This document shows positions 1 to 64,000 of a stretch of 64,000 bases of DNA, one piece after another. The translations under genes were made by a program, and so were the position numbers. The stretch lies in NCBI GenBank assembly GCA_026692865.1, contig JAPLNI010000057.1:1-64000 (forward strand). Reading direction: 5' to 3'. The DNA comes from Planctomycetota bacterium (GTDB lineage: Bacteria > Planctomycetota > Planctomycetia > Pirellulales > Pirellulaceae). Position 1 is the stretch's first letter. Each line of letters begins with the position of its first letter. The notes below the pieces were generated by a model, which saw only the letters and a list, made by a program, of their open reading frames with translations, searched no databases and was not told where the DNA came from.

Positions 1-36
1 ATGCGGTGGTTGTGGGTTCGACTCCCATCGCTGGCT
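1..36 (+). tRNA. 3' end of a tRNA (possibly tRNA-Thr), truncated by the window edge
   Basis: Positions 12-28 form a T arm: GTGGG, loop TTCGACT, CCCAT, with one G-T pair. They are followed by a seven-base acceptor strand CGCTGGC (29-35) and discriminator T at 36. CCA is not encoded. The matching 5' acceptor strand (expected GCCAGCG), D arm and anticodon lie before the window, so the isotype cannot be read. Many bacterial tRNA-Thr(UGU) genes end in a very similar T arm and acceptor, which is the only reason for suggesting Thr. Confidence 0.6.
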
Positions 37-111
37 TTCCTGGTCTCGCCGTGCGCGGTAATTTGCGTTCGCTGGTCAACTTATTGTCTTGAGAGAAGTA
101 GATAAACACTG

Positions 112-1437
112 ATGTCGCATGCTGTTATGGTAGATTTAAGAGAAACTGTTCTTGCCAACCAGAGCTTCGGACCTCAAGACATCGATCGTATTAATCGAAC
201 GATTATCGAGGATCCAACTCAGTTTGCGATCCTTCGTGACGCGGTTAACGAGCTTCAGTCGGACGAAAATCTTTCGCCAGCTTCCATGACACGGCTGGGC
301 GTTTGCCAGACGTTGATCGGTCGCTTTAAGGACGCTCAAGAGACGCTCAAGCAAGCCGACGGCGGTGCTTTGGCTCAATATTTTTTAGGAAAAGTTCACT
401 TCCAACTTGCCGAGTACGAAAAGGCAGTTCAGTACTACGAAGCGGCTCAAAAGTCGGGATACACCGTAGAGCTTTGCCAGCTTGCGATTGCAGAAGTCAA
501 ACGTTACGCAGGTCAAAAAGAAGAAGCGATGAAGCTTCTAGACAATATCTTTGGCCCTGTCGAGCAATCTGCTGAATATCTTTACCAGCGTGGTGCGACG
601 GTTGCCGCTGTTGGCGGTAATCTCAGTGAGACCATGGCTCTTTATCATCGTGCAGTTACCGTTGATCCGAAGCATCAAGGTGCTCTGTTCGGTCTTGCCT
701 TGGAAAACGACCGATTGGGTAACGACGGAATGTCGCTGGATTACTATCAGCGTGCAGCTAACGTTGTTCCTGCTCACGTCGGTACTCTGATCAACCTAGG
801 CGTCATTTACGAAGACAAAAACGAGTTCGCGAAAGCACAGGCTTGCTATCGACGAGTTCTCGAAGTAGCTCCTGATCACGCTCGAGCCAAGCTTTACTTG
901 AAGGATGCTTCCGCAGGCGGAAACATCCTCTACGACGAAGACTCGGCCAAGAAGAACGAGCGTTTGGCCCAAGTTCTCAATATCCCAGTATCCGATTTCG
1001 AACTATCAGTTCGATCGCGAAATTGTCTTCAGAAGATGGGCGTTCGAACCCTCGGCGATTTGGCGCGCACGACCGAAGCAACTTTGCTATCCAGCAAGAA
1101 CTTTGGCGAGACATCGCTTGTTGAAATCACAGAGATGTTGACATCGCGAGGCCTAAGTCTTGGTCAGTTTGCGAACGAAAAGAAGGACGAAGATCCACCG
1201 TTGGATGTATCCAGCCTGAGTGCTGACCAGCAAGCACTGCTCGATCGTCCAATTGCCGATCTCAATCTTTCGGTTCGTGCCCGTAAGTGCATGGTCCGTC
1301 TGCAACTAACCACGATTGGTGAGTTGGCAAGAAAGTCGTGCGACGATCTTCTCGAATGCAAGAACTTTGGGGTGACGAGCCTTAATGAAGTTCGTGAAAA
1401 ACTAACCATTATGGGTCTTAAGCTACGTGGCGACTGA
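112..1437 (+). CDS. TPR protein with two RNA polymerase alpha-CTD-like domains
   Basis: A 441-residue cytosolic protein with no signal peptide. Residues ~45-275 are tandem TPR helices, for example the [20 protein letters not shown] and [15 protein letters not shown] regions. Two domains resembling the C-terminal domain of RNA polymerase alpha follow, at ~294-354 and ~380-441. Domain 1 has SVRSRNC, which aligns R301, N304 and C305 with E. coli alpha R265, N268 and C269, and then FGETSLVEI, which keeps the G, S and E of the DNA-contacting GKKSLTE segment. Domain 2 has SVRARKC (R389 kept, N268 replaced by K392) and FGVTSLNEV. In alpha this domain binds UP elements and activators. A role in transcription here is inference; the helix-hairpin-helix fold could serve other DNA or protein contacts. 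The ATG at 112 was chosen; an in-frame ATG at 127 is possible. The 3' end overlaps tgt by 11 bases, suggesting co-translation. Confidence 0.85.
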
Positions 1438-2542
1438 TCGATTCGCCTTCCAGCTTCTCAACCACGATGTGTCGACTCCGGCGCGTCGTGGACGGATGTG
1501 GCTTAAAAGCGGTGTTGTAGAGACGCCCGTCTTTATGCCCGTCGGAACCCAGGGGACTGTAAAAGGGATTACACAATTTCACCTGGAAGAAACCGGTGCC
1601 CAGATCATTTTGGGCAACACGTATCACCTGTCCTTGCGACCAGGTAGTGAGCGAGTTGCAAGGCTGGGCGGTCTTCACAAGTTTATCGGTTGGAACAAAC
1701 CGATTCTCACCGATAGTGGTGGATTTCAGATCTTCTCACTCGCTGATCGAGCGATCGTCACTGAAGAGGCAGTCGATTTTAAGTCGCATTTAGATGGCTC
1801 GAAGATACATCTTCGGCCAGAGGATTCAATTCGGATCCAGGAAGACTTGGGTAGCGACATTGCGATGGTGCTGGATCACTTGATCGCCCTTCCTGCACCG
1901 GAGTCAGTGGCACTCGAAGCCTGTCAAAGGAGCATCCGCTGGGCTGAACGTTGCAAAGCGTTTGCGACACGTCAGGACCAAGCCAAGTTTGCAATTGTGC
2001 AAGGCGGATTGGATGCCGATTTGCGAGTCGATTGCGCGGAGCAGTTGGTCAAGATTGGATTTGATGGATACGCCGTTGGTGGTTTGAGTGTCGGAGAGCC
2101 ACCGCCAGAGATGTATCGCATTCTTGACTGCACTTGTCCGGCGCTGCCTGAAGATCAACCTAGGTATCTGATGGGCGTAGGCAGGCCGATTGATTTAGTC
2201 GAAGGAGTTGCCCGAGGCATCGATATGTTTGACTGCGTAATGCCAACACGCAACGGTAGGAATGCGCTGGCGTTCACCGCTGATGGTTCACTCAGGCTTC
2301 GAAACCTTTGTCACGCCGATGATGAAAGGCCGCTTGAAGAAGACTGCCCATGTCAGGCATGTAAGCACAGCCGGGCCTACTTGCGTCATTTGTTTATCGC
2401 CGAAGAGATGTTGGGCCCCATCCTGTTATCGATCCACAATGTGACTTTCTATCAACGATTGATGGCGAGAATTCGACTCGCGATCGAAGAGAATCGTTAT
2501 GCGAGCTTCTTAGAAGAGCAGCGAATCCGCCTCGCAAAATAA
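1427..2542 (+). CDS. tgt: Queuine/preQ1 tRNA-ribosyltransferase (tRNA-guanine transglycosylase)
   Basis: Exchanges the wobble guanine of GUN-anticodon tRNAs (Asp, Asn, His, Tyr) for preQ1 in queuosine synthesis; cytosolic. The 371 residues match the usual bacterial length. [10 protein letters not shown] carries the catalytic acid/base Asp96. [12 protein letters not shown] carries the nucleophile Asp269. Zinc ligands are C307, C309 and C312 in CPCQACKHS plus H337 in LSIHN. The start is a GTG at 1427 inside the last codons of the upstream TPR gene; no ATG nearby would keep the conserved N-terminus ([10 protein letters not shown]). Overlap with the upstream gene suggests coupled translation. No other queuosine gene is in the window. 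Confidence 0.97.
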
Positions 2543-2560
2543 CCGCATTCTCAGGTTACA

Positions 2561-2586
2561 CTGAGCCGATGACGCTAGCCACGGGT
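2561..2586 (+). repeat. Dispersed repeat fragment, CTAGCCACGGGT type, copy 1
   Basis: These 26 bases match 43483-43508 with three mismatches (shared core CTAGCCACGGGT). Both copies are intergenic. It contains a near-palindrome around AGCCG...CTAGCCAC. Function unknown; probably a degenerate intergenic repeat. Confidence 0.55.
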
Positions 2587-2670
2587 GACGCGCGGCGATT
2601 AATGGTTTGAATTATTGGAAAGATTACCGGGGTGAACCCGCAGCAAGCGCACACCGCTCAGGTTTCATCA

Positions 2671-2703
2671 GTACAGTCTGGTGGAGTCTGGTACTGTCTG
2701 GTG
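2671..2703 (+). repeat. Short tandem repeat, 10-base period, three units
   Basis: GTACAGTCTG, GTGGAGTCTG and GTACTGTCTG lie head to tail, followed by GTG. The rest of the 300-base gap after tgt contains only the two dispersed repeat fragments listed here and no supportable gene. Confidence 0.6.
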
Positions 2704-2776
2704 TTGGAAGCAATTAGTCAAACGGCAGTATGATAACCACTCTATGTAGTTCGAGTAGATTATTCTGAATTAGCAT

Positions 2777-2804
2777 TTGGACGGGACAATGGTCCCATCC
2801 TACG
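2777..2804 (-). repeat. Dispersed GGGACCATTGTCCC-type repeat, copy 1
   Basis: On the minus strand this reads CGTAGGATGGGACCATTG followed by TCCCGTCCAA. It matches 27974-28001 with two mismatches and partly matches 29323-29345 and 29831-29850. All copies are intergenic. The core GGGACnnTnGTCCC is a near-palindrome. Confidence 0.7.
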
Positions 2805-2842
2805 ATAGGCTTGCGTTAATTTTGGAGTGAGGTTGAGGCAAG

Positions 2843-3316
2843 ATGAGCACACTCGATTTGTGGCAACTGATGGCCAATGTTGTGACGGTCTTTGGATTGC
2901 CGCTTGCTATTTACACGTACGTATCGGGGCAGCGCAAAGAACGCGACAACGAGGATGAGGAGGTTTATCAAATCCTCTCCGACGCGTATATCGATTTCAT
3001 GAAGTTGGCACTCGAGCACTGCGACCTCAAGTTGCGAACCCGGTCAGCAACACCGGACTTGAACGAAGACCAACGCGAGAAGATGCAGATATTGTTCGAG
3101 ATTTTGATCTCGCTTTTTGAGCGAGCCTATTTGACAGCATACAACGAGAACATGACTCCCGAACAACGTCGTCGTTGGCATAGTTGGGACGATTTCATGA
3201 GAGAGTGGTGCAGACGCGAAGACTTTCATAACTCACTCCCTGTGTTGCTTCAGGGCGAGGACATGGACTTCGCTGCCTATATCCGCCGAATTGACGAAGA
3301 AGAGCGAGCCAAGTAA
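2843..3316 (+). CDS. Small membrane-anchored protein of unknown function
   Basis: 157 residues; the family was not recognised. Residues ~7-27 (LMANVVTVFGLPLAIYTYV) form one hydrophobic segment followed by a positive stretch (GQRKERD), consistent with an N-terminal membrane anchor and a cytoplasmic C-terminal part. The remainder is helical and rich in acidic residues, Trp and Arg (RRRWHSWDDFMREWCRRE). The ATG at 2843 has a good ribosome site (TTGAGGCAAG) about eight bases upstream. It stands alone: 300 bases from tgt and about 100 from the next gene. The overall look (TM plus helical tail) resembles several loosely defined small families, so no function is assigned. Confidence 0.7.
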   Translation: MSTLDLWQLMANVVTVFGLPLAIYTYVSGQRKERDNEDEEVYQILSDAYIDFMKLALEHCDLKLRTRSATPDLNEDQREKMQILFEILISLFERAYLTAYNENMTPEQRRRWHSWDDFMREWCRREDFHNSLPVLLQGEDMDFAAYIRRIDEEERAK

Positions 3317-3417
3317 GTCTTGGTTGACTGAAAAGTCCTTCGAAGACAGCCTCAAAGGTCTTGACGCCACAACGTGTTAACGGCTATTTCGTTAGCTGGT
3401 TCGCGAAAGGAATCGTC

Positions 3418-4854
3418 ATGCGTTTGCCCAATTTTATTTTTAAGAATCGGAAATTGGGCTACCGGTCTGTTCGTATTCGCCAGGCGATCGCAGTTCGAGT
3501 TGCGCTCTTGCTGATTGTATTCGCGGCTGCCGCGACCTTTAATCAAAGCAACATTGCCTTCGGTCAATTAAATGATCAGAGTGTTGGGCAGGACTTAAGT
3601 CAGACCGCTAGCGGATCGATTCCTCCTTCTTTATCTGAGCCATCACTTGCTTCAACGCGTTCTTCTACGTTAGATCGGGAGTGGTACTACAACGGTTGGT
3701 CTGGTCCTGGGTTTGTGCTGTTGAAGTCTGGGAATGTCATACACGGCGACGTGATTACTCAAGGGAATGGTCTGCTTGTGAGATTAGACAATACGGGCGA
3801 GATCAACCTGGGCAGTTCTAACGTAGTTGCAGTGAAGGAATCGTTGCTAGGACTTTATGACTATCAGGTTGCGCGCGTTGTTCGATGGGAGTCCGGTGAG
3901 CACTGGAACCTCGCCAAGTGGTGCTTGCGAAACGGTCTGATGGATCAAGCTTATTATCACTATCTGAAATTGAAGGCTGTTGCTGGTAGCCATCCGTCGT
4001 TCAAGCGGATGGAAGCAGAAATCAAATCGGAATTGCTTTTAGATCCGGTCGTCAAAGAAGCACTACGAGCGAGAAACGTTCAGCAGGCTTCAGCGAACCC
4101 TACATCGCTTGCAAGTAACGACGAATCACCCAAGCCCAGTCCCGAAGCGGTACCAATTTCCGAACTGGCTAAGATTGAAGTCAACACGCCGAAGGTAAAA
4201 TCCGCGGTAGACACTTCGCATTTGGTACTTGATCGATACACCCAAGAGTTTTTTCGTCAACAAGTGTATCCGTTTCTAGTTTTAAAGTGTGGTCAAGCTG
4301 GATGTCATGGCGGATCCGGAAAAAGCGAGTTTCAGATTACTCGCAGTGGTTCTCAAAGAAATCGCCGAACCAGCGACGCAAGCCTTGCCACGACCATTCA
4401 ATACGTAGTCGATTCAAACTTCGAGCAAACGCCATTATTTAGCAAAGCTACCGCGGCCCATGGTAATCGCAACAACGCGCCTCTGGAGATGAACACTCCG
4501 GCAGACCGTGAGCTCGTCGAACGACTCAGGTACTGGCACGCAGCACTCCATCGCAACACCTACCGACCGATTGCTTCACCACAGGTTGCAAACGCCGTCC
4601 GTCCGACTCAGGAGTTCCCAAGGCTTGCATCGAATGGAAATGCTGCTCCGACTAGCCCAGTACCCATGTCAAACCCAGCTCAAGTCCCAGCTCAAGTCAT
4701 GGTGGAACCTAACACACTGGTTCCGGAAGTGGGTAGCGGTTTACTCATGCTGGAGCGCGAGATCGCCAAGCTTGAAGCGATCGAAAAAGCTAGAAAAACC
4801 TGCGATTTGCATAATCCGGCCGAATTCAACAAGCAATTTGGGACGAACCCATAA
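3418..4854 (+). CDS. Exported protein with a cytochrome c-like segment containing a CX4CH motif
   Basis: About 478 residues, planctomycete type. The ATG at 3418 is preferred over an upstream in-frame TTG (3361) because AAAGGA lies just before it and it places the hydrophobic segment (VALLLIVFAAAATF) near the N-terminus after a basic region. Residues ~70-125 (WYYNGWSGPGFVLLKSGNVI and onward) look like a small beta domain. Residues ~265-370 resemble the planctomycete cytochrome c-like module (FFRQQVYPFLVLKCGQAGCH), but the haem motif is C-GQAG-CH, four residues between the cysteines rather than two. A low-complexity Pro/Ala/Val stretch follows. Likely anchored and periplasmic. Haem binding is not shown; the cysteines could instead form a disulfide or bind metal. 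Confidence 0.72.
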   Translation: MRLPNFIFKNRKLGYRSVRIRQAIAVRVALLLIVFAAAATFNQSNIAFGQLNDQSVGQDLSQTASGSIPPSLSEPSLASTRSSTLDREWYYNGWSGPGFVLLKSGNVIHGDVITQGNGLLVRLDNTGEINLGSSNVVAVKESLLGLYDYQVARVVRWESGEHWNLAKWCLRNGLMDQAYYHYLKLKAVAGSHPSFKRMEAEIKSELLLDPVVKEALRARNVQQASANPTSLASNDESPKPSPEAVPISELAKIEVNTPKVKSAVDTSHLVLDRYTQEFFRQQVYPFLVLKCGQAGCHGGSGKSEFQITRSGSQRNRRTSDASLATTIQYVVDSNFEQTPLFSKATAAHGNRNNAPLEMNTPADRELVERLRYWHAALHRNTYRPIASPQVANAVRPTQEFPRLASNGNAAPTSPVPMSNPAQVPAQVMVEPNTLVPEVGSGLLMLEREIAKLEAIEKARKTCDLHNPAEFNKQFGTNP

Positions 4855-4899
4855 ACGCACCTAGCATCCAGTTTCAAGTTGGAGATGCTCCGGAATTTC

Positions 4900-4918
4900 C
4901 AGTTGAGTCTCTCAACTG
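4900..4918 (+). other. Hairpin upstream of aspS
   Basis: CAGTTGAG, loop TCT, CTCAACTG: a perfect eight-base stem between the cytochrome-like gene and aspS. No T tract follows, so it is not a clear intrinsic terminator. It could be part of a Rho-dependent end or of the aspS leader. Confidence 0.35.
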
Positions 4919-5028
4919 AGATTACCAATCTGGGGAGCCAAGTAGCCTGTGACATCGGCTAGCGTTTTTCTGTATGAACCGTAGAATCACTGGTTCTCGA
5001 TTTTCAATACCAAGAAAGCCCCTGAATT

Positions 5029-6813
5029 ATGATGCGAACGCATACCTGCGGTCAACTTCGATCCCATGACATCGGCAAGAGCGTGACTCTTTGTGGCTGG
5101 GTTGATACTTTGCGAGACCACAGCGGAGCGATTTTTCTGGATCTTCGCGATCGTTACGGCGTGACACAAGTTGTCGTGCAACGCGAGAGTGGCGAAGAGA
5201 CTCTGGAGATGGCTAAAAAGTTGCGTGGCGAAGATGTTGTGAAGATCATCGGGACCGTAGCCTCGCGTTTGGAAGGCAAAACCAATATCAAACTTGAGAC
5301 GGGCGAGATTGAACTGCGAGCGACATCGGTCGAGGTGCTCAACCGCGCGACGACGCCTCCTTTCTTTCCAGATCAAGGAGAACTGCCTGGCGAAGAGATC
5401 CGTCTGAAGTATCGCTACTTGGATCTTCGTCGAAAGTCGATGCAGAACACGCTGATTCTTCGCAGTCGCATTATCAAGGCTATGCGCGACTACTTTGACA
5501 AGCGTGATTTCATTGACGTGGAAACACCGATCCTCGGAAGAAGCACTCCAGAAGGGGCTCGCGATTACTTGGTGCCAAGTCGTGTTCATCGCAACCACTT
5601 CTTTGCACTTCCTCAGTCCCCTCAGTTGTACAAGCAAATCATGATGGTTGCTGGTTACGACCGGTACATTCAAATTGCACGATGTTTCCGAGACGAAGAT
5701 CTTCGCGCTGATCGACAACCCGAGTTCACGCAAATGGACTTGGAAATGAGCTTTGTCAACAACGAAGACATCATCGGAATGATCGATGGACTGATGGTAC
5801 AGTTAGCAAAAGATATTCTCGGTATCGAGCTTCAAACTCCATTGCCTCGGATCACTTATGACGAAGCCATGCGTCGCTTCGGACATGATGCACCGGACCT
5901 TCGATACGGCATGGAAATTGTCGACCTAACATCGATTGCCAAAGAAACATCGTTCCGTGTCTTCCGAGCGACTGCCGACGAAGGCGGATTCGTTCGCGGC
6001 ATCAAAGTCGATTTGAGAGCCGAAGAATTCTCGAGAAAGAGAATCGATGAGCTTACGGAAATCGTCAAAAACGATTTCGGTGCCAAAGGGCTCGCGTGGT
6101 TTCGTGCCGAACCAGACGGATCCTTGTGGTCACCGATCAGTAAGAATATCGAGCCACCGCAATTGGAAGCCATCAAACAAGCATTCGATGCCAAGCCAGG
6201 CGATCTAATGTTCATCCTTGCTGACAGTTGGGAGATCACTTGCAAGGGACTCAACGGTTTGCGTCGTCGATTGGCTGCCGAGCTGAAGCTGTACGACCCG
6301 AAGACGATGAATTTCTCGTGGGTTGTCGAGTTCCCGATGTTTGAACGGGACAGCGAAGAAAACCGTTGGGTCGCAATGCACCATCCTTTTACGGCTCCTC
6401 GCGTTCAAGACATGCATCTTCTGGAAAGCGATCCCGGTGCATGTCGAGCTCAAGCCTATGACTTGATCATCAACGGTTATGAGGCTGGTGGCGGAACAAT
6501 TCGAATCCACGATAGCACCATCCAGCAGCAGGTCTTCAGTCTCTTGGGAATCACTCCGGATATCGCCAAGGACCGCTTCGGCTTCTTGTTAGATGCCTTG
6601 CAGTACGGAGCACCACCTCACGGTGGAATCGCACTTGGCGTCGACCGCGTTGTAATGCTCTTTTCGGGACTGGACAACATCCGAGACGTGATCGCATTCC
6701 CCAAGACACAACGAGCGATCGACATGATGACCGAAGCACCAGGCACAGTCGAAACCAAACAGCTCCGAGAACTGCATATTCAATTGAGCCATCCACCCGA
6801 AATCAAAGCTTAG
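5029..6813 (+). CDS. aspS: Aspartyl-tRNA synthetase
   Basis: Class II synthetase charging tRNA-Asp; cytosolic, 594 residues, the normal bacterial size including the GAD insertion. Order seen: N-terminal OB-fold anticodon-binding domain (HTCGQLRSHDIGKSVTLCGW), class II motif 1 (DFIDVETPILGRSTPEGARD), motif 2 (RCFRDEDLRADRQPEFTQMD), the GAD domain in the ~300-400 region, and motif 3 (GGIALGVDRVVML). Two adjacent ATGs (5029, 5032) are both plausible starts. It stands alone with about 170 bases upstream containing a hairpin. Whether it is discriminating or also charges tRNA-Asn cannot be told from the sequence; gatCAB is not in the window. Confidence 0.97.
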   Translation: MMRTHTCGQLRSHDIGKSVTLCGWVDTLRDHSGAIFLDLRDRYGVTQVVVQRESGEETLEMAKKLRGEDVVKIIGTVASRLEGKTNIKLETGEIELRATSVEVLNRATTPPFFPDQGELPGEEIRLKYRYLDLRRKSMQNTLILRSRIIKAMRDYFDKRDFIDVETPILGRSTPEGARDYLVPSRVHRNHFFALPQSPQLYKQIMMVAGYDRYIQIARCFRDEDLRADRQPEFTQMDLEMSFVNNEDIIGMIDGLMVQLAKDILGIELQTPLPRITYDEAMRRFGHDAPDLRYGMEIVDLTSIAKETSFRVFRATADEGGFVRGIKVDLRAEEFSRKRIDELTEIVKNDFGAKGLAWFRAEPDGSLWSPISKNIEPPQLEAIKQAFDAKPGDLMFILADSWEITCKGLNGLRRRLAAELKLYDPKTMNFSWVVEFPMFERDSEENRWVAMHHPFTAPRVQDMHLLESDPGACRAQAYDLIINGYEAGGGTIRIHDSTIQQQVFSLLGITPDIAKDRFGFLLDALQYGAPPHGGIALGVDRVVMLFSGLDNIRDVIAFPKTQRAIDMMTEAPGTVETKQLRELHIQLSHPPEIKA

Positions 6814-6898
6814 AAATCGGAAGTCAAGAACTCGGTCCAATATTTCATCAGTCCAATCCATCTCCATCGCCGAAACATTCGAGAAGTGACTAGCAAGA

Positions 6899-7594
6899 AT
6901 GCTTATCAAATCCATAGCGTTTGCGATCTGTATCTCTGTCTGCTTTGAATCACCGCTCAGCAAGTATGAGACGGCTGCAGCGAAGTGGGAACCGGAGATT
7001 GTCAAGCTAGAGCAGCTTGATCAATCGGAAGTCGCTGGTGCTAACGACATTCTGTTTCTTGGAAGTTCGAGTATCCGATTATGGAAGGAAATCGCTCAAG
7101 ACATGGCTCCGTGGTCGGTTGTCAGCCGAGGCTATGGCGGAGCCAAGTACAGCGACCTAGCGATCTACGTGAATAGGCTTGTCGCTACACATCACCCACG
7201 AGCGGTGGTCATCTACGTCGGTAACGATATTACTGGTAAGTCATCCGATAAAACGCCGGAAGAAATTGTTCTGCTAGTCGATCACATCACAACAAACATC
7301 CAGGCTAAGTTGCCCAACACGGATATTTTCTTTATAGGGATCACTCCGGCTCCAGTTCGCTGGCAAGCCTGGCCCGAAATAAGTGCGGCAAACGTCGCGA
7401 TCGCTGAGTACTGTAAACTCAAATCGACAACTCATTTTATTGCGACCGCGAAAGAATACTTGAATGATCAAGGTATGCCTCGTGAAGAGCTTTTTCTCAA
7501 GGATCGTCTTCATCAAAACACCGATGGATATGCGATCTGGAATAAAATCATTAAGCGCGGCTTAGAAAGCGTCCTAACGAACAAGCCAAAATGA
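6899..7594 (+). CDS. Exported SGNH/GDSL-type hydrolase
   Basis: 231 residues. The N-terminus (LIKSIAFAICISVCF) looks like a signal peptide or short anchor. SGNH blocks are visible: FLGSSSIRLW (probable nucleophile Ser57 in block I), RGYGGAKYSD (block II Gly), VIYVGNDI (block III Asn) and KDRLHQNTDGY (Asp202 and His205, block V). This family includes esterases, lipases and carbohydrate esterases; the substrate is not predictable. Its stop overlaps the start of the next gene (ATGA at 7591-7594), so the two are probably translated together. Confidence 0.88.
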   Translation: MLIKSIAFAICISVCFESPLSKYETAAAKWEPEIVKLEQLDQSEVAGANDILFLGSSSIRLWKEIAQDMAPWSVVSRGYGGAKYSDLAIYVNRLVATHHPRAVVIYVGNDITGKSSDKTPEEIVLLVDHITTNIQAKLPNTDIFFIGITPAPVRWQAWPEISAANVAIAEYCKLKSTTHFIATAKEYLNDQGMPREELFLKDRLHQNTDGYAIWNKIIKRGLESVLTNKPK

Positions 7595-7932
7595 ACGCGA
7601 TTCGAATCGAAATCCCGTTATCTGTGGACGATTTAGATTTCACTGATTACCTACAATCCAATTGGGCCCTGTACCGCCAAGCACTCAACGGCAGATCAAA
7701 AGACCACGACCCACGGTCCGAAGTCGACACGATTCGAATTACCGAAGTACATTTAGATTCCAATCATGCGGTCATCGGCTACGAAGTCGACTTTTGCATA
7801 AGAAATGGTTGCCAAGACCGAGTCGATTCCGACACCCATTGTCGACAAGTCATCGCGCGACGCGATGGCCGTTGCTTCGTCTTTCAAAGCGACTCACCCG
7901 CAGAAACGCGATCAACCGACGAGGAATTTTGA
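7591..7932 (+). CDS. Small protein of unknown function coupled to the SGNH hydrolase
   Basis: 113 residues, not recognised. No signal peptide or membrane segment. The acidic N-terminal half (IPLSVDDLDFTDYLQSNWAL) is followed by a region with an alternating strand-like pattern (NHAVIGYEVDFCIRNGCQDR). ATG overlaps the upstream stop by four bases, which supports it being a real gene. A double-hairpin dispersed repeat follows it, before the convergent VWA gene. Confidence 0.65.
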   Translation: MNAIRIEIPLSVDDLDFTDYLQSNWALYRQALNGRSKDHDPRSEVDTIRITEVHLDSNHAVIGYEVDFCIRNGCQDRVDSDTHCRQVIARRDGRCFVFQSDSPAETRSTDEEF

Positions 7933-7995
7933 AAACGATTTCGAAACGTTTTCTTCGTTTGCAGAACTAGTGCTTCGTCCAGATTAGTTTCTTGG

Positions 7996-8078
7996 GTAGC
8001 TGAATTCGTAAGAATTCAGATGTCGATGAAAACGATTGCAAAAGCTGGAGTTTTCAGATGTCTTACGACATCTGCTAC
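7996..8078 (+). repeat. Dispersed double-hairpin repeat, copy A
   Basis: Begins GTAGCTGAATTCGTAAGAAT and contains hairpin 1 (GAATTC GTAA GAATTC), then about 35 less conserved bases, then hairpin 2 (CAGATGTC TTAC GACATCTG). Related full copies are at 22060-22144 and, inverted, 29188-29275; a half copy is at 46226-46260. This copy lies between convergent genes. The two hairpin loops, GTAA and TTAC, are complementary to each other, so the whole element is itself a loose inverted repeat. Confidence 0.85.
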
Positions 8079-8128
8079 AAGCACAAACGCCAATTTCTAG
8101 GTTGGACAAAGGACTCGTTATCCTCACA

Positions 8129-10525
8129 TCATGGCAAGTTCCATGATTTTCTTAGGCCCCATTGAATGCATAGCAGTCCGGCGATGCAGATGAAGGCGAA
8201 CCAGCTGTCGATAGGGCCGTCGCCTAGTCGGTAGGTTTGTACGATATCGATCGTTGCCGATTCTCGTATGGTCTTGATTGCGTCAACGATCTCGCTCGCC
8301 GACTCGGGAGCGACGATGCGTCCGCCAGCGGTTTGGTTAAGGGTTGCTAGCTGATTGATCAAAGGCCAATCGGGGGCAGACTGAATTTTCTCGAGCGCCA
8401 TGTCGACCACTACGAATGGAAGTCGGATTTCAGTGGGTTGCACTGTGGGTAGTGCTGCGCGGCCGCTATAGCGTGCGATCAGCTCGTAACGACCAGCTTC
8501 GCCAAGCGAGTTGAGCTTTCCGATCAGACGATTCTCTCCATCCTTTGAAGGAACCAGAGGGCCTAAGTCCTGACCATCGCGACTCCATCTAACTTGAACA
8601 TCCTTGGGTAAGGTTCGTCCATCGGCACCGGGCGTCCAAATGATCGAGTAATCGGTCGCATCGCCCAGTGAAAACGAACGTCGAGGCATCTCGATCTGGA
8701 GCCCTTCCACGGGAGGACGTCGGCGCATGGTCCAGAGTACCGCTTGCCGCCAAAACTGACGATGCACATCCGACTTGCCTTGTCGCCACCATAAGAAAGA
8801 AGAGTCGAAAGCGATCGACAGAACGCGTCCGCCACCTGACTCTCCACTAACGATCAGCGGATCATCAGCTTGGCTTTGCGCGATCCATTGCACGCCAGGT
8901 CGTTCGGCAAGCCCGTTCCATCGATTTGCTCCAACCAACGGCTTGACTTCCTTCCATCGATTTAACGCGTTATCACCCAGCATTACCACCGGATGCTCGG
9001 ATCGAGGAATCAATTGCAATGGGCCTTCAATTTGTCCAGCTTTATTGTCGGGTTGTCCAAATTTTTGACGCCATGCCGGATTCAGCTTGACCGGCAGAAC
9101 TTCCGCTAACTTCGTGTCCGCGTACCCGCCGCTGGAATAAGCATGAAATCCACCCAATGTAATCAAGCCTGCACCACGTTCAATGAGCTCCACAAGCAGC
9201 CTCAAATTCTGAGGCCCCAACGCATCCGAATCCAAATCGCCCAGGATCACGCAATCATAAGTATCGCCCGTTAACTGAGGTTCCAGCGGAAGCGGCCAGC
9301 GTTTTCGAGCCGCTTCGGGAGCCCAGAGAAAATCGATTTTCAAATCGGGGCTATCCGACAGCGCGCGCCGAATAAACTGCTGCTCCTGTCGCGGGGCCCC
9401 TTCCAAGTATAAGACCCTTGAACCCTGATCACGAACGTTGATAAAGCAGGTTTGCTCGTTATTCAAGAGGGTTGCTTCACCTTCGACACCTTCCGCTTTG
9501 ATGACGACTTGATAAAGACCTTTCTCCGGTGCAACGATTGGTAAACTGAATGGAATGGTTTGATCAGCACTCGTTGCGGCGACGATTACTTGATTGAGTA
9601 GGGTAGGCTTCTTTCCGGACTCAGAGCCGCTTGGAATCATGAGTGCTTCGATTTTCAGTTCTCGATTCTGGAGCCCTGTCGCACGAAGAGTACCTCTTAC
9701 GGCTACAGTATTCTTTGCAAAAGCTTCCAATTGATCCGGGACACCTTCGATCGATTGATCACGAGTCATATCAGATCCACTACGTGGCCCGATACCGACG
9801 AGGAAGAGAGGAATATCCAGTTGCGTGAGACTGCGAACCGCCTGTTGCGCCTTGGATGTATCCGCGCGAGCCGTTTGCGCTCCGTCCCCCATCCAGATCA
9901 CTGACAAAAGCGGCGGGTCGGATGGGGTTTCTAGGATTTGCGACAACCCGCGTCCCACGTCGGTTACGGTCCCTTCAGGCCTGCGGGGCATGGCAGCCCA
10001 AGTGCTTTCACTCCCCATCAATCCACCGTCAGTAGCGCCACCCTCAGTAAATATTGGGCTCAACCGCAGCATCTGCCGATCATAGCCATAGAGAGCCCAG
10101 CTCACTTCTTCACCCAGTGAACGTGATGCGGTCTGGATTGCTTCGACTGCTTGTTTTTGAATCTCCCAACGACTCTTGTTGTCAACGCCCGATGGTAGGT
10201 TCATGCTTGCAGAAGTATCGACAAGTACGGCAATCGAATGGGGTGTCTGACTGGTTCGTGTGAACGTTAATGCAGGTCGGAGTAAGAGAAAACCGACTAC
10301 CAGAATCATGGCGAGTCGGAGAAGCGAAAGTGTCGCTTTTTGCTTAATTGTTAGCGCTCGATCCGAACCAATAAACCACCAAGCAGCAAGCATCGCAACG
10401 ATCAAGCTGCCCGTTGCGACATAGCTTCCGAACATCGGCTCGACTGTCCAATCAACAACAGCCCAATCAACAACAGCAAGCAGCTCAATGACCCTTGGTA
10501 GGAAAATCGATCGTAACCCTATCAT
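8129..10525 (-). CDS. VWA-domain membrane protein with a glutamine amidotransferase-like domain
   Basis: 798 residues, last gene of the moxR-DUF58-BatA-VWA cluster. Two N-terminal membrane segments (~36-52 and ~68-85) are followed by a VWA domain with an intact MIDAS start, DTSAS (D103, S105, S107). Residues ~375-480 resemble the class I glutamine amidotransferase-like fold often found in these proteins (RVLYLEGAPRQEQQFIRRAL, then LVELIERGAGLITLGGFHAY); no catalytic triad was identified. One more membrane segment lies near the C-terminus (SWFAFICIAGLLCIQWGL). The gene overlaps the upstream BatA-like gene by four bases. Such clusters are linked to envelope stress and to metal-dependent assembly by MoxR ATPases; the role here is inference. 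Confidence 0.87.
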   Translation of the reverse strand: MIGLRSIFLPRVIELLAVVDWAVVDWTVEPMFGSYVATGSLIVAMLAAWWFIGSDRALTIKQKATLSLLRLAMILVVGFLLLRPALTFTRTSQTPHSIAVLVDTSASMNLPSGVDNKSRWEIQKQAVEAIQTASRSLGEEVSWALYGYDRQMLRLSPIFTEGGATDGGLMGSESTWAAMPRRPEGTVTDVGRGLSQILETPSDPPLLSVIWMGDGAQTARADTSKAQQAVRSLTQLDIPLFLVGIGPRSGSDMTRDQSIEGVPDQLEAFAKNTVAVRGTLRATGLQNRELKIEALMIPSGSESGKKPTLLNQVIVAATSADQTIPFSLPIVAPEKGLYQVVIKAEGVEGEATLLNNEQTCFINVRDQGSRVLYLEGAPRQEQQFIRRALSDSPDLKIDFLWAPEAARKRWPLPLEPQLTGDTYDCVILGDLDSDALGPQNLRLLVELIERGAGLITLGGFHAYSSGGYADTKLAEVLPVKLNPAWRQKFGQPDNKAGQIEGPLQLIPRSEHPVVMLGDNALNRWKEVKPLVGANRWNGLAERPGVQWIAQSQADDPLIVSGESGGGRVLSIAFDSSFLWWRQGKSDVHRQFWRQAVLWTMRRRPPVEGLQIEMPRRSFSLGDATDYSIIWTPGADGRTLPKDVQVRWSRDGQDLGPLVPSKDGENRLIGKLNSLGEAGRYELIARYSGRAALPTVQPTEIRLPFVVVDMALEKIQSAPDWPLINQLATLNQTAGGRIVAPESASEIVDAIKTIRESATIDIVQTYRLGDGPIDSWFAFICIAGLLCIQWGLRKSWNLP

Positions 10526-13026
10526 GACTGCGTCCCCGAGTTCCCGGAAAGGGTACCAGAAGACCTTCCTGACGGATTCGACGAGTAGAAGCGATAAGAC
10601 ATTGCTTGTTCAGCAATGATCATCGCGACCATCAGCACGAGAATAAACGGAGTAAGGTCACGACCGAAGCGTGCTTCTCCGAGCGAGCTTTGAATCTCTT
10701 CGCGGTTTGAAACAATCGAAAAATTGTTAGCACCCAGAATCGCGTTAAGCTGATCGGTGGAAACACGATCGAGGTTAACTGATTCGTCATCTAGTGAATA
10801 GCTAAAACTTCGTCGTGCTGGTTTCTCGGGTTGCATTCCCTTTAACCGATACGTTCCAGGAAGTTCGGCGTAAGGAAAAAGCAATCGATCTTCGGATGAC
10901 TGAACCCGAATTACTTGACCATCTGGCGTAAACAAGTCATATCGTTCGGGATATTGTTCAGTCGGGTTATTCAAGACTGCAGGTTGCCCGAGAACAAAGT
11001 TTCGCTGCATTTGGTCACCTGCGGCAAGATATCGAGCTGCACCATAAATCAATCCGATCGTTGGCCACGCATCGTCGGCCGCCATTAATCGATTCCAAAG
11101 CGATACGTTCAGTGACTCTGTTTGAGTCAACGGTGTCGTGACAACAAGCACCCTTCCTTTACCGATCGAATGTTCCGTAATTGCCGGGTGATTACTACTT
11201 GAAAACTTGGCAAGAGTCATGGCTTGTTCTTGAAGCGGATCAAGGACCCAGTAGCGATAAACGGGAAATCGATTCCAAGGAATTGCTGTGACTGCCGAAT
11301 CGAACACACTCCATAGGGGATGATTGGTAACGAGGCTTGAAAAATAATAGCTTGAATCGCTAACAGGGCGTCGCCACTGAACAGCAACTTTACCGGGAAG
11401 CAAACGATGAATCGGTGAATCGTTCCAAACGTCTGGCGAAGTGATACCCGGCCCCATAATCAGCATCGCACCTGTTCCGTTTTGAATTGCCTTATGAATA
11501 TCGTCAACCACGGTACCAGGTAGCTCAGGAGGGTCCACTAATATCAAGCTCGAATATGTTCGCCAGTCGACTAGCGCCAATTGGTTATAGGAGACCAAAA
11601 CGGTTTGTGTGAGTGTCGGGTCTATGGCGAGAGCGACCAGCCTTCCTTCGTCGTTGTTAGCAGTTCCGCTGGCAACACTTACTGGAGAAACAATCAAAAC
11701 CTTTCCGGAAGCTTGGCCATCGATTGAAAAGGCGAGCTCGCTATCAATCGCAAGTGGATCTGGTCTAGCAATTCGTAGCGATCCGTTCGTAGTACCAGCC
11801 GGTATGTCGCGAATCGCAAAGTCAATGCGAGCAGTACCACCTCCCGCGACGTCGATTGTCTTGCGTTCTCGCAGAGTCGACTTTGGAGTCACTAATTTTC
11901 CATCTCGTAAAATTGGTAAAGCATTATCACGCTCTTCGATCCAAAGTTCGGCATTGAGTTGTGTTTCAGGTGAACCATTTGCAGATCGTATGATTGCAGA
12001 CACATTCACTGAACTTCCAGGCGTCACGCTTTGCTGACTGAGCGTGAGGTCTGTCAGTGACCAATTCTCGCGTTTGATAACACCAACATCGATCACTTGA
12101 AGCAACACGGGGTCACCGTTCGTTGAATTAGGATCAAGCATCGCGGCCAGACCGCTGCCGAGTGAGGGCTGCGCATCGATCTTTTTCACTTCGGATGTGA
12201 CGGCGTTTTCAAGTTCGTTGCTTGAACTGCTGACTCCGCTTTGCCAAGCATTTACGGAAAGATCAGTGATAACGTAAACTTCGCGTCGATTGAGTTTCGA
12301 AGCGCGTACTAACTCGATGGCTGAACGAATTCTTGCGGGCAAGTCGACTGTCTTGCCAACAATTTTGATGGAGTCCAGTTGTCGATTGGCAGTGGCTCGA
12401 CCGGCCGTAAGTCTCTGCGATTGGGCGTTATGCAAAATTGCGATTTGGCTATCCACCGGCAAACGATCAAGTAACCAGCGAGCGGTTTCTTTCGCCGCTT
12501 CAAATCGAGTTTCGTTAGCGAATCGGTAGTCCATCGTCGGGCCATTATCGATGATGATGGCTACAGCGATTGGTCCCACAGAAGCTTGAGTCGGAGCAGC
12601 CGCCCCGGTAGCCGTTGCTACGAGCCCCCACGCTACGACGATCGCCCAGAGCATCCCCGCTAATGTTGCAAGACTTATCCTGACAGTGCGTGTATGATTC
12701 GAAGCGAATGAAACGATTGCGACTGCGGTTGCTAGTGCCGCGAGAGTTGCGACGATCCCAAGCGAGACAGTCGTAGCCAGCATCGCGCTGTGGACTCGTG
12801 GAGATGCGAGCGCAAGAGCGGCCAAAGCGATCATCGCCATTCGAAGTAGCAACAACAACCAACGCTTCACAGTCCATCCACGTTGAGATTGAACTGCGGT
12901 TTGACGCACGAAACGTAGAGCCGGAAATAGAATCGGCTTGGGATCTTTGCGTCCCAAAAGATGCAACAGCAACGGAATACTAGCTACAGAGATCCCAGCT
13001 AGAAGCGATACGTGTACGAAGTTCAT
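10522..13026 (-). CDS. BatA-like membrane protein with a degenerate VWA domain
   Basis: 834 residues. The N-terminus (FVHVSLLAGISVASIPLLLH, then LLGRKDPKPILFPALRFVR) is the aerotolerance-regulator BatA N-terminal domain, followed by further membrane segments at ~55-75, ~83-107 and ~117-140. The VWA-like domain begins PIAVAIIIDNGPTMDY; the canonical DxSxS is replaced by D160-N-G-P-T164, so normal metal coordination is unlikely. The large central part is periplasmic, and a final helix (FILVLMVAMIIAEQAM) lies near the C-terminus. The gene starts ten bases after the DUF58 stop and overlaps the next gene by four bases, so it is operonic with both. Confidence 0.87.
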   Translation of the reverse strand: MNFVHVSLLAGISVASIPLLLHLLGRKDPKPILFPALRFVRQTAVQSQRGWTVKRWLLLLLRMAMIALAALALASPRVHSAMLATTVSLGIVATLAALATAVAIVSFASNHTRTVRISLATLAGMLWAIVVAWGLVATATGAAAPTQASVGPIAVAIIIDNGPTMDYRFANETRFEAAKETARWLLDRLPVDSQIAILHNAQSQRLTAGRATANRQLDSIKIVGKTVDLPARIRSAIELVRASKLNRREVYVITDLSVNAWQSGVSSSSNELENAVTSEVKKIDAQPSLGSGLAAMLDPNSTNGDPVLLQVIDVGVIKRENWSLTDLTLSQQSVTPGSSVNVSAIIRSANGSPETQLNAELWIEERDNALPILRDGKLVTPKSTLRERKTIDVAGGGTARIDFAIRDIPAGTTNGSLRIARPDPLAIDSELAFSIDGQASGKVLIVSPVSVASGTANNDEGRLVALAIDPTLTQTVLVSYNQLALVDWRTYSSLILVDPPELPGTVVDDIHKAIQNGTGAMLIMGPGITSPDVWNDSPIHRLLPGKVAVQWRRPVSDSSYYFSSLVTNHPLWSVFDSAVTAIPWNRFPVYRYWVLDPLQEQAMTLAKFSSSNHPAITEHSIGKGRVLVVTTPLTQTESLNVSLWNRLMAADDAWPTIGLIYGAARYLAAGDQMQRNFVLGQPAVLNNPTEQYPERYDLFTPDGQVIRVQSSEDRLLFPYAELPGTYRLKGMQPEKPARRSFSYSLDDESVNLDRVSTDQLNAILGANNFSIVSNREEIQSSLGEARFGRDLTPFILVLMVAMIIAEQAMSYRFYSSNPSGRSSGTLSGNSGTQS

Positions 13027-13036
13027 CCGACCGCTC

Positions 13037-13941
13037 TTAGAAACGAGAACGCCTGCTCAGCAAATACTCCATCAACGCTTTGTCATAGGGCATGGCCGTA
13101 TGAAGAGGTACATAGTCTATCCTGCTTTGCATACAACCAGTTTCCAGTTCTCTTCGAAACGCTTGGATTTTTTTACGGTAGTCATCTCCAATTTCGTCGG
13201 CGTTCACGGTTAACTTTTGCCGACTTTCGGGATCGTTTAACTGTACCACGCCAGTGAATGGAAAAGTAACCTCTGCTTCGTCGAGTATATATGGAACACG
13301 ATAACATCATGACCACCGCCTCGTAACATACGAAGACTCTGCAGCGTTGGGGCTGGATCGGCAAGGAGGTCACTAAAGAGCATGATCAACGAGCGGTGCC
13401 GAAGCATCGATGCAAGCTGAAAAAGGGAAGCATGAAGATCCGTTTCGCCACTCGAGTTTACGTGCAGCTTTGTCATCTGGCTAAGTATGGTGGCAAGCTG
13501 TCCACGTCGTGAGCGCGGCGGCACGCTGGATCGAATCTTCTTGTCAAACGTCACGAGCCCGACCGAGTCCTGCTGCATCAGCATAAGATAGGCTAGAGCT
13601 GCCGATAAACAAATCGAGTAATCAAACTTAGTGAGCTGTTGACGATACGTGTAGTCCATCGACTGGCTCAGGTCCATCACGATGTAGCCCGCGAGATTCG
13701 TCTCCGCTTCGAACTTTTTGATGTAGTATCGATCGGTTTTTGCGTAAGCAAGCCAATCGATGTTCTTGGGATCGTCGCCCATTGTGTAACGACGGTGCTC
13801 GGAGAACTGGACTGAAAACCCATGGAGTGGGCTGGAATGAAGACCCTGCAAAAAACCGCGCACGATCATCTTAGCTCGCAAATCCAGCCGTTTGATTTGC
13901 GAGGCAAGTTCTGGTTTTAAATACTGTTCGACAGCAACCAT
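13037..13941 (-). pseudogene. DUF58 protein gene interrupted by a +2 frameshift
   Basis: The first 220 or so residues form a normal DUF58/VWA-like protein: SEHRRYTMGDDPKNIDWLAY and then DLSQS (D90, S92, S94, intact DxSxS). After VIVFHI the frame is lost and stops at 13237. Removing TA from the ATATATA run at 13285-13292 restores LDEAEVTFPFTGVVQLND and continues to a stop at 13037, for about 300 residues in total, the family's usual length. The span is 905 bases, i.e. 3n+2. DUF58 proteins are cytosolic partners of MoxR ATPases. The rest of the gene and the ten-base spacing to the next gene look intact, so this is a recent mutation, slippage recoding, or a sequencing or assembly error. If translated as is, the product is 234 residues. 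Confidence 0.88.
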
Positions 13942-14069
13942 ATTTAACTAAAGGATTCAACCGAATAAACGGCTTGTGAGGTTCGGTTAGAAAAAAACAC
14001 GCGTGTTTAGCGATTCGTTTAAGCAACATAGTTACGCTATTTGATCACGTCATATGAATTGGAAACGGA

Positions 14070-15113
14070 TCAAACAGAAGCGTTTCCGAATTTAGGAACG
14101 TCTGGTTCTTTCACTTCCTTTAACAACCGCAGGATAATTTTGTCGGTGGTCATTCCTTCTGATTGCGCTTGGAAGTTAGCACTCAGACGATGCCGTAAAA
14201 CAGGAACTGCTATCTTGCGAACATCTTCGATCGCAACGCTGAATCGTCCGTCCATCGCAGCCATTGCTTTACCGGCCTGAATCAGGAATTGACCAGCTCT
14301 TGGACCGGCCCCCCAGTCGAGTAGCTCTTTGACAAATCCAGGAGATTTCTCATCGGTGGGACGAGTTGCTCGAACAAGCGACGCTACGTACTTTACGACA
14401 TATTCACTTACCGCCACGCTGGTAACCAGTTTCTGGATATTGAGGATGGCTCGTGCAGAGAGAACGCGGTTGATTTCTGGGCGTTCGTTTTTAGTCGTTG
14501 CCAATAAAATCTGCTCCTCCTCAGAAGCGGTTGGATATCCGATCTTGATGTTGAACATAAATCGATCCAGTTGTGCTTCGGGAAGCGGGTAGGTCCCCTC
14601 TTGTTCAATGGGATTTTGAGTAGCGATCGTAAAAAATGGATCGGGGAGCGAATAAGTTGTACTTCCGACCGTAACCTCGCGTTCCTGCATCGCTTGAAGA
14701 AGGGCAGCTTGGGTCTTGGGAGGCGTTCTATTGATCTCGTCGGCCAATAAAATGTTGGTGAAAATCGGTCCTTCGACAAACCGAAATTCTCTTTTGCCGG
14801 CGTCATTTTCGTCGAGAACGTTTGTTCCAGTAATGTCCGAGGGCATTAGATCGGGAGTGAATTGGATTCGCTTGAATCCGACATCAAGAATCTTGGCGAG
14901 GCTGCTGACCATGAGCGTTTTCGCAAGCCCCGGCACCCCTTCAAGCAAACAATGCCCGCGGGTGAAGACAGCCGCAAACAGTTGCTCAATGACTTCGGTT
15001 TGCCCGATAATCGCTTTCCCTAGCTCTTGCTCCATGTTGTCTCGATGTTCACGAAACTCGCGGAGCAGGTCGCCGATACTTTTAGGTTTTTGTAATGGTG
15101 GAATGTTTGCCAC
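14070..15113 (-). CDS. MoxR family AAA+ ATPase
   Basis: About 347 residues. Walker A is GVPGLAKT (~59-66), Walker B is [14 protein letters not shown] (~120-133), and the sensor 1 region is [20 protein letters not shown]; a C-terminal lid with [10 protein letters not shown] follows, all typical of MoxR proteins. These act as chaperones that mature VWA partners, usually the DUF58 and BatA proteins encoded next to them, as here. The GTG at 15113 ([12 protein letters not shown]) is chosen because GGAG precedes it by five bases and homologues begin near this point; the frame stays open to 15233, but that extension is not family-like. About 128 bases separate it from the DUF58 gene. Confidence 0.92.
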
Positions 15114-15250
15114 TATGGCTCCGCTGTGTTTGCGACGATCCTCAGGCAAACGGTACGCACCTTTTGCTGGAAGGTTCGTCGGATTGTTTCGACGCAGTAT
15201 ATCATACTTCCGGTGGCCACTCCCAAATGTCACTCACTTTCGGTACCTAT

Positions 15251-15345
15251 TGAATATGGAACGTCGAACAAAGAATGTCCAATTACGAAGTTAATGGATG
15301 ATTTCGTTCTGAACTCGACATTCCTTGTTCGATATTCGACATTGA
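15251..15345. repeat. Imperfect inverted repeat between moxR and the next gene
   Basis: The left arm (15251-15290) contains CGAACAAAGAATGTCCAATT; the right arm (15302-15345) read in reverse contains CGAACAAGGAATGTCGAGTT. The arms pair over about 28 bases with several mismatches. This lies in the 406-base divergent gap between moxR and 15520, which otherwise shows no gene. It may be a dispersed repeat of this genome, but no second copy exists in the window. Confidence 0.55.
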
Positions 15346-15519
15346 TTTTGATCTAGCAACTACAAAACGAGTGCCATTGGGCCACTCCCTCCCGGATCGT
15401 GAAGTGTGGCTAGCTAGACCTACCTTGCTACCTACCTATCCACAAACTATGCACTAGCTTATGCTTTCGGTTTCGACGTAAGTTGATTTCATTGTTCGAA
15501 GGATCGCGGGGGAGCTGGG

Positions 15520-17091
15520 ATGGGCCAGTTTCTTTTTTACTATCAAAGACCAGAGCCAGCGACATGGGTTTTCATGTCGTCGTTTTTGATCGTTGCGATC
15601 TTCTTCATGTTCCATCGGTTATGGAGCATACGAAATCTCGACATTTTTCTAATTCTGCTGCTGACGCCCGGCCTGATGATGGTTTACGAGGGTCGCAAGT
15701 CTCGTAGCCAGGAAAGCATCCAGTCGAATTCCGCCGGCGCCATCAAAGCTGCCAATGGCGTGCAAGCACCGACAGAAAATTCTGAATCCGTCTCCCTGCG
15801 CCCGCCGGATAAATTAGCTGATTCGAAAATCGATCCGACAAAGCTTCAATTTTGGGGATTTGCGTGGTTGCTCACTATTTGCGGGTTGTGGTTAACAAGA
15901 CTGCTCTTGGACACAACCATGGTTCGGCGGCCTCTTTTGGAACCGAATCTAAGCAGCGGGGGCATTATGTTTATAGGCGTATCGCTATTTCTGTTTTTGA
16001 TGGCCAATGTTGTCAACAGCCCGCCGGTCTTAGAGAGTCGCTCGGGAGGGAAACCCGGTCCTGGTTACGAGCTTTTGAAGCTCTTACCAGACATCCAAAC
16101 AGCTCCCGATCCGGAAGCGATCGCCAAACGATCTATGCTCATCGGCATGGTTGGTCCCAACGATAAGAGTCAAGCTCCAGCAGACGAAGTTCATACCGAT
16201 GCAGAGATCGCCGCCATTTCCAAGAGTGCCTCGAAGGATATTGTCGTCCAGTCCGCAGCCACTTCGATCACCATACCTTCACCCAAACGCGTCCGGCTGT
16301 CGCGAATTTTTCTCATCATGGCGAACCTGGTTTTGGTTCTCGCCATTGTGGCCGTTGGCTATTGGCACTTTGATAACTTCAAGACTGGTGTGGGGGTGGC
16401 AACTTTGTTTTTGCTGCTGCCTTATACGGCCCAAATGACAGGTCGCGTCGATCATTTGATCCCGGGGGCGCTGATCGCGGTGGCTATCGCACTGTATAGA
16501 CAACCGATTGCATCCGGCATCATGCTAGGATTGGCTTCTGGTTTGGTTTTCTATCCGTTCTTTCTTTTTCCGCTTTGGATTAGTTTTTATTGGCAACGCG
16601 GCGCGTATCGATTTACTAGTGGCTTCTTAGGATCGATCATTGCTTTAGTGATTGCGTTGGGTTTGGTGACGACCAGTGCGTCGACGGCGACTGGTTTTGC
16701 TGACAGGCTTGGACAGATGTTCGGCACGATCCCGTTCGCATTGAAGGACTTGGATGGAATATGGGGACTGGGTTGGCATCCGTACTTCAGAATTCCGGTC
16801 ATGGTCGCTTTTGTATTGATAAGTTTTTCGTTTATCATGTGGCCGGCTCAGAAGAGCCTTGCGACGCTTTTAAGTTGCACAGCAGCGTTGATGACAGCTT
16901 CGCAGTTCTGCTATGCCTATGGCGGTGGGTTGTATATGGCTTGGTTTATTCCATGTGCACTATTAACTTTGTATAGGCCTAATTTGGATGATTGCATTGC
17001 GTTGGAAGTCGTTCGCGGTTTCGGTAGAAATCGATCCAAGCCCAGGTCGCAGACAGATGAAGAGCCGAAAAATTATGCTGCGGCAAGCTAA
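15520..17091 (+). CDS. Polytopic membrane protein, possibly GT87-like
   Basis: 523 residues with roughly ten membrane segments: two before residue ~55, then ~113-133 and ~147-166, a hydrophilic stretch ~167-255, and a dense hydrophobic block from ~262 to ~490. The segment GIMLGLASGLVFYPFFLFPL resembles the helix-plus-YP motif of polyprenol-dependent glycosyltransferases of family GT87 (DUF2029), but no catalytic signature was confirmed. The ATG at 15520 has a strong ribosome site (GGGGGAGCTGGG). It stands alone, divergent from moxR. Membrane location is well supported; enzyme function is a guess. Confidence 0.75.
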   Translation: MGQFLFYYQRPEPATWVFMSSFLIVAIFFMFHRLWSIRNLDIFLILLLTPGLMMVYEGRKSRSQESIQSNSAGAIKAANGVQAPTENSESVSLRPPDKLADSKIDPTKLQFWGFAWLLTICGLWLTRLLLDTTMVRRPLLEPNLSSGGIMFIGVSLFLFLMANVVNSPPVLESRSGGKPGPGYELLKLLPDIQTAPDPEAIAKRSMLIGMVGPNDKSQAPADEVHTDAEIAAISKSASKDIVVQSAATSITIPSPKRVRLSRIFLIMANLVLVLAIVAVGYWHFDNFKTGVGVATLFLLLPYTAQMTGRVDHLIPGALIAVAIALYRQPIASGIMLGLASGLVFYPFFLFPLWISFYWQRGAYRFTSGFLGSIIALVIALGLVTTSASTATGFADRLGQMFGTIPFALKDLDGIWGLGWHPYFRIPVMVAFVLISFSFIMWPAQKSLATLLSCTAALMTASQFCYAYGGGLYMAWFIPCALLTLYRPNLDDCIALEVVRGFGRNRSKPRSQTDEEPKNYAAAS

Positions 17092-17206
17092 AGCACTTGT
17101 CTCCATTTTATTTTAATGGTGCGAAAGTTGTTAATTGGCTTGCGTAAAGATTTTTGATTTGTAAGCACTATTTAAGTAAGAATATAAGAACGGAAGTCAT
17201 TCGGAT

Positions 17207-18061
17207 ATGTTAGAGAAAGATGTTTGGCCAATAGGCGTCTTTACCAGCATCGATGCAGGTTTAGGTGTCCGCTTAGAGGTCGCAAGCGAATTGAAGATCC
17301 CGACCATCCAGCTCCATGCTCCGATGCGAGAAGGACGTTCACCGGCACTTGCCGAAAAGTTCATTCAGTCGTTAGATGAACTCGGTATAAAGTTGACTTG
17401 TGTCTTCGGTGGCTTCGAAGGCGAAAGTTACGAAGACATTCCAACCGTAGAACGAACGGTCGGATTGGTGCCTGCGGAAACCCGAGCGTCAAGACTTCAA
17501 GAGATGCGAGAAATTTCAGACTTCGCAAGGCTTCTAGGCTGTAATGTCATCGGGCTACACTTGGGTGTAGTGCCTCACGATCGACACGGCAAAGACTATC
17601 TGGAAATTGTTAATGTCACTCGGCAGCTCTGCGATCATGCTGCGACGAATGAGCAGGCATTACACTTAGAAACTGGACAAGAAACAGCGGAAGCACTTCG
17701 CAACTTTATTGTCGATACGCAACGTCCTAATCTGTTCATCAATTTTGATCCTGCCAACATGATCCTTTACGGCATGGGCAACCCGATCGAAGCCTTGGAT
17801 GTTATTGGCGATTATGTCCGAAGCGTGCATTGCAAGGATGGACTTTGGAGTGACCAGCCAGGTGTGACTTGGGGTCGTGAAGTACCGCTTGGAGAAGGGG
17901 ATGTCGGGATCGAAGCTTACTTGAGTAAGCTCAAAGATATCGGCTACCGAGGCCCGCTGACAATCGAGCGAGAGATTCCTCAAGACCCAGTGCGGCAAAA
18001 GGCTGAGATCCAACATGCTGCCGACTTGCTCCACTCATTGTCCGAGAAAATCTGGCGTTAG
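17207..18061 (+). CDS. Sugar phosphate isomerase/epimerase-like TIM-barrel protein
   Basis: 284 residues, xylose isomerase-like TIM barrel (AP endonuclease 2 superfamily). Metal-ligand positions are recognisable: GLHLG, LHLETGQE, INFDPANM, SVHCKDG and LTIERE near the C-terminus. Members interconvert or oxidise sugars and inositols; the substrate is not given by sequence. No signal peptide, so cytosolic. The ATG at 17207 follows an ACGGAAG ribosome site. The FabH-like gene follows after 42 bases, but no functional link is obvious. Confidence 0.88.
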   Translation: MLEKDVWPIGVFTSIDAGLGVRLEVASELKIPTIQLHAPMREGRSPALAEKFIQSLDELGIKLTCVFGGFEGESYEDIPTVERTVGLVPAETRASRLQEMREISDFARLLGCNVIGLHLGVVPHDRHGKDYLEIVNVTRQLCDHAATNEQALHLETGQETAEALRNFIVDTQRPNLFINFDPANMILYGMGNPIEALDVIGDYVRSVHCKDGLWSDQPGVTWGREVPLGEGDVGIEAYLSKLKDIGYRGPLTIEREIPQDPVRQKAEIQHAADLLHSLSEKIWR

Positions 18062-18103
18062 GATCCGTTTACCAGCGACTAGTTAATACAGGAAGTATTC
18101 TCC

Positions 18104-19102
18104 GTGCCACATGCTCAGATAGGTCCGATCGCGGTTCACTATCCATCACGATTGGAAACGAACCTCGAACTCCATGCCGCTTTCCCTGATTGGGATATTC
18201 CACTTATCGAGGAAAAGACGGGGATAGCTCAGCGGCATATCGCCGAGCCTGGTGAGACCGCCTCGGATTTGGCATGCCACGCAGCGACGAAGCTATTCCA
18301 AGCTCACTCGATCGATCCGGCATCGATTGATTACATCATGCTATGTACGCAAACGCCCGACTATCCGCTACCCACCACGGCATGCCTGCTCCAACATCGA
18401 CTCAATATCCCAACACGTTCTGGTGCAATCGATTTTAATCTCGGTTGCTCCGGATTCGTTTATGGACTTTCACTTGCTGAGGGATTGATATGCAGTGGGC
18501 AAGCCAAACGGATTTTATTGTTAACGGCCGAAACCTATTCCAAATACATCGACGCCGAGGATCGTTCCTTGCGTACGATCTTTGGCGATGCTGCAGCGGC
18601 GACCTTGATCGATGCGGGTGATACTCCAACATTAACCGGTTTCCGTTTTGGAACGGATGGCTCTGGAGCAGACACACTTCTCGTGGCCGATGGCGGCGCA
18701 AGGGAGCCCAGCCAAGCAATCAAGCCACGTCACCGCAAGCGTTGGAAGAGTCGGCTTTACATGGACGGCCCTAGCTTGATCAGCTTTACTGTCACCGCCG
18801 TTCCGCAGCTCGTCCGCGAAATGCTCTCCGATGCGAACATGACGATCGACCAGATCGATTTTTTCCTGATGCATCAAGCGACCGACAAAATGCTTAGCCA
18901 ACTCCGTATCGCTTTGGGGGTTTCTGACGATCGCCTCCCGATCCGACTTCGTAATTGCGGTAATACGGTCTCGTCAACGCTTCCAATACTGATTCACGAT
19001 ATGCGACACTCCGGGGAGCTCGTGCCCGGCAAGCAAAACATCATGGTTGGGTTCGGCGTAGGTTGGTCTTGGGCCGGCTGTCTATGGCGATGTGCAGCCT
19101 AG
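18104..19102 (+). CDS. Beta-ketoacyl-ACP synthase III-like protein
   Basis: 332 residues with the complete FabH catalytic triad: Cys115 (FNLGCSGFVYG), His257 (FLMHQATDKM) and Asn287 (RNCGNTVSSTLP). FabH condenses acyl-CoA with malonyl-ACP to start fatty acid synthesis; close relatives act in secondary metabolism or hydrocarbon pathways. No other fatty acid gene (plsX, fabD, acpP) is adjacent, so it may be a specialised paralogue. The start is the GTG at 18104, preceded by AGGAAG at good spacing. Confidence 0.9.
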   Translation: MPHAQIGPIAVHYPSRLETNLELHAAFPDWDIPLIEEKTGIAQRHIAEPGETASDLACHAATKLFQAHSIDPASIDYIMLCTQTPDYPLPTTACLLQHRLNIPTRSGAIDFNLGCSGFVYGLSLAEGLICSGQAKRILLLTAETYSKYIDAEDRSLRTIFGDAAAATLIDAGDTPTLTGFRFGTDGSGADTLLVADGGAREPSQAIKPRHRKRWKSRLYMDGPSLISFTVTAVPQLVREMLSDANMTIDQIDFFLMHQATDKMLSQLRIALGVSDDRLPIRLRNCGNTVSSTLPILIHDMRHSGELVPGKQNIMVGFGVGWSWAGCLWRCAA

Positions 19103-19378
19103 CTTTCCTTCGAATCTGGTTCATCTTGGCGGCAGATCACTTGATTCCCAGACTCTCACTGAGTCGCAACACCATGTTTCGTTTATAGTTATAATTGTTT
19201 TATCGACTAAAGTTACAAACACTTAGCCGAACAGCCCTCGCTGCTGGTTTCTGCATCGCAACTTGTTAAATAAAGCGATCGGAAGCGAGTGTCTATCGGA
19301 CTTTGAATTACAACGTTTAAATCGGGCCAGCATAAGCGTCATTCCTTTGTAATGAATGTTGGTTCTGAGATGTTCCTT

Positions 19379-19412
19379 TTTTAATAGTGTCCTTGTTTTA
19401 ATAGTGTCCTTG
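19379..19412 (+). repeat. Exact tandem duplication of a 17-base unit
   Basis: TTTTAATAGTGTCCTTG occurs twice head to tail, ending 17 bases before the peptidase start. The preceding part of the 327-base gap (19103-19378) is AT-richer and holds no gene. The repeat lies in the leader of the following gene and could affect its expression. Confidence 0.85.
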
Positions 19413-19429
19413 TTGTCGGAGTGTGTGCA

Positions 19430-20305
19430 ATGCGTTGGGAAGATCGTGAAGAAAGCCAGAATGTCGAGGATCGTCGTGGCATGCCGGCGGCTGGTGGGAT
19501 GATCATGGGAGGCGGAATTGGCTTGCTGGTGATGCTGGTCTTGGCGATGATTTTAGGAATAAACCCTAAACAACTCATGGAGCAACCTGGATTTCAACAA
19601 GGTGCTCCCGCACAGAAAGCGGGGCTCGACCCTGCTCGAGAAAAAGCAGAAGCTCCGGTTCGTAAGTTTGTGGGCGTTGTTTTTCGGGATACAGAAGACA
19701 TCTGGGCCAAGTTGTTTCGTGAGCAATTGGGCCGCACCTATCAAAAGCCAAAATTGGTTGTCTTTACCGATCAAGTGCGATCCGCATGCGGAATGGCAAC
19801 GTCGGCAGCAGGACCGTTTTACTGCCCAGGCGATAGCAACGTTTATCTTGACTTTGCTTTTTTTGAAGAGCTTCAGCAAAAGTTTAAAGCAAACGGCGAA
19901 TTCGCCATGGCTTATGTGATTGCTCACGAAGTTGGTCACCATGTGCAGAACCTCTTGGGGCTAACTGAGCAGGTCAGCCGCATGCAACGCCAAGCGAACC
20001 CGGCACAAGGCAACCAATTGAGCGTACGTTTAGAGCTCCAAGCAGATTTCCTTGCAGGTGTCTGGTCGCACCATCTTCAAAAAACCAAAGGCGTTTTAGA
20101 AGAGGGTGACTTGGAAGATGCCCTCAACGCTGCAACTCGAATCGGTGACGACATACTTCAGAAACAAATGCAGGGCTACGTTCGGCCAGAATCATTCACT
20201 CACGGAACGGCTGCTCAACGCAAGAAGTGGCTCCGCGAAGGTATCCTGTCAGGTGACTTGAACCGAATGATGGAAGTCTTCGAAATCGATTACAACAAAC
20301 TGTAG
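19430..20305 (+). CDS. YpfJ-type neutral zinc metallopeptidase, membrane anchored
   Basis: 291 residues. The N-terminus MRWEDREESQNVEDRRG is the hallmark start of this family, so ATG 19430 is taken rather than the in-frame GTG at 19421. One membrane segment follows (~25-45, GGGIGLLVMLVLAMILGI). The zinc motif is HEVGHHVQN (H166, E167, H170), followed by RLELQADFLAGVW with the third-ligand Glu region. The physiological substrate of the family is not established. The DUF1080 gene lies 75 bases downstream on the same strand. Confidence 0.93.
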   Translation: MRWEDREESQNVEDRRGMPAAGGMIMGGGIGLLVMLVLAMILGINPKQLMEQPGFQQGAPAQKAGLDPAREKAEAPVRKFVGVVFRDTEDIWAKLFREQLGRTYQKPKLVVFTDQVRSACGMATSAAGPFYCPGDSNVYLDFAFFEELQQKFKANGEFAMAYVIAHEVGHHVQNLLGLTEQVSRMQRQANPAQGNQLSVRLELQADFLAGVWSHHLQKTKGVLEEGDLEDALNAATRIGDDILQKQMQGYVRPESFTHGTAAQRKKWLREGILSGDLNRMMEVFEIDYNKL

Positions 20306-20379
20306 CAATGAAGAGCTTATTCTTCACCAAGTCTTTCTCTCCCCCCTCGATACGAAAATTAGAATTTGGAGTTATGAAC

Positions 20380-21123
20380 ATGCGTTACTTATTTCTAACA
20401 GGACTAGCACTTTCACTCGGCATGATGGTTGCAACAAAATCACCCGCTCAAGAGGCAGCGAAGCCCGCCGCAAGTGGAACAAGCCAAGTCCTCTTTAATG
20501 GCAAAGACTTGACCGGTTGGAGTGGAGATTCGCGTCTGTGGTCGGTTCGTGATGGAATTATCCATGGTGAAACAACTGTAGAAAACGCTGCCAAAGGAAA
20601 CACGTTTTTGATTTGGCAGGGCGGAAAGCCAAAGGATTTTGAACTTGAAGTCACCTTTCGATGCAATGCAACAAACAATTCAGGCATTCAATATCGGTCC
20701 AAGCACATCACTGATACCAGTGCCAAAAACGAATGGGTTGTTCGTGGCTATCAACACGAACTAAGAAACGAAAACAAATTCCCGAACGTTTCGAGCTTCA
20801 TTTATGACGAAGGTGGAAAACGTGGACGTATCTGTGCAACCGGAGAAAAAGCTGTTTGGAATGAAAGTGGCAAGCAATCGGTCGAGCTGTTCATGGATGA
20901 AGCAGCCTTCCAAAAAGTAATGAAAGTCGATGACTGGAATCAAGTAAAGATTGTCGCAAAGGGTAACAACATTCAACACTTCTTGAATGGTCAATTGGTA
21001 CTCAATTTTACGGACAACGAACCCAAGCTTACTCTACTCGACGGCGTGATTGCACTCCAATTGCATGCCGGCAAACCAATGTGGGCTGAATTCAAAGATA
21101 TTCGACTAACAACATTGAATTAG
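20380..21123 (+). CDS. Exported DUF1080 (3-keto-disaccharide hydrolase-like) protein
   Basis: About 247 residues: a signal peptide (MRYLFLTGLALSLGMMVATK, cleavage near SPAQEA) followed by one DUF1080 jelly-roll domain beginning VLFNGKDLTGWSGDSRLWSV. GIQYRSK and GYQHELRNEN are typical family segments. DUF1080 proteins are very abundant in planctomycetes and bind or cleave glycans; some hydrolyse 3-keto-glycosides. ATG 20380 is favoured because GGAG sits eight bases upstream; ATG 20374 is also in frame. Periplasmic or cell surface. Confidence 0.88.
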   Translation: MRYLFLTGLALSLGMMVATKSPAQEAAKPAASGTSQVLFNGKDLTGWSGDSRLWSVRDGIIHGETTVENAAKGNTFLIWQGGKPKDFELEVTFRCNATNNSGIQYRSKHITDTSAKNEWVVRGYQHELRNENKFPNVSSFIYDEGGKRGRICATGEKAVWNESGKQSVELFMDEAAFQKVMKVDDWNQVKIVAKGNNIQHFLNGQLVLNFTDNEPKLTLLDGVIALQLHAGKPMWAEFKDIRLTTLN

Positions 21124-21151
21124 TTTCAGTGCTGAAGCTTGGTGGCTTTTA

Positions 21152-22024
21152 CTATCTTCTGCGACGAGTTGGCTTGCTCCACGGGCGGCGTTTTGCCTCT
21201 GAACTTTTCTCGTCGCTTGCAGCGAAAGTGGGCAGGGGAAGACCATCAATGAGCGATTCCAAGTTGTCGCTTATCCATCCATTTCGTCGCTTCGATTCGG
21301 AACGAAAAATGGGTAGTCCTTTTTCGATCGCGATTGCTTCCCGTCGCGATCTTCCGTAGGGATCGATTTTGCCCTCATCCTCCCACGGTGATTCGCGTTC
21401 GGTCCAGTCAAAGATTTGAGACACGACCGACTGCAAGTACTTCCAATACGCGACATTGTCCGTTTGCAAATATAGCTTTCCGTCGGCTTGGAGGGCTCGA
21501 TGGACAATGCCTAGGAAATCTGGGGTCAGCAATCGCAACTTCCGATCATGCGGCGAATGGTATGGCTGTGGGTGATAGATATGAATTTCGGATATCGACT
21601 CCGGTGCAACGTAGTGTTCCAAAAACTGGAATGCACCACAGACAGCGAATCTCGCATTGTGGAGTCCCCTTTGATTGCCTCGCCGCGTAGCATACCGTAT
21701 CACCATCGGTAGGATGTCCAAGCCAAGATGATCTACTTCACGACGGCGAAGAGCAGACGAGAGTACGAATCGTCCATTTCCGCATCCCAAGTCCAGGACC
21801 ACCGGTGCCGAGCGACCAAAAATGGACTGAAAGTTTAGAGGCTCTGGGGGTGGTAATTTTTTAATAGCCGTCTTTGCCCATTCCTCGGGCGGAAGTATTT
21901 TCCCGGGAATTGGAATGCCCATCTCGTATTCGATGCCATCTAGTATGGAATCGCTTGTTGAATTGCCGGCCCGGAGATTATCGGCCTGCTGATTGTCAGA
22001 TCTGGATTGTTGAATTGGATTCAT
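21152..22024 (-). CDS. trmB: tRNA (guanine-N7)-methyltransferase
   Basis: 290 residues. Methylates G46 of tRNA using S-adenosylmethionine; cytosolic. The SAM-binding motif is VVLDLGCGNGRFVLSSA (~75-91), then the LGLDILPMVI acidic loop, and EIHIYHPQPYHSPHDRKLRL, which matches the TrmB motif normally reading FPDPWPKKRH; here the usual D-P-W is Y-H-P-Q-P, a variant. The ATG at 22024 is preferred because the frame upstream runs through a dispersed repeat. Its 5' end faces the PQQ-type gene. Confidence 0.88.
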   Translation of the reverse strand: MNPIQQSRSDNQQADNLRAGNSTSDSILDGIEYEMGIPIPGKILPPEEWAKTAIKKLPPPEPLNFQSIFGRSAPVVLDLGCGNGRFVLSSALRRREVDHLGLDILPMVIRYATRRGNQRGLHNARFAVCGAFQFLEHYVAPESISEIHIYHPQPYHSPHDRKLRLLTPDFLGIVHRALQADGKLYLQTDNVAYWKYLQSVVSQIFDWTERESPWEDEGKIDPYGRSRREAIAIEKGLPIFRSESKRRNGWISDNLESLIDGLPLPTFAASDEKSSEAKRRPWSKPTRRRR

Positions 22025-22059
22025 GAATGCTGGTGCGATGTCCAAATTAGATTTTGGGG

Positions 22060-22144
22060 TTAGCTGAATTCGTAAATATTCAAAGGTGGACGGAAACAAA
22101 AGTAAAGCTGCGGTCTTCAGATGTCTTACGACATCTGCTTCGAG
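22060..22144 (+). repeat. Dispersed double-hairpin repeat, copy B
   Basis: Contains TAGCTGAATTCGTAA (hairpin 1 decayed to GAATTCGTAAATATTC) and an intact hairpin 2 (CAGATGTC TTAC GACATCTG), ending TGCTTCGAG. It lies about 36 bases upstream of the trmB start in a divergent gap of about 320 bases; the rest of that gap, 22145-22341, shows no gene. Confidence 0.85.
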
Positions 22145-22341
22145 TAATATCCCCAGTTGTTAAAAGGGACGAGTTTGTCTGGGTTTTTTCTGGATCTGCT
22201 GAAGCTCAAATCAGTAGAGTCTACTCGGTTCAAGGATGTCTGTTTGAAATTTTGATCGGCAGTGCTACCGCATGGAAGAATTCGCTACAATTTGTAGATA
22301 ATTGCCCGCTTAATTCATTTCCCACCTTATTGAGTTCTCAA

Positions 22342-23652
22342 ATGCTACGAATTTTGAAGTCCTATACCCAAGTTCGCTCCGTGGTCGCCTCGGTTGTCAT
22401 TTCGCTTCCGTTTGCCGCTTGTAGCTTCGGTGACACCACCGACTGGCCGCAGTGGAACGGCCCTCTTCGCGACGGTCATGCGGCAGGACAAAAGCTTCTT
22501 GAAAAATGGCCTGAAGGTGGTCCAAAGTTGTTGTGGACATTTAAAAATGCAGGTTCGGGGTACTCTGCCAGCAGCATTGCAGATGGAAGTCTTTACTCAA
22601 TCGGTGCCAGTGGTAGCGATTGCAGTGTGTTTTCTTTAGATTCAAAAACGGGAGAACAGCTCTGGTCTCAAAAAATTGACCGAGCGTCGAAGGATGGCGA
22701 TTATCTTCATGGCTGGGGTGGTGGTCCGAGAAGCGCTCCTACCGTCCACAATGGTAAGGTCTTTGCACTAAGCGATCTTGGAACTCTGGCTGCACTGGAT
22801 GCAAAATCTGGCAAGGTCGATTGGAGCGTAAACCTAGTTACCGATTTCGGCGGCAAGGTTCCCAAGTGGGGGTACAGCGAATCTCCGTTGATCGACGGAG
22901 ACCGCGTCATTGTCACCCCAGGAGGAACCAACTTTCTCGTTGGGCTCGACATTAATACTGGCAAGAAGATCTTCTCGAGCGATTCCATCGATGCGCCCGC
23001 TCACTATGTTTCGGTTGTGAAGTCCAACTTCCAAGGGAAACCGGTTTACGTTACCGCCAGCCAACCTGGTCTTTTGGGAATCGATGCAGTCACGGGTAAG
23101 AAGCTTTTTGAAAACGTGGCCACCGGGAATCCAACTGCTGTTATTCCAACCCCAATCGTTTCAGGCGATATGGTTTACCATACTTCCGCGTACGGTGCAG
23201 GAAACGTTTTGGTGCGAGTTGAAGCCGACGGTGCTGGCTTGAGCGCAAAGCAAATCTATCACGAGAAGGCGAAGTCGATGGAGAACCATCACGGAGGTGT
23301 AGTCCTTCTAGACGGCGTCATCTACGGCTTTTCAAAAGCGGACGGCGGAGTCTGGATGGCGCAAGAAATGGAATCTGGAAAAGTCCTTTGGAGCCAAAAG
23401 GTTGGGCGAAATGCAAGTGGTTCGATCGCTTTGGCGGATGGCTTGCTCTACTGTTACAGCGATAAAGAAGGGAAGTGTATTCTCGCCGAGCCTAATCGTG
23501 ACGGTTGGAAACCACGCGGAGAATTCGCTCTTCCTGAGCAGACTTCATCCGACCGCGGTAAAGGAGCGATTTGGGCACACCCAGTCATCGCCAACCAGAA
23601 ACTGTTCATCCGCGATCAGGAGCTGATCTACGCTTACGATTTGGCGAACTAA
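22342..23652 (+). CDS. Exported PQQ-type beta-propeller protein
   Basis: 436 residues: an N-terminal signal (QVRSVVASVVISLPFAACSF, possibly a lipobox at AAC) and then repeated beta-propeller blades with the PQQ/BamB pattern, for example VFSLDSKTGEQLWSQ, LAALDAKSGKVDWSV, LVGLDINTGKKIFS, LLGIDAVTGKKLFE and AQEMESGKVLWSQ. WPQWNGPLRDG near the N-terminus is typical of planctomycete members. No dehydrogenase active-site motif was seen, so it is more likely a structural or binding propeller. ATG 22342 is chosen as the start directly before the signal peptide; the frame is open further upstream through the repeat. Confidence 0.87.
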   Translation: MLRILKSYTQVRSVVASVVISLPFAACSFGDTTDWPQWNGPLRDGHAAGQKLLEKWPEGGPKLLWTFKNAGSGYSASSIADGSLYSIGASGSDCSVFSLDSKTGEQLWSQKIDRASKDGDYLHGWGGGPRSAPTVHNGKVFALSDLGTLAALDAKSGKVDWSVNLVTDFGGKVPKWGYSESPLIDGDRVIVTPGGTNFLVGLDINTGKKIFSSDSIDAPAHYVSVVKSNFQGKPVYVTASQPGLLGIDAVTGKKLFENVATGNPTAVIPTPIVSGDMVYHTSAYGAGNVLVRVEADGAGLSAKQIYHEKAKSMENHHGGVVLLDGVIYGFSKADGGVWMAQEMESGKVLWSQKVGRNASGSIALADGLLYCYSDKEGKCILAEPNRDGWKPRGEFALPEQTSSDRGKGAIWAHPVIANQKLFIRDQELIYAYDLAN

Positions 23653-23902
23653 CCGGTTGTCGCAGATAAAGGTGTCTTCAACGCGACGATCGTCCAAATT
23701 TACCTGATCGATCCTGTACGCACCCAATTCTGGTCTGCTGCCGCGTTTGTCAACATTTCGGTTGGTTTCTAAATAAACGGTGACGATACGTTGGATGGAA
23801 ATGCTTTGCATCTCGTTAGCATCAGGGATTCGGTGCTACCGACGTTGCAGTTGAACGCGAGCATTTCATCGAGCGAAAAATCGAATACAGGATGGAACGG
23901 TT

Positions 23903-24403
23903 ATGCGTAATTTTCATGTAGTACGTCAGTATGCAGTCGCTTCAACGGTTGCCGTTTTGGGACTCGTATTCTCAGCAAACACAATTCAAGCACAGTGCTC
24001 GTCTGGGAATTGCGGCAACGTCGGTGTTGCCGATGCTCATGGTGGTTACGGAACCGTATCCTACGGAAACGCGGGCATGATGACCAACTCCCCAACCTCG
24101 GGCGACCAGTGGGGACATCGACATGCCCAGCCTTTATTCGATAACTACTTCACTCAAGGAAATGCGAACCAAGCCGAAGCGGCTCTGTACATTTCGCCGG
24201 TCGGAGTACCGGGTTGGGTTGGCCACACGTACAACACTTACCAACCATTGTATCCGCACCACTTTTTGTATCAGCATAAGGATCGTTATCACTCTTATTA
24301 CGACCAGGGATTCGGTCTAAATAGGACAAAGGCACATTACATTGCGCCGCCAGTGAAATCGACTTACCAATATGTCCATAGGAAATTAGAAATTCCAAGA
24401 TAA
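23903..24403 (+). CDS. Small exported protein of unknown function, His/Tyr-rich
   Basis: 166 residues; family not recognised. The signal peptide (YAVASTVAVLGLVFSANTIQ) is followed by AQCSSGNCGN with a cysteine pair. The mature part is rich in Gly, Tyr, His and Asn (HHFLYQHKDRYHSYYDQG), suggesting an extended structural or metal-binding protein. ATG at 23903 has AGGATGGA upstream. It lies 36 bases before a second small exported gene of similar composition, so the two may be co-expressed. Confidence 0.75.
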   Translation: MRNFHVVRQYAVASTVAVLGLVFSANTIQAQCSSGNCGNVGVADAHGGYGTVSYGNAGMMTNSPTSGDQWGHRHAQPLFDNYFTQGNANQAEAALYISPVGVPGWVGHTYNTYQPLYPHHFLYQHKDRYHSYYDQGFGLNRTKAHYIAPPVKSTYQYVHRKLEIPR

Positions 24404-24439
24404 AGAAAACTAGAAACAAAGCTAACCGGATCCCAACTC

Positions 24440-24877
24440 ATGAAAAAATTGATTCTCTGTGCCGCACTCGTTCTCGTTGGCGCGGTAGCCGCTCTGCAAA
24501 CCTCTGACTGCCAGGCTTTTGGTCCCGGTCGCAACGCAGGAGCCGGTCGAGGCTTCACTCAGGGAGATGTGATTTACTGGGCTTCCCATTCCACTTGGGG
24601 AGATTATTGGGCCAGAAATCAAGCGATGCAAAAGCCTTGGCACGGGGATTTTTACTACCTTCGTACAGGTCAACCGACTGCGTTGATTGTCCCACCGACA
24701 ATTACAATGCAGCAAAACTACTCGTGGGGAGTCTCGCAAAATACGATGACGCCGGTTTATCATCAGTTTGGTCAAGGTCCCTCCGGTGGCGGCGGCGGCG
24801 GTCAATTCAAGGCGACACCACACTGGCCAAGCCATACCGATCAATTCGGTATCTATCCAGTTCGGGGACCTTGGTAA
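24440..24877 (+). CDS. Small exported protein of unknown function, Trp/Gly-rich
   Basis: 145 residues; not recognised. Clear signal peptide (KKLILCAALVLVGAVAALQT, cleavage near QAFG). The mature part has many aromatic residues (YWASHSTWGDYWARN), a six-glycine run and a C-terminal aromatic tail (FGIYPVRGPW). It pairs with the preceding exported gene. The 220 bases after it hold nothing recognisable. Confidence 0.75.
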   Translation: MKKLILCAALVLVGAVAALQTSDCQAFGPGRNAGAGRGFTQGDVIYWASHSTWGDYWARNQAMQKPWHGDFYYLRTGQPTALIVPPTITMQQNYSWGVSQNTMTPVYHQFGQGPSGGGGGGQFKATPHWPSHTDQFGIYPVRGPW

Positions 24878-25097
24878 GTGTCTCTGCCCTTCTAGGACTC
24901 GACTCCGAAAATTCGGCCTCAGCGACTCTCCAGGACGCAAGAACAGCGTGTTTTGGAGGGTCGTGATTGCTTTTTCGACGACAGAATCGTGCGCGATTTA
25001 AGCGGGCTGCTTGAAAATGGCCCATACATAAAATTGGGCGATGCATTACAATCTTGCGTGTCTAGAAATCTGACTTGGATTGTAATGGAAGAATTTT

Positions 25098-27944
25098 ATG
25101 TATCAGCGATCGAGCCAATTCGCAGCACTGGTTGTTACCCTCTTGGCAACCACATTGCTATCTCCCAATAGAACGAAAGCAGACGAAGCAAATATGCCCG
25201 AGAAGATTCGGTCCATCGAAGGGATCACGGAGTATCGACTAGCAAATGGACTTCAGGTTCTCTTGTTCCCCGACTCAAGCAAACCCGTGTTCACGGTAAG
25301 CATGACGGTGATGGTCGGTTCACGTCACGAGGGCTATGGCGAAGCAGGAATGGCTCACCTTCTCGAGCACATGCTATTCAAAGGGACGGAAAATCATCCG
25401 GCGATCCCCAAGGTACTTAAGGAACGTGGTGCTTCTTTTAATGGTACGACTTGGTATGACCGGACTAACTATTATGAAACACTCTCCGCAACCGGTGACA
25501 ATCTTGAGTTTGCAATCCGAATGGAAGCAGATCGGTTAGTTAACAGCCTCATCAAAGGCGAAGATTTAGCAACCGAGATGAGCGTTGTTCGAAGCGAATT
25601 TGAAAGCGGCGAAAACAGCCCCGAACGAGTCCTTCAGCAACGTATGTTCTCCGGTGCTTTCCAGTGGCATAACTACGCAAAATCAACCATCGGAAATCGA
25701 AGCGATATCGAGCGGGTCCCCGTAAAGGCACTTCGCGACTTTTATAAGAAGTACTACCGCCCGGACAATACAATGCTGGTTGTGTCCGGCAAGTTTGATA
25801 CGAAGGAAGTCTTAGGACTGATTCAAAAGTACTTCGGAATTCTGGAAGCTCCGCAACGCCCGATCGATAAAACCTACACCGTAGAGCCACCGCAAGATGG
25901 CGAGCGGACCACGGTTGTTCGTCGTGTTGCCGATTCACAGTTTGTCGGAACGACCTATCACATTCCAGCTGGAAGCGACCCTAGCTATCCCGCTCTGGAA
26001 ATCCTTGCGATGGTGATGGCAGACGAGCCCAGCGGTCGACTGTACAAGAGCATGATTGAAACGAAAAAGGCGAGCTCGATGCAGGGCGGCGAGTTCGCGT
26101 TGCATGACCCGGGTGCGATCTTCTTCCTTGCAGAAGTCCCCAAAGATAAATCGCTTGAAGAAGCTCGTATTGCTATGATCGCAACGCTAGAAGAACTGGT
26201 GAAAGATCCTGTTACCGAACAGGAAGTAGAACGCGCGAAGACTCAGATTCTCAAAAGTCGTGAACTCCGCGCAGCCAATCCAAATACGATCGCAGTGGAA
26301 CTTAGCGAATGGGCATCACAAGGTGATTGGCGTTTGTATTTCCTCTATCGTGATCGTGTCGAGAAGGTGACCGCTGCCGACGTGCAAGCAGCGGCAGAAA
26401 AGTATCTCGTGCGAAATAATCGAACTGTTGGTTTGTTTATTCCATCGGAGAAAGCTCAACGCGTCGAACTCCCCGAGCGCATCGATATTGCCGCAGCACT
26501 CGCCGATTACAAAGGCCGCGAAGCAATCAGCCAAGGCGAAGACTTCGATCCATCGCCAGAAGTTATCGAGGCGAGGACGCTTCGTGGTAATCTTGAATCG
26601 GGAGTTCTCTATAGCTACCTCCCCAAGAAAACTCGTGGCTCGACCGTACAACTCGCAATGAATCTTCGCTTCGGTGACGAACGAGCTCTGTTCGGGAAGA
26701 CGACGGCTTCGGAGTTCGTTGGGCCTATGCTTTTACGCGGATCCGAAGACTATTCGTTCCAAGAAATTAAAGACAAGCTTGATCAATTGCTCGCTTCGGT
26801 AAGCATCGACTCTCGACCGCAGATTTTGCAAATCCGATTGCAAACCAAACGAGAGAACCTTATCGCTGTTCTGGACATATTGAATTCGATAGTTCGTCGT
26901 CCAAGCTTCCCGGAGAAAGAGTTCGAAGTCCTTCGAGACGAAAGTATCGTTGGAACGGAAGCACAAATGAGCGATCCGCAAGCATTGGCTCCAAATGCCG
27001 TTGCCAAGGCTCTCAATACATACAAACGAGGTGATATCCGATACAGCCCGAGCATTCAAGAAGAACTTGAAGACTTGAAAGCATTGAAACTCGAGGATGT
27101 CAAAGCATTGTACAAATCGATGATTGCCGGCTCGTCAGGTGAAGTAAGCGTTGTAGGCGATTTCGATCCAGAAGAAGTAACCAAGAAGCTCACGCAAATA
27201 CTCGATGGCTGGAAATCTGAAACGCCCTATCAACGTGCTGCGTCTGTCGCCAATATTGACGTTCGACGTCCCATTCAGTTGATCGAAACCCCCGATAAAG
27301 CCAACTCGGTTTATTACGGCAGTCAACAGTATGAACTACGCGATGACAATGCTCGTTATCCAGCACTTCTAATCGGTAACTACATCTTTGGCGGTGGAGC
27401 CATCTCCTCGCGGCTCGGTGATCGCGTTCGACAAAAAGAAGGCCTCTCGTATGGCGTTGGAAGCGGCGTTCAAGCTCACCCGATCGATGAGCGTGGCTCG
27501 CTAACCATCTACGCCATTGCCAATCCAGACAATCGCGAAAAAGTGGTTGCCGCTATTGAACAGGAAATGCAACGGTTGATAAAAGACGGAGTCACCGAAG
27601 AAGAATTAAAGGCGGCGAAAGATGGTTACCTTCAAGCTCAGCAAGTTGGACGTACAAGCGACGCCCGGCTTGCAGATCTATTGTCGATGAATCTGTTTGC
27701 AGGCCGAAATATGGGATTCTATGCAACGACCGAGGCCAAGATTGCGAAACTGACTACGGATGAAGTAAACGAAGCAATTCGCAAGTACTTCGATCCCGAA
27801 ACGCTCGTGATTGTCACCGCTGGAGATTTTGCCAGGAGTGCTAAACCAACCCAGAAGCCAGCCGAACAAGCACCAGCAGAACCAGCTGCGACTCCTCCAG
27901 TAGCAAAACCTGCCGACTCGAAAGAGCCAGTAAGTTCCAAATAA
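25098..27944 (+). CDS. M16 family zinc metallopeptidase, double-domain
   Basis: 948 residues with a signal peptide (FAALVVTLLATTLLSPNRTK). The N-terminal M16 half has the inverted zinc motif HLLEH (H87, E90, H91); a distal Glu about 75 residues later (VVRSEFESGE) is the probable third ligand. The second half (from ~500) is an M16 C-terminal pair without a zinc motif but with RLGDRVRQKEGLSYGVGSG, the Arg/Tyr segment typical of the inactive partner. A Pro/Ala-rich tail of about 35 residues ends the protein. Periplasmic peptide or misfolded-protein degradation is the likely role. It stands alone, with ATG 25098 preceded by GGAAGAA. Confidence 0.93.
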   Translation: MYQRSSQFAALVVTLLATTLLSPNRTKADEANMPEKIRSIEGITEYRLANGLQVLLFPDSSKPVFTVSMTVMVGSRHEGYGEAGMAHLLEHMLFKGTENHPAIPKVLKERGASFNGTTWYDRTNYYETLSATGDNLEFAIRMEADRLVNSLIKGEDLATEMSVVRSEFESGENSPERVLQQRMFSGAFQWHNYAKSTIGNRSDIERVPVKALRDFYKKYYRPDNTMLVVSGKFDTKEVLGLIQKYFGILEAPQRPIDKTYTVEPPQDGERTTVVRRVADSQFVGTTYHIPAGSDPSYPALEILAMVMADEPSGRLYKSMIETKKASSMQGGEFALHDPGAIFFLAEVPKDKSLEEARIAMIATLEELVKDPVTEQEVERAKTQILKSRELRAANPNTIAVELSEWASQGDWRLYFLYRDRVEKVTAADVQAAAEKYLVRNNRTVGLFIPSEKAQRVELPERIDIAAALADYKGREAISQGEDFDPSPEVIEARTLRGNLESGVLYSYLPKKTRGSTVQLAMNLRFGDERALFGKTTASEFVGPMLLRGSEDYSFQEIKDKLDQLLASVSIDSRPQILQIRLQTKRENLIAVLDILNSIVRRPSFPEKEFEVLRDESIVGTEAQMSDPQALAPNAVAKALNTYKRGDIRYSPSIQEELEDLKALKLEDVKALYKSMIAGSSGEVSVVGDFDPEEVTKKLTQILDGWKSETPYQRAASVANIDVRRPIQLIETPDKANSVYYGSQQYELRDDNARYPALLIGNYIFGGGAISSRLGDRVRQKEGLSYGVGSGVQAHPIDERGSLTIYAIANPDNREKVVAAIEQEMQRLIKDGVTEEELKAAKDGYLQAQQVGRTSDARLADLLSMNLFAGRNMGFYATTEAKIAKLTTDEVNEAIRKYFDPETLVIVTAGDFARSAKPTQKPAEQAPAEPAATPPVAKPADSKEPVSSK

Positions 27945-27973
27945 AAATCTTGAGCCGCAATCGAACCGATTAG

Positions 27974-28001
27974 CGTAGGATGGGTCCACTGTCCCGTCCA
28001 A
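27974..28001 (+). repeat. Dispersed GGGACCATTGTCCC-type repeat, copy 2
   Basis: CGTAGGATGGGTCCACTG then TCCCGTCCAA; matches the reverse complement of 2777-2804 with two mismatches. Confidence 0.7.
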
Positions 28002-28055
28002 ACACCAGCCTTCTAATCAATTCGTTATCTCCGAAAGTCTCCCCGCGCAAACGGC

Positions 28056-28222
28056 GGATCGTGCTAGCGCCGGTCCGTCGCAACATGTTTGGCGTACTAC
28101 CCACGCAACCCACTCATGCCCAGCGAAGGATCGGGCTCGCCCCGTCCGTCGCAACATGTTTGGCGTGCTAATCACTCCGCGATCCCACACTCGCATATTC
28201 CACGACGAATCGGACTCGCTCC
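28056..28222 (+). repeat. Tandem repeat, about 72-base period, two units and a remnant
   Basis: Unit 1 starts at 28056 and unit 2 at 28128. Each has GGATCG-GCT-GC-CC followed by a 27-base block (28073-28099 and 28144-28170, one mismatch) containing GTCCGTCGCAACATGTTTGG. A third start-like fragment, AATCGGACTCGCTCCGT, is at 28207. It fills much of the 388-base gap between the M16 and M48 genes. There are too few units and no spacer structure for a CRISPR. Confidence 0.75.
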
Positions 28223-28332
28223 GTACCTTTTCAAGAGCCGTAACTCCACTTGTCTCGCATGAGTTCAGCGGCTAACAAGATTTGTCATGATGACAGTAGC
28301 AGAACGCACACCTCTTAGCCAGCAAAACAACA

Positions 28333-29166
28333 GTGAAGTCTAACTTCAATCGACGAGCATGGATGTCTGGAGCGGCCCGCATGGGAATCGCTGGCTGTTT
28401 GCTTGGCGGTTGCAAATCAGCTCCGATGACTGGAAGAAAACAACTCTTGTTGCTTCCCGAGTCGCAAGAGATTGCGATGGGTCAGCAGGAGTTTGGCCAG
28501 ATCCTCCAAGAGGAGCCAATATCCCAAGACCAAAGGTTATCAGCCATGGTCCATCGTGTGGGCACTCGGCTTGCCGCAGTTGCAGGTAAACCAAACTATC
28601 AATGGGACTTTCGTTTGCTTCAATCTGAAACGCCCAATGCATTTTGTTTGCCAGGTGGAAAGGTTGCGGTTTACGACGGCATCCTTCCCGTATGTCAAAC
28701 CGAGGCGGGATTAGCTGTAGTGATGAGTCATGAAATCTCACATGCAATCGCTCGTCACGGAGGCGAACGGATGAGTCAGAAGATGGGAGTGAATGCGGTA
28801 CAAACTGCACTTGACTACACCTTCAGCGGGACTTCCGGTGCAACACAGGGTTTGGTCCGTTCTGCTTACGGTGCGGCAAGCCAATACGGTGTCATTCTTC
28901 CTTATAGTCGCAAGCATGAGAGCGAAGCAGACCTCATGGGAATTCAGTTGATGGCAAGAGCCGGTTACGACCCTTCTGAAGCACCTCGATTTTGGTCCCG
29001 TTTTGGACAGATCGCAGCCTCGTCATCTCAGAAGCCACCTGAGTGGCTCTCGACACACCCATCGGACCAAAGAAGATCAACCGACTTGGCTGCTGCATTA
29101 CCAAACGCAGACATGATTTATCAAACGACCCCCGCTCGATACGGCATGGGCGAAGCGATTCTCTAG
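28333..29166 (+). CDS. M48 family metalloprotease, lipoprotein
   Basis: 277 residues. The N-terminus has a twin-arginine-like start (NRRAWMSGAARMG) and a lipobox (CLLGGCKS), suggesting Tat export and lipid anchoring. The zinc motif is HEISH (H133, E134, H137) followed by HESEADLMGIQLMARAGYDP with the third-ligand Glu; this is the BepA/LoiP-like exported M48 group involved in outer membrane protein quality control. Start GTG 28333 is taken because it includes the RR motif, although no ribosome site is evident; an ATG 30 bases downstream would lose the arginines. Confidence 0.9.
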   Translation: MKSNFNRRAWMSGAARMGIAGCLLGGCKSAPMTGRKQLLLLPESQEIAMGQQEFGQILQEEPISQDQRLSAMVHRVGTRLAAVAGKPNYQWDFRLLQSETPNAFCLPGGKVAVYDGILPVCQTEAGLAVVMSHEISHAIARHGGERMSQKMGVNAVQTALDYTFSGTSGATQGLVRSAYGAASQYGVILPYSRKHESEADLMGIQLMARAGYDPSEAPRFWSRFGQIAASSSQKPPEWLSTHPSDQRRSTDLAAALPNADMIYQTTPARYGMGEAIL

Positions 29167-29187
29167 CGTTTCGTCCAGATGTTTCTA

Positions 29188-29275
29188 CTCGAAGCAGATG
29201 TCGTAGGAAATCTGAAGGTATCAGAATTTTCTAGTATTTCTATCGACTTCTGAATTCTTACGAATTCAGCTACCC
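29188..29275 (-). repeat. Dispersed double-hairpin repeat, copy C
   Basis: Inverted relative to copies A and B. Read on the minus strand it has GGTAGCTGAATTCGTAAGAA with an intact hairpin 1 and CAGATTTCCTACGACATCTG (hairpin 2 with two changes), ending TGCTTCGAG. It starts 22 bases after the M48 stop. Confidence 0.85.
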
Positions 29276-29322
29276 CAAAATCACATTGGGGAAAAAGCAC
29301 CAGCCAGGGATTTTCCTCTTAC

Positions 29323-29345
29323 CGTAGGGTGGGACCATTGTCCTG
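29323..29345 (+). repeat. Dispersed GGGACCATTGTCCC-type repeat, copy 3 (partial)
   Basis: CGTAGGGTGGGACCATTG then TCCTG; matches the left two thirds of copies 1 and 2. Confidence 0.6.
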
Positions 29346-29487
29346 GGCTGCTAAAAATTCGGGGTTGTGCAGTTTTTCATATGCGCAGCTTTTGTTCCCG
29401 GGAAACCTCCATGTCTTGCGGCGATCGGAGTGATATGAACGTTGAAATTTGGTCAAGCGTTGTCAGACGCCGATTCTCACTAAGAGC

Positions 29488-29760
29488 ATGGCCGCATGTT
29501 GGCCAAAGGCCATATTCAACATAGCCAGGGGCAACGCCCCTGGAACTGCCATTGATTGAATTGTTCGATTGGCCAACGGCCATAATCAACGGAGCGATTA
29601 AAGCTTGAATATGGCCGTTGGCCAATCCAGTGACCTTTTTTGCAATACCTGGGGCGTTGCCGCAAAGCGGCTTTGCCCCAGGCTACGATGAACATGGCCT
29701 TCGGCCAATCTGAGACTATGGCCTTTGGCCAATTCGCATGGCCGTTGCGGCTCGCGCTAC
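29488..29760. repeat. Cluster of GGCC hairpins and larger palindromes
   Basis: At least five short palindromes share TGGCCnnnGGCCA: near 29500, 29570, 29611, 29693 and 29719 (e.g. TTGGCCAAAGGCCATA and ATATGGCCGTTGGCCAA). Between them lie two GC-rich hairpins, CCAGGGGCAACGCCCCTGG (29525-29543) and a longer one at 29648-29682 with arms CCTGGGGC and GCCCCAGG. No coding frame explains them. Confidence 0.8.
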
Positions 29761-29830
29761 AGGTGAATCACATTCGGATAAGGAACAAAAAAGACATGCC
29801 GAAATGTCATGTCAATACCGAACGTCTAGC

Positions 29831-29850
29831 AGCCCACCATTGTCCCGTCC
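29831..29850 (+). repeat. Dispersed GGGACCATTGTCCC-type repeat, copy 4 (partial)
   Basis: GCCCACCATTGTCCCGTCC matches the right half of copies 1 and 2. Confidence 0.55.
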
Positions 29851-30502
29851 GATTGCAAGATCGGGACCCTAATCCCAAATTACGACCGGCGTCACTCATT
29901 CCGTCACTCGTCCAAGAACCAATGCGAGGGCTTTCTGGTGGTTGAGTCTTCCCGCGTTCTAAACTGGCTGAAAAGCCAGGCATTGCGGCTTGCCGTAGCT
30001 TTGTGGCAATCGTTGGCGTCCTGGATCGCTAATGGAGACCAATGCGCGTAAGTAGCCATCTTGGGGGGGATAGTGTCCGGCCAACCAGGAAATTTAGAAA
30101 AATTTACCAAATTGGTTTTAACCGATGCTTGCATTCATAAATCGGCTGGTCCATATTACCCATTCGTCCAAATTTTTTTTAATGGACGTTTTTCTTCTCC
30201 AGTACCGGCTTAGCGTCCTCTCAAATGATGTTGTCTAACCTCACATCGAGCACTGCTCGATATCTTGAACCTGCAAAAACTCGGGCGCATCGTCCTAGTT
30301 TTGCAGTGTTTACTGAGGTTGTTGTTGCTCCTGTAGGGGTGATTCAAAGACTCTTCGGCTCTTTGATTGGAAGCTTTAGTAAAGCGGATGCAATTGGAGT
30401 TCTTGGGTTAACCAGAACTTTGATCGCATTCGGTACGACTGGACGGGCAAATAGATTCTTAATCTCGAGTGGTTATAGTTCTGTCGTTTTTGGGAGCTCA
30501 AC
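29851..30502. other. Non-coding leader region before the giant gene
   Basis: About 650 bases without a supportable gene. It contains a G run (30062-30069) and poly-T/poly-A stretches. A 98-residue frame starting at 30225 has no family-like features and overlaps the giant gene start. Promoter elements were not identified with confidence; the region presumably carries the promoter and leader of the 11.4 kb gene. Confidence 0.5.
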
Positions 30503-33500
30503 ATGCGTCGAAACAATCTAAGTAATCTCCGTAAGCATCGTGAAGTCGCTTTGTCAAGGAAGCTCGTTTCTGGTGTGAAGGAAGGTGCGACTCCCGCATT
30601 GATTTCGTCAGCACCAACCAGTCGCATGATGAGATTACGTCAGAAGTTTCGAACCGCCCTTTTACTCGGACTGATGTCCTTCTCGCAGGCGCTTCCTGGT
30701 AGTGCAGCTGACCTGTACTGGGATCCGGTTTTGACGGTAGCTGGCAACAACACGGTGAGCGGTGTTGGGCTTGGCGGAGCCGGTACTTGGGATACAACCC
30801 TGCTTAATTGGTATAACGGCACAAACAACATCGCCTGGACCAACGCGAATAATGATACGGCATTCTTCGCAGGGACTGCAGGTGCTGTGACACTTGCCAC
30901 TCCTATAACGGTCGGGGGACTGACTTTCAGGACAACAGCTTACTCAATCGATGCCGGAGCGTCTGGGCTTACATTTGGTGCTCCAAATAATGCAATTACT
31001 TTGGAGAACGTCGCTGCTGCAACCATCAATGGTACGATTTTGGGAACCGGCAACGTGAGCCTCGGTGGCGGCAGGCGTCGCGGTTTGACCGCAAGCATTC
31101 TGACACTTGGTGGTACCTCCGCGGGAGGTTGGACAGGTGCAACGACGATTGGTGTCGCACAGACATTATCTTTGACGGGCCTGAATCAAGGGCTGCTCTC
31201 AACGAGCTCGATCACCATGAACGGTGGTGGTCTGGCAACCGGCATTTCGTTGAACAATACAACGAATGCCGAAGCTGCTGTGAATCGCGTAAGCGATACT
31301 GCGCCAATTACTTCGAATGGTGGCAATATAACGGTCACGAACACGGCGGCAGCAGTTACGCTTTACAATGAACTCATTGGCGCGGTCACTCTCAATTCTG
31401 GCCGTTTGAACGTTGTTTCGACGAACGCACTCACATCCGGAACGTCAACGCTCACGTTAGGTGGTTTAACCCGAAGTGGTACGGCGTCGATTGGTTTTGG
31501 GATCGGTGGTTTATCAGCTACAGGTACGACGACCGCCTTAAACAGAATTCTGATCACTGGTCAGGGCGGCACGGCGGCGAACCAGATTATTGGTGCTTGG
31601 GCGACAGTTGGCACGGCAACTGGCGTTCAAACCGACTATGCGGCTTACAACATCAATGCGGGTGTAGCTAACACGTTGGGTGTTCAGGGAGCCGGGATTG
31701 CTGCGACGGCTGAAACCACGTGGACAAACCTTGCGAATGCTTATACGCAAAACGGTGGGGCCGTGACCCTGACGGCAAGTCGCGCAATCACCGCTTTACG
31801 CAATACGAACACTGCAGCCACGTCAACAGCATTAGGGGCCTTTAACCTTGATACGTTTGGCTTACTCAATGCGGGTACTGGTCTTTGGACCATATCGGGT
31901 GGTGGAGCGCTTCGTCAGCAAGGCACCGCAGCGGCGAATCTGCATGTGAATACTGGTAACACGGGAGGGATTACGATCAGTGCTCCGATCAACGACAACA
32001 CTGGTGCGCTGACGCTGGTCAAGGATGGGGCGGGAGGGACTTTGACGCTCAGTTCAGCAGCAAGCACGTTCAGCGGTGGTTTGGTCATTAATTCAGGTAC
32101 GGTTTCCTTAGCCGACAACAGCAATTTGGGGGCTCTGTCAAACAATGTTACCTTCAACGGCAACGCTATTCTCGCTGTGTCTGGAAACGTTGTGGATGTC
32201 GCTCGTGGAATTGTTCTCAACAATGGTGCGATCGGGACGCTGAATACAACTACTGCAACTGCTAACAACATCACTACGTATAGCGGCATTATTTCTGGTG
32301 ATGGAGGGGTGGCTATCACCAACACGACCGGCACCGCATCGGTGAATCTTACTGGTGCGAACACGTTTACCGGTCCAGTGCAAGTCGCGAGCGGACTTCT
32401 TTCTTATTCCACCGTCAGCGATAATGGTGGCCCCGCAAGTAATCTTGGTCAGGGTACCGATTCGATTAGCTTAAGTGGCGGAACGTTCAACTTTATTGGA
32501 AGCTCAAATCAGTCGACGAATCGTGCGATTTTACTTAATGCAAACAGTAACCTCGGATCCAATGGAACCGCATCGATTACTTATGCAGGACCCATTATTG
32601 CTGGTGGTAGCAATCCAACCTTCAATGGAACCGGTGCTACCGTGATAACGGGTGGCGTGAGCCAGACTGGTACCGCGGCTGACTGGACTTACGCTCCAAC
32701 TGGAGCAGGAACTTTAGCGATCAGCGGAACGCCTTGGTCGATCGCAGACGATTTCACTCTTACCGGTGCAGGCCCAGCGTCTGTAGTAAGCCTGAACAGC
32801 ACTGGAGTCTACGCGACAAACGGTGGAGCCAATACTGAGGCTCGTTTGTTCATTCGAAACGGCACTCTTAGTTTTGGAGCTGACAATCCGATCGTGGCGC
32901 TTGCGGCTACCGGAGTGAGTAGACTTTCTCTGGGTGACGGTACCACTGCGGGCACAGGTACCTTAGTGATGAATGGCTTTGACCAGTCGATTCCAACTCT
33001 TGATCTTGGATCGGTAAATACTGGTTTCGACGGTGCGATTACTGGCGGTGCAGGATCACTGCTAACCGTTGGGACGACGTTGAACCTCAACCGAGGGACA
33101 ATTGCTAGCGACGTAAGCCTTGCAGGGGCGGCCGCGATTGTGAAAGCTGGCCTAGGTACGGTTACCATGTCAAGCGACAATAGTGGCCTTACCGGCACAT
33201 CAACGCGAGTTGACGCAGGGAATCTTATTCTTGATTACACGACGCAAAACAACAACAAGTTGAGCAGCGCGTCGGTATTGGACTTTCGTGGAGGCACACT
33301 TACACTCAATGGCAATGCAGCCGGCACAACTCTAGCCGTCCCTTCGACGACCTTCGCCAACGGTGGTGCAAACTCGATTGTCATCAATGCTGGTGCTGCC
33401 GGAGCGGTTTTGAACCTCAACGCGGTTACTCGCGGTGCTTTGGCTAACGACAGTACTGTTCGTTTCGTACTCCCTACCGGCGCCCAATCTGCGACCAATG

Positions 33501-36500
33501 GGATTACAACCGATACGGTAAACAATAACTTGACGTCTAACGGTATTCTTGGCGGCTGGGCCACTGTTGATGATGGAACTGGTGTTTTCTTCGCTCGCAA
33601 CGCGACCAATGGCCCTGACGGAAACATCGTCGCTGCGAACGCTACGACACAGGACTCAGTTAATTCTTGGACTTCCGGAATCAACGTCACCGACTCCTCT
33701 GGGTTTTCCGGTACATTGGCTAATTGCCTGACGATCAATAGCCTTCGTTTCAATGCGAATGGTGCATCGACAGTCGCAATTCCAAGTGGCGGCGGATTGC
33801 GAATCGCCAGCGGTGGTATTCTGATGACGAATATTGTCGCGTCGGGGTCTCAGTCGATTTCCGGCGGTACTCTTTCGTCGGGAATTAACGAGCTGATTTT
33901 CACTCAGGATAGCACTCAGACTTTGTCGGTGAGTTCTCGAATCACTGGAGCCACCGGCATTACGAAGGCGGGTACTGGCGTACTGACGCTAAGTGGATCG
34001 AATGATTACAGCGGTGCTACCGACCTACAGTCGGGGACGTTGATTGCGAGCGGTGGAACAGCGATCGGTGACAATTCCGTAGTTACGCTGGCGGACGATC
34101 AAGCTTCCACCATCCAATTTTTAAACAATGAATCAATAGGTGGCTTGGCAGGAGGAAACGCCTCCGCCGGGCTAATAGTCGGAACCGTTGATGTGGGCTC
34201 AAATACTTTGACAGTACGAGGTGGAGGTGGGTACGCTGGTGTATTCACCGGAAGCGGAGTAATTACGAGAAACACGTCTTTTAGTAATGCAGCGAACGTG
34301 AATCTAACCGGCGTGTCCAGCGGCTTTACTGGCACAGTGAACGTGGACGGCGGTCTGTTGCAATTTTCAGGTCTCGGTGCGATCAATGCGTCTGTGATCA
34401 ATGTGAATAGCGGAGGTAACCTCCTTCTCGACAACAACGGTGGTACACGCAGCGGGGCCCGTATTCTGGATACGACTCCGATCAATTTGAATTCTGCCAA
34501 TGGATCGTTTGCGACGACTACGGTCGTTCGTGGTTTAGCGATTCGAACTGACCAGAATGCGACAACTAGCGAGACGATCGGTTCTCTCAATTTCGCTTCG
34601 GGAGCAAACTACCTCACCGGCGACGCGTCGGGGACAACTGGCGTCGCGATACTCACTGCGAGTAATTTTGTACGTACGAATAACGCGACAGTGAATGCTC
34701 GCGCCAGAGCAATGGGCGCAACCACGGGAGACAGAAGTGGTTTTCGGATAGCAACTGGGGCTGCTGAAACGACGTTCGTCGGGACCTTAGTTGGCGGAGG
34801 TGGTGCCGCTGCATCGCAGAACATTAGCATCGTCCCGTGGGGTATTGGAGAAACGCTTACCGCAGGCACGACCGATTTGAATATGGGTAACTCACTCATT
34901 ACTTATGTCACTGGAGCAGGGTTCCGCGCGCTCGATTTCGCGACGGAATACAACACGCTTGCCGCGGCAACGGCCACACAGAATGCTCGTACGTCACTGA
35001 CAGCGAATGCTACGGCGATTGCAGGCAAGACAGTTAATTCGCTCGTACTTCACAATGCAACTACCACAGGCACCCCGACATGGACGGTTACGGGAACCGG
35101 TGCCGGGCAGACGCTTGCTGTTACCAGCGGTGCTCTTCTTTTCACTCGTGATACCGGTGCCGCTACTGCTTCCGGGATTACTTTGGGTAGCTTTGACGGC
35201 GGCATTACCACGGCTGGCGCTTTGCCAGAGTACGTTATCCATGTCGTGAACCCAGACTCGGCTTCTACTACCAAAACGCTCACAGCAACGATCAGTTCAA
35301 ATCTCACCACGACGGCTGATGTTACCAAGGCCGGTCGCGGTATCCTTGTATTAAGTGGTACTAACACAGCTGGTGGTAATACGAAAAAGACAACGATCAG
35401 CGAAGGAATTCTCCAGATAGCCTCGCTTGGAAACATCGGCGGCAACACTGGCGCTTTGGTTTTTTCTGGTGGTACTTTGAGGCTTGGGGCCGGTTTCACG
35501 GGTGATGTTTCGACTCGAACTGTTACTTTCCTCAATGGCGGCGGAACGATTGATACGAATGGTGTGAGCTCTACCATTGCGAACAGTTTTGGAACGGGAA
35601 CCGGCTCTTTTACAAAAGCGGGAGCTGGAAATCTGACGCTGAATGCTGCTGCGGGTTATTCTGGCAATACCACTGTTAGTGCGGGACGCCTAATTCTGGA
35701 CGCAGGGACCAACACGTTACCTTCGGGCGGCGGCTTGACCCTCTCTGGAGGTTCGGTGCAATTAGGAAGTGTTAACCCAGCCAATCAGGCAGTCACTTCG
35801 CTTTCCGGTGCTTCTGCTACCAGCGCGATTGTTGGCGGCAATTCAACACCGTCCGTCTTGACGGTGAACCAAGACTCTTCAACCACCTATGCTGGCCTTA
35901 TCGGTGGAGCAGGTGCTAACGAAAACAATATCTCCGTGGTTAAGAATGGCATTGGCAACCTCACTCTTGGTGGAGTCGCAAGTACCTTTACCGGTGGAAT
36001 TACAGTCAACTCGGGAACACTTACCGGGGGCAACAACGCGAACACCTTCGGTGCAAATACGAACGCCATCACGCTAGGTGCGACTTCAGGTACTGCGGAT
36101 GCAACTCTGTCATTCTTCAACTCGCAAACGTACGCCAATCCAATAACGGTCGCCGCGGGTAGCAGTGGTACAGCAACAATCGTGCTCGGTGCAACCACGG
36201 GTAGTCCAATCGTAAATGGTCCCATCACCATAAATAAGGATCTCCTGGTCACCAAGGAAGGAACAACTGGCGTAGGCGTTATCTCGGGTGGTATTACCGG
36301 TACGGGTAATCTTCTGATTCGCAATGAGGGAACATCTGGAACGATTAACTTAACCACTGCGGCAATCAATAACGTCGGGACCATTGTCAACAAAGGGTTC
36401 GCAACGGGCGCAACAACAATCAGTGCACCTATCGGAACGAGTGTGACTAGCGTTATTCAAGACAGTGCAACATCTGCACTCATTTTAAGTACTCCAACCA

Positions 36501-39500
36501 ACACTTTTGGCGGCAGCATCGCGGTTAGAAGAGGAACCCTTAGTTTCGCGAATGGAGTCGGTACACCGTTTGCCAGTCTGTCCGGTCTTTCGCTAGGGGT
36601 AAACGAAAACACCGGTCTCGAACTTGACGTTGCAGACGGCGGAACAGACACGTTAACGACGTCCACGGCTGCGAGCGTAAGTAACGTCACAACCCTGTTC
36701 ATTAAGGACGTCGACATCACGAGCGGGAATACCTACAACCTGTTAGTTGATGCAAACAACGGCTTAGGAACAGCGGCAAACTATCTTCTCAATTTACCTG
36801 GCTACACGGGAAGCAGTCTGTCAGTAACTCCAGGGTTGGTACAGCTTACAGCAGGTACTTTGGTTACCAGCGATGTGTATTGGGCAGGTGGGGCGTCCAC
36901 TGCCTGGAACACCGTCGTCCCGGGTGCCCCTGACACCACTAATTTTTCGACCAATGTTGCTGGTTCAACACTTTCCGAGACCCTGCCAGGAAAAGGCCAG
37001 AAGGTAATCTTCCAAGCCGACAATCTTGTTGGAGGAGGTCCTTTATCAACAACTTTGGAACAGGGATTTACGATCAACGCTCTTGAATTCCGGCCTAGCG
37101 GAACAGCTGCCAACACGGCGAGAATTACTTCGATCGCTCCTGGTTCAGTGACTTCTAACGCGATTACGATCAGGCCGACTTCGATAGCAGATGGTATCAA
37201 CCTCCTTTCTGGATCGTCTGGCTCAGTTAACATTTCGGCAAACGTGGCAGCTGGTACCAATCAGACTTGGACGGTTTCAGACGCGCCGGTTGAACTTACT
37301 GGTACCAGCACAACGAACCTCAGCCCAATAGTTTCTGTGAGCAGTACAACTGGACTTACGCGAGGCATGCCGATTACCGGAACAAACATTCCGGCCAACG
37401 CAACCATCCTTTCGGTTGACAGTGCAACACAAATTACTCTTTCCGCGAATGCGTCCGCAACCGCGACAGGTACGGGAATCGCATTTGCCACTCAGCAGCT
37501 AAATGTCAGTGGTTCGATTTCTGGCACTGGAAATATCACGAAAGCCGGCCCAGGAAGGTTAGTTCTTAGTGGTGGCGGTTCAGGGTACACAGGGACTTTT
37601 AGTGCAAACTCGGGCATAACTGAGATAACGGTCGGTAACGCCTTAAGCGGAATCGTCTCTACACCAGGTACGGGTGCCCCAATCAGCATTGGTCCTAGCG
37701 GTACTCTTTACGTCAATGCGGCTGCGACCACACTTCCCAACAATTTAACGATCAATGGCGGCACTCTGAGTGCCGGTGGCGGCAACCAAACGTACAGCGG
37801 CACCGTAAATATCGCTTCGAATTCGAACATCAACATGCGCGATCTAGCTGCCAGCGCGACTTTCAGCACAACCGCACGAAACATCACGCTTTCTGGCGTT
37901 GTCAGTGGTGCAGGCAATCTGACCATCGATAGTTCGACAACCTTGGCTTCCGGAAACGCATTGAATGGAACCCTCACACTCACCAACGCCAATACCTGGA
38001 CTGGTGACGTCTTCATCAATCAAGGTTCGTTTTTCCTGAATAACTTGGCGAGTCCGAGCTTCACGGGTAACAATGTGACGTTCAACAGCTTCGGCCGCGT
38101 CAATATTGCGGGGTTAAACACGACTCTGAATCGCACAGGGACCTTGAACCTTGCGGCTGGCGCAATAGGTGAGGTCGGGGTTGACAACACCGATGCCGTT
38201 CCTGCCAGTTTTATCGTCAACCAAACTGGTGCAGTAAACCTCGGTGCCGGCGGAACTGGTGCCTCGCTCCGTAGCTTCTTCCAAGACGATCAGTCCACGA
38301 TGAATATCGATGGCGCAGTCAATCTGGGAGGAAACAGCAGCATCTCGGTGGCCGCCGCCGCCACTCGCTTGCTGACCATTAACGGTGTGATTAATGACGG
38401 TGCCAACAGCTACAGCTTGGCAATCAACGATGACGCTGGTGGATGGGCCCAAACCAACGGTATTGTTCGTCTTACCAACGCCAACACCTACGATGGCGGC
38501 ACGACGTTGGCAAGCGGTATCTTGCAACTAGGCAACAAGGATGCACTTGGTACTGGTGCTCTAACGGTATCTGCTGCAAGTACTTTGCAGGCAACGATTC
38601 CACTAAGCGGTGCCAATGCACTTGCAAATCCGATTACACTTGACGCAACATTAACAGCTAGTGGTACCAACGACATAACACTCAGCGGACCAATTACTGG
38701 TATCGGTGGACTCACGAAGGCAAGCGCAAGTACGATTACCACGCTTACCATTTCTAATACGAACTCGTACAGCGGAACTACGACGCTAAGTGGTGCCGCC
38801 ACATTGCATGCAGGGGTCATTGCTGCGACAGCAAACAATGCGCTTGGAACAGGACCGGTTTCGGTTCTTTTCAACACAAATACTCTTAGCACGCAACTCA
38901 CGCTTTCCGGCGGCATCACGCTCGGCAACAGCGTGTTTAACACTACGGGCGTGGGCACGGATGGAACCATTAACGGAATCCTTCGAAGCGTAAGTGGTAG
39001 CAACACGATTTCTGGTAACTTGAACCTTCAGGGTGGCGGAGGTAGCAGTACCTATCGAGCCGATACTGGCGCGGGTCTAACGGTAAACGGTTTTGTGGGA
39101 AGTACGGCCAACGCTGTTCGAGACATGACCTTAGTCGGTGGCGGCAACTTTAACTTTGGCGGCGTAATTCGTGACAGTAATCAGCTGGTTCCGAACGCTG
39201 CAGATAGAATAAACGTCGTCTCCACCAATACTGGTGCCACCACACTCAGCGGTACCAACACCTATACTGGAACAACTACCTCCGGCCTTGGAAGTACGCT
39301 GGTCGCCGGATCCACTCAAGCTTTCGGAATTGGTTCTGCTGCATCGGTAGATGGAACCCTCCGCTTGGCTGGCTTTAGCAATTCAATCGGTTCTCTTGCA
39401 GGCACTGCGACAGGTATTGTAGAAAATTCGGCAGTTGGCCCGGCGACGCTATCGACAGGTAGCTCCAACACAAGCACGACTTTTAGTGGGCTTATACAAA

Positions 39501-41923
39501 ATGGTATCGGGGGCGGTGCATTGTCACTTACTAAAACTGGCACCGGAGCTATGACTTTGTCAGGCGCGAATACGTATGGCGGAGGGACCACTTTAAGCGG
39601 CGGAGTTTTGATCGCAGCTAACGATAGCGCATTGGGCACGGGAGCGTTATCGTTTAGTGGTGCTGGCCAACGACTTGTGGTGAACGATGGAGTTACGATT
39701 ACTAACAACATCACCATTGGCACTAACGCAGGTGGCGTAGGCCGTGGTTTGATTGAGAACAGCGGCCCTGGCAACGCTACGGTCAGCGGCGGCACGATTA
39801 CAATCAACAACGGTCCTGCGGGAGGTGGAACTTTTGCCTCTGCAAGCGGCGGCACGCTAACTATCGCCAGTGCGATCACGTCCTCAGTACCAGTGACTAT
39901 TCGGACTGGAACAGTGATTCTCAGCGGAGGTGGGTCTTACAGCGATTTCCTAGTGACCGGCACCGCAAGACTGGGAGCCAACAACGGTCTCTCCACCTTG
40001 GCCACTTTGGACCTCGGTGCGTCTGCCGCTGGTGACTTTGACCTAGCAGGCTTCAATCAACAGCTTGTTGGAATTACCAGAAGCACTGCAAACGCCGGAA
40101 TAATCGGCAATAGTTCTACGACGACAGACTCCGTGCTGACAACCACCGGTACCAGCGTTTATTCGGGGATCATCCAGAACGTACTGGGGGCAGGCACGAG
40201 AAACGTGGCTCTCACTGTCAATGGCGGAGCCCTCACCCTCTCCGGCACAAACACATACACCGGAGTGACGACAATTAGCAGCGGTACGCTCCAAGTTGGT
40301 AATGGAACGGACGCGGGATCGATTGAAACCTCCAGCGGGATCATCAATAACGCTGCGTTGGTCTACAATGTGGGTGCAGGTACTCGGACCTATGGAAATG
40401 TGATAAGCGGTACCGGTTCGATAACGCAGAATAGTACTGGCGGAACACTGACCCTCTCGGGTACGAACATCTACACCGGTGCGACTAGCGTTGGTGCTGG
40501 TGGATCACTTGTTGCTGGATCGACTCAAGCATTCGGTGTGAATTCAGCCACGACGGTAACAGGTACGTTACGACTTGCGAGCTTCAGCAACTCGATCGGA
40601 TCCCTGGCGGGTGCGGGTACAGTTGAAAATGCCAATGCTGCTGCAGCAACGCTAACCACTGGCGGAAACAATACAAGCACCGTCTTTAGTGGTCTGATTC
40701 AGGATGGTACTGGTGGCGGTGTACTTACGCTTGCCAAAACCGGTACCGGAGCCATGACGTTGTCTGGGACCAACACTTACACAGGTGGCACAACGTTCAA
40801 CGCTGGGACACTGGTTGTCAACACTGAAGCGTCCTTGGGAGCTACCTCTGGAGCACTCACGGTGACTGGTAACAGCTCGGTACAACTTGCCGCGGCCTTC
40901 GATACGACTCGGAACTACGTCCTCAATGCAGGCGTTTTGACAGTTGACACACAGGCTTTCAATCAGACCAACAGCGGTACGGTCAGCGGTATTGGTGGCT
41001 TGGCGAAGTCCGGAACCGGTGCGTTGACTCTCTCGGGTACGAACACCTATAGTGGTACAACCAATGTTGGTGCGGGAGGCTCGCTCGTTGCAGGATCGAC
41101 GCAGGCTTTCGGTGTGAATTCGGCAGTGTCGGTGACAGGTGCTTTACAGCTTGCTGGCTTCAGTAACTCGATCGGGTCACTGACTGGTACGGGTACTGTT
41201 GAGAATGCAAATGCAACGGCCGTGACACTGACAACCGGTGGTGACAACACTAGTACCGTCTTTAGCGGTCTGATTCAGGATGGTGCTGGCGGTGGTGCAT
41301 TGTCCTTGTTGAAGACCGGGACAGGAATCCAAACAATCAGTGGAGCCAACACCTTCACGGGTGCTACGGTTATCAGTGGTGGTATCCTACTTGCTAATAA
41401 TGTCGGTGGCTCTGCTCTGGGAACCGGCGGCGTCACAGTGACCGGAACCGGTATCTTAGGTGGAACTGGTGGATCAATAAGCGGTGCGGTGGCTTTGGCT
41501 AATGGTACTCTCTCTCCGGGAGCTTCGATTGGTACTTTAGCTATCGGTTCAGCAAGCGGAACAGGATCGTTGTTTGTCGAGTACAATTCGACGGCTCAAA
41601 CAATTGACGTGTTGAATGTGACGGGAGCTTTGAATCTCGACAACTTCACATTGAATTTTGCCGATCTTGGTGCAGGCAGCCTATCGAATCCATCCTATGT
41701 GTTCGCGACCTACGGTTCTCTTTCAGGTATAACTAACACCTTCACAAGTGTTATCGGAACACCCGCTGGCTACTCGCTCGATTACGCCTTCGGAGGTAAT
41801 AACATTGCGTTGGTTACCGCAGTTCCTGAACCAAGTACATTGGCTCTGCTAACCGTTGCGATCGTGGGTGGTGGTTTGTATCGCCGATCTCGCAACCAAA
41901 AGAAGAACGTAGCGAAGTCGTAG
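30503..41923 (+). CDS. Giant exported PEP-CTERM protein built of autotransporter-associated beta-strand repeats
   Basis: 3806 residues. The N-terminus is long and basic (~50 residues) before a hydrophobic stretch (FRTALLLGLMSFSQALPGSA), an extended signal peptide; ATG 30503 has GGAG six bases upstream, and an alternative start at 30626 would give an ordinary signal. The mature protein is almost wholly repeats of the pattern LTLSGTNTYTGGTTxxxGTL, the autotransporter-associated beta-strand repeat, expected to form a long beta-helix. A second WxG-type module start (SDVYWAGGASTAWNTV) occurs near residue 2124, like the N-terminal ADLYWDPV block. The C-terminus is PEP-CTERM: VPEPST, a hydrophobic helix, then YRRSRNQKK, so it is an exosortase substrate rather than a true autotransporter; there is no barrel domain. 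It is poor in Cys and rich in Gly, Thr, Ser and Asn. Probably a surface, adhesion or matrix protein. A strong terminator follows. Confidence 0.93.
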   Translation: MRRNNLSNLRKHREVALSRKLVSGVKEGATPALISSAPTSRMMRLRQKFRTALLLGLMSFSQALPGSAADLYWDPVLTVAGNNTVSGVGLGGAGTWDTTLLNWYNGTNNIAWTNANNDTAFFAGTAGAVTLATPITVGGLTFRTTAYSIDAGASGLTFGAPNNAITLENVAAATINGTILGTGNVSLGGGRRRGLTASILTLGGTSAGGWTGATTIGVAQTLSLTGLNQGLLSTSSITMNGGGLATGISLNNTTNAEAAVNRVSDTAPITSNGGNITVTNTAAAVTLYNELIGAVTLNSGRLNVVSTNALTSGTSTLTLGGLTRSGTASIGFGIGGLSATGTTTALNRILITGQGGTAANQIIGAWATVGTATGVQTDYAAYNINAGVANTLGVQGAGIAATAETTWTNLANAYTQNGGAVTLTASRAITALRNTNTAATSTALGAFNLDTFGLLNAGTGLWTISGGGALRQQGTAAANLHVNTGNTGGITISAPINDNTGALTLVKDGAGGTLTLSSAASTFSGGLVINSGTVSLADNSNLGALSNNVTFNGNAILAVSGNVVDVARGIVLNNGAIGTLNTTTATANNITTYSGIISGDGGVAITNTTGTASVNLTGANTFTGPVQVASGLLSYSTVSDNGGPASNLGQGTDSISLSGGTFNFIGSSNQSTNRAILLNANSNLGSNGTASITYAGPIIAGGSNPTFNGTGATVITGGVSQTGTAADWTYAPTGAGTLAISGTPWSIADDFTLTGAGPASVVSLNSTGVYATNGGANTEARLFIRNGTLSFGADNPIVALAATGVSRLSLGDGTTAGTGTLVMNGFDQSIPTLDLGSVNTGFDGAITGGAGSLLTVGTTLNLNRGTIASDVSLAGAAAIVKAGLGTVTMSSDNSGLTGTSTRVDAGNLILDYTTQNNNKLSSASVLDFRGGTLTLNGNAAGTTLAVPSTTFANGGANSIVINAGAAGAVLNLNAVTRGALANDSTVRFVLPTGAQSATNGITTDTVNNNLTSNGILGGWATVDDGTGVFFARNATNGPDGNIVAANATTQDSVNSWTSGINVTDSSGFSGTLANCLTINSLRFNANGASTVAIPSGGGLRIASGGILMTNIVASGSQSISGGTLSSGINELIFTQDSTQTLSVSSRITGATGITKAGTGVLTLSGSNDYSGATDLQSGTLIASGGTAIGDNSVVTLADDQASTIQFLNNESIGGLAGGNASAGLIVGTVDVGSNTLTVRGGGGYAGVFTGSGVITRNTSFSNAANVNLTGVSSGFTGTVNVDGGLLQFSGLGAINASVINVNSGGNLLLDNNGGTRSGARILDTTPINLNSANGSFATTTVVRGLAIRTDQNATTSETIGSLNFASGANYLTGDASGTTGVAILTASNFVRTNNATVNARARAMGATTGDRSGFRIATGAAETTFVGTLVGGGGAAASQNISIVPWGIGETLTAGTTDLNMGNSLITYVTGAGFRALDFATEYNTLAAATATQNARTSLTANATAIAGKTVNSLVLHNATTTGTPTWTVTGTGAGQTLAVTSGALLFTRDTGAATASGITLGSFDGGITTAGALPEYVIHVVNPDSASTTKTLTATISSNLTTTADVTKAGRGILVLSGTNTAGGNTKKTTISEGILQIASLGNIGGNTGALVFSGGTLRLGAGFTGDVSTRTVTFLNGGGTIDTNGVSSTIANSFGTGTGSFTKAGAGNLTLNAAAGYSGNTTVSAGRLILDAGTNTLPSGGGLTLSGGSVQLGSVNPANQAVTSLSGASATSAIVGGNSTPSVLTVNQDSSTTYAGLIGGAGANENNISVVKNGIGNLTLGGVASTFTGGITVNSGTLTGGNNANTFGANTNAITLGATSGTADATLSFFNSQTYANPITVAAGSSGTATIVLGATTGSPIVNGPITINKDLLVTKEGTTGVGVISGGITGTGNLLIRNEGTSGTINLTTAAINNVGTIVNKGFATGATTISAPIGTSVTSVIQDSATSALILSTPTNTFGGSIAVRRGTLSFANGVGTPFASLSGLSLGVNENTGLELDVADGGTDTLTTSTAASVSNVTTLFIKDVDITSGNTYNLLVDANNGLGTAANYLLNLPGYTGSSLSVTPGLVQLTAGTLVTSDVYWAGGASTAWNTVVPGAPDTTNFSTNVAGSTLSETLPGKGQKVIFQADNLVGGGPLSTTLEQGFTINALEFRPSGTAANTARITSIAPGSVTSNAITIRPTSIADGINLLSGSSGSVNISANVAAGTNQTWTVSDAPVELTGTSTTNLSPIVSVSSTTGLTRGMPITGTNIPANATILSVDSATQITLSANASATATGTGIAFATQQLNVSGSISGTGNITKAGPGRLVLSGGGSGYTGTFSANSGITEITVGNALSGIVSTPGTGAPISIGPSGTLYVNAAATTLPNNLTINGGTLSAGGGNQTYSGTVNIASNSNINMRDLAASATFSTTARNITLSGVVSGAGNLTIDSSTTLASGNALNGTLTLTNANTWTGDVFINQGSFFLNNLASPSFTGNNVTFNSFGRVNIAGLNTTLNRTGTLNLAAGAIGEVGVDNTDAVPASFIVNQTGAVNLGAGGTGASLRSFFQDDQSTMNIDGAVNLGGNSSISVAAAATRLLTINGVINDGANSYSLAINDDAGGWAQTNGIVRLTNANTYDGGTTLASGILQLGNKDALGTGALTVSAASTLQATIPLSGANALANPITLDATLTASGTNDITLSGPITGIGGLTKASASTITTLTISNTNSYSGTTTLSGAATLHAGVIAATANNALGTGPVSVLFNTNTLSTQLTLSGGITLGNSVFNTTGVGTDGTINGILRSVSGSNTISGNLNLQGGGGSSTYRADTGAGLTVNGFVGSTANAVRDMTLVGGGNFNFGGVIRDSNQLVPNAADRINVVSTNTGATTLSGTNTYTGTTTSGLGSTLVAGSTQAFGIGSAASVDGTLRLAGFSNSIGSLAGTATGIVENSAVGPATLSTGSSNTSTTFSGLIQNGIGGGALSLTKTGTGAMTLSGANTYGGGTTLSGGVLIAANDSALGTGALSFSGAGQRLVVNDGVTITNNITIGTNAGGVGRGLIENSGPGNATVSGGTITINNGPAGGGTFASASGGTLTIASAITSSVPVTIRTGTVILSGGGSYSDFLVTGTARLGANNGLSTLATLDLGASAAGDFDLAGFNQQLVGITRSTANAGIIGNSSTTTDSVLTTTGTSVYSGIIQNVLGAGTRNVALTVNGGALTLSGTNTYTGVTTISSGTLQVGNGTDAGSIETSSGIINNAALVYNVGAGTRTYGNVISGTGSITQNSTGGTLTLSGTNIYTGATSVGAGGSLVAGSTQAFGVNSATTVTGTLRLASFSNSIGSLAGAGTVENANAAAATLTTGGNNTSTVFSGLIQDGTGGGVLTLAKTGTGAMTLSGTNTYTGGTTFNAGTLVVNTEASLGATSGALTVTGNSSVQLAAAFDTTRNYVLNAGVLTVDTQAFNQTNSGTVSGIGGLAKSGTGALTLSGTNTYSGTTNVGAGGSLVAGSTQAFGVNSAVSVTGALQLAGFSNSIGSLTGTGTVENANATAVTLTTGGDNTSTVFSGLIQDGAGGGALSLLKTGTGIQTISGANTFTGATVISGGILLANNVGGSALGTGGVTVTGTGILGGTGGSISGAVALANGTLSPGASIGTLAIGSASGTGSLFVEYNSTAQTIDVLNVTGALNLDNFTLNFADLGAGSLSNPSYVFATYGSLSGITNTFTSVIGTPAGYSLDYAFGGNNIALVTAVPEPSTLALLTVAIVGGGLYRRSRNQKKNVAKS

Positions 41924-41966
41924 TACTCAAGTTCAACGCGAGTTGATCGGAATGAAATTTATAAGA

Positions 41967-41995
41967 GCCCGGTGAATGTTCACCGGGCTTTTTTT
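41967..41995 (+). terminator. Intrinsic terminator of the giant gene
   Basis: GCCCGGTG, loop AATGTT, CACCGGGC, then seven Ts: a perfect eight-pair GC-rich stem 43 bases after the stop. Confidence 0.95.
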
Positions 41996-42006
41996 ATGAA
42001 CAAATA

Positions 42007-42080
42007 GGGTTCGCCTGCCGGGCGAACCCCAACAGCATTCGCGAATTGCGAGAGTGAGGGTTCCGCTCGGCAAGCGGAAC
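42007..42080. repeat. Two REP-like hairpins
   Basis: GGGTTCGCC TGCCG GGCGAACCC (42007-42029) and GTTCCGCT CGGCA AGCGGAAC (42060-42080) lie between the giant gene terminator and the 3' end of the convergent kinase gene. They could terminate the kinase transcript or be intergenic REP elements; no T tract follows on either strand. Confidence 0.7.
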
Positions 42081-42095
42081 GTACTGTTTGCTACT

Positions 42096-42929
42096 TCACG
42101 CAACTGGCAAGCGAATGTAGAAGGCTGTGCCTTTGCCAATCGTGCTTTCCACGCGAATCTTTCCTTGGTGGTCTTCGATGATTTCGCGACACGATGAAAG
42201 ACCGAGACCGGTTCCACCTTTGCCCGTTTCATCTGGCCCCTTTTTGGTTGAATAGAACGGTTCGAAGATCTTCGGCAACTTGTCAGCCGGAATCCCTGGC
42301 CCTGTATCTCGGACCATAAGCACGATTTGCTTCCCCTCAAGGTCGTGCGTAAGTCGAATTTTGATTGTCCCGTTTTCGCCGATTGCTTGACGAGCATTCG
42401 TCAGGAGGTTGATCAGCACTCGCTGGATCTGATTGGCTTCCGCAATCGCAGGTGGTACATCTCCAAGCTCCAACTCAAGATGAATGCGGTAGCGTTGTAA
42501 TTCGCGTTCAAGCAAAACGAGCGTATCGCGAATGACGGCCGCTAAATCGGTTGCTTCTCGATTCCCGGTGCGATTACGAGCCATCCCGAGAATAGTGTTT
42601 GTGACTTTGCTAGCTCGATTTGCTGCGTCCAGAATCTTGCCAAGTGCTTTGTCGCGAGTAGGTTCGTCCTTGTGACGAATCCCAAGCTTCGCATAATTCA
42701 TGATCGTCATCAGAAGATTGTTGAACTCGTGCGTTGTGGTGCTGGTGAGTTCCCCAATGGCAGCTAACTTTTGTGCTTGAGCTAAATGCGTCTGCATCGC
42801 ATCTAGCTGTGCTTCAAGCTCTTTTTCTCGAACGCGTAGGGTCGATTGCTTTGCTAGCGTTTTAGGCGGGTTCACTTGCTCGGAAGAAACAGCTGGATTT
42901 GTCATAAAGTTTTCAAGTCTTCCTGGCAT
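42096..42929 (-). CDS. Soluble two-component sensor histidine kinase
   Basis: 277 residues. A short coiled-coil stretch (VREKELEAQLDAMQTHLAQA, ~33-52) leads into the HisKA helix with the phospho-acceptor His67 in TTTHEFNNLL, then the HATPase domain: N box QIQRVLINLLTNARQAI, G1 DTGPGIP, F box FEPFYSTKKG, G2 GTGLGLS. No membrane or recognised sensory domain is present and no response regulator is adjacent, so it is an orphan cytosolic kinase, similar in layout to NtrB-type kinases. ATG 42929 is reported; ATG 42905 is an alternative start. Confidence 0.9.
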   Translation of the reverse strand: MPGRLENFMTNPAVSSEQVNPPKTLAKQSTLRVREKELEAQLDAMQTHLAQAQKLAAIGELTSTTTHEFNNLLMTIMNYAKLGIRHKDEPTRDKALGKILDAANRASKVTNTILGMARNRTGNREATDLAAVIRDTLVLLERELQRYRIHLELELGDVPPAIAEANQIQRVLINLLTNARQAIGENGTIKIRLTHDLEGKQIVLMVRDTGPGIPADKLPKIFEPFYSTKKGPDETGKGGTGLGLSSCREIIEDHQGKIRVESTIGKGTAFYIRLPVA

Positions 42930-42991
42930 CGCCGATCCGGTTCTTGCTATCTTCCGATTGAGACCCGAGTCCCCGCAAGTAGAGAGCCATC

Positions 42992-43219
42992 ATGCCCGTA
43001 CTGGATGTTATCGACCGACTGGAAGCTGCAATCCACACGATTCAGAAAATGGGAATCGATGTCCGCCGGGAGTGGTTCGTCCCAGGAGCAAGCGGGATGT
43101 GTAGGCTGGGCAAGCAACACATACTGATACTCGATCAGTCCTTGGGGCCCTTGGAGCAGATCGACGTGATTCAATCGGCGCTCGCAGAGTTGGAGCAGCC
43201 CCCACGGAAAGCGGCCTAA
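42992..43219 (+). CDS. Small protein of unknown function, divergent from the kinase
   Basis: 75 residues: PVLDVIDRLEAAIHTIQKMG (helix), then VRREWFVPGASGMCRLGKQHILILDQSLG, and a helical C-terminus. The pattern looks like a folded alpha/beta mini-protein and not a random frame. ATG 42992 is preceded by AGAGAG. It shares a 62-base divergent gap with the histidine kinase, so joint regulation is possible. Not recognised. Confidence 0.6.
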   Translation: MPVLDVIDRLEAAIHTIQKMGIDVRREWFVPGASGMCRLGKQHILILDQSLGPLEQIDVIQSALAELEQPPRKAA

Positions 43220-43280
43220 TAAAAACTGAGCCGATAACGCTATCCACATCGGAAAGAGTTTTTCGGCATAACAAATTTCT

Positions 43281-43417
43281 GCTCCCTTCTCCCCCGGTAC
43301 TCCGGGGGAGAAGGGCTGGGGATGAGGGGGTAAATGATCTCGAAACGCAATGTCCAAATGGTTTGCTGAAGCCCCTCACCCCCGACCCCTCTCCCCGGAT
43401 TACCGTGGCGAGGGGAG
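43281..43417. repeat. C/T-rich palindromic repeat pair
   Basis: 43281-43330 has CTTCTCCCCC GGTA CTCC GGGGGAGAAG followed by GGCTGGGGATGAGGGG. 43371-43417 has an oppositely oriented related block (CCCCTCACCCCCGACCCCTC, then TCCCC...GGGGA). Together they could form a large cruciform. They lie in the 389-base gap before the HEGGH gene. Confidence 0.75.
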
Positions 43418-43482
43418 CTAGACTTTATGGTTTATACCGGATGACTCCTGCCGACGTTCTTAGCCCAATGGGCTAATGAAAC

Positions 43483-43508
43483 CTGAGCCGGTGGCCCTAG
43501 CCACGGGT
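43483..43508 (+). repeat. Dispersed repeat fragment, CTAGCCACGGGT type, copy 2
   Basis: Matches 2561-2586 in 23 of 26 bases. The remainder of the gap to 43609 shows no gene. Confidence 0.55.
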
Positions 43509-43608
43509 TTCGATTTCGAAAAAATTTGCTCGATAGCACCCAGCACAAATTCCTCCGACTCAATGGTCTAGACTTTTCCATCAGGCTACTAAAAAAGCGA
43601 GGCGACTT

Positions 43609-44448
43609 TTGTTTTCTAGTCTCTGCGAATTGAAACGCGAAACCGTTTTGGCTGCTGCTTGCATTGCCTTCGTTTTCAATGTCGGATGTGCGGTTCTGCG
43701 ACCTGTTGCGATTCCCGCTTCGCCAAAACACATTCCCGCCGATTTGGTTGATGATTCCAGCTCGTCGATTGAGTTTGGTAGCCGTCTACCTGTTGTCGAT
43801 GGAATCGGTTGGTGCTTAGGAATACCGGACAAACTACTTCTCTGGGATCGACGTATCTCTAACCATCGAATCTCCGAGGATACCGCAATCGTGATGGCAG
43901 ACTATCTCGCTGAAAACGACTTGCCACATATAAAAGTCCGAGCTAATCAATACGCTCCTTTGGAAGACTTCAAAAGACTGCGCAAGAACACGACCGTTGG
44001 ATGGCCTTGGCGTTATTCGATTGGCTTGGCTTCGGTGGCTGGAGAAGCAATTCTTCCAGGCAGACTATTTGGTGGCGATCACTTTAATCCCTATACGCAA
44101 ACCATTCATCTTTACAGCGATATCCCAGCGATAGCTCTCCACGAAGGAGGGCATGCGAAAGATTTTGCAAGACGCAAGTATCAGGGGACATATGCGGCAG
44201 CGTATCTTTTTGTGCCGTTGTGGCACGAGACGATTGCATCTCGAGATGCGTTTGCATTCTTAGAGGATCGGGGCGAAGTAGAACGCATTAAAGAAGCCAA
44301 TCGAATACTTTATCCGGCCTATGGCACCTATATTGGCAGCGGAATAGGTTCGCTCGCATCGGGGGCCAGTGTACCGATTTACTATGGAAGTGTCTTAGCT
44401 GGACACATCAATGGCAGACTCTTATCTCGATCATACGAACAAGATTGA
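43609..44448 (+). CDS. Probable lipoprotein with an HEGGH metal-binding motif
   Basis: 279 residues; family not recognised. The N-terminus has a signal (VLAAACIAFVFNVGCAVLRP) with a possible lipobox Cys. IALHEGGHAKDFARR (H178, E179, H182) has the HExxH signature of zincin peptidases, and FVPLWHETIASRDAFAFLED about 35 residues later could supply a third ligand. A Gly-rich hydrophobic segment (IGSGIGSLASGASVPIYYG) lies near the C-terminus and might enter the membrane. Start TTG 43609 is supported by GAGGCGAC about six bases upstream and by its position before the signal peptide. Peptidase activity is inference. Confidence 0.7.
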   Translation: MFSSLCELKRETVLAAACIAFVFNVGCAVLRPVAIPASPKHIPADLVDDSSSSIEFGSRLPVVDGIGWCLGIPDKLLLWDRRISNHRISEDTAIVMADYLAENDLPHIKVRANQYAPLEDFKRLRKNTTVGWPWRYSIGLASVAGEAILPGRLFGGDHFNPYTQTIHLYSDIPAIALHEGGHAKDFARRKYQGTYAAAYLFVPLWHETIASRDAFAFLEDRGEVERIKEANRILYPAYGTYIGSGIGSLASGASVPIYYGSVLAGHINGRLLSRSYEQD

Positions 44449-44647
44449 CCCTTGGATTAACCCACAACCAAGACGCTCTAGTTGGCGTCCTGGTGCGCCA
44501 TCAGAAACGTAGCTTATTGCAGAGTGGTCGGACCGCGATAGCAGTCTATCCACGGTAGGGCTGAAGCGTTAATCTATATCGAGTTCTCAGGAATCCATAC
44601 AAACAAGATCCCCCACCAATCGTTGCGTAACCTGACGGCATATACTC

Positions 44648-46201
44648 ATGGAAAACAGCGAGCCAACCGCGAATAAGACCCCCACTTCCGAAATAAGCGC
44701 GCTCGGTGGAGGAATACAAAACAGAACGTTTTTGGGTCACCCCATCGGCCTATTTGTGCTCTTCTTTGCCGAAATGTGGGAACGATTTTCTTACTATGGC
44801 ATGCGAGCACTTTTAGTTCTCTACTTGATGCAGCACTTCTTGTTTGGCAAAGAACAAGCATACATCATCTATGGTGCTTACACTTCTTTGGTTTACATCA
44901 CGCCTGCGATCGGCGGGTGGCTCGGCGACAATTTCTTAGGGCAACGAAAAGCGGTTTTGTTCGGGGCTATCATGCTTACATTCGGGCACATACTGATGGC
45001 ACTCGAGGGAGACGGCGGACAAGATGCCTTTTACCTTAATTTCTTTTACCTTGCACTTAGCTTCATCATCGTCGGATCCGGGTTTCTTAAAGCAAATATT
45101 TCGTCGATTGTTGGCTCACTCTATGACCGAGATGACAAACGCAAGGATCCAGCGTTTACCATTTTTTACATGGGAATTAATCTTGGTGCCGCCCTTGGAG
45201 CGATCATAGCCGGATACCTCGGTGAAACGATTGGTTGGAGATATGGTTTCGGTGCCGCAGGCTTAGGTATGGTACTTGGATTGATCGTATTTGTGTTAGG
45301 AAAACCATTACTCATGGGACGAGGTGAGTCACCATTCCCAGACAGATTGAAGCAAGTTCGTGTCGGAATAACGACCGAATGGTTGATATATATTGGAGCG
45401 GTCTTTGCTGTTGTGATCGTCTGGCAGCTTATTCAATACCAGTCAGTTGTTGGATGGCTCCTGGGGGCATGTGGGCTTGCTTTGGCCAGTTACGTCCTTT
45501 ACACCTCCGCGACCACTCTCCAGTCTCAAGATCGCGATCGTATTTTCGTCGCCATGTTCCTTATGGGGGCATCGATTTTGTTCTGGGCTCTCTTCGAACA
45601 GGCGGGCTCGTCATTGAACGTGTTCACCGATCAACGTGTAGATCGTAATATGTTTGGCTTCAACATCCCGGCTTCTACCTTCCAGTCGATCAACGCAATT
45701 TACATCGTGCTCTTAGCGCCCGTGTTTGCATTCCTTTGGACGTTTCTGGCGGCTCGCAAATTAGAACCATCGACCCCCGCCAAATTTGGCCTAGCCATGA
45801 TTCAACTGGGTGCAGGATTTCTAGTACTCGTCGCTGGAGCGTTGGCGGCGGGTCAAGGTCTAACACCTGTCATCTTTATTTTTGCGATTTACTTGTTGCA
45901 CACAACAGGAGAACTATGCCTATCACCCGTAGGATTATCCGCAATGACGAAGCTTGCATTACCGCATATGGTCGGGCTTATCATGGGGACTTGGTTTTTC
46001 GCTTCAGCTTTAGGCAATTTCGCGGCCGGATTGATTGCGAGTGCCACCGGAGGCGGCGAAGAGCTTGGAGTAGAAAGTGTAACTCAGGTATACACAACTG
46101 TAGGCTGGACAGCTGTAATCGTGGGCGTTGCGATTGTCATCGTATCACCGTACTTCAAGAAACTGATGCACCTAGATTCCCTTCATCAAGCAAATACTTA
46201 A
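44648..46201 (+). CDS. POT/PTR family proton-coupled peptide transporter
   Basis: 517 residues with about 12-14 membrane helices. The family signature FFAEMWERFSYYGMRALLVL (ExxERFxYYG) lies in helix 1, and FTIFYMGINLGAALGAIIAG matches the PTR2 motif in helix 5. It moves di- and tripeptides with protons across the cytoplasmic membrane; some members carry nitrate or other solutes. It converges on the xdhC gene across a 76-base gap holding a half copy of the double-hairpin repeat. A link to purine use is not indicated. Confidence 0.93.
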   Translation: MENSEPTANKTPTSEISALGGGIQNRTFLGHPIGLFVLFFAEMWERFSYYGMRALLVLYLMQHFLFGKEQAYIIYGAYTSLVYITPAIGGWLGDNFLGQRKAVLFGAIMLTFGHILMALEGDGGQDAFYLNFFYLALSFIIVGSGFLKANISSIVGSLYDRDDKRKDPAFTIFYMGINLGAALGAIIAGYLGETIGWRYGFGAAGLGMVLGLIVFVLGKPLLMGRGESPFPDRLKQVRVGITTEWLIYIGAVFAVVIVWQLIQYQSVVGWLLGACGLALASYVLYTSATTLQSQDRDRIFVAMFLMGASILFWALFEQAGSSLNVFTDQRVDRNMFGFNIPASTFQSINAIYIVLLAPVFAFLWTFLAARKLEPSTPAKFGLAMIQLGAGFLVLVAGALAAGQGLTPVIFIFAIYLLHTTGELCLSPVGLSAMTKLALPHMVGLIMGTWFFASALGNFAAGLIASATGGGEELGVESVTQVYTTVGWTAVIVGVAIVIVSPYFKKLMHLDSLHQANT

Positions 46202-46225
46202 TGCGTTGCCAAACCTAGATTCGTA

Positions 46226-46260
46226 GGTAGCTGGATTCGTAAGAATTCGGAAGTCGATGC
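46226..46260 (+). repeat. Dispersed double-hairpin repeat, copy D (half)
   Basis: GGTAGCTGGATTCGTAAGAA followed by TTCGGAAGTCGATGC: the first hairpin half only (two changes relative to copy A). The second hairpin is missing. It lies between the convergent POT and xdhC genes. Confidence 0.75.
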
Positions 46261-46277
46261 AAGTAATAGAACGCGAT

Positions 46278-47042
46278 TCAACCATGTAACTGAGCGGCGA
46301 TACTCACCGCGATTTCACCTGGATGGTTACGGCCAATTGGAAGTCCAATCGGACAGATGATCGAGTCGATTCTTGATTGCTCTAATCCAGCAGCAAGCAA
46401 CTCTTTCGACAAAACAGCCCGCTTCGCGCGACTCCCTATGACACCAAGATAGGGTAGAACCTTATCCGAGCGGAGTATCGCCTCTAAAATGGGTCGGTCT
46501 GTAGCATGCCCCATCGTCATACAGAGCACAAATGTCTGACTATCGATCTCGCTCACGAATTGAGAAGGGTCTGACATATGCCGAATCCGAATCTGAGGGC
46601 ACGTCGGAATGCGATCCAACCACTCTTGCCTTGGATCAATCACTGTTACCTGACATCGCAAGGTCATTAGCAAGCTCGTTAATGCATGCGCGACGTGGCC
46701 TGCCCCAAAAATCACAATCTTCCATATACCGATGTTGTAGGTTTCGAAAAGTAAACTCACCGAACCGCCGCAGGTCATCCCGACATCGCGTTTCAAGTTC
46801 CATTCGACCAGTTGAACCCGCTCGCCGCCATCTAACATCTCTTGAGCAAGCCCAATTGCTTTTGCTTCCACTTTACCACCTCCAACGGTTCCACTATGAA
46901 TACCTGAGGCAGTCACCAGCATCTTGCTGCCGGCGTCCTGAGGTGTGCTTCCGTGTGCTTGAGCAAGAGTCACCGCAACGAAAGGTTGCCCCGAATGGGA
47001 TAACTGAGCCAGTTTTTCAATAAACGCCGACTCGTAGGCCAT
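46278..47042 (-). CDS. xdhC: Xanthine dehydrogenase accessory protein XdhC
   Basis: 254 residues. XdhC binds molybdenum cofactor, protects its sulfuration and delivers it to XdhB. The N-terminal XdhC/CoxI domain has AHGSTPQDAGSKMLV and GTVGGGKVE, and CGG in DVGMTCGGSVS. The C-terminal Rossmann domain has VIFGAGHVAHAL and a VIDPR acidic loop, ending in GLPIGRNHPGEIAVSI. Its ATG shares one base with the xdhB stop (TAATG), so it is translationally coupled as the last gene of xdhABC. Confidence 0.93.
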   Translation of the reverse strand: MAYESAFIEKLAQLSHSGQPFVAVTLAQAHGSTPQDAGSKMLVTASGIHSGTVGGGKVEAKAIGLAQEMLDGGERVQLVEWNLKRDVGMTCGGSVSLLFETYNIGIWKIVIFGAGHVAHALTSLLMTLRCQVTVIDPRQEWLDRIPTCPQIRIRHMSDPSQFVSEIDSQTFVLCMTMGHATDRPILEAILRSDKVLPYLGVIGSRAKRAVLSKELLAAGLEQSRIDSIICPIGLPIGRNHPGEIAVSIAAQLHG

Positions 47043-49408
47043 TAGGTCACAACCTCTTCGAGTTGCGTCTTGGAAGCGTCTTCAAGAGAAACTTTTTCGT
47101 GAAAGCCTAACCCGATACACTCCAACAAAACCTCTCCTGTTGCAGGCAAATTCAACGCCGAGGAACTTAACTTCGAGATTGAACCCATCGCATCTTTCAT
47201 CGCCGCCCAAACCGCGACACCCATCATCAACGGAGGCTCCCCTACAGCTTTGCTACCGCGGATGTTTTGTTGATTGTCGTGATTGGGAAAGAACTCGACA
47301 TTGAATACTTCTGGAAGGTCCGTGATGGCCGGTATCTTGTAAGTGGTCGGAGAGTTCGAAAGGAGCTTGCCTTTCGCATCGTAAACCAAACACTCGTTCG
47401 TTACCCATCCCATGCCCTGAATGAAACCACCGATAAGTTGCCCACGATCGATTGCGGGGTTAATCGAATCACCGATGTCGATTAAGAGATCCACACGAAC
47501 AACGCGTGACTGCCCGGTGAAGCGATCAATCTCGACTTCCGCAACAGTCGCGCCTTGCGTGTAGTAAAAGAAAGGGCTCCCTTTGCCCGTTTCACGATTA
47601 AAATCGACACCGGGCGTGGCAAAAAAACCACGAGCACCTAAATCGATTCGCTCGCGCCTAGCTTCAGCACAAAACGGACCAAAAGCGACGCGATCTTGCG
47701 GGCGACGACGATCAAGAACTTCCCCGTTCTCAAAAACGATATGAGTTGGTGAAGCGACAATTCCTTCCGGCCCCGAAGCGAATCGATGCGATGCAAAAAC
47801 TGCCATTCGCTCGCGAATTTGCTGACAAGCATTTCTCGCTGCGGCTCCGTTGAGGTCCATGCTTGCCGAAGCCGCAGTGGGTGATGTGTTGTTGTTTTTT
47901 TCTGTGCTCGTTGCCATAACGACAACACGACTCAACGGGATTCCAAATTCGTCCGCGACAACTTGACGAATCTTGACGTTGACGCCTTGGCCCATCTCAG
48001 TCGCGCCTGTGGAAACTTGTACGGTTCCATCGGTATAGACATTAACCAACGCGTTTCCCTGGTTTAGAAATTTGGTCGTAAATGATATTCCAAACTTAAT
48101 ACCGGTCATCGCCAATCCACGCACGAAAAGTTTCGAGGTTTTATTGAACTCCCTTATCGCATCGCGTCTTAACTGATAATTGGAAGTAGCCTCCAGTTTG
48201 TCGAAGACTTGAGCAAGTTTATTTTCGGAAAAGATTTGACCGTAATGAGTCACATCAGCGGGTGCTTCGCCGTAAAGATTCCGACGACGAACTAGTAATG
48301 CATCGATCCCCAACTCTTGAGCAACCGACTCCATGATGTTTTCAATCATCGCAATCGCTTGTGGACCACCAAACCCTCGAAAGGCCGTATTCGAAGGAAT
48401 GTTTGTGAAGCAGACTTGCCCAGTGACTTCGACGTTTGGAATAAAGTAACAGTTATCGCTATGAAGCAGTGATCGCTCCATCACCGCGAGCGAAAGATCC
48501 GTGGAAGCACCACCGTTGCTATACAGATCTGCCTTTAGACCAACCAACCTTCCATCGGGTTCAAAACCAACAGCCCAATCGGTCAAGTATTCATGGCGTT
48601 TGCCTGTGGAAGCCATATCTTGCTCGCGATCATAGAGCACTCTCGCTGCTCGTCCGGTGTGAAAGGAAACGAGCGCAACCATCATCGCTGGAATGGCCGC
48701 TTGGCTTTCCTTTCCACCGAATGCTCCACCCATTCTCTTACAAATGCAAACAACCTCATGCATTCCAACACCGAGCATCTCGGAAACGAGTGCTTGGATC
48801 TCGGTTGGATTCTGAGTCGATGAATGAATTGTGATTTGACCTTGCTCACCTGGATAGCTGATCGCAGCTTGAGCTTCTAGATACAGATGCTCTTGGCCTC
48901 CCGACCGAAACAGCCCATGCAAACGATGAGTTGCAGCCGCGATTGCCTCTGCTGGATCACCGCGAGCAATCCTTCGTTTGGGCCCGAGGAACTTTTGATG
49001 TTGAATCGACTCTTCTATCGATAGTATCGGCTGAGTGGGAATACATTCAACTTCAATAACCTTCTTCGCTTGCTCGATTGCTTCGACCGATTCCGCTGCA
49101 ATCACGACGATTGGCTGGCCGATGTAGAGAACCTCTTCGCTGGCAAGAAACGGTTCATCAAATACGACGATCCCGAAAACGTTGTGCCCCGGGACATCCT
49201 TTACCGTAAAGCACCGAACAACACCAGTTAAAGATATAGCTTTGGAATAATCAACACGAACTATCTTACCACTCGCGATTGGACTGCCAACAAATCCAAC
49301 ATGCAACTCACCTTGGAGTTTGGGCAAGTCATCCAAGTAGTAGGCATTTCCTTGCACGTGACCGATCGCAGCGTCATGCGGAACTGATTGTCCAACCGAT
49401 TGAGTCAT
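47042..49408 (-). CDS. xdhB: Xanthine dehydrogenase, molybdopterin-binding large subunit
   Basis: 788 residues, the usual length. Molybdenum hydroxylase carrying out hypoxanthine to xanthine to urate. Features: GNAYYLDDLP N-terminal start, GGAFGGKESQ (molybdopterin loop), AFRGFGGPQ with the substrate-binding Arg, GATEMGQGVNVK, and near the C-terminus GEPPLMMGVAVW, whose Glu is the catalytic base of the family. ATG 49408 is chosen because it overlaps the xdhA stop as ATGA; the frame stays open 21 bases further. Confidence 0.95.
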   Translation of the reverse strand: MTQSVGQSVPHDAAIGHVQGNAYYLDDLPKLQGELHVGFVGSPIASGKIVRVDYSKAISLTGVVRCFTVKDVPGHNVFGIVVFDEPFLASEEVLYIGQPIVVIAAESVEAIEQAKKVIEVECIPTQPILSIEESIQHQKFLGPKRRIARGDPAEAIAAATHRLHGLFRSGGQEHLYLEAQAAISYPGEQGQITIHSSTQNPTEIQALVSEMLGVGMHEVVCICKRMGGAFGGKESQAAIPAMMVALVSFHTGRAARVLYDREQDMASTGKRHEYLTDWAVGFEPDGRLVGLKADLYSNGGASTDLSLAVMERSLLHSDNCYFIPNVEVTGQVCFTNIPSNTAFRGFGGPQAIAMIENIMESVAQELGIDALLVRRRNLYGEAPADVTHYGQIFSENKLAQVFDKLEATSNYQLRRDAIREFNKTSKLFVRGLAMTGIKFGISFTTKFLNQGNALVNVYTDGTVQVSTGATEMGQGVNVKIRQVVADEFGIPLSRVVVMATSTEKNNNTSPTAASASMDLNGAAARNACQQIRERMAVFASHRFASGPEGIVASPTHIVFENGEVLDRRRPQDRVAFGPFCAEARRERIDLGARGFFATPGVDFNRETGKGSPFFYYTQGATVAEVEIDRFTGQSRVVRVDLLIDIGDSINPAIDRGQLIGGFIQGMGWVTNECLVYDAKGKLLSNSPTTYKIPAITDLPEVFNVEFFPNHDNQQNIRGSKAVGEPPLMMGVAVWAAMKDAMGSISKLSSSALNLPATGEVLLECIGLGFHEKVSLEDASKTQLEEVVT

Positions 49409-51003
49409 ATCTGCAATGCCTTCGAGCAATCAAAACTTGTTTCAAAGAAGAAACGCTGAAATATGTTTTTGGTGAGTGTGCGGCGATACTTTTCGGATCC
49501 ACGAACATCAGTTATTGGGGCAACCTCTGTCGCTGCGATCGCCCCGGCCTCGGTAGCGACGCTCTCGCACCACTCCCGGCCCAGAAGAAACGCTTCCGTC
49601 TTCGATGCTCTAATTACCAAAGGACCTACTCCTCCAAGAGCAACACGAACGCTATCGACCGTTTTGAATCCGCTTACCGAGTCATGCTTCAGTTGTATCG
49701 CGATCGCAGCGGTGAATGTCGATATATCCATGTCTCGGCGTCGCGAAATTTTGTAAAGCTTTAGAATCTCTGCATCCTTTGGAATCGGCAATTCCACATG
49801 AGTCAGAAGCTCACCAGATTGCATGACATTCTTTTTGTAGCCCGTATAAAACTCGTTGATTGGCACCCGTCTATCCCCGTTTGCGGAGGCTAATCGCAAT
49901 CTTGCATCCAATGCAAAAAGAATTGGAAGCGAATCAGCAATAGGCGAACCGTTAACTATATTACCGCCGATGGTCCCCACGTGACGAATTTGTGGTGACC
50001 CAAACAGAGTCAGAAATGAATCAAATTGCGGAATCCATTCCCGGCAAGCTTCACGTATCGATTCCCAGTTGAGCGAAGCCCCCAACACAAGTGAACTCTC
50101 TCGTTCGATTCCATCGAAAGCTTTGTTTGGAGCATAAAAAGTTTGAAGCTCAGTAACCCGATTAATGCATAGAATTATTTTTGGATGAAAGCCAGATTTA
50201 CAATGCCAAACCCCTACATCAGATGCCCCTGCGATGACTGTCGCTTGAGGATACATTGAAAGAAACGTGAGAGCTGGCTCCAAGCTCGCCGGCATGAACG
50301 CAAGACGCTCGGCAATGTTTTCTGAAGTCGTTTCTGGTAACTCAATCAAAACGTCATCATTTATTCGCGAATCCAAGATTGCGTTCATCGCATCGTGGCA
50401 ATACGAATCCGCCATAACTTTCTGACGAGAAAAACTTTCATCGGAAGCGGCTTCTTCAATGGCAACATAACCTGTACAGCGACAAAGATTTCCAGATAGA
50501 CCTTCTCTGATTTCGTGACTCTCTAGCTTGTCATTCGACTCGCGCATTCCAGCAAGAGACATTACGAATCCTGGTGTGCAGTACCCGCACTGCGAGCCTT
50601 GATGATCGATGAAGGCTTGTTGGATATGAGTCAGTGATTGACCAAAAGAATCATCCGACTTCAGCCCTTCAATCGTGACAACATGAGCCCCTTCTAGTTG
50701 AAACATAAATTGAATACACGAATCCACAGACCTGTATTCCCAGGATAAGCCAGTTGTATTGCCATCAGGACTTGTTTCAGCATTGTGAGAATTTGTATCA
50801 ATGTGGGCAAGGACGCCCAAGCAGGAATCGCGACGCCTGCCTACGAGTACAGTGCATGCGCCACAGTCCCCTTCGCTGCACATAATCTTTGTGCCGACGA
50901 GCCGTAACCTATTTCTAAGAAAATCCGACAGCGTACTAAACGAATCTGCTCCTGTAATCAAGTAATGTTTTCCATTGATATAGACCGAGATATCTTGCTT
51001 CAT
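49405..51003 (-). CDS. xdhA: Xanthine dehydrogenase, FAD and 2Fe-2S small subunit
   Basis: 532 residues. N-terminal plant-type ferredoxin domain with C42, C47 and C50 (MCSEGDCGACTVLVG), and C61. The second [2Fe-2S] domain has QCGYCTPGFVMSLAGM and GNLCRCTGYVAIEEA. The FAD-binding domain begins near residue 240 (ATVIAGASDVGVWH) and includes IRHVGTIGGNIVNGSPIADS; a CO dehydrogenase flavoprotein-like C-terminal domain follows. It passes electrons from the Mo centre of XdhB to NAD+. First gene of xdhABC, divergent from the allantoate gene across 121 bases. Confidence 0.95.
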   Translation of the reverse strand: MKQDISVYINGKHYLITGADSFSTLSDFLRNRLRLVGTKIMCSEGDCGACTVLVGRRRDSCLGVLAHIDTNSHNAETSPDGNTTGLSWEYRSVDSCIQFMFQLEGAHVVTIEGLKSDDSFGQSLTHIQQAFIDHQGSQCGYCTPGFVMSLAGMRESNDKLESHEIREGLSGNLCRCTGYVAIEEAASDESFSRQKVMADSYCHDAMNAILDSRINDDVLIELPETTSENIAERLAFMPASLEPALTFLSMYPQATVIAGASDVGVWHCKSGFHPKIILCINRVTELQTFYAPNKAFDGIERESSLVLGASLNWESIREACREWIPQFDSFLTLFGSPQIRHVGTIGGNIVNGSPIADSLPILFALDARLRLASANGDRRVPINEFYTGYKKNVMQSGELLTHVELPIPKDAEILKLYKISRRRDMDISTFTAAIAIQLKHDSVSGFKTVDSVRVALGGVGPLVIRASKTEAFLLGREWCESVATEAGAIAATEVAPITDVRGSEKYRRTLTKNIFQRFFFETSFDCSKALQI

Positions 51004-51124
51004 TCCTCGTTGCGTTCTGTGAGCGGAGGGGTATTCTGTTTATGAAGGATCGGAGAAGATTTAAGTAGTATCGTGTCAGGGCAACGTCTGTTCAACTAGA
51101 TACTCGCCGGATTATGCTAAGCCC
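51004..51124. promoter_or_regulatory. Divergent promoter region of the purine locus
   Basis: A 121-base gap between the 5' ends of xdhA (minus) and the allantoate amidohydrolase gene (plus). By position it must hold promoters for both operons and is the likely site of purine- or nitrogen-dependent control. No convincing -35/-10 pair or operator palindrome was identified by eye, and no regulator gene is adjacent. Confidence 0.5.
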
Positions 51125-52507
51125 ATGACAACTGCGATACCGCACAAACTTTTGAACGAACTGACTAACGCCGTTTTAGAACGTTGCGATCAGCTTGCTC
51201 TTTGCTCCGATGTAGTTGGAGAAGTTACTCGACTCTTCTGTAGCCCCGCCATGCGCGATGCACATAGAAAGGTGGCTGGCTGGATGACAGATGCCGGGCT
51301 ACGCACCAACGTTGACCCTTTAGGCAACTTGATTGGACGCTACGAGCACTCCTCACTTCAGAACCAATCCGGCCCATTGAAGTTGAAGCCGTCGCGAATT
51401 TGCATCGGGTCGCACTTGGATTCCGTGAGGAACGCTGGCCGATATGATGGGGTGTTAGGTGTTTTGCTTGGAATTGCGGTTGTCCAGGCAATCGCTACTC
51501 TTGGGTACAAGCTGGATGGGGCGATTGACGTTATCGGATTCTCGGAGGAAGAAGGGGTTCGCTATTCGCTGCCCTATCTTGGAAGCATGGCTGTTGCTGG
51601 GAAGTTCGATCCGTTGTCGTTTGGAAGGATCGATGCCGAAGGTGTTTCGATGAAAACTGCACTCGAAACATTCGGAGTGAATCCCGAAAACTATTTGGAT
51701 GCGAAACTCAATACAAACGATTACGTTGCTTACCTAGAAGCGCACATTGAACAGGGGCCTGTTCTGGAGACGCTCGAGCAATCTGTCGGAGTTGTTGAAT
51801 CCATCGTTGGTCAATCGCGGCTTTGGTTGACTGTTGAAGGCGTGGCTGGCCATGCTGGAACGCTTCCGATGAGGATGCGACGTGATGCCTTGACAGCAGC
51901 TGCGGATTGCATCTTGGCGATCGAAGACTATGCGTATGATGCGGAAGGGCTGGTTGCAACCGTCGGCGGATTCCACGTTTCGCCGAATGCTACCAATGTG
52001 GTTCCCGGGCATGTTCGCTTCTCGATCGACGTCCGTCACAGCAATGACAACGATCGACTTATTGCGGTCGATGAAATCCTTTCTCTCATCGAAGAAATCG
52101 CCACCAATCGCGGAATCAAAATTGACGTAACAGACCGTAGCGATTTCGAAGCAGTACCGATGAATTCGAAACTTGTCGACGATTTAACTTGGTGTTGCAA
52201 AGCAGCACTTCAAGCAAATAGCGACCTCAAGCTAGACTCGCTCGATTCAAACATAAGCATTGAATCACCTCAAAATTCCGAACATCATGTGATCGAAAAA
52301 CCGCTTGCCTCAGACGTCTATGTGCTTTCCAGTGGTGCCGGTCATGATGCTGCTGTGATGGCCTCGGTCATGCCCTCCGTGATGTTGTTTCTTCACAGCC
52401 CAGGCGGCATCAGCCACAATCCGCTAGAATCCGTTCGCCCTCAAGATGTATCTATTGCGATCGATGCTATGTGTCGGTTCGTTTTGAGGCACTTGGAACG
52501 ACGGTAG
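51125..52507 (+). CDS. allC: Allantoate amidohydrolase (M20/M28 metal-dependent)
   Basis: 460 residues. Hydrolyses allantoate to ureidoglycine, NH3 and CO2. Metal-ligand motifs: IGSHLDSVRNAGRYDGVLG (His, Asp), GFSEEEGVRY (Glu-Glu), AHIEQGPVLE (His), and SSGAGHDAAVMA (His) near the C-terminus. The dimerisation domain has VEGVAGHAGTLPMRMRRDAL. The SGAGHDA and EEGVR segments agree with plant and bacterial allantoate amidohydrolases rather than N-carbamoyl-amino acid hydrolases, but the two subfamilies are close. First gene of the plus-strand purine operon. Confidence 0.88.
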   Translation: MTTAIPHKLLNELTNAVLERCDQLALCSDVVGEVTRLFCSPAMRDAHRKVAGWMTDAGLRTNVDPLGNLIGRYEHSSLQNQSGPLKLKPSRICIGSHLDSVRNAGRYDGVLGVLLGIAVVQAIATLGYKLDGAIDVIGFSEEEGVRYSLPYLGSMAVAGKFDPLSFGRIDAEGVSMKTALETFGVNPENYLDAKLNTNDYVAYLEAHIEQGPVLETLEQSVGVVESIVGQSRLWLTVEGVAGHAGTLPMRMRRDALTAAADCILAIEDYAYDAEGLVATVGGFHVSPNATNVVPGHVRFSIDVRHSNDNDRLIAVDEILSLIEEIATNRGIKIDVTDRSDFEAVPMNSKLVDDLTWCCKAALQANSDLKLDSLDSNISIESPQNSEHHVIEKPLASDVYVLSSGAGHDAAVMASVMPSVMLFLHSPGGISHNPLESVRPQDVSIAIDAMCRFVLRHLERR

Positions 52508-52593
52508 TTCCCCGTCGGCTGAAGTAAAATCTTCAAGCAAACCTTCAGGCGAAATCGCTCAAAACTTTTTCACTTACGAAAGTCTTATATTTC

Positions 52594-53364
52594 ATGCATC
52601 TTCCTTTCGGACACACGCGTAGTCGAGTATCAAGCCACTATGCATTCATCACTCCGGACACTCATGTTTGGTCGACGCTGCCCGGTTGGACAGGCTCGAG
52701 CTTTGCAATTCATATTTCACCGCATATGGGATCTCGCTTTACCCAAGCGACTATCAAGATGGCACCCGAGGGACGCAGCGCGATGCCGCTGCCTGGGGTG
52801 CAACGTTTTGTTTACGTCTTGTCTGGGGCTATCGAAGTAGAATCAATTGGGCTGAAGTCGGATGATGGGCAGTTGATTGGGAAACATCGGTTTGAAAGTG
52901 GTGGCTTTGTGTTTTTTCCTGCCGATCACTCGCATGCAATTCGCGCAAGAGAGGAAGCGTTCCTGGTTCTTTTTGAAAAGCCCTACGAACCGATGGATGG
53001 TATCGACTATCCAGAGCTTGTTAGCGGACAGGCTACTGAGATTGCGAGTTCCGCTTTTATGGGCGATGACGCGGCGCAACTCAAGCTGCTCTTGCCTAAC
53101 ATTCCATCCATGGACATGGCGGTGAATTTGTTTACCTACCAACCCGGAGCTGCACTTCCTCAAGTCGAAATCCATGTCATGGAACATGGTCTGATCATGA
53201 CTGGTGGAACGGGTGTTTATCGGCTTGGTGACGATTGGTTTCCTGTTCAAACTGGCGATGTTATTTGGATGGCTTCCTATTGCCCGCAGTGGTTCGTGGC
53301 AATGGGCAAGCAACCCGCGAGCTATCTATATTACAAGGACATCAATCGTGATCCACTCGCTTGA
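52594..53364 (+). CDS. allE: (S)-ureidoglycine aminohydrolase (bicupin)
   Basis: 256 residues, two cupin domains. Converts (S)-ureidoglycine to (S)-ureidoglycolate and NH3 with Mn2+. The second cupin has QVEIHVMEHGLIMTGGTGVY, giving the E-x-H-x3-H metal triad, and VIWMASYCPQWFVAMG with the Gln ligand, matching characterised plant and E. coli enzymes. The start at 52594 has only a weak ribosome site; the gap to the upstream gene is 86 bases. Its 3' end overlaps the next gene by 17 bases. Confidence 0.93.
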   Translation: MHLPFGHTRSRVSSHYAFITPDTHVWSTLPGWTGSSFAIHISPHMGSRFTQATIKMAPEGRSAMPLPGVQRFVYVLSGAIEVESIGLKSDDGQLIGKHRFESGGFVFFPADHSHAIRAREEAFLVLFEKPYEPMDGIDYPELVSGQATEIASSAFMGDDAAQLKLLLPNIPSMDMAVNLFTYQPGAALPQVEIHVMEHGLIMTGGTGVYRLGDDWFPVQTGDVIWMASYCPQWFVAMGKQPASYLYYKDINRDPLA

Positions 53365-54610
53365 GATAGATGCGATTCGAATTCAGTCGGACCTCGATGA
53401 ACTTTCGAAGATTTCCGATAGCGTTTTCCCATGCGTGACGCGAGTTCTTTGGACCGACAAAGACATGCTTGCGCGTGCTTGGTTGAAACGCAAGATGGAA
53501 GAAGCGGGGCTGGTTGTTCGCGAAGATGAAATTGGAAATATTTTTGGGCGATTACAAGCCGATGCACCCGAGAGTCCAGCGATAGCAACAGGCTCTCACA
53601 ACGATGCAATTCCATTTTCTGGCATGTACGACGGAACAGTAGGCGTGCTCGGTGGACTTGAAGCGTTGCGTTCGATTCGTAAGCATCTCCAAAAGACAGG
53701 CAAGCAACTCGCCAAGTCGATTGACTTGATCATGTTTACCGCAGAAGAGCCAACGCGGTTCGGTATTGGTTGCCTCGGAAGTCGATTAATGGCCGGAACT
53801 CTATCACCCGAGCAAGCTCACGCTCTCAGTGACTCTGAGGGCCAATCGCTGGAAACTATTCGCAGTAAAGCAGAATACGAAGGAGACCTAGCCAATGTTC
53901 AACTTGAAAAGAACTGCTACGACGCCTTCGTCGAACTCCATATCGAACAAGGCCCGCTTCTTGAACAACGCGGGCTGCAAATAGGTATTGTTACTGCAAT
54001 TGCTGCACCGTCATCGCTTCGTGTGAAGTACGAAGGCCCTGGTGGTCACGCTGGTGCAGTACTTATGAAAGACCGGCGCGATCCGCTGCTGCCGGCCGCA
54101 AAGTTGATCTTGGAAGTAAATGATGCTGCACACGAAATCGGAGGCGAAGACACAGTTGCAACTACTGGAGTAGTAAAAGTTCACCCCGGTGCAATTAACA
54201 GTATCCCACGTGAAGTCATCGTGGAAATGGATATTCGAGATATTGACCTTGAACGACGAACTCGTGTTCTGCAACGCGTTGAAGCAAAAGCTTTTGCACT
54301 AGGTAAAGATGCGTCGATTCCTACAACATTGAAATGGATCAACGCAGACCCGCCTGCAACATGCGATACAAGAATCGTAGATACCATTCAAAGCGTTTGT
54401 GATGCTTATCAATTCACATCGCAAAAGATGATCAGCCGCGCTTACCACGATTCATTGTTTATGGCGCAGATTTGTCCCACCGCGATGATCTTCATTCCAT
54501 GTCGAGATGGGATTAGTCATCGACCGGAAGAATACGCCTCGACCAATGCGATCGAAGTTGGAGCGAAAACATTAGCGTCAACCCTATTGGAACTCGCTCT
54601 AGTCTTGTAG
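53348..54610 (+). CDS. Ureidoglycolate amidohydrolase (M20 family)
   Basis: 420 residues. Hydrolyses (S)-ureidoglycolate to glyoxylate, 2 NH3 and CO2. Motifs: ATGSHNDAIPFSGMYDG (the usual His-Asp pair appears as H-N-D), TAEEPTRFGIGCLGSRLMAG, LHIEQGPLLEQRG, GGHAGAVLMKDRRDPLLPAA, HPGAINSIP and ISRAYHDSLFMA. IPFSGMYDG, EEPTRFGI and HAGAVLM are features I recall from plant UAH and its bacterial relatives, distinguishing it from the allantoate enzyme at 51125. Start GTG 53348 is supported by AAGGA eight bases upstream; the frame opens earlier inside the ureidoglycine gene, but that part is not family-like. Confidence 0.85.
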   Translation: MIHSLEIDAIRIQSDLDELSKISDSVFPCVTRVLWTDKDMLARAWLKRKMEEAGLVVREDEIGNIFGRLQADAPESPAIATGSHNDAIPFSGMYDGTVGVLGGLEALRSIRKHLQKTGKQLAKSIDLIMFTAEEPTRFGIGCLGSRLMAGTLSPEQAHALSDSEGQSLETIRSKAEYEGDLANVQLEKNCYDAFVELHIEQGPLLEQRGLQIGIVTAIAAPSSLRVKYEGPGGHAGAVLMKDRRDPLLPAAKLILEVNDAAHEIGGEDTVATTGVVKVHPGAINSIPREVIVEMDIRDIDLERRTRVLQRVEAKAFALGKDASIPTTLKWINADPPATCDTRIVDTIQSVCDAYQFTSQKMISRAYHDSLFMAQICPTAMIFIPCRDGISHRPEEYASTNAIEVGAKTLASTLLELALVL

Positions 54611-54643
54611 TTCGGTTTTAAAATGTGCTGAAAGGTCTCTCCT

Positions 54644-55507
54644 GTGTCATTCGTTATCAGTAATCAAGCGTACGGGAAATCAAGAGTTCGATTATCGCGA
54701 GTTCGCAGATTCGCAGACTTCCACGAGATCAGCGAGTTCACAGTCGAAATCCTTCTCGATGGCGATTTTGAAACTGCTTACACAGAAAACGACAATACAA
54801 AAATTGTTCCAACCGACACCGTCAAAAACACAGTCTTTGCGCTTGGTCGAAAATGGGAGGGAGACGTATGTGAGGAGTTTGGGCTCATGCTGTGCGAGCA
54901 CTTCTTAAACCGCTTCGCATACATTGATTCGGTGGAAGTGCATATCGTCGAGCATTTGTTGCATCGCTTGATCCAAGAAAACGGAAAGCCGCATCCACAC
55001 GCTTTTGTTGGCGGATCGAAAGAGACCAAGAACTGCTCGATCACCCAAAAACGCTCTTGCAAGCCAAGCTTGGTAATTGAAAGCGGTATTGATTCGCTTT
55101 TTGTACTGAAGACCACCGAGTCCGGTTTTTCAAACTTTCATCACGATGAGTTTACGACTCTCAAGGACACGGACGATCGGATCTTTGCAACTTCCATATC
55201 TGCATCGTGGATTTACGATTCGTCCGAGGTGGAGTTCCGCGATGCCTATGATTGCTGCCGGTCGATCCTGATTCGCGAGTCTGTCGCAAGATTTAGCCCG
55301 TCGGTTCAAGCAACGCTTTACGAGATGGGAACTTCCGTGCTGAAGGAGATTCCTGCAATCGAATCAATCTCAATTCGAATGCCAAATCAACATCGACTTT
55401 TGGTAGATCTGTCGCCCTTTCATCTGGACAATCCGAACTTGGTTTTTGTGGCTACCGATGAACCTCATGGGACAATTTCAGCCACAATTGTTCGTGAAGC
55501 GAAATAG
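54644..55507 (+). CDS. uox: Urate oxidase (uricase), cofactor-free
   Basis: 287 residues, the standard T-fold length. Oxidises urate to 5-hydroxyisourate with O2. Visible catalytic or binding residues: K12 in QAYGKSRVRL, Thr in VPTDTVKNTVFAL (catalytic Thr-Lys pair), Phe and Asp in SGFSNFHHDEFTTLKDT, Arg-Gln in FSPSVQATLYEMG, and Asn/His in MPNQHRLLVDL. Start GTG 54644 has AAAGG nine bases upstream and gives the normal N-terminus. It sits 33 bases after the ureidoglycolate gene. No fused or adjacent OHCU decarboxylase or HIU hydrolase. Confidence 0.94.
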   Translation: MSFVISNQAYGKSRVRLSRVRRFADFHEISEFTVEILLDGDFETAYTENDNTKIVPTDTVKNTVFALGRKWEGDVCEEFGLMLCEHFLNRFAYIDSVEVHIVEHLLHRLIQENGKPHPHAFVGGSKETKNCSITQKRSCKPSLVIESGIDSLFVLKTTESGFSNFHHDEFTTLKDTDDRIFATSISASWIYDSSEVEFRDAYDCCRSILIRESVARFSPSVQATLYEMGTSVLKEIPAIESISIRMPNQHRLLVDLSPFHLDNPNLVFVATDEPHGTISATIVREAK

Positions 55508-55596
55508 AAGAACTTAGTGAATTAATTCATTGAAAAAACGTTTTTTTGTATGCGAATTGCAAGTGCTTCCCTAGTCTCGTATCGAAAGAAAAGTTT

Positions 55597-57039
55597 ATGA
55601 ACAACGCAAATACAAAAGAAGCAGCATCGCACGGAGCGTTGATTCGCAAAGTCCTTCGATCGAGTCGCATTGTTACGCCTAATGGTATTGTCGATGGAGC
55701 AATCGAAGTCAAAGGTGAAATAATCACCGGTATCATTGATTCAACTGATGCTCAATTTGCTTCGCTCGATCGCGAATCGATGATCGACTATGGTGACTTC
55801 TGTTTACTTCCAGGAGTGATTGATGGGCATGTCCATGTCAATCAGCCCGGCAGGACGGAGTGGGAGGGAGGAAAGACTGCGACAGCAGCAGCAGCAGCTG
55901 GCGGAATCACCACACTTGTTGATATGCCTCTGAACAGCTCACCCGTGACAATCGACGTTGCGTCACTTCAGGAGAAGCAGTCGTCGTACGATCATGCACC
56001 ATACGTTGACATGGGTTTTCACGGTGGAGCGATCGGAACGCTTCTTGGAACAAACCCGTTGTCGCAATCCGAGATTGCCATACAAGTGGAAGCCTTAGTC
56101 GATGCTGGCGTGCTTGGCGTTAAAGTTTTTCTTTGTGACTCGGGATTAGATGAGTTCCCCGCGATCACCGAACGTGAACTTCGAGCGGTCATGCCTCCTT
56201 TGGCCGCGAGGGGCGTGCCGCTGTGGGTGCATGCCGAACTTGTTCCCTTGGACTGGGTCTCTCCGAAATCCATTCACCAGTATCGCCAGTGGTCTTCGAC
56301 TAGAAGCAAGATGATTGAGCTGGATGCGATCGAATGGATGATCAAGCTTTGCCGCGAGACAGGCTGTGCAGTTCACATCGTTCACCTAGCCAACGCTGAA
56401 GCCCTCAGCCGAATCCATCATGCCAAGATCGAAGGCTTACCGATCACTATCGAAACTTGTCCACATTATTTATATTTTTGCGACGAGCACATTCCCGATG
56501 ATGATCCACGCTACAAGTGCTGCCCGCCCATTCGCGAACTCAGCAATCGAGAGCTCTTGTGGCAAGGACTTGAGCTAGGGGAAATTGATACGCTTGGTTC
56601 CGATCATTCGCCTTGTCCTCCAGAGATGAAGTTCCTCGATACTAAGGACTTCGCAGCCGCTTGGGGAGGAATTTCTTCTTTGCAATTGATGCTGCCTGTG
56701 ATTTGGCATTCGGCGATGCTTCGTGACTTTGGCATTTCGCGACTTGCAGAGTGCATGGCGTCTGCACCCGCTAAAGTACTAGGGCTGTCTGGTTCCAAAG
56801 GTCGCATTGCTCCGGGCATGGACGCGGATATCGTGGCATTTGATCCAGATGCCACCTGGATCGTAAAGGGTGAGCAACTCTACCATCGCCACAAAGTGAC
56901 ACCTTATGAAGGCGTTGAGCTAAGGGGAAAAGTTTTTGAAACTTGGCTGCGCGGCAAATCCGTTTTTCGTGATGGTTCATTGACTGAGAAACCGTTTGGA
57001 AATTTCCTACGACGCTCCGGCAAGCTTGACGATGTGTGA
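55597..57039 (+). CDS. allB: Allantoinase (amidohydrolase superfamily)
   Basis: 480 residues. Opens allantoin to allantoate with a binuclear metal centre. Ligands: GHVHVNQPGRTEWEG (HxH), GVKVFLCDSG (carbamylated Lys), PLWVHAELVP (His), AVHIVHLANAEAL (His) and TLGSDHSPCPPE (Asp). PGRTEWEG and VDMPLNSSP are allantoinase-specific compared with dihydroorotase or dihydropyrimidinase. ATG 55597 (MNNANTKEAA) follows GAAAGAAAAG and is preferred over an upstream in-frame start at 55546. Overlaps recQ by eight bases. Confidence 0.95.
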   Translation: MNNANTKEAASHGALIRKVLRSSRIVTPNGIVDGAIEVKGEIITGIIDSTDAQFASLDRESMIDYGDFCLLPGVIDGHVHVNQPGRTEWEGGKTATAAAAAGGITTLVDMPLNSSPVTIDVASLQEKQSSYDHAPYVDMGFHGGAIGTLLGTNPLSQSEIAIQVEALVDAGVLGVKVFLCDSGLDEFPAITERELRAVMPPLAARGVPLWVHAELVPLDWVSPKSIHQYRQWSSTRSKMIELDAIEWMIKLCRETGCAVHIVHLANAEALSRIHHAKIEGLPITIETCPHYLYFCDEHIPDDDPRYKCCPPIRELSNRELLWQGLELGEIDTLGSDHSPCPPEMKFLDTKDFAAAWGGISSLQLMLPVIWHSAMLRDFGISRLAECMASAPAKVLGLSGSKGRIAPGMDADIVAFDPDATWIVKGEQLYHRHKVTPYEGVELRGKVFETWLRGKSVFRDGSLTEKPFGNFLRRSGKLDDV

Positions 57040-58945
57040 AGAACTAGAACCCATCCTTCGTGAACGCTTTTCTCTATCCGAATTTCGCCCTGGACAAAAG
57101 CAAGTAATTGAAGCCGTCATCAATGGACGAAACGCTATTGCGATTTTTCCTACTGGAGGCGGGAAATCACTCTGCTATCAGCTACCCGCTTTGTTGCTTC
57201 CAGGGCTGACGATCGTAGTAAGTCCTTTAATGGCTTTGATGAGAGACCAAGTTGATCAATTACTCAAACGAGGCATCTCCGCTGTTCGACTCGACTCAAG
57301 TCTCAATCACGTAGAGGTCAATGATTCGCTCCAGCAGATCGAAAGCGGTCAAGCTAAGATTTTATATGTCTCTCCTGAACGCTTCTTTAACGAAAGCTTT
57401 CGTAGAGATGTTTCGCGTTGGCAAATTTCTCTCTTCGCAATCGATGAAGCACATTGCATTAGTGAGTGGGGCCACGCCTTTCGTCCCGATTACTTGAAGC
57501 TCGCACAAATCATCGGCGACTTGAACGTAAGCTCAGTGTTGGCATTGACTGCAACGGCAACTCCGGAAGTCGAAGCTGACATCCGATTGCAATTCAAAGT
57601 TGATCCGAAAGACTCGGTACGAACCCCGTTTTACCGTCCCAACCTTGAGCTTCAATTTTTGCGATGCGACACACCAAAAGATCGTGATCGGGAGTTGTTG
57701 AAGTCCGTAAAAAGAGATCCCCATGGAGCGCGAATTGTCTACGTCACATTCCAAAAGACATCAGAGCATGTTGCCCAGTGGCTAATAAGCGAAGGCTTCT
57801 CAGCCGTTGCTTATCATGCTGGCTTGGAAAATGATGAACGGGCCGCAATTCAGCAAAAATTCATGGATGGAACGGTTGCGATTGTGGTTGCGACAATCGC
57901 TTTCGGAATGGGAGTTGATAAATCCGACATCCGACATGTATCCCACTACAACCCCTCCAAATCGCTTGAATCCTATGCACAAGAGATCGGTCGAGCAGGT
58001 CGCGACGGTTTGTCTGCAACATGCGAAACATTCCTGTATGAGCCGGATCGTATTACGCTCGAGAATTTTTCCTGCGGTGACACTCCGACGCTTGAAAACC
58101 TCCACGACCTTATTGATATTATCGCGCACCAACCGAAAATATTTTTCATCAGCTATTACAGTCTTGCGTATCAATTGGATGTTCGCGACATTGTGGTGCG
58201 TACAGTGCTAACATATTTGGAACTGGACGGTTACATCGAGTCGACAACGTCGCGATATGATTCCTACGAGTTCAAGGCCCTGGTGAGTTCCAGTACGATC
58301 CTCTCAGGCACACCTACTTCTGAGCGACGATTTGTTATAGAACTTATGTCGATGGCTGTGAAGAAAAAGATTTGGCATGACTTGAAGATAACGCCAGCCA
58401 TTATGCGATTACGCTGTGAGCGAGGAGCGATCATTGAAATGATTGATCGCTTTGCTAGGAATGGGTGGTGGGAGGTCCGAGCAAGTGGAGTGATGCATGG
58501 TTTTAATCTTCTCAAACCTATTGCCGAAGTTAAATCGATCGCACGAGATCTCTACAAGCGATTTCAAAAGCGTGAATCCCAGGAAGCATTGAGAGTCCAA
58601 CGAGTCTTCGATCTTGCGACATCGAAGACTTGCCAGAGTCGCGTCCTGTCAAAGTACTTTGGCGACGTGATCGATAAGCGTTGTGGAACTTGCTCTGTTT
58701 GCAAAAAGCAACCGTTAATCGCCATGAGTTCAACGCTCCCCAATCACCTTGGCGATTCAGCCATTCGATATCTTGATGAAGCCATCGCAAAGAAACCAGA
58801 CCGACTCCAAAGCGTTCGTCAAAAGGCACGCTTTCTTTGCGGACTTTCCTCGCCGGGATTTCTGGTTGGGCGAGTTACAAAGCTAGATGGATATGGTTGC
58901 TGCAGTGAATTACCTTTCACGTTTGTTTTCAATTCGCTGAAATGA
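57032..58945 (+). CDS. recQ: RecQ-type ATP-dependent DNA helicase
   Basis: 637 residues. 3'-5' DNA helicase in recombination and fork repair. Motif 0 is RFSLSEFRPGQKQVIEAVI, Walker A FPTGGGKSLCYQLPAL (~39-54), DEAH box IDEAHCISEWGHAFRPDY (D138), motif III LALTATATPEV, and motif VI QEIGRAGRDG. The RQC zinc region is present (CQSRVLSKYFGDVIDKRCGT, then CSVCKKQP). No HRDC domain is evident at the C-terminus. ATG 57032 is taken, overlapping the allantoinase stop; the frame is open back to a TTG at 56996. Its place at the end of a purine catabolic operon is unusual. Confidence 0.92.
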   Translation: MCEELEPILRERFSLSEFRPGQKQVIEAVINGRNAIAIFPTGGGKSLCYQLPALLLPGLTIVVSPLMALMRDQVDQLLKRGISAVRLDSSLNHVEVNDSLQQIESGQAKILYVSPERFFNESFRRDVSRWQISLFAIDEAHCISEWGHAFRPDYLKLAQIIGDLNVSSVLALTATATPEVEADIRLQFKVDPKDSVRTPFYRPNLELQFLRCDTPKDRDRELLKSVKRDPHGARIVYVTFQKTSEHVAQWLISEGFSAVAYHAGLENDERAAIQQKFMDGTVAIVVATIAFGMGVDKSDIRHVSHYNPSKSLESYAQEIGRAGRDGLSATCETFLYEPDRITLENFSCGDTPTLENLHDLIDIIAHQPKIFFISYYSLAYQLDVRDIVVRTVLTYLELDGYIESTTSRYDSYEFKALVSSSTILSGTPTSERRFVIELMSMAVKKKIWHDLKITPAIMRLRCERGAIIEMIDRFARNGWWEVRASGVMHGFNLLKPIAEVKSIARDLYKRFQKRESQEALRVQRVFDLATSKTCQSRVLSKYFGDVIDKRCGTCSVCKKQPLIAMSSTLPNHLGDSAIRYLDEAIAKKPDRLQSVRQKARFLCGLSSPGFLVGRVTKLDGYGCCSELPFTFVFNSLK

Positions 58946-58955
58946 ATTCATTTCA
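58938..58955. other. Perfect 18-base palindrome at the recQ stop
   Basis: TGAAATGAATTCATTTCA spans the recQ stop codon in the short convergent gap to the coiled-coil gene. AT-rich and without a T tract; it may be a weak bidirectional terminator or a protein site. Confidence 0.5.
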
Positions 58956-58975
58956 AACAACGGTATGCTATCGTA

Positions 58976-60220
58976 TCATTCGTCATCTCGAAGGCCGAGT
59001 CTTTGAAGCCATCGTCTGGTTCGCGGTATACTTCCCGGTACCAGTTTCCTTTCTATCGAAGGATTAGATTTGGATATTTGAGCTTCGAGCGTGGCTGAAG
59101 CGGCTAAGCTTTCCTCAGCAAATGTTTGAGAGGCATTCTGGAGTGAAAGTCGATCGCGAGCAATACGGGCTCGTTCTACCGAGATCTCAATTTCAGCATC
59201 CCGGAGCTTTTGCTGGAGCTCGTCTTGCAATTGCTTTAGTCGTGCGCGTTCCTCTTGGATGAATGGCTCTGTATCCAAAATTTGGCTAACAGCGCTTGCT
59301 CCCATCGCAAAGCCATCCGCAGTGACACGACTTTGCATGTCAAGCATCTCCTTGAGCTCTTGAATTTGCAGATCACGATCCGCAATTTCCTGCTTAGTCG
59401 TAGCAAAAAGGGATTCGAGCTCCGATGCAGACATCGTGCTCAGACCGATTGCCTCACTTTCCATCTCAAAGGCTCGGAGCAGCGCGAGCTTTTGCTCTTC
59501 CCATGTGGAGCCTTGGGGAATTTCAAAATTTGAAGTCGCACGGGATTGCCGATGGTCGCTCCCGGTCCCTGCTCGGCCAGATTCAGCGGCCGGAATTCGA
59601 AGCTTGACGGTATCGTGGCGTGCCTCTAAAAGCTGAGCTCGCAGTACTTCTAATTGTGCCTTTGTGTCACTCTCGTTATGCCGTGTTTTCTCGAGAAGCA
59701 ACATCGCGGTTTCAATTTCTTGATTCAAGAAATCTAGCTGAGAGTGGAGCACGTGCACGTCGACCGAATAGGGTTTTTTTACTATCGACGTTAATTGCAA
59801 ACGATCAAACTCTACATTTGATAAGCACTCCTTCTCGTCATGGTTGGCCCCATATCCGTGTTCATGCTTGACCTTCGGTAAGTCGGCGAATAACGACGAA
59901 GAGTTGAAAAGAGCACCAGAAACACTTGAGCCCAAATCAGCTTCTGTCGATTTCGGGAATAAATCAATAATTGATAATGAGTTGCTCACTTCTGTTACGA
60001 GCTCGCTCAACATTCGTTCCACTTGTTCAGAACGCTTGACGAGTGTCTCACGTCGAGATCGTGATATTGAACGCAGACGTTTCTGCAGTGCGGATATCTT
60101 CGCACCAGTAACATTGAACGCTTTTGGCTCTCGCCCATTCAACATTATTATCGGATCGATGTTCATTGATTCAACCAACCTATGTATCTCATCCGTAGGA
60201 TCTCGCGAAAATTGCCGCAT
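58976..60220 (-). CDS. Coiled-coil protein of unknown function
   Basis: 414 residues; not recognised. No signal or membrane segment. Predicted coiled coils lie around ~42-80 (LQKRLRSISRSRRETLVKRS), ~155-205 (HSQLDFLNQEIETAMLLLEK), ~255-300, and ~325-365 (EERARLKQLQDELQQKLRDA), separated by polar low-complexity linkers. A basic aromatic tail, RRWLQRLGLRDDE, ends the protein. Such long cytosolic coiled-coil proteins are common in planctomycetes, where a structural or chromosome-related role can only be guessed. It converges on recQ across 30 bases. Confidence 0.75.
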   Translation of the reverse strand: MRQFSRDPTDEIHRLVESMNIDPIIMLNGREPKAFNVTGAKISALQKRLRSISRSRRETLVKRSEQVERMLSELVTEVSNSLSIIDLFPKSTEADLGSSVSGALFNSSSLFADLPKVKHEHGYGANHDEKECLSNVEFDRLQLTSIVKKPYSVDVHVLHSQLDFLNQEIETAMLLLEKTRHNESDTKAQLEVLRAQLLEARHDTVKLRIPAAESGRAGTGSDHRQSRATSNFEIPQGSTWEEQKLALLRAFEMESEAIGLSTMSASELESLFATTKQEIADRDLQIQELKEMLDMQSRVTADGFAMGASAVSQILDTEPFIQEERARLKQLQDELQQKLRDAEIEISVERARIARDRLSLQNASQTFAEESLAASATLEAQISKSNPSIERKLVPGSIPRTRRWLQRLGLRDDE

Positions 60221-60435
60221 CTGTTATCTAGTTCATGAAGTTCGTTTTAAGGGCTATTTGGTAAGCCGAAAGTAGACGTTACGTCTTCCCCCGTGCGAAC
60301 ACGATATAATTGTACGAGTTATGACGGTTGTAATCCCTGAATCTGCCTTGGCGTCCTGCTTGTTGTGGTTAGACTGTGAGGACGAGGCTTATTTAAATTC
60401 AGACAAATGGCTCAATCGAGAATTCGGTGATATTC

Positions 60436-60747
60436 ATGAAGAAGAGTTCGGAAAATCTGAAGGCATCAGCTTCACAGAATGACAATGGATCGCCTACAAG
60501 TTTCGAGCAGTCGCTCGAGTCGCTTGAAGGGATCGTCCGCGAGCTTGAACGCGGGCAGTTGTCGCTGGAGGATAGCTTAAAGCAGTTTTCACAAGCGACA
60601 AACCATCTTCGGTTTTGCTACTCGGCGCTAGAGAATGCCCAACGACGCGTGGCATTACTAAAAGACGTCAAGTCCGATGGTGAACCCGTACTACAAGATG
60701 TCGAGGACCTTCGTTTCGTTAAAACTTACCCAAACGGGACGTCGTAG
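60436..60747 (+). CDS. xseB: Exodeoxyribonuclease VII small subunit
   Basis: 103 residues. Accessory subunit of exonuclease VII, a single-strand DNA nuclease. The helical hairpin SFEQSLESLEGIVRELERGQ, then LSLEDSLKQFSQA, is the family signature. ATG 60436 has GGTGA five bases upstream; the frame opens nine bases earlier at a GTG. xseA, the catalytic subunit, is not in the window. Confidence 0.92.
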   Translation: MKKSSENLKASASQNDNGSPTSFEQSLESLEGIVRELERGQLSLEDSLKQFSQATNHLRFCYSALENAQRRVALLKDVKSDGEPVLQDVEDLRFVKTYPNGTS

Positions 60748-60978
60748 CTTCAAAGTCGGGATATCTGATTGCTGGCCAAGGTTCTTGTTCTTATTCCTAG
60801 TTTTGCTTCCGATACAACCCACGTCGAGTGCGAGCAATCTTTTTGCGAGGATGCAGCGGCGGCAGTTTGAAATCGTCGGGAAATGGCGTTCCCGGGAGTA
60901 AACTTTTTTCGCACATGTGCGTGATGGCATTGGATTTTGCCGATCACTGCTCGCGAATTTGATACAAGGACGTTTAAA

Positions 60979-62928
60979 GTGAAGAGATTCTTTTCGACTG
61001 GCGTAGCATTGGGCGTTGGGCTCTCCACATTGGCTGGTATCAGCGAGGCCCAATACTTTGGAAGTCCAACTGGCAATGGGTTGTATTCAAAACCACAACT
61101 CGCGACACACTCCGGAGTTCCCATAAGACAGGTAGCCGCGCCACTTCGAATCGGTGGTAACTACCCTCATGTCGCTCAACAGGGAATGGGCTTGCCTAAC
61201 GGCGTTGGGGCCGCCGCGGGACATCAACACATTCCAATGCCGGGAGTTGGACTATCCAATCCGATGTCCGTGATGGGACAGCCGCAAGCGATTGGCAATC
61301 CGACTTTGGCCCCAACGCAATCGATGCAACCAGAAATGATGCAAGCTGGCCCGATGACGACTACGCCGTCGTACACTTCACCACTTCCGCCTGTAAACAA
61401 CTGTGCCACACAATATGCTGGAGCGGAGCGAATACAGTCAATCCCGATGAACTCAAGCCAGTTCAATGAATCAACTTACAGCAACCAACAAATACAACCA
61501 GTTCCACAAGCCCAGCAGAGTATAGACCAATACCCTTCGACGCATGCTTCTGCTTATGGAAACTATGGAACGGCTCCATCGGCGGGACACCAAGGTCAAG
61601 ATGGATCCTCCTTTAGCACATGCTCAGCTGATGGTTCTTGTGGCGAAAGCTTTGGAGTAAATCCATATTTGGCAGGACCGGTCGCTGTTAGCCCATGGAT
61701 CTTTGGCGCCAATGCCTTGATTTTCCAGCGGATTGATAATGACAGCGTGAGATTATCCACCGACGCCAATAACTCTCGGCCTCCCTACCTCACGACGCAC
61801 GACGCGAGGATGGAGACCGCCGGCGGATACGAGCTGATGGGCGGTCGATATTTCGGATGTGGTCAATATGCGATCCTTGGTAGCTACTGGAGCATTCTTC
61901 CATCGGATGAAACGAGAACGGTTTATGGAGGCGGTACCACAGGCGTCTCGCTGTATACGAATCTTCCTTTCAACTTCACTCCTGGTGCTGGTACGGCTCC
62001 ATACGGCATCACCATGCCATGGAACGACGCTTACTTTTGGTATAACGACGCGCAAGCCCATCAAATCACCAGAGGTTCTGAGTTCCAAAATGTGGAAGTA
62101 AACTTCTTCTCGTTTGCATTAGGCGGAGCAGCTCGTCAGGGGTATGCAGGTGTGGGTGGGTGCGGGCTGGGCGGTGTTGCAGGCGGATGGACCAACGGGC
62201 GATTCGGTCGAAGCGGGTTCTCGGGAATTGGTCGACATGGTGGTCACGGCCATGGGTTCGGCGGCTGCCAGTCCTGTGGAAATGGTGGCTGCAACGAGTG
62301 TGCACAACCGTCTTGTGCAATGCCGTGCACCGGTCCAACCAACGCTTGCGGACCCATCGTAGGGGCGATGTGCAGCCCACTCCGATTTGCATGGTTCGGA
62401 GGAGTTCGATGGTTCCAGTTTAGCGACGACCTTCAATATGCAACAAGCCAAGACGACGCAATCATTGGTAATGGAACAGACTTCTTCTATCGAAACAACG
62501 TAGTGAATGATTTGGTAGGCTTCCAGCTAGGTGGACTTGCCAACTACTGTTGCGGAAGTCGACTCAGCCTCTACGCAGGTACGAAGTTCGGTGTCTTTAA
62601 CAACCGCACCCAATTCGATACCTTCGCAGGAAACAGCACCGCAGCAGCAACTGTGCAAAACGGTTCTTACGCTGGCCAAGCCTATAATCTCATGACAACA
62701 GAAAATAATGTTGCATTCTTAGGCGAAGGAGAAGTTGGCGGTCGAGTTCGAGTCACTAACGGATGGTCTGCGACTTGCGCATATCGGCTGCTTGGTGTGG
62801 CAGGAGTAGCAACCGCTCCAGGCCAAATCCCTTACGACTTCTCAAGAATCGATGATGCAAGCGACATCAAAACGAACGATTCGCTCTTGCTACACGGGAT
62901 CACCATCGGAGCACTGTACAACTGGTAG
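60979..62928 (+). CDS. BBP7-type outer membrane beta-barrel protein with Cys/Gly-rich insertion
   Basis: 649 residues. Signal peptide (KRFFSTGVALGVGLSTLAGI, cleavage near SEAQ). Residues ~25-225 are low-complexity, rich in Pro, Gln, Met, Asn and Gly. A barrel-like part then begins VAVSPWIFGANALIFQR, with alternating strands (GGYELMGGRYFGCGQYAILG). An insertion at ~395-470 is rich in Gly and Cys (CGLGG, CQSCGNGGCNECAQPSCAMP). The barrel resumes with FAWFGGVRWFQFSDDLQY and ends at IGALYNW, a terminal aromatic typical of BAM substrates. GTG 60979 is preceded by AAGGA; the frame is open from 60937. The family is planctomycete-specific and its function is undefined. Confidence 0.85.
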   Translation: MKRFFSTGVALGVGLSTLAGISEAQYFGSPTGNGLYSKPQLATHSGVPIRQVAAPLRIGGNYPHVAQQGMGLPNGVGAAAGHQHIPMPGVGLSNPMSVMGQPQAIGNPTLAPTQSMQPEMMQAGPMTTTPSYTSPLPPVNNCATQYAGAERIQSIPMNSSQFNESTYSNQQIQPVPQAQQSIDQYPSTHASAYGNYGTAPSAGHQGQDGSSFSTCSADGSCGESFGVNPYLAGPVAVSPWIFGANALIFQRIDNDSVRLSTDANNSRPPYLTTHDARMETAGGYELMGGRYFGCGQYAILGSYWSILPSDETRTVYGGGTTGVSLYTNLPFNFTPGAGTAPYGITMPWNDAYFWYNDAQAHQITRGSEFQNVEVNFFSFALGGAARQGYAGVGGCGLGGVAGGWTNGRFGRSGFSGIGRHGGHGHGFGGCQSCGNGGCNECAQPSCAMPCTGPTNACGPIVGAMCSPLRFAWFGGVRWFQFSDDLQYATSQDDAIIGNGTDFFYRNNVVNDLVGFQLGGLANYCCGSRLSLYAGTKFGVFNNRTQFDTFAGNSTAAATVQNGSYAGQAYNLMTTENNVAFLGEGEVGGRVRVTNGWSATCAYRLLGVAGVATAPGQIPYDFSRIDDASDIKTNDSLLLHGITIGALYNW

Positions 62929-62956
62929 TGAAGTTGTTCCTCAAGCTAAAAAGCGG

Positions 62957-62989
62957 TAACGCCGGATTAGAACCCGGCGTTATCTTTTT
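62957..62989 (+). terminator. Intrinsic terminator of the BBP7-type gene
   Basis: TAACGCCGG, loop ATTAGAAC, CCGGCGTTA, then TCTTTTT: a perfect nine-pair stem 28 bases after the stop. Confidence 0.93.
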
Positions 62990-63042
62990 GTATACATGAA
63001 GAATTTCAAGTGTCAGACGTAGCCTGTCACTTCGACATGAGA

Positions 63043-63498
63043 TTACTCTGCAGGTGCCGCTTCAACCCAAAGCTGAAAATCATCTGGATGATAGCGATAA
63101 ACTTGTCCCGTCGGCAGCTTGGGAAGCTCAATCCGTTGTTCCTTAATGATCTTTTCCATGAACTCTTCATGCGTTTCGGGTTTACGCCCATTGAAGCCTT
63201 CGAAAAGCCCCATCGCCTGCGGAATCAATATCTCAAAAGCGACCTTTTCTTTCGTAGTGAATAAAGTCATCGCCGGCTGTGAAATGATTTTCCCAACACC
63301 GGTTTCGTCGCGAAGGCTTTGACCTTTAATGCCGACGCCGACTTCTGCCACTCGAGACTCGAAAGGCTTTAATGGCGGTCCCGCATCAGCAACTCTTTCG
63401 CTTGCTTCTGGCTCCTCCACGTAACTCGCGTCGCCGCAACCAACACACAGAGGCAGAGCCGCAAACATCAATAAAGCTGACCCTAGAAAAATTCGCAT
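63043..63498 (-). CDS. Small lipoprotein of unknown function
   Basis: 151 residues. N-terminal signal with lipobox (MRIFLGSALLMFAALPLCVG, then C). The mature part has a polar linker and a folded C-terminal region (AMGLFEGFNGRKPETHEEFM, ending YRYHPDDFQLWVEAAP). ATG 63498 is supported by GAGG five bases upstream and by the signal peptide; the frame is open to 63573. It recalls small exported planctomycete proteins, but I do not recognise a named family. Confidence 0.78.
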   Translation of the reverse strand: MRIFLGSALLMFAALPLCVGCGDASYVEEPEASERVADAGPPLKPFESRVAEVGVGIKGQSLRDETGVGKIISQPAMTLFTTKEKVAFEILIPQAMGLFEGFNGRKPETHEEFMEKIIKEQRIELPKLPTGQVYRYHPDDFQLWVEAAPAE

Positions 63499-63643
63499 CG
63501 CAACCTCATAAAGAGCAAGTTCGGGAGAATAGGCATCCGTAAACAAATCGGCGTGGTACGACGCAATCGCCATTCAGCTGATTAAATCTGATTAGAACCG
63601 AACAATTGTCGGCATGCACTTAGGTCAAAAGCAATCAACCTTG

Positions 63644-64000
63644 CTAAAAGGCTACTCGACGATAACCGTATCGCGAACGCGATACAGTTCCGCCAATAAT
63701 TGGACGCTGACGAGTGATCACTTGTCGCGTTGGTTGATAAGTCACGATCGGTGCGCGATAGACGCGTGTTACTGGAAACGTAGAAACTATTTGAGGTCGT
63801 TGTGACACAATCACCGGCGAAACATTCACAGGTGAAACATTTATTGGTGTCAAAATTGTTGAACCCATGCTTGGTAGAAACACCGGTGCAGGTTGTTGCC
63901 AAATCACTGGAGCACTTTGGCTCCAAACAACTGGAGCAGGTTGTGTCCAGATCACAGGTCCTACCTGTGCTTGAGTGGCCGAAGCAAGTAGAACAACAGC
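63644..64000 (-). CDS. Exported protein, 5' end beyond the window
   Basis: The last 118 residues of a protein whose start lies past the window edge. The readable N-terminal part, AVVLLASATQAQ, is the end of a signal peptide with cleavage after AQA. The mature chain is short repeats of the type VxWxQxAPV (VIWTQPAPVVWSQSAPVIW), then NVSP repeats, then a basic tail (VSRSRYGYRRVAF). Low-complexity, presumably a surface or envelope protein; family not recognised. Codons continue without a stop to base 64000. Confidence 0.7.
   Translation of the reverse strand, partial: AVVLLASATQAQVGPVIWTQPAPVVWSQSAPVIWQQPAPVFLPSMGSTILTPINVSPVNVSPVIVSQRPQIVSTFPVTRVYRAPIVTYQPTRQVITRQRPIIGGTVSRSRYGYRRVAF

Follow-up and report, generated by a model that had tools for sequence, protein, structure and literature searches.

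A dispersed element of about 151 bases is very probably, within its genus, a non-autonomous mini-transposon (MITE) of the IS630 family. Both of its ends appear to be those of an IS630-type insertion sequence, a reading supported by the ends themselves, the target, the copy number and the presence or absence of copies between species. An IS630 transposase would have dispersed the element in trans into TA, mostly in CTAG or TTAG, mainly just behind genes. The interior can be described as an inverted pair of related GTAG-tagged hairpins, whose pairing seems to outlast the rest of the element.

Structure and copies of the element

The best-preserved copy in the window (the whole stretch of 64,000 nt that was analysed) is a full element at 7967..8117 on the + strand. 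It scores 150.6 bits against the covariance model, over model positions 1-151. All of its parts are read on the + strand. A terminal repeat of IS630 right-end type (7967..7999) ends in GGGTAG, a feature shared with the right ends of an insertion-sequence relic in the same genome and of intact insertion sequences of the order. The inner edge of this repeat is the first GTAG tag (7996-7999). Next come hairpin 1, CTGAATTC-GTAA-GAATTCAG (8000..8019), whose pairing is preserved among copies, and a spacer (8020..8054), which forms a third, weaker hairpin in the fold of the family consensus. They are followed by hairpin 2, CAGATGTC-TTAC-GACATCTG (8055..8074), which diverges more slowly than the spacer between orthologues, and by CTAC (8075..8078), the second GTAG tag in inverted form. 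The opposite terminal repeat, of IS630 left-end type, lies at 8088..8117.

Three full copies and one half copy had been reported in the window by the initial annotation, and a sequence check finds all four in place. The second full copy, at 22030..22180 (+ strand, hairpins at 22064-22083 and 22118-22137), also matches the covariance model. The third, at 29163..29303 on the - strand, has a terminal CTAG (29163-29166) that holds the TAG stop codon (29164-29166) of ORF 28333-29166. Downstream of it is a 3806-residue ORF (30503-41923) with a 300-base internal repeat at 40449/41025. The fourth copy, at 46198..~46269 (+ strand), is truncated, and its terminal TTAA holds the TAA stop codon (46199-46201) of ORF 44648-46201. 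What had been called a half copy (46226-46260) is thus present, but it is really a full element that has lost part of its length: a sister species has a full element at this site, so the window copy reflects a deletion in the host lineage. Similarly, the unit of about 85 bases described at first is only the core of the full unit of about 151 bases.

Hairpin 1, allowing up to three mismatches, is found four times in the window against 0.01 expected by chance. Hairpin 2 has six matches against 0.00 expected; it is a near-palindrome, which also matches its own complement. The loops of the two hairpins are mutually complementary, as had been observed, because the hairpins are related and stand in inverted orientation (GTAG-hairpin ... 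hairpin-CTAC).

The family is large. The host genome (G000; 5.55 Mb in 72 contigs) and a sister species of the same genus (G001) were both searched. At least 40 core copies were found in the first search of the host genome (the best 40 of 186 candidates, all of them core copies). The exact 12-mer TCGTAAGAATTC occurs 99 times there and its reversed control not at all, and 389 kb of retrieved host DNA yielded 124 copies. With the covariance model of the full unit, the host genome has at least 150 copies (150 of the 150 scored candidates match) and the sister species at least 130 (130 of 150). Two observations that the initial annotation had named as counting against such an element, a lack of further copies and variation at odds with base pairing, were looked for and neither was made: the copies are many and their variation agrees with pairing.

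In an oriented alignment of copies, conservation runs outward past both hairpins. The element is bounded by inverted repeats CTAGTGCTTTGTCCA...GGGG, with about 30 bases of terminal repeat outside each hairpin. Its parts stand in the order CTAGTGCTTTGTCCA...GGG, GTAG, hairpin 1, a 35-base spacer, hairpin 2, CTAC, about 10 bases and CCC...CTGGAC(A/G)AAGCACTAG. At 119 well-preserved ends the flanks beyond CTAG are random and the inward bases conserved. Mean column identity is 0.77 in the spacer, 0.65-0.71 in the terminal repeats and 0.92-0.94 in the hairpins, the last value calling for caution because copies were partly collected via their hairpins. A terminal repeat cannot be recognised in some copies whose hairpins are perfect; their number, 33 of 111, is an upper count from a rigid test. 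Coding capacity is nil, as the 151 bases contain no ORF of 100 aa or more.

Shorter relatives also exist. Two of 131 bases (L037 1008-1138 and L041 966-1096) have the same IS630 ends around other inner hairpins with GCCA loops, and are apparently a sister subfamily. A single-hairpin version with IS630-type ends lies at L051 976-1060.

IS630-type ends and insertion behind genes

The terminal-repeat pattern, with at most two mismatches, has 78 matches against 15 for a reversed control. Some of these run into a longer element, which encodes the N-terminal half of an IS630-family transposase (NF033545 transpos_IS630, 2e-16; under the curated full-length cut-off because the relic is a fragment). 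The relic protein also matches Pfam HTH_32, HTH_29 and HTH_23. The right-end relic reads ...TTTTTTGGGTAG, and the left end of the insertion sequence in the host genome agrees with the family consensus of the left-end type at 30 of 32 positions. Only relics were found in the host genome, and no intact IS630 copy of the matching type, so present mobility is doubtful.

Apparently intact relatives of 1.24-1.25 kb were found by protein search in other genomes of the same order, and their limits were set by comparing two copies of each. Their two ends are unlike, one reading ...GGGGTT inward and the other ...GGGGTAG. Ends of the latter type are found in several further genomes of the order, with a 14-base spacing in nearly all cases. 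The mini-element combines the two types, one at each end. In the insertion sequences, GTAG is the reverse complement of the 'YP' codons close to the C-terminal end of the transposase (KLKSVYPKIKV* and variants). Since GTAG lies within IS630 right ends, the first "GTAG tag" of the element belongs to the IS630 end. The second tag, CTAC, has no such explanation, with about 9 other bases between it and GGGG.

The ends of the element read (C/T)TA-GTGC. At end positions 2-3, T is found in 101 and A in 92 of 119 ends, and the preceding base is C in 84. The predicted target is TA, mostly in CTAG. A filled/empty pair at window position 21123 fits insertion at TA; the right end there is decayed, and a clean TA duplication is read at no single site. 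Elements of the IS630 family, such as ISY100, insert at TA and duplicate it (PMC2170065), and a paper cited there (Tenzen and Ohtsubo 1991) names in its title a preference for transposing into TA within CTAG.

Among 57 ends that face gene 3' ends, 19 share their terminal TAG or TAA with the gene as its in-frame stop codon; no other position relative to the gene 3' end occurs more than 3 times. At control 3' ends the share lying at the stop codon is 0.122 of TA sites and 0.169 of YTAR sites, an excess of about two- to threefold (p 0.00003 against the TA control, 0.002 against the YTAR control). An element that lands in the TA of a TAG or TAA stop would do no harm, judging by sequence logic and the observed positions, because its first base, G, restores TAG. 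A small element can in this way lie exactly on stop codons and leave the protein unchanged. Part of the excess may come from selection that retains the stop codon and hence that end of the element.

Gene contexts were called with a simple purpose-written gene caller. The 124 copies comprise 48 in tandem, 42 in convergent and 24 in divergent contexts, 4 in weak ORFs and 6 undecided, and these contexts differ from the window's own gene junctions (p = 0.008). Of the tandem copies, 25 have the same orientation as the genes and 23 the opposite one. The median distance from a copy to the 3' end of the adjoining gene is 14 bases. Two of the window copies (7967 and 46198) indeed lie between convergent genes, as had been stated.

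Copies come and go between the two species. Those at 22030 and at C57:396k are absent in the sister species, as is the index copy (7967-8117), whose orthologous junction holds other DNA. The window, in turn, lacks a copy at the stop codon of the ORF that ends at 21123, and the sister species carries one there. About nine element sites are common to both genomes; for the 29163 copy, a search of the sister species found no orthologous region. At C55:73721 (L038 1022-1084) the host genome has a 63-base near-perfect palindrome of both IS630 ends, and the sister species has a full, more decayed element.

Pairing of the hairpins and their possible role

The proposed structure pairs 75.2% of cells in a 47-sequence alignment, against about 30-40% when it is slid. 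Pairing is above that of all 500 shuffles for sets of 104 and 116 distinct hairpins taken from the two genomes. Hairpin cells with a double change are compensated more often than not compensated, by 30:9 and 15:5, counts that shared ancestry within subfamilies inflates. One compensatory change is visible at an orthologous site (CGGAATTC/GAATTCCG versus AGGAATTC/GAATTCCT).

Divergence was compared over nine orthologous pairs; four loci (L199, L215, L220 and L233) were excluded as apparent shared sites of uncertain orthology or orientation. It is 13.8% in hairpin 2, 28.8% in the spacer (p=0.0004) and 25.3% in the 5' terminal repeat. Copies were collected with hairpin 1, so that its conservation is biased; hairpin 2 was not the probe for most of these pairs. 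This supports the view that the hairpins are maintained after insertion.

Folding is strong, with a z of -9.15 for the consensus (as DNA) and -4.10 for the index copy (as RNA). The middle of the spacer also pairs in the consensus fold, and was rejected as a conserved structure because its covariation is no higher than in shuffles. An intrinsic terminator was rejected as well: neither hairpin is followed by a T-tract, and a pattern scan of 7800-8300 gave sites outside the element only. Rfam gave no match at the gathering score for window positions 7800-30000. Going by sequence, a structured-RNA role of the hairpins is possible. Most likely they would work in the 3' untranslated regions of numerous genes, as 3'-end structures or against read-through, which is the simplest reading because copies sit behind genes. 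Hairpins that outlive the decayed mobile ends would offer a testable case of a mobile element being incorporated into many gene 3' ends.

Two other readings bear on the hairpins. The element may be a decayed MITE without host function, with hairpins that seem conserved only because copies were collected by hairpin; this concerns the role of the hairpins and not the identity of the element. The use of hairpin 1 as probe and the loss of any intact transposase are consistent with it, but hairpin 2, mostly not the probe, diverges at half the rate of the spacer, and compensatory changes are in excess, with one seen between orthologues. Such a lack of function is doubtful, though it is the most credible of the alternatives. 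A conserved family of structured RNAs or terminators that lies behind genes and does not itself transpose would explain the strong folding, the compensatory changes and the place behind genes. It is very improbable given that orthologous sites are filled in one species and empty in the other, that the terminal repeats are common to an insertion sequence, and that the many dispersed copies lie in either orientation, without T-tracts or an Rfam match in the part of the window searched.

Relation to REP sequences and other repeats

The core formally fits a dimer of GTAG REP sequences with GTAG outward, and is in this respect REPIN-like: both hairpins, inverted relatives of each other, carry the tag, GTAG preceding 119 of 184 hairpin-1 sequences and CTAC following 120 of 174 hairpin-2 sequences. 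A REPIN moved by a RAYT-type Y1 transposase, with outer repeats that were added later or are a palindrome favoured as landing site, would have precedents in the GTAG dimers within long palindromes of Anabaena variabilis and the GTAG repeats of Rhodopirellula baltica, both described in PMC3733652. This origin is nevertheless unlikely. None of the six Y1_Tnp loci in the host genome has the element within 1.5 kb, and the strongest Y1 gene, for an IS200-type protein, is flanked on both sides by other palindromes. The REP-associated transposase (TnpA-REP) proposed in the initial annotation is therefore not found beside the element; its term "REP/MITE-type element" was apt as to kind (dispersed, mobile, base-paired and in many copies) and wrong as to boundaries and the REP-transposase association. 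When copies within the host genome are compared in pairs, similarity of the terminal repeats climbs with similarity of the spacer, which shows that copies spread along with the IS630 ends. No young pair lacking shared ends stood out convincingly in this comparison, and movement of the core alone was rejected for this genome, where the mobile unit is not confined to the GTAG...CTAC segment. The first GTAG, moreover, doubles as the inner edge of the IS630 end.

A genome from another genus of the same family (G021) speaks for the REPIN origin. It has related cores (38 covariance-model matches), and three copies in the 1.37 Mb read have cores 86-93% identical, no IS630 ends and largely unrelated flanks. 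For these three copies the mobile unit is apparently the GTAG...CTAC segment, and they suggest that the core may once have moved, or may still move, independently of IS630 ends. One hairpin in this genome starts GTAGACGGATT, exactly like several IS630 right ends. It is conceivable, if improbable, that the GTAG hairpin unit originated from an IS630 end and later gained the ability to spread alone. If so, an ordinary DDE insertion sequence would have given rise to a REP-like family, and repeats that are as a rule tied only to Y1 transposases could have this kind of origin.

Within the host's genus, the IS630 mini-transposon remains the preferred reading. On this reading the element is an IS630-derived MITE whose inverted pair of hairpins is REP-like, and it is comparable to RUP, the repeat unit of pneumococcus. 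RUP is a MITE of about 107 bases with IS630-Spn1 as its proposed mover (PMC2229807, PMC3049150). Both elements have ends that resemble an IS630-family element of the host, a TA target, about 100 or more intergenic copies and a base-paired structure (PMC2229807, PMC3049150).

The likeness to GTAG REP dimers and REPINs, as presented in PMC3733652, lies in the GTAG tag, stems of 6-9 bp, an inverted pair with GTAG outside, intergenic position and many copies. The present element differs from them in that a Y1 transposase is not adjacent and that the unit of dispersal in the genus includes IS630 ends. Among these REP dimers and REPINs are those of R. baltica, reported by Di Nocera et al. 2013 (PMC3733652). 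The GTAG-15 dimers of A. variabilis likewise place a GTAG dimer within a longer palindrome; the passage on them ties the palindrome to no insertion sequence, whereas here both arms match IS630 ends. A literature search for MITEs or REP sequences in Rhodopirellula found none. A GTAG-tagged inverted hairpin pair, the usual REPIN signature, can thus belong to an IS630-type mini-transposon, so that the enzyme that mobilises a repeat cannot be read from the signature alone. Two kinds of small bacterial repeat that are usually handled apart are joined here, a point of modest importance.

Other repeats were seen along the way. Around the Y1 gene at L031 1209-2037 there is another palindromic family (TTGAATATGGCC.TTGGCCAA; TACCAGGGGCGTTGCCCCTGG in L031) in a REPtron-like arrangement, with members in the window at 29499-29519 and 29567-29627. 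A second Y1_Tnp locus (L034 1035-2534) lies amid another repeat (TAGCACACCAAACCTTTGCG, GCGACGGCCCGGGCTCGCCCCGGCCGTCGC). A further family of GTAG-tagged palindromes (GTAGGATGGGACCATTGTCCCGTCC) occurs in the window at 2776-2807, 27971-28002, 29320-29343 and 29836-29856; one of its members in the sister species (L200) is nested within the spacer of a double-hairpin element. The short repeat CTGAGCCGATGACGCTAGCCACGGGT has three copies in the window, at 2561-2586, 43226-43251 and 43483-43508.
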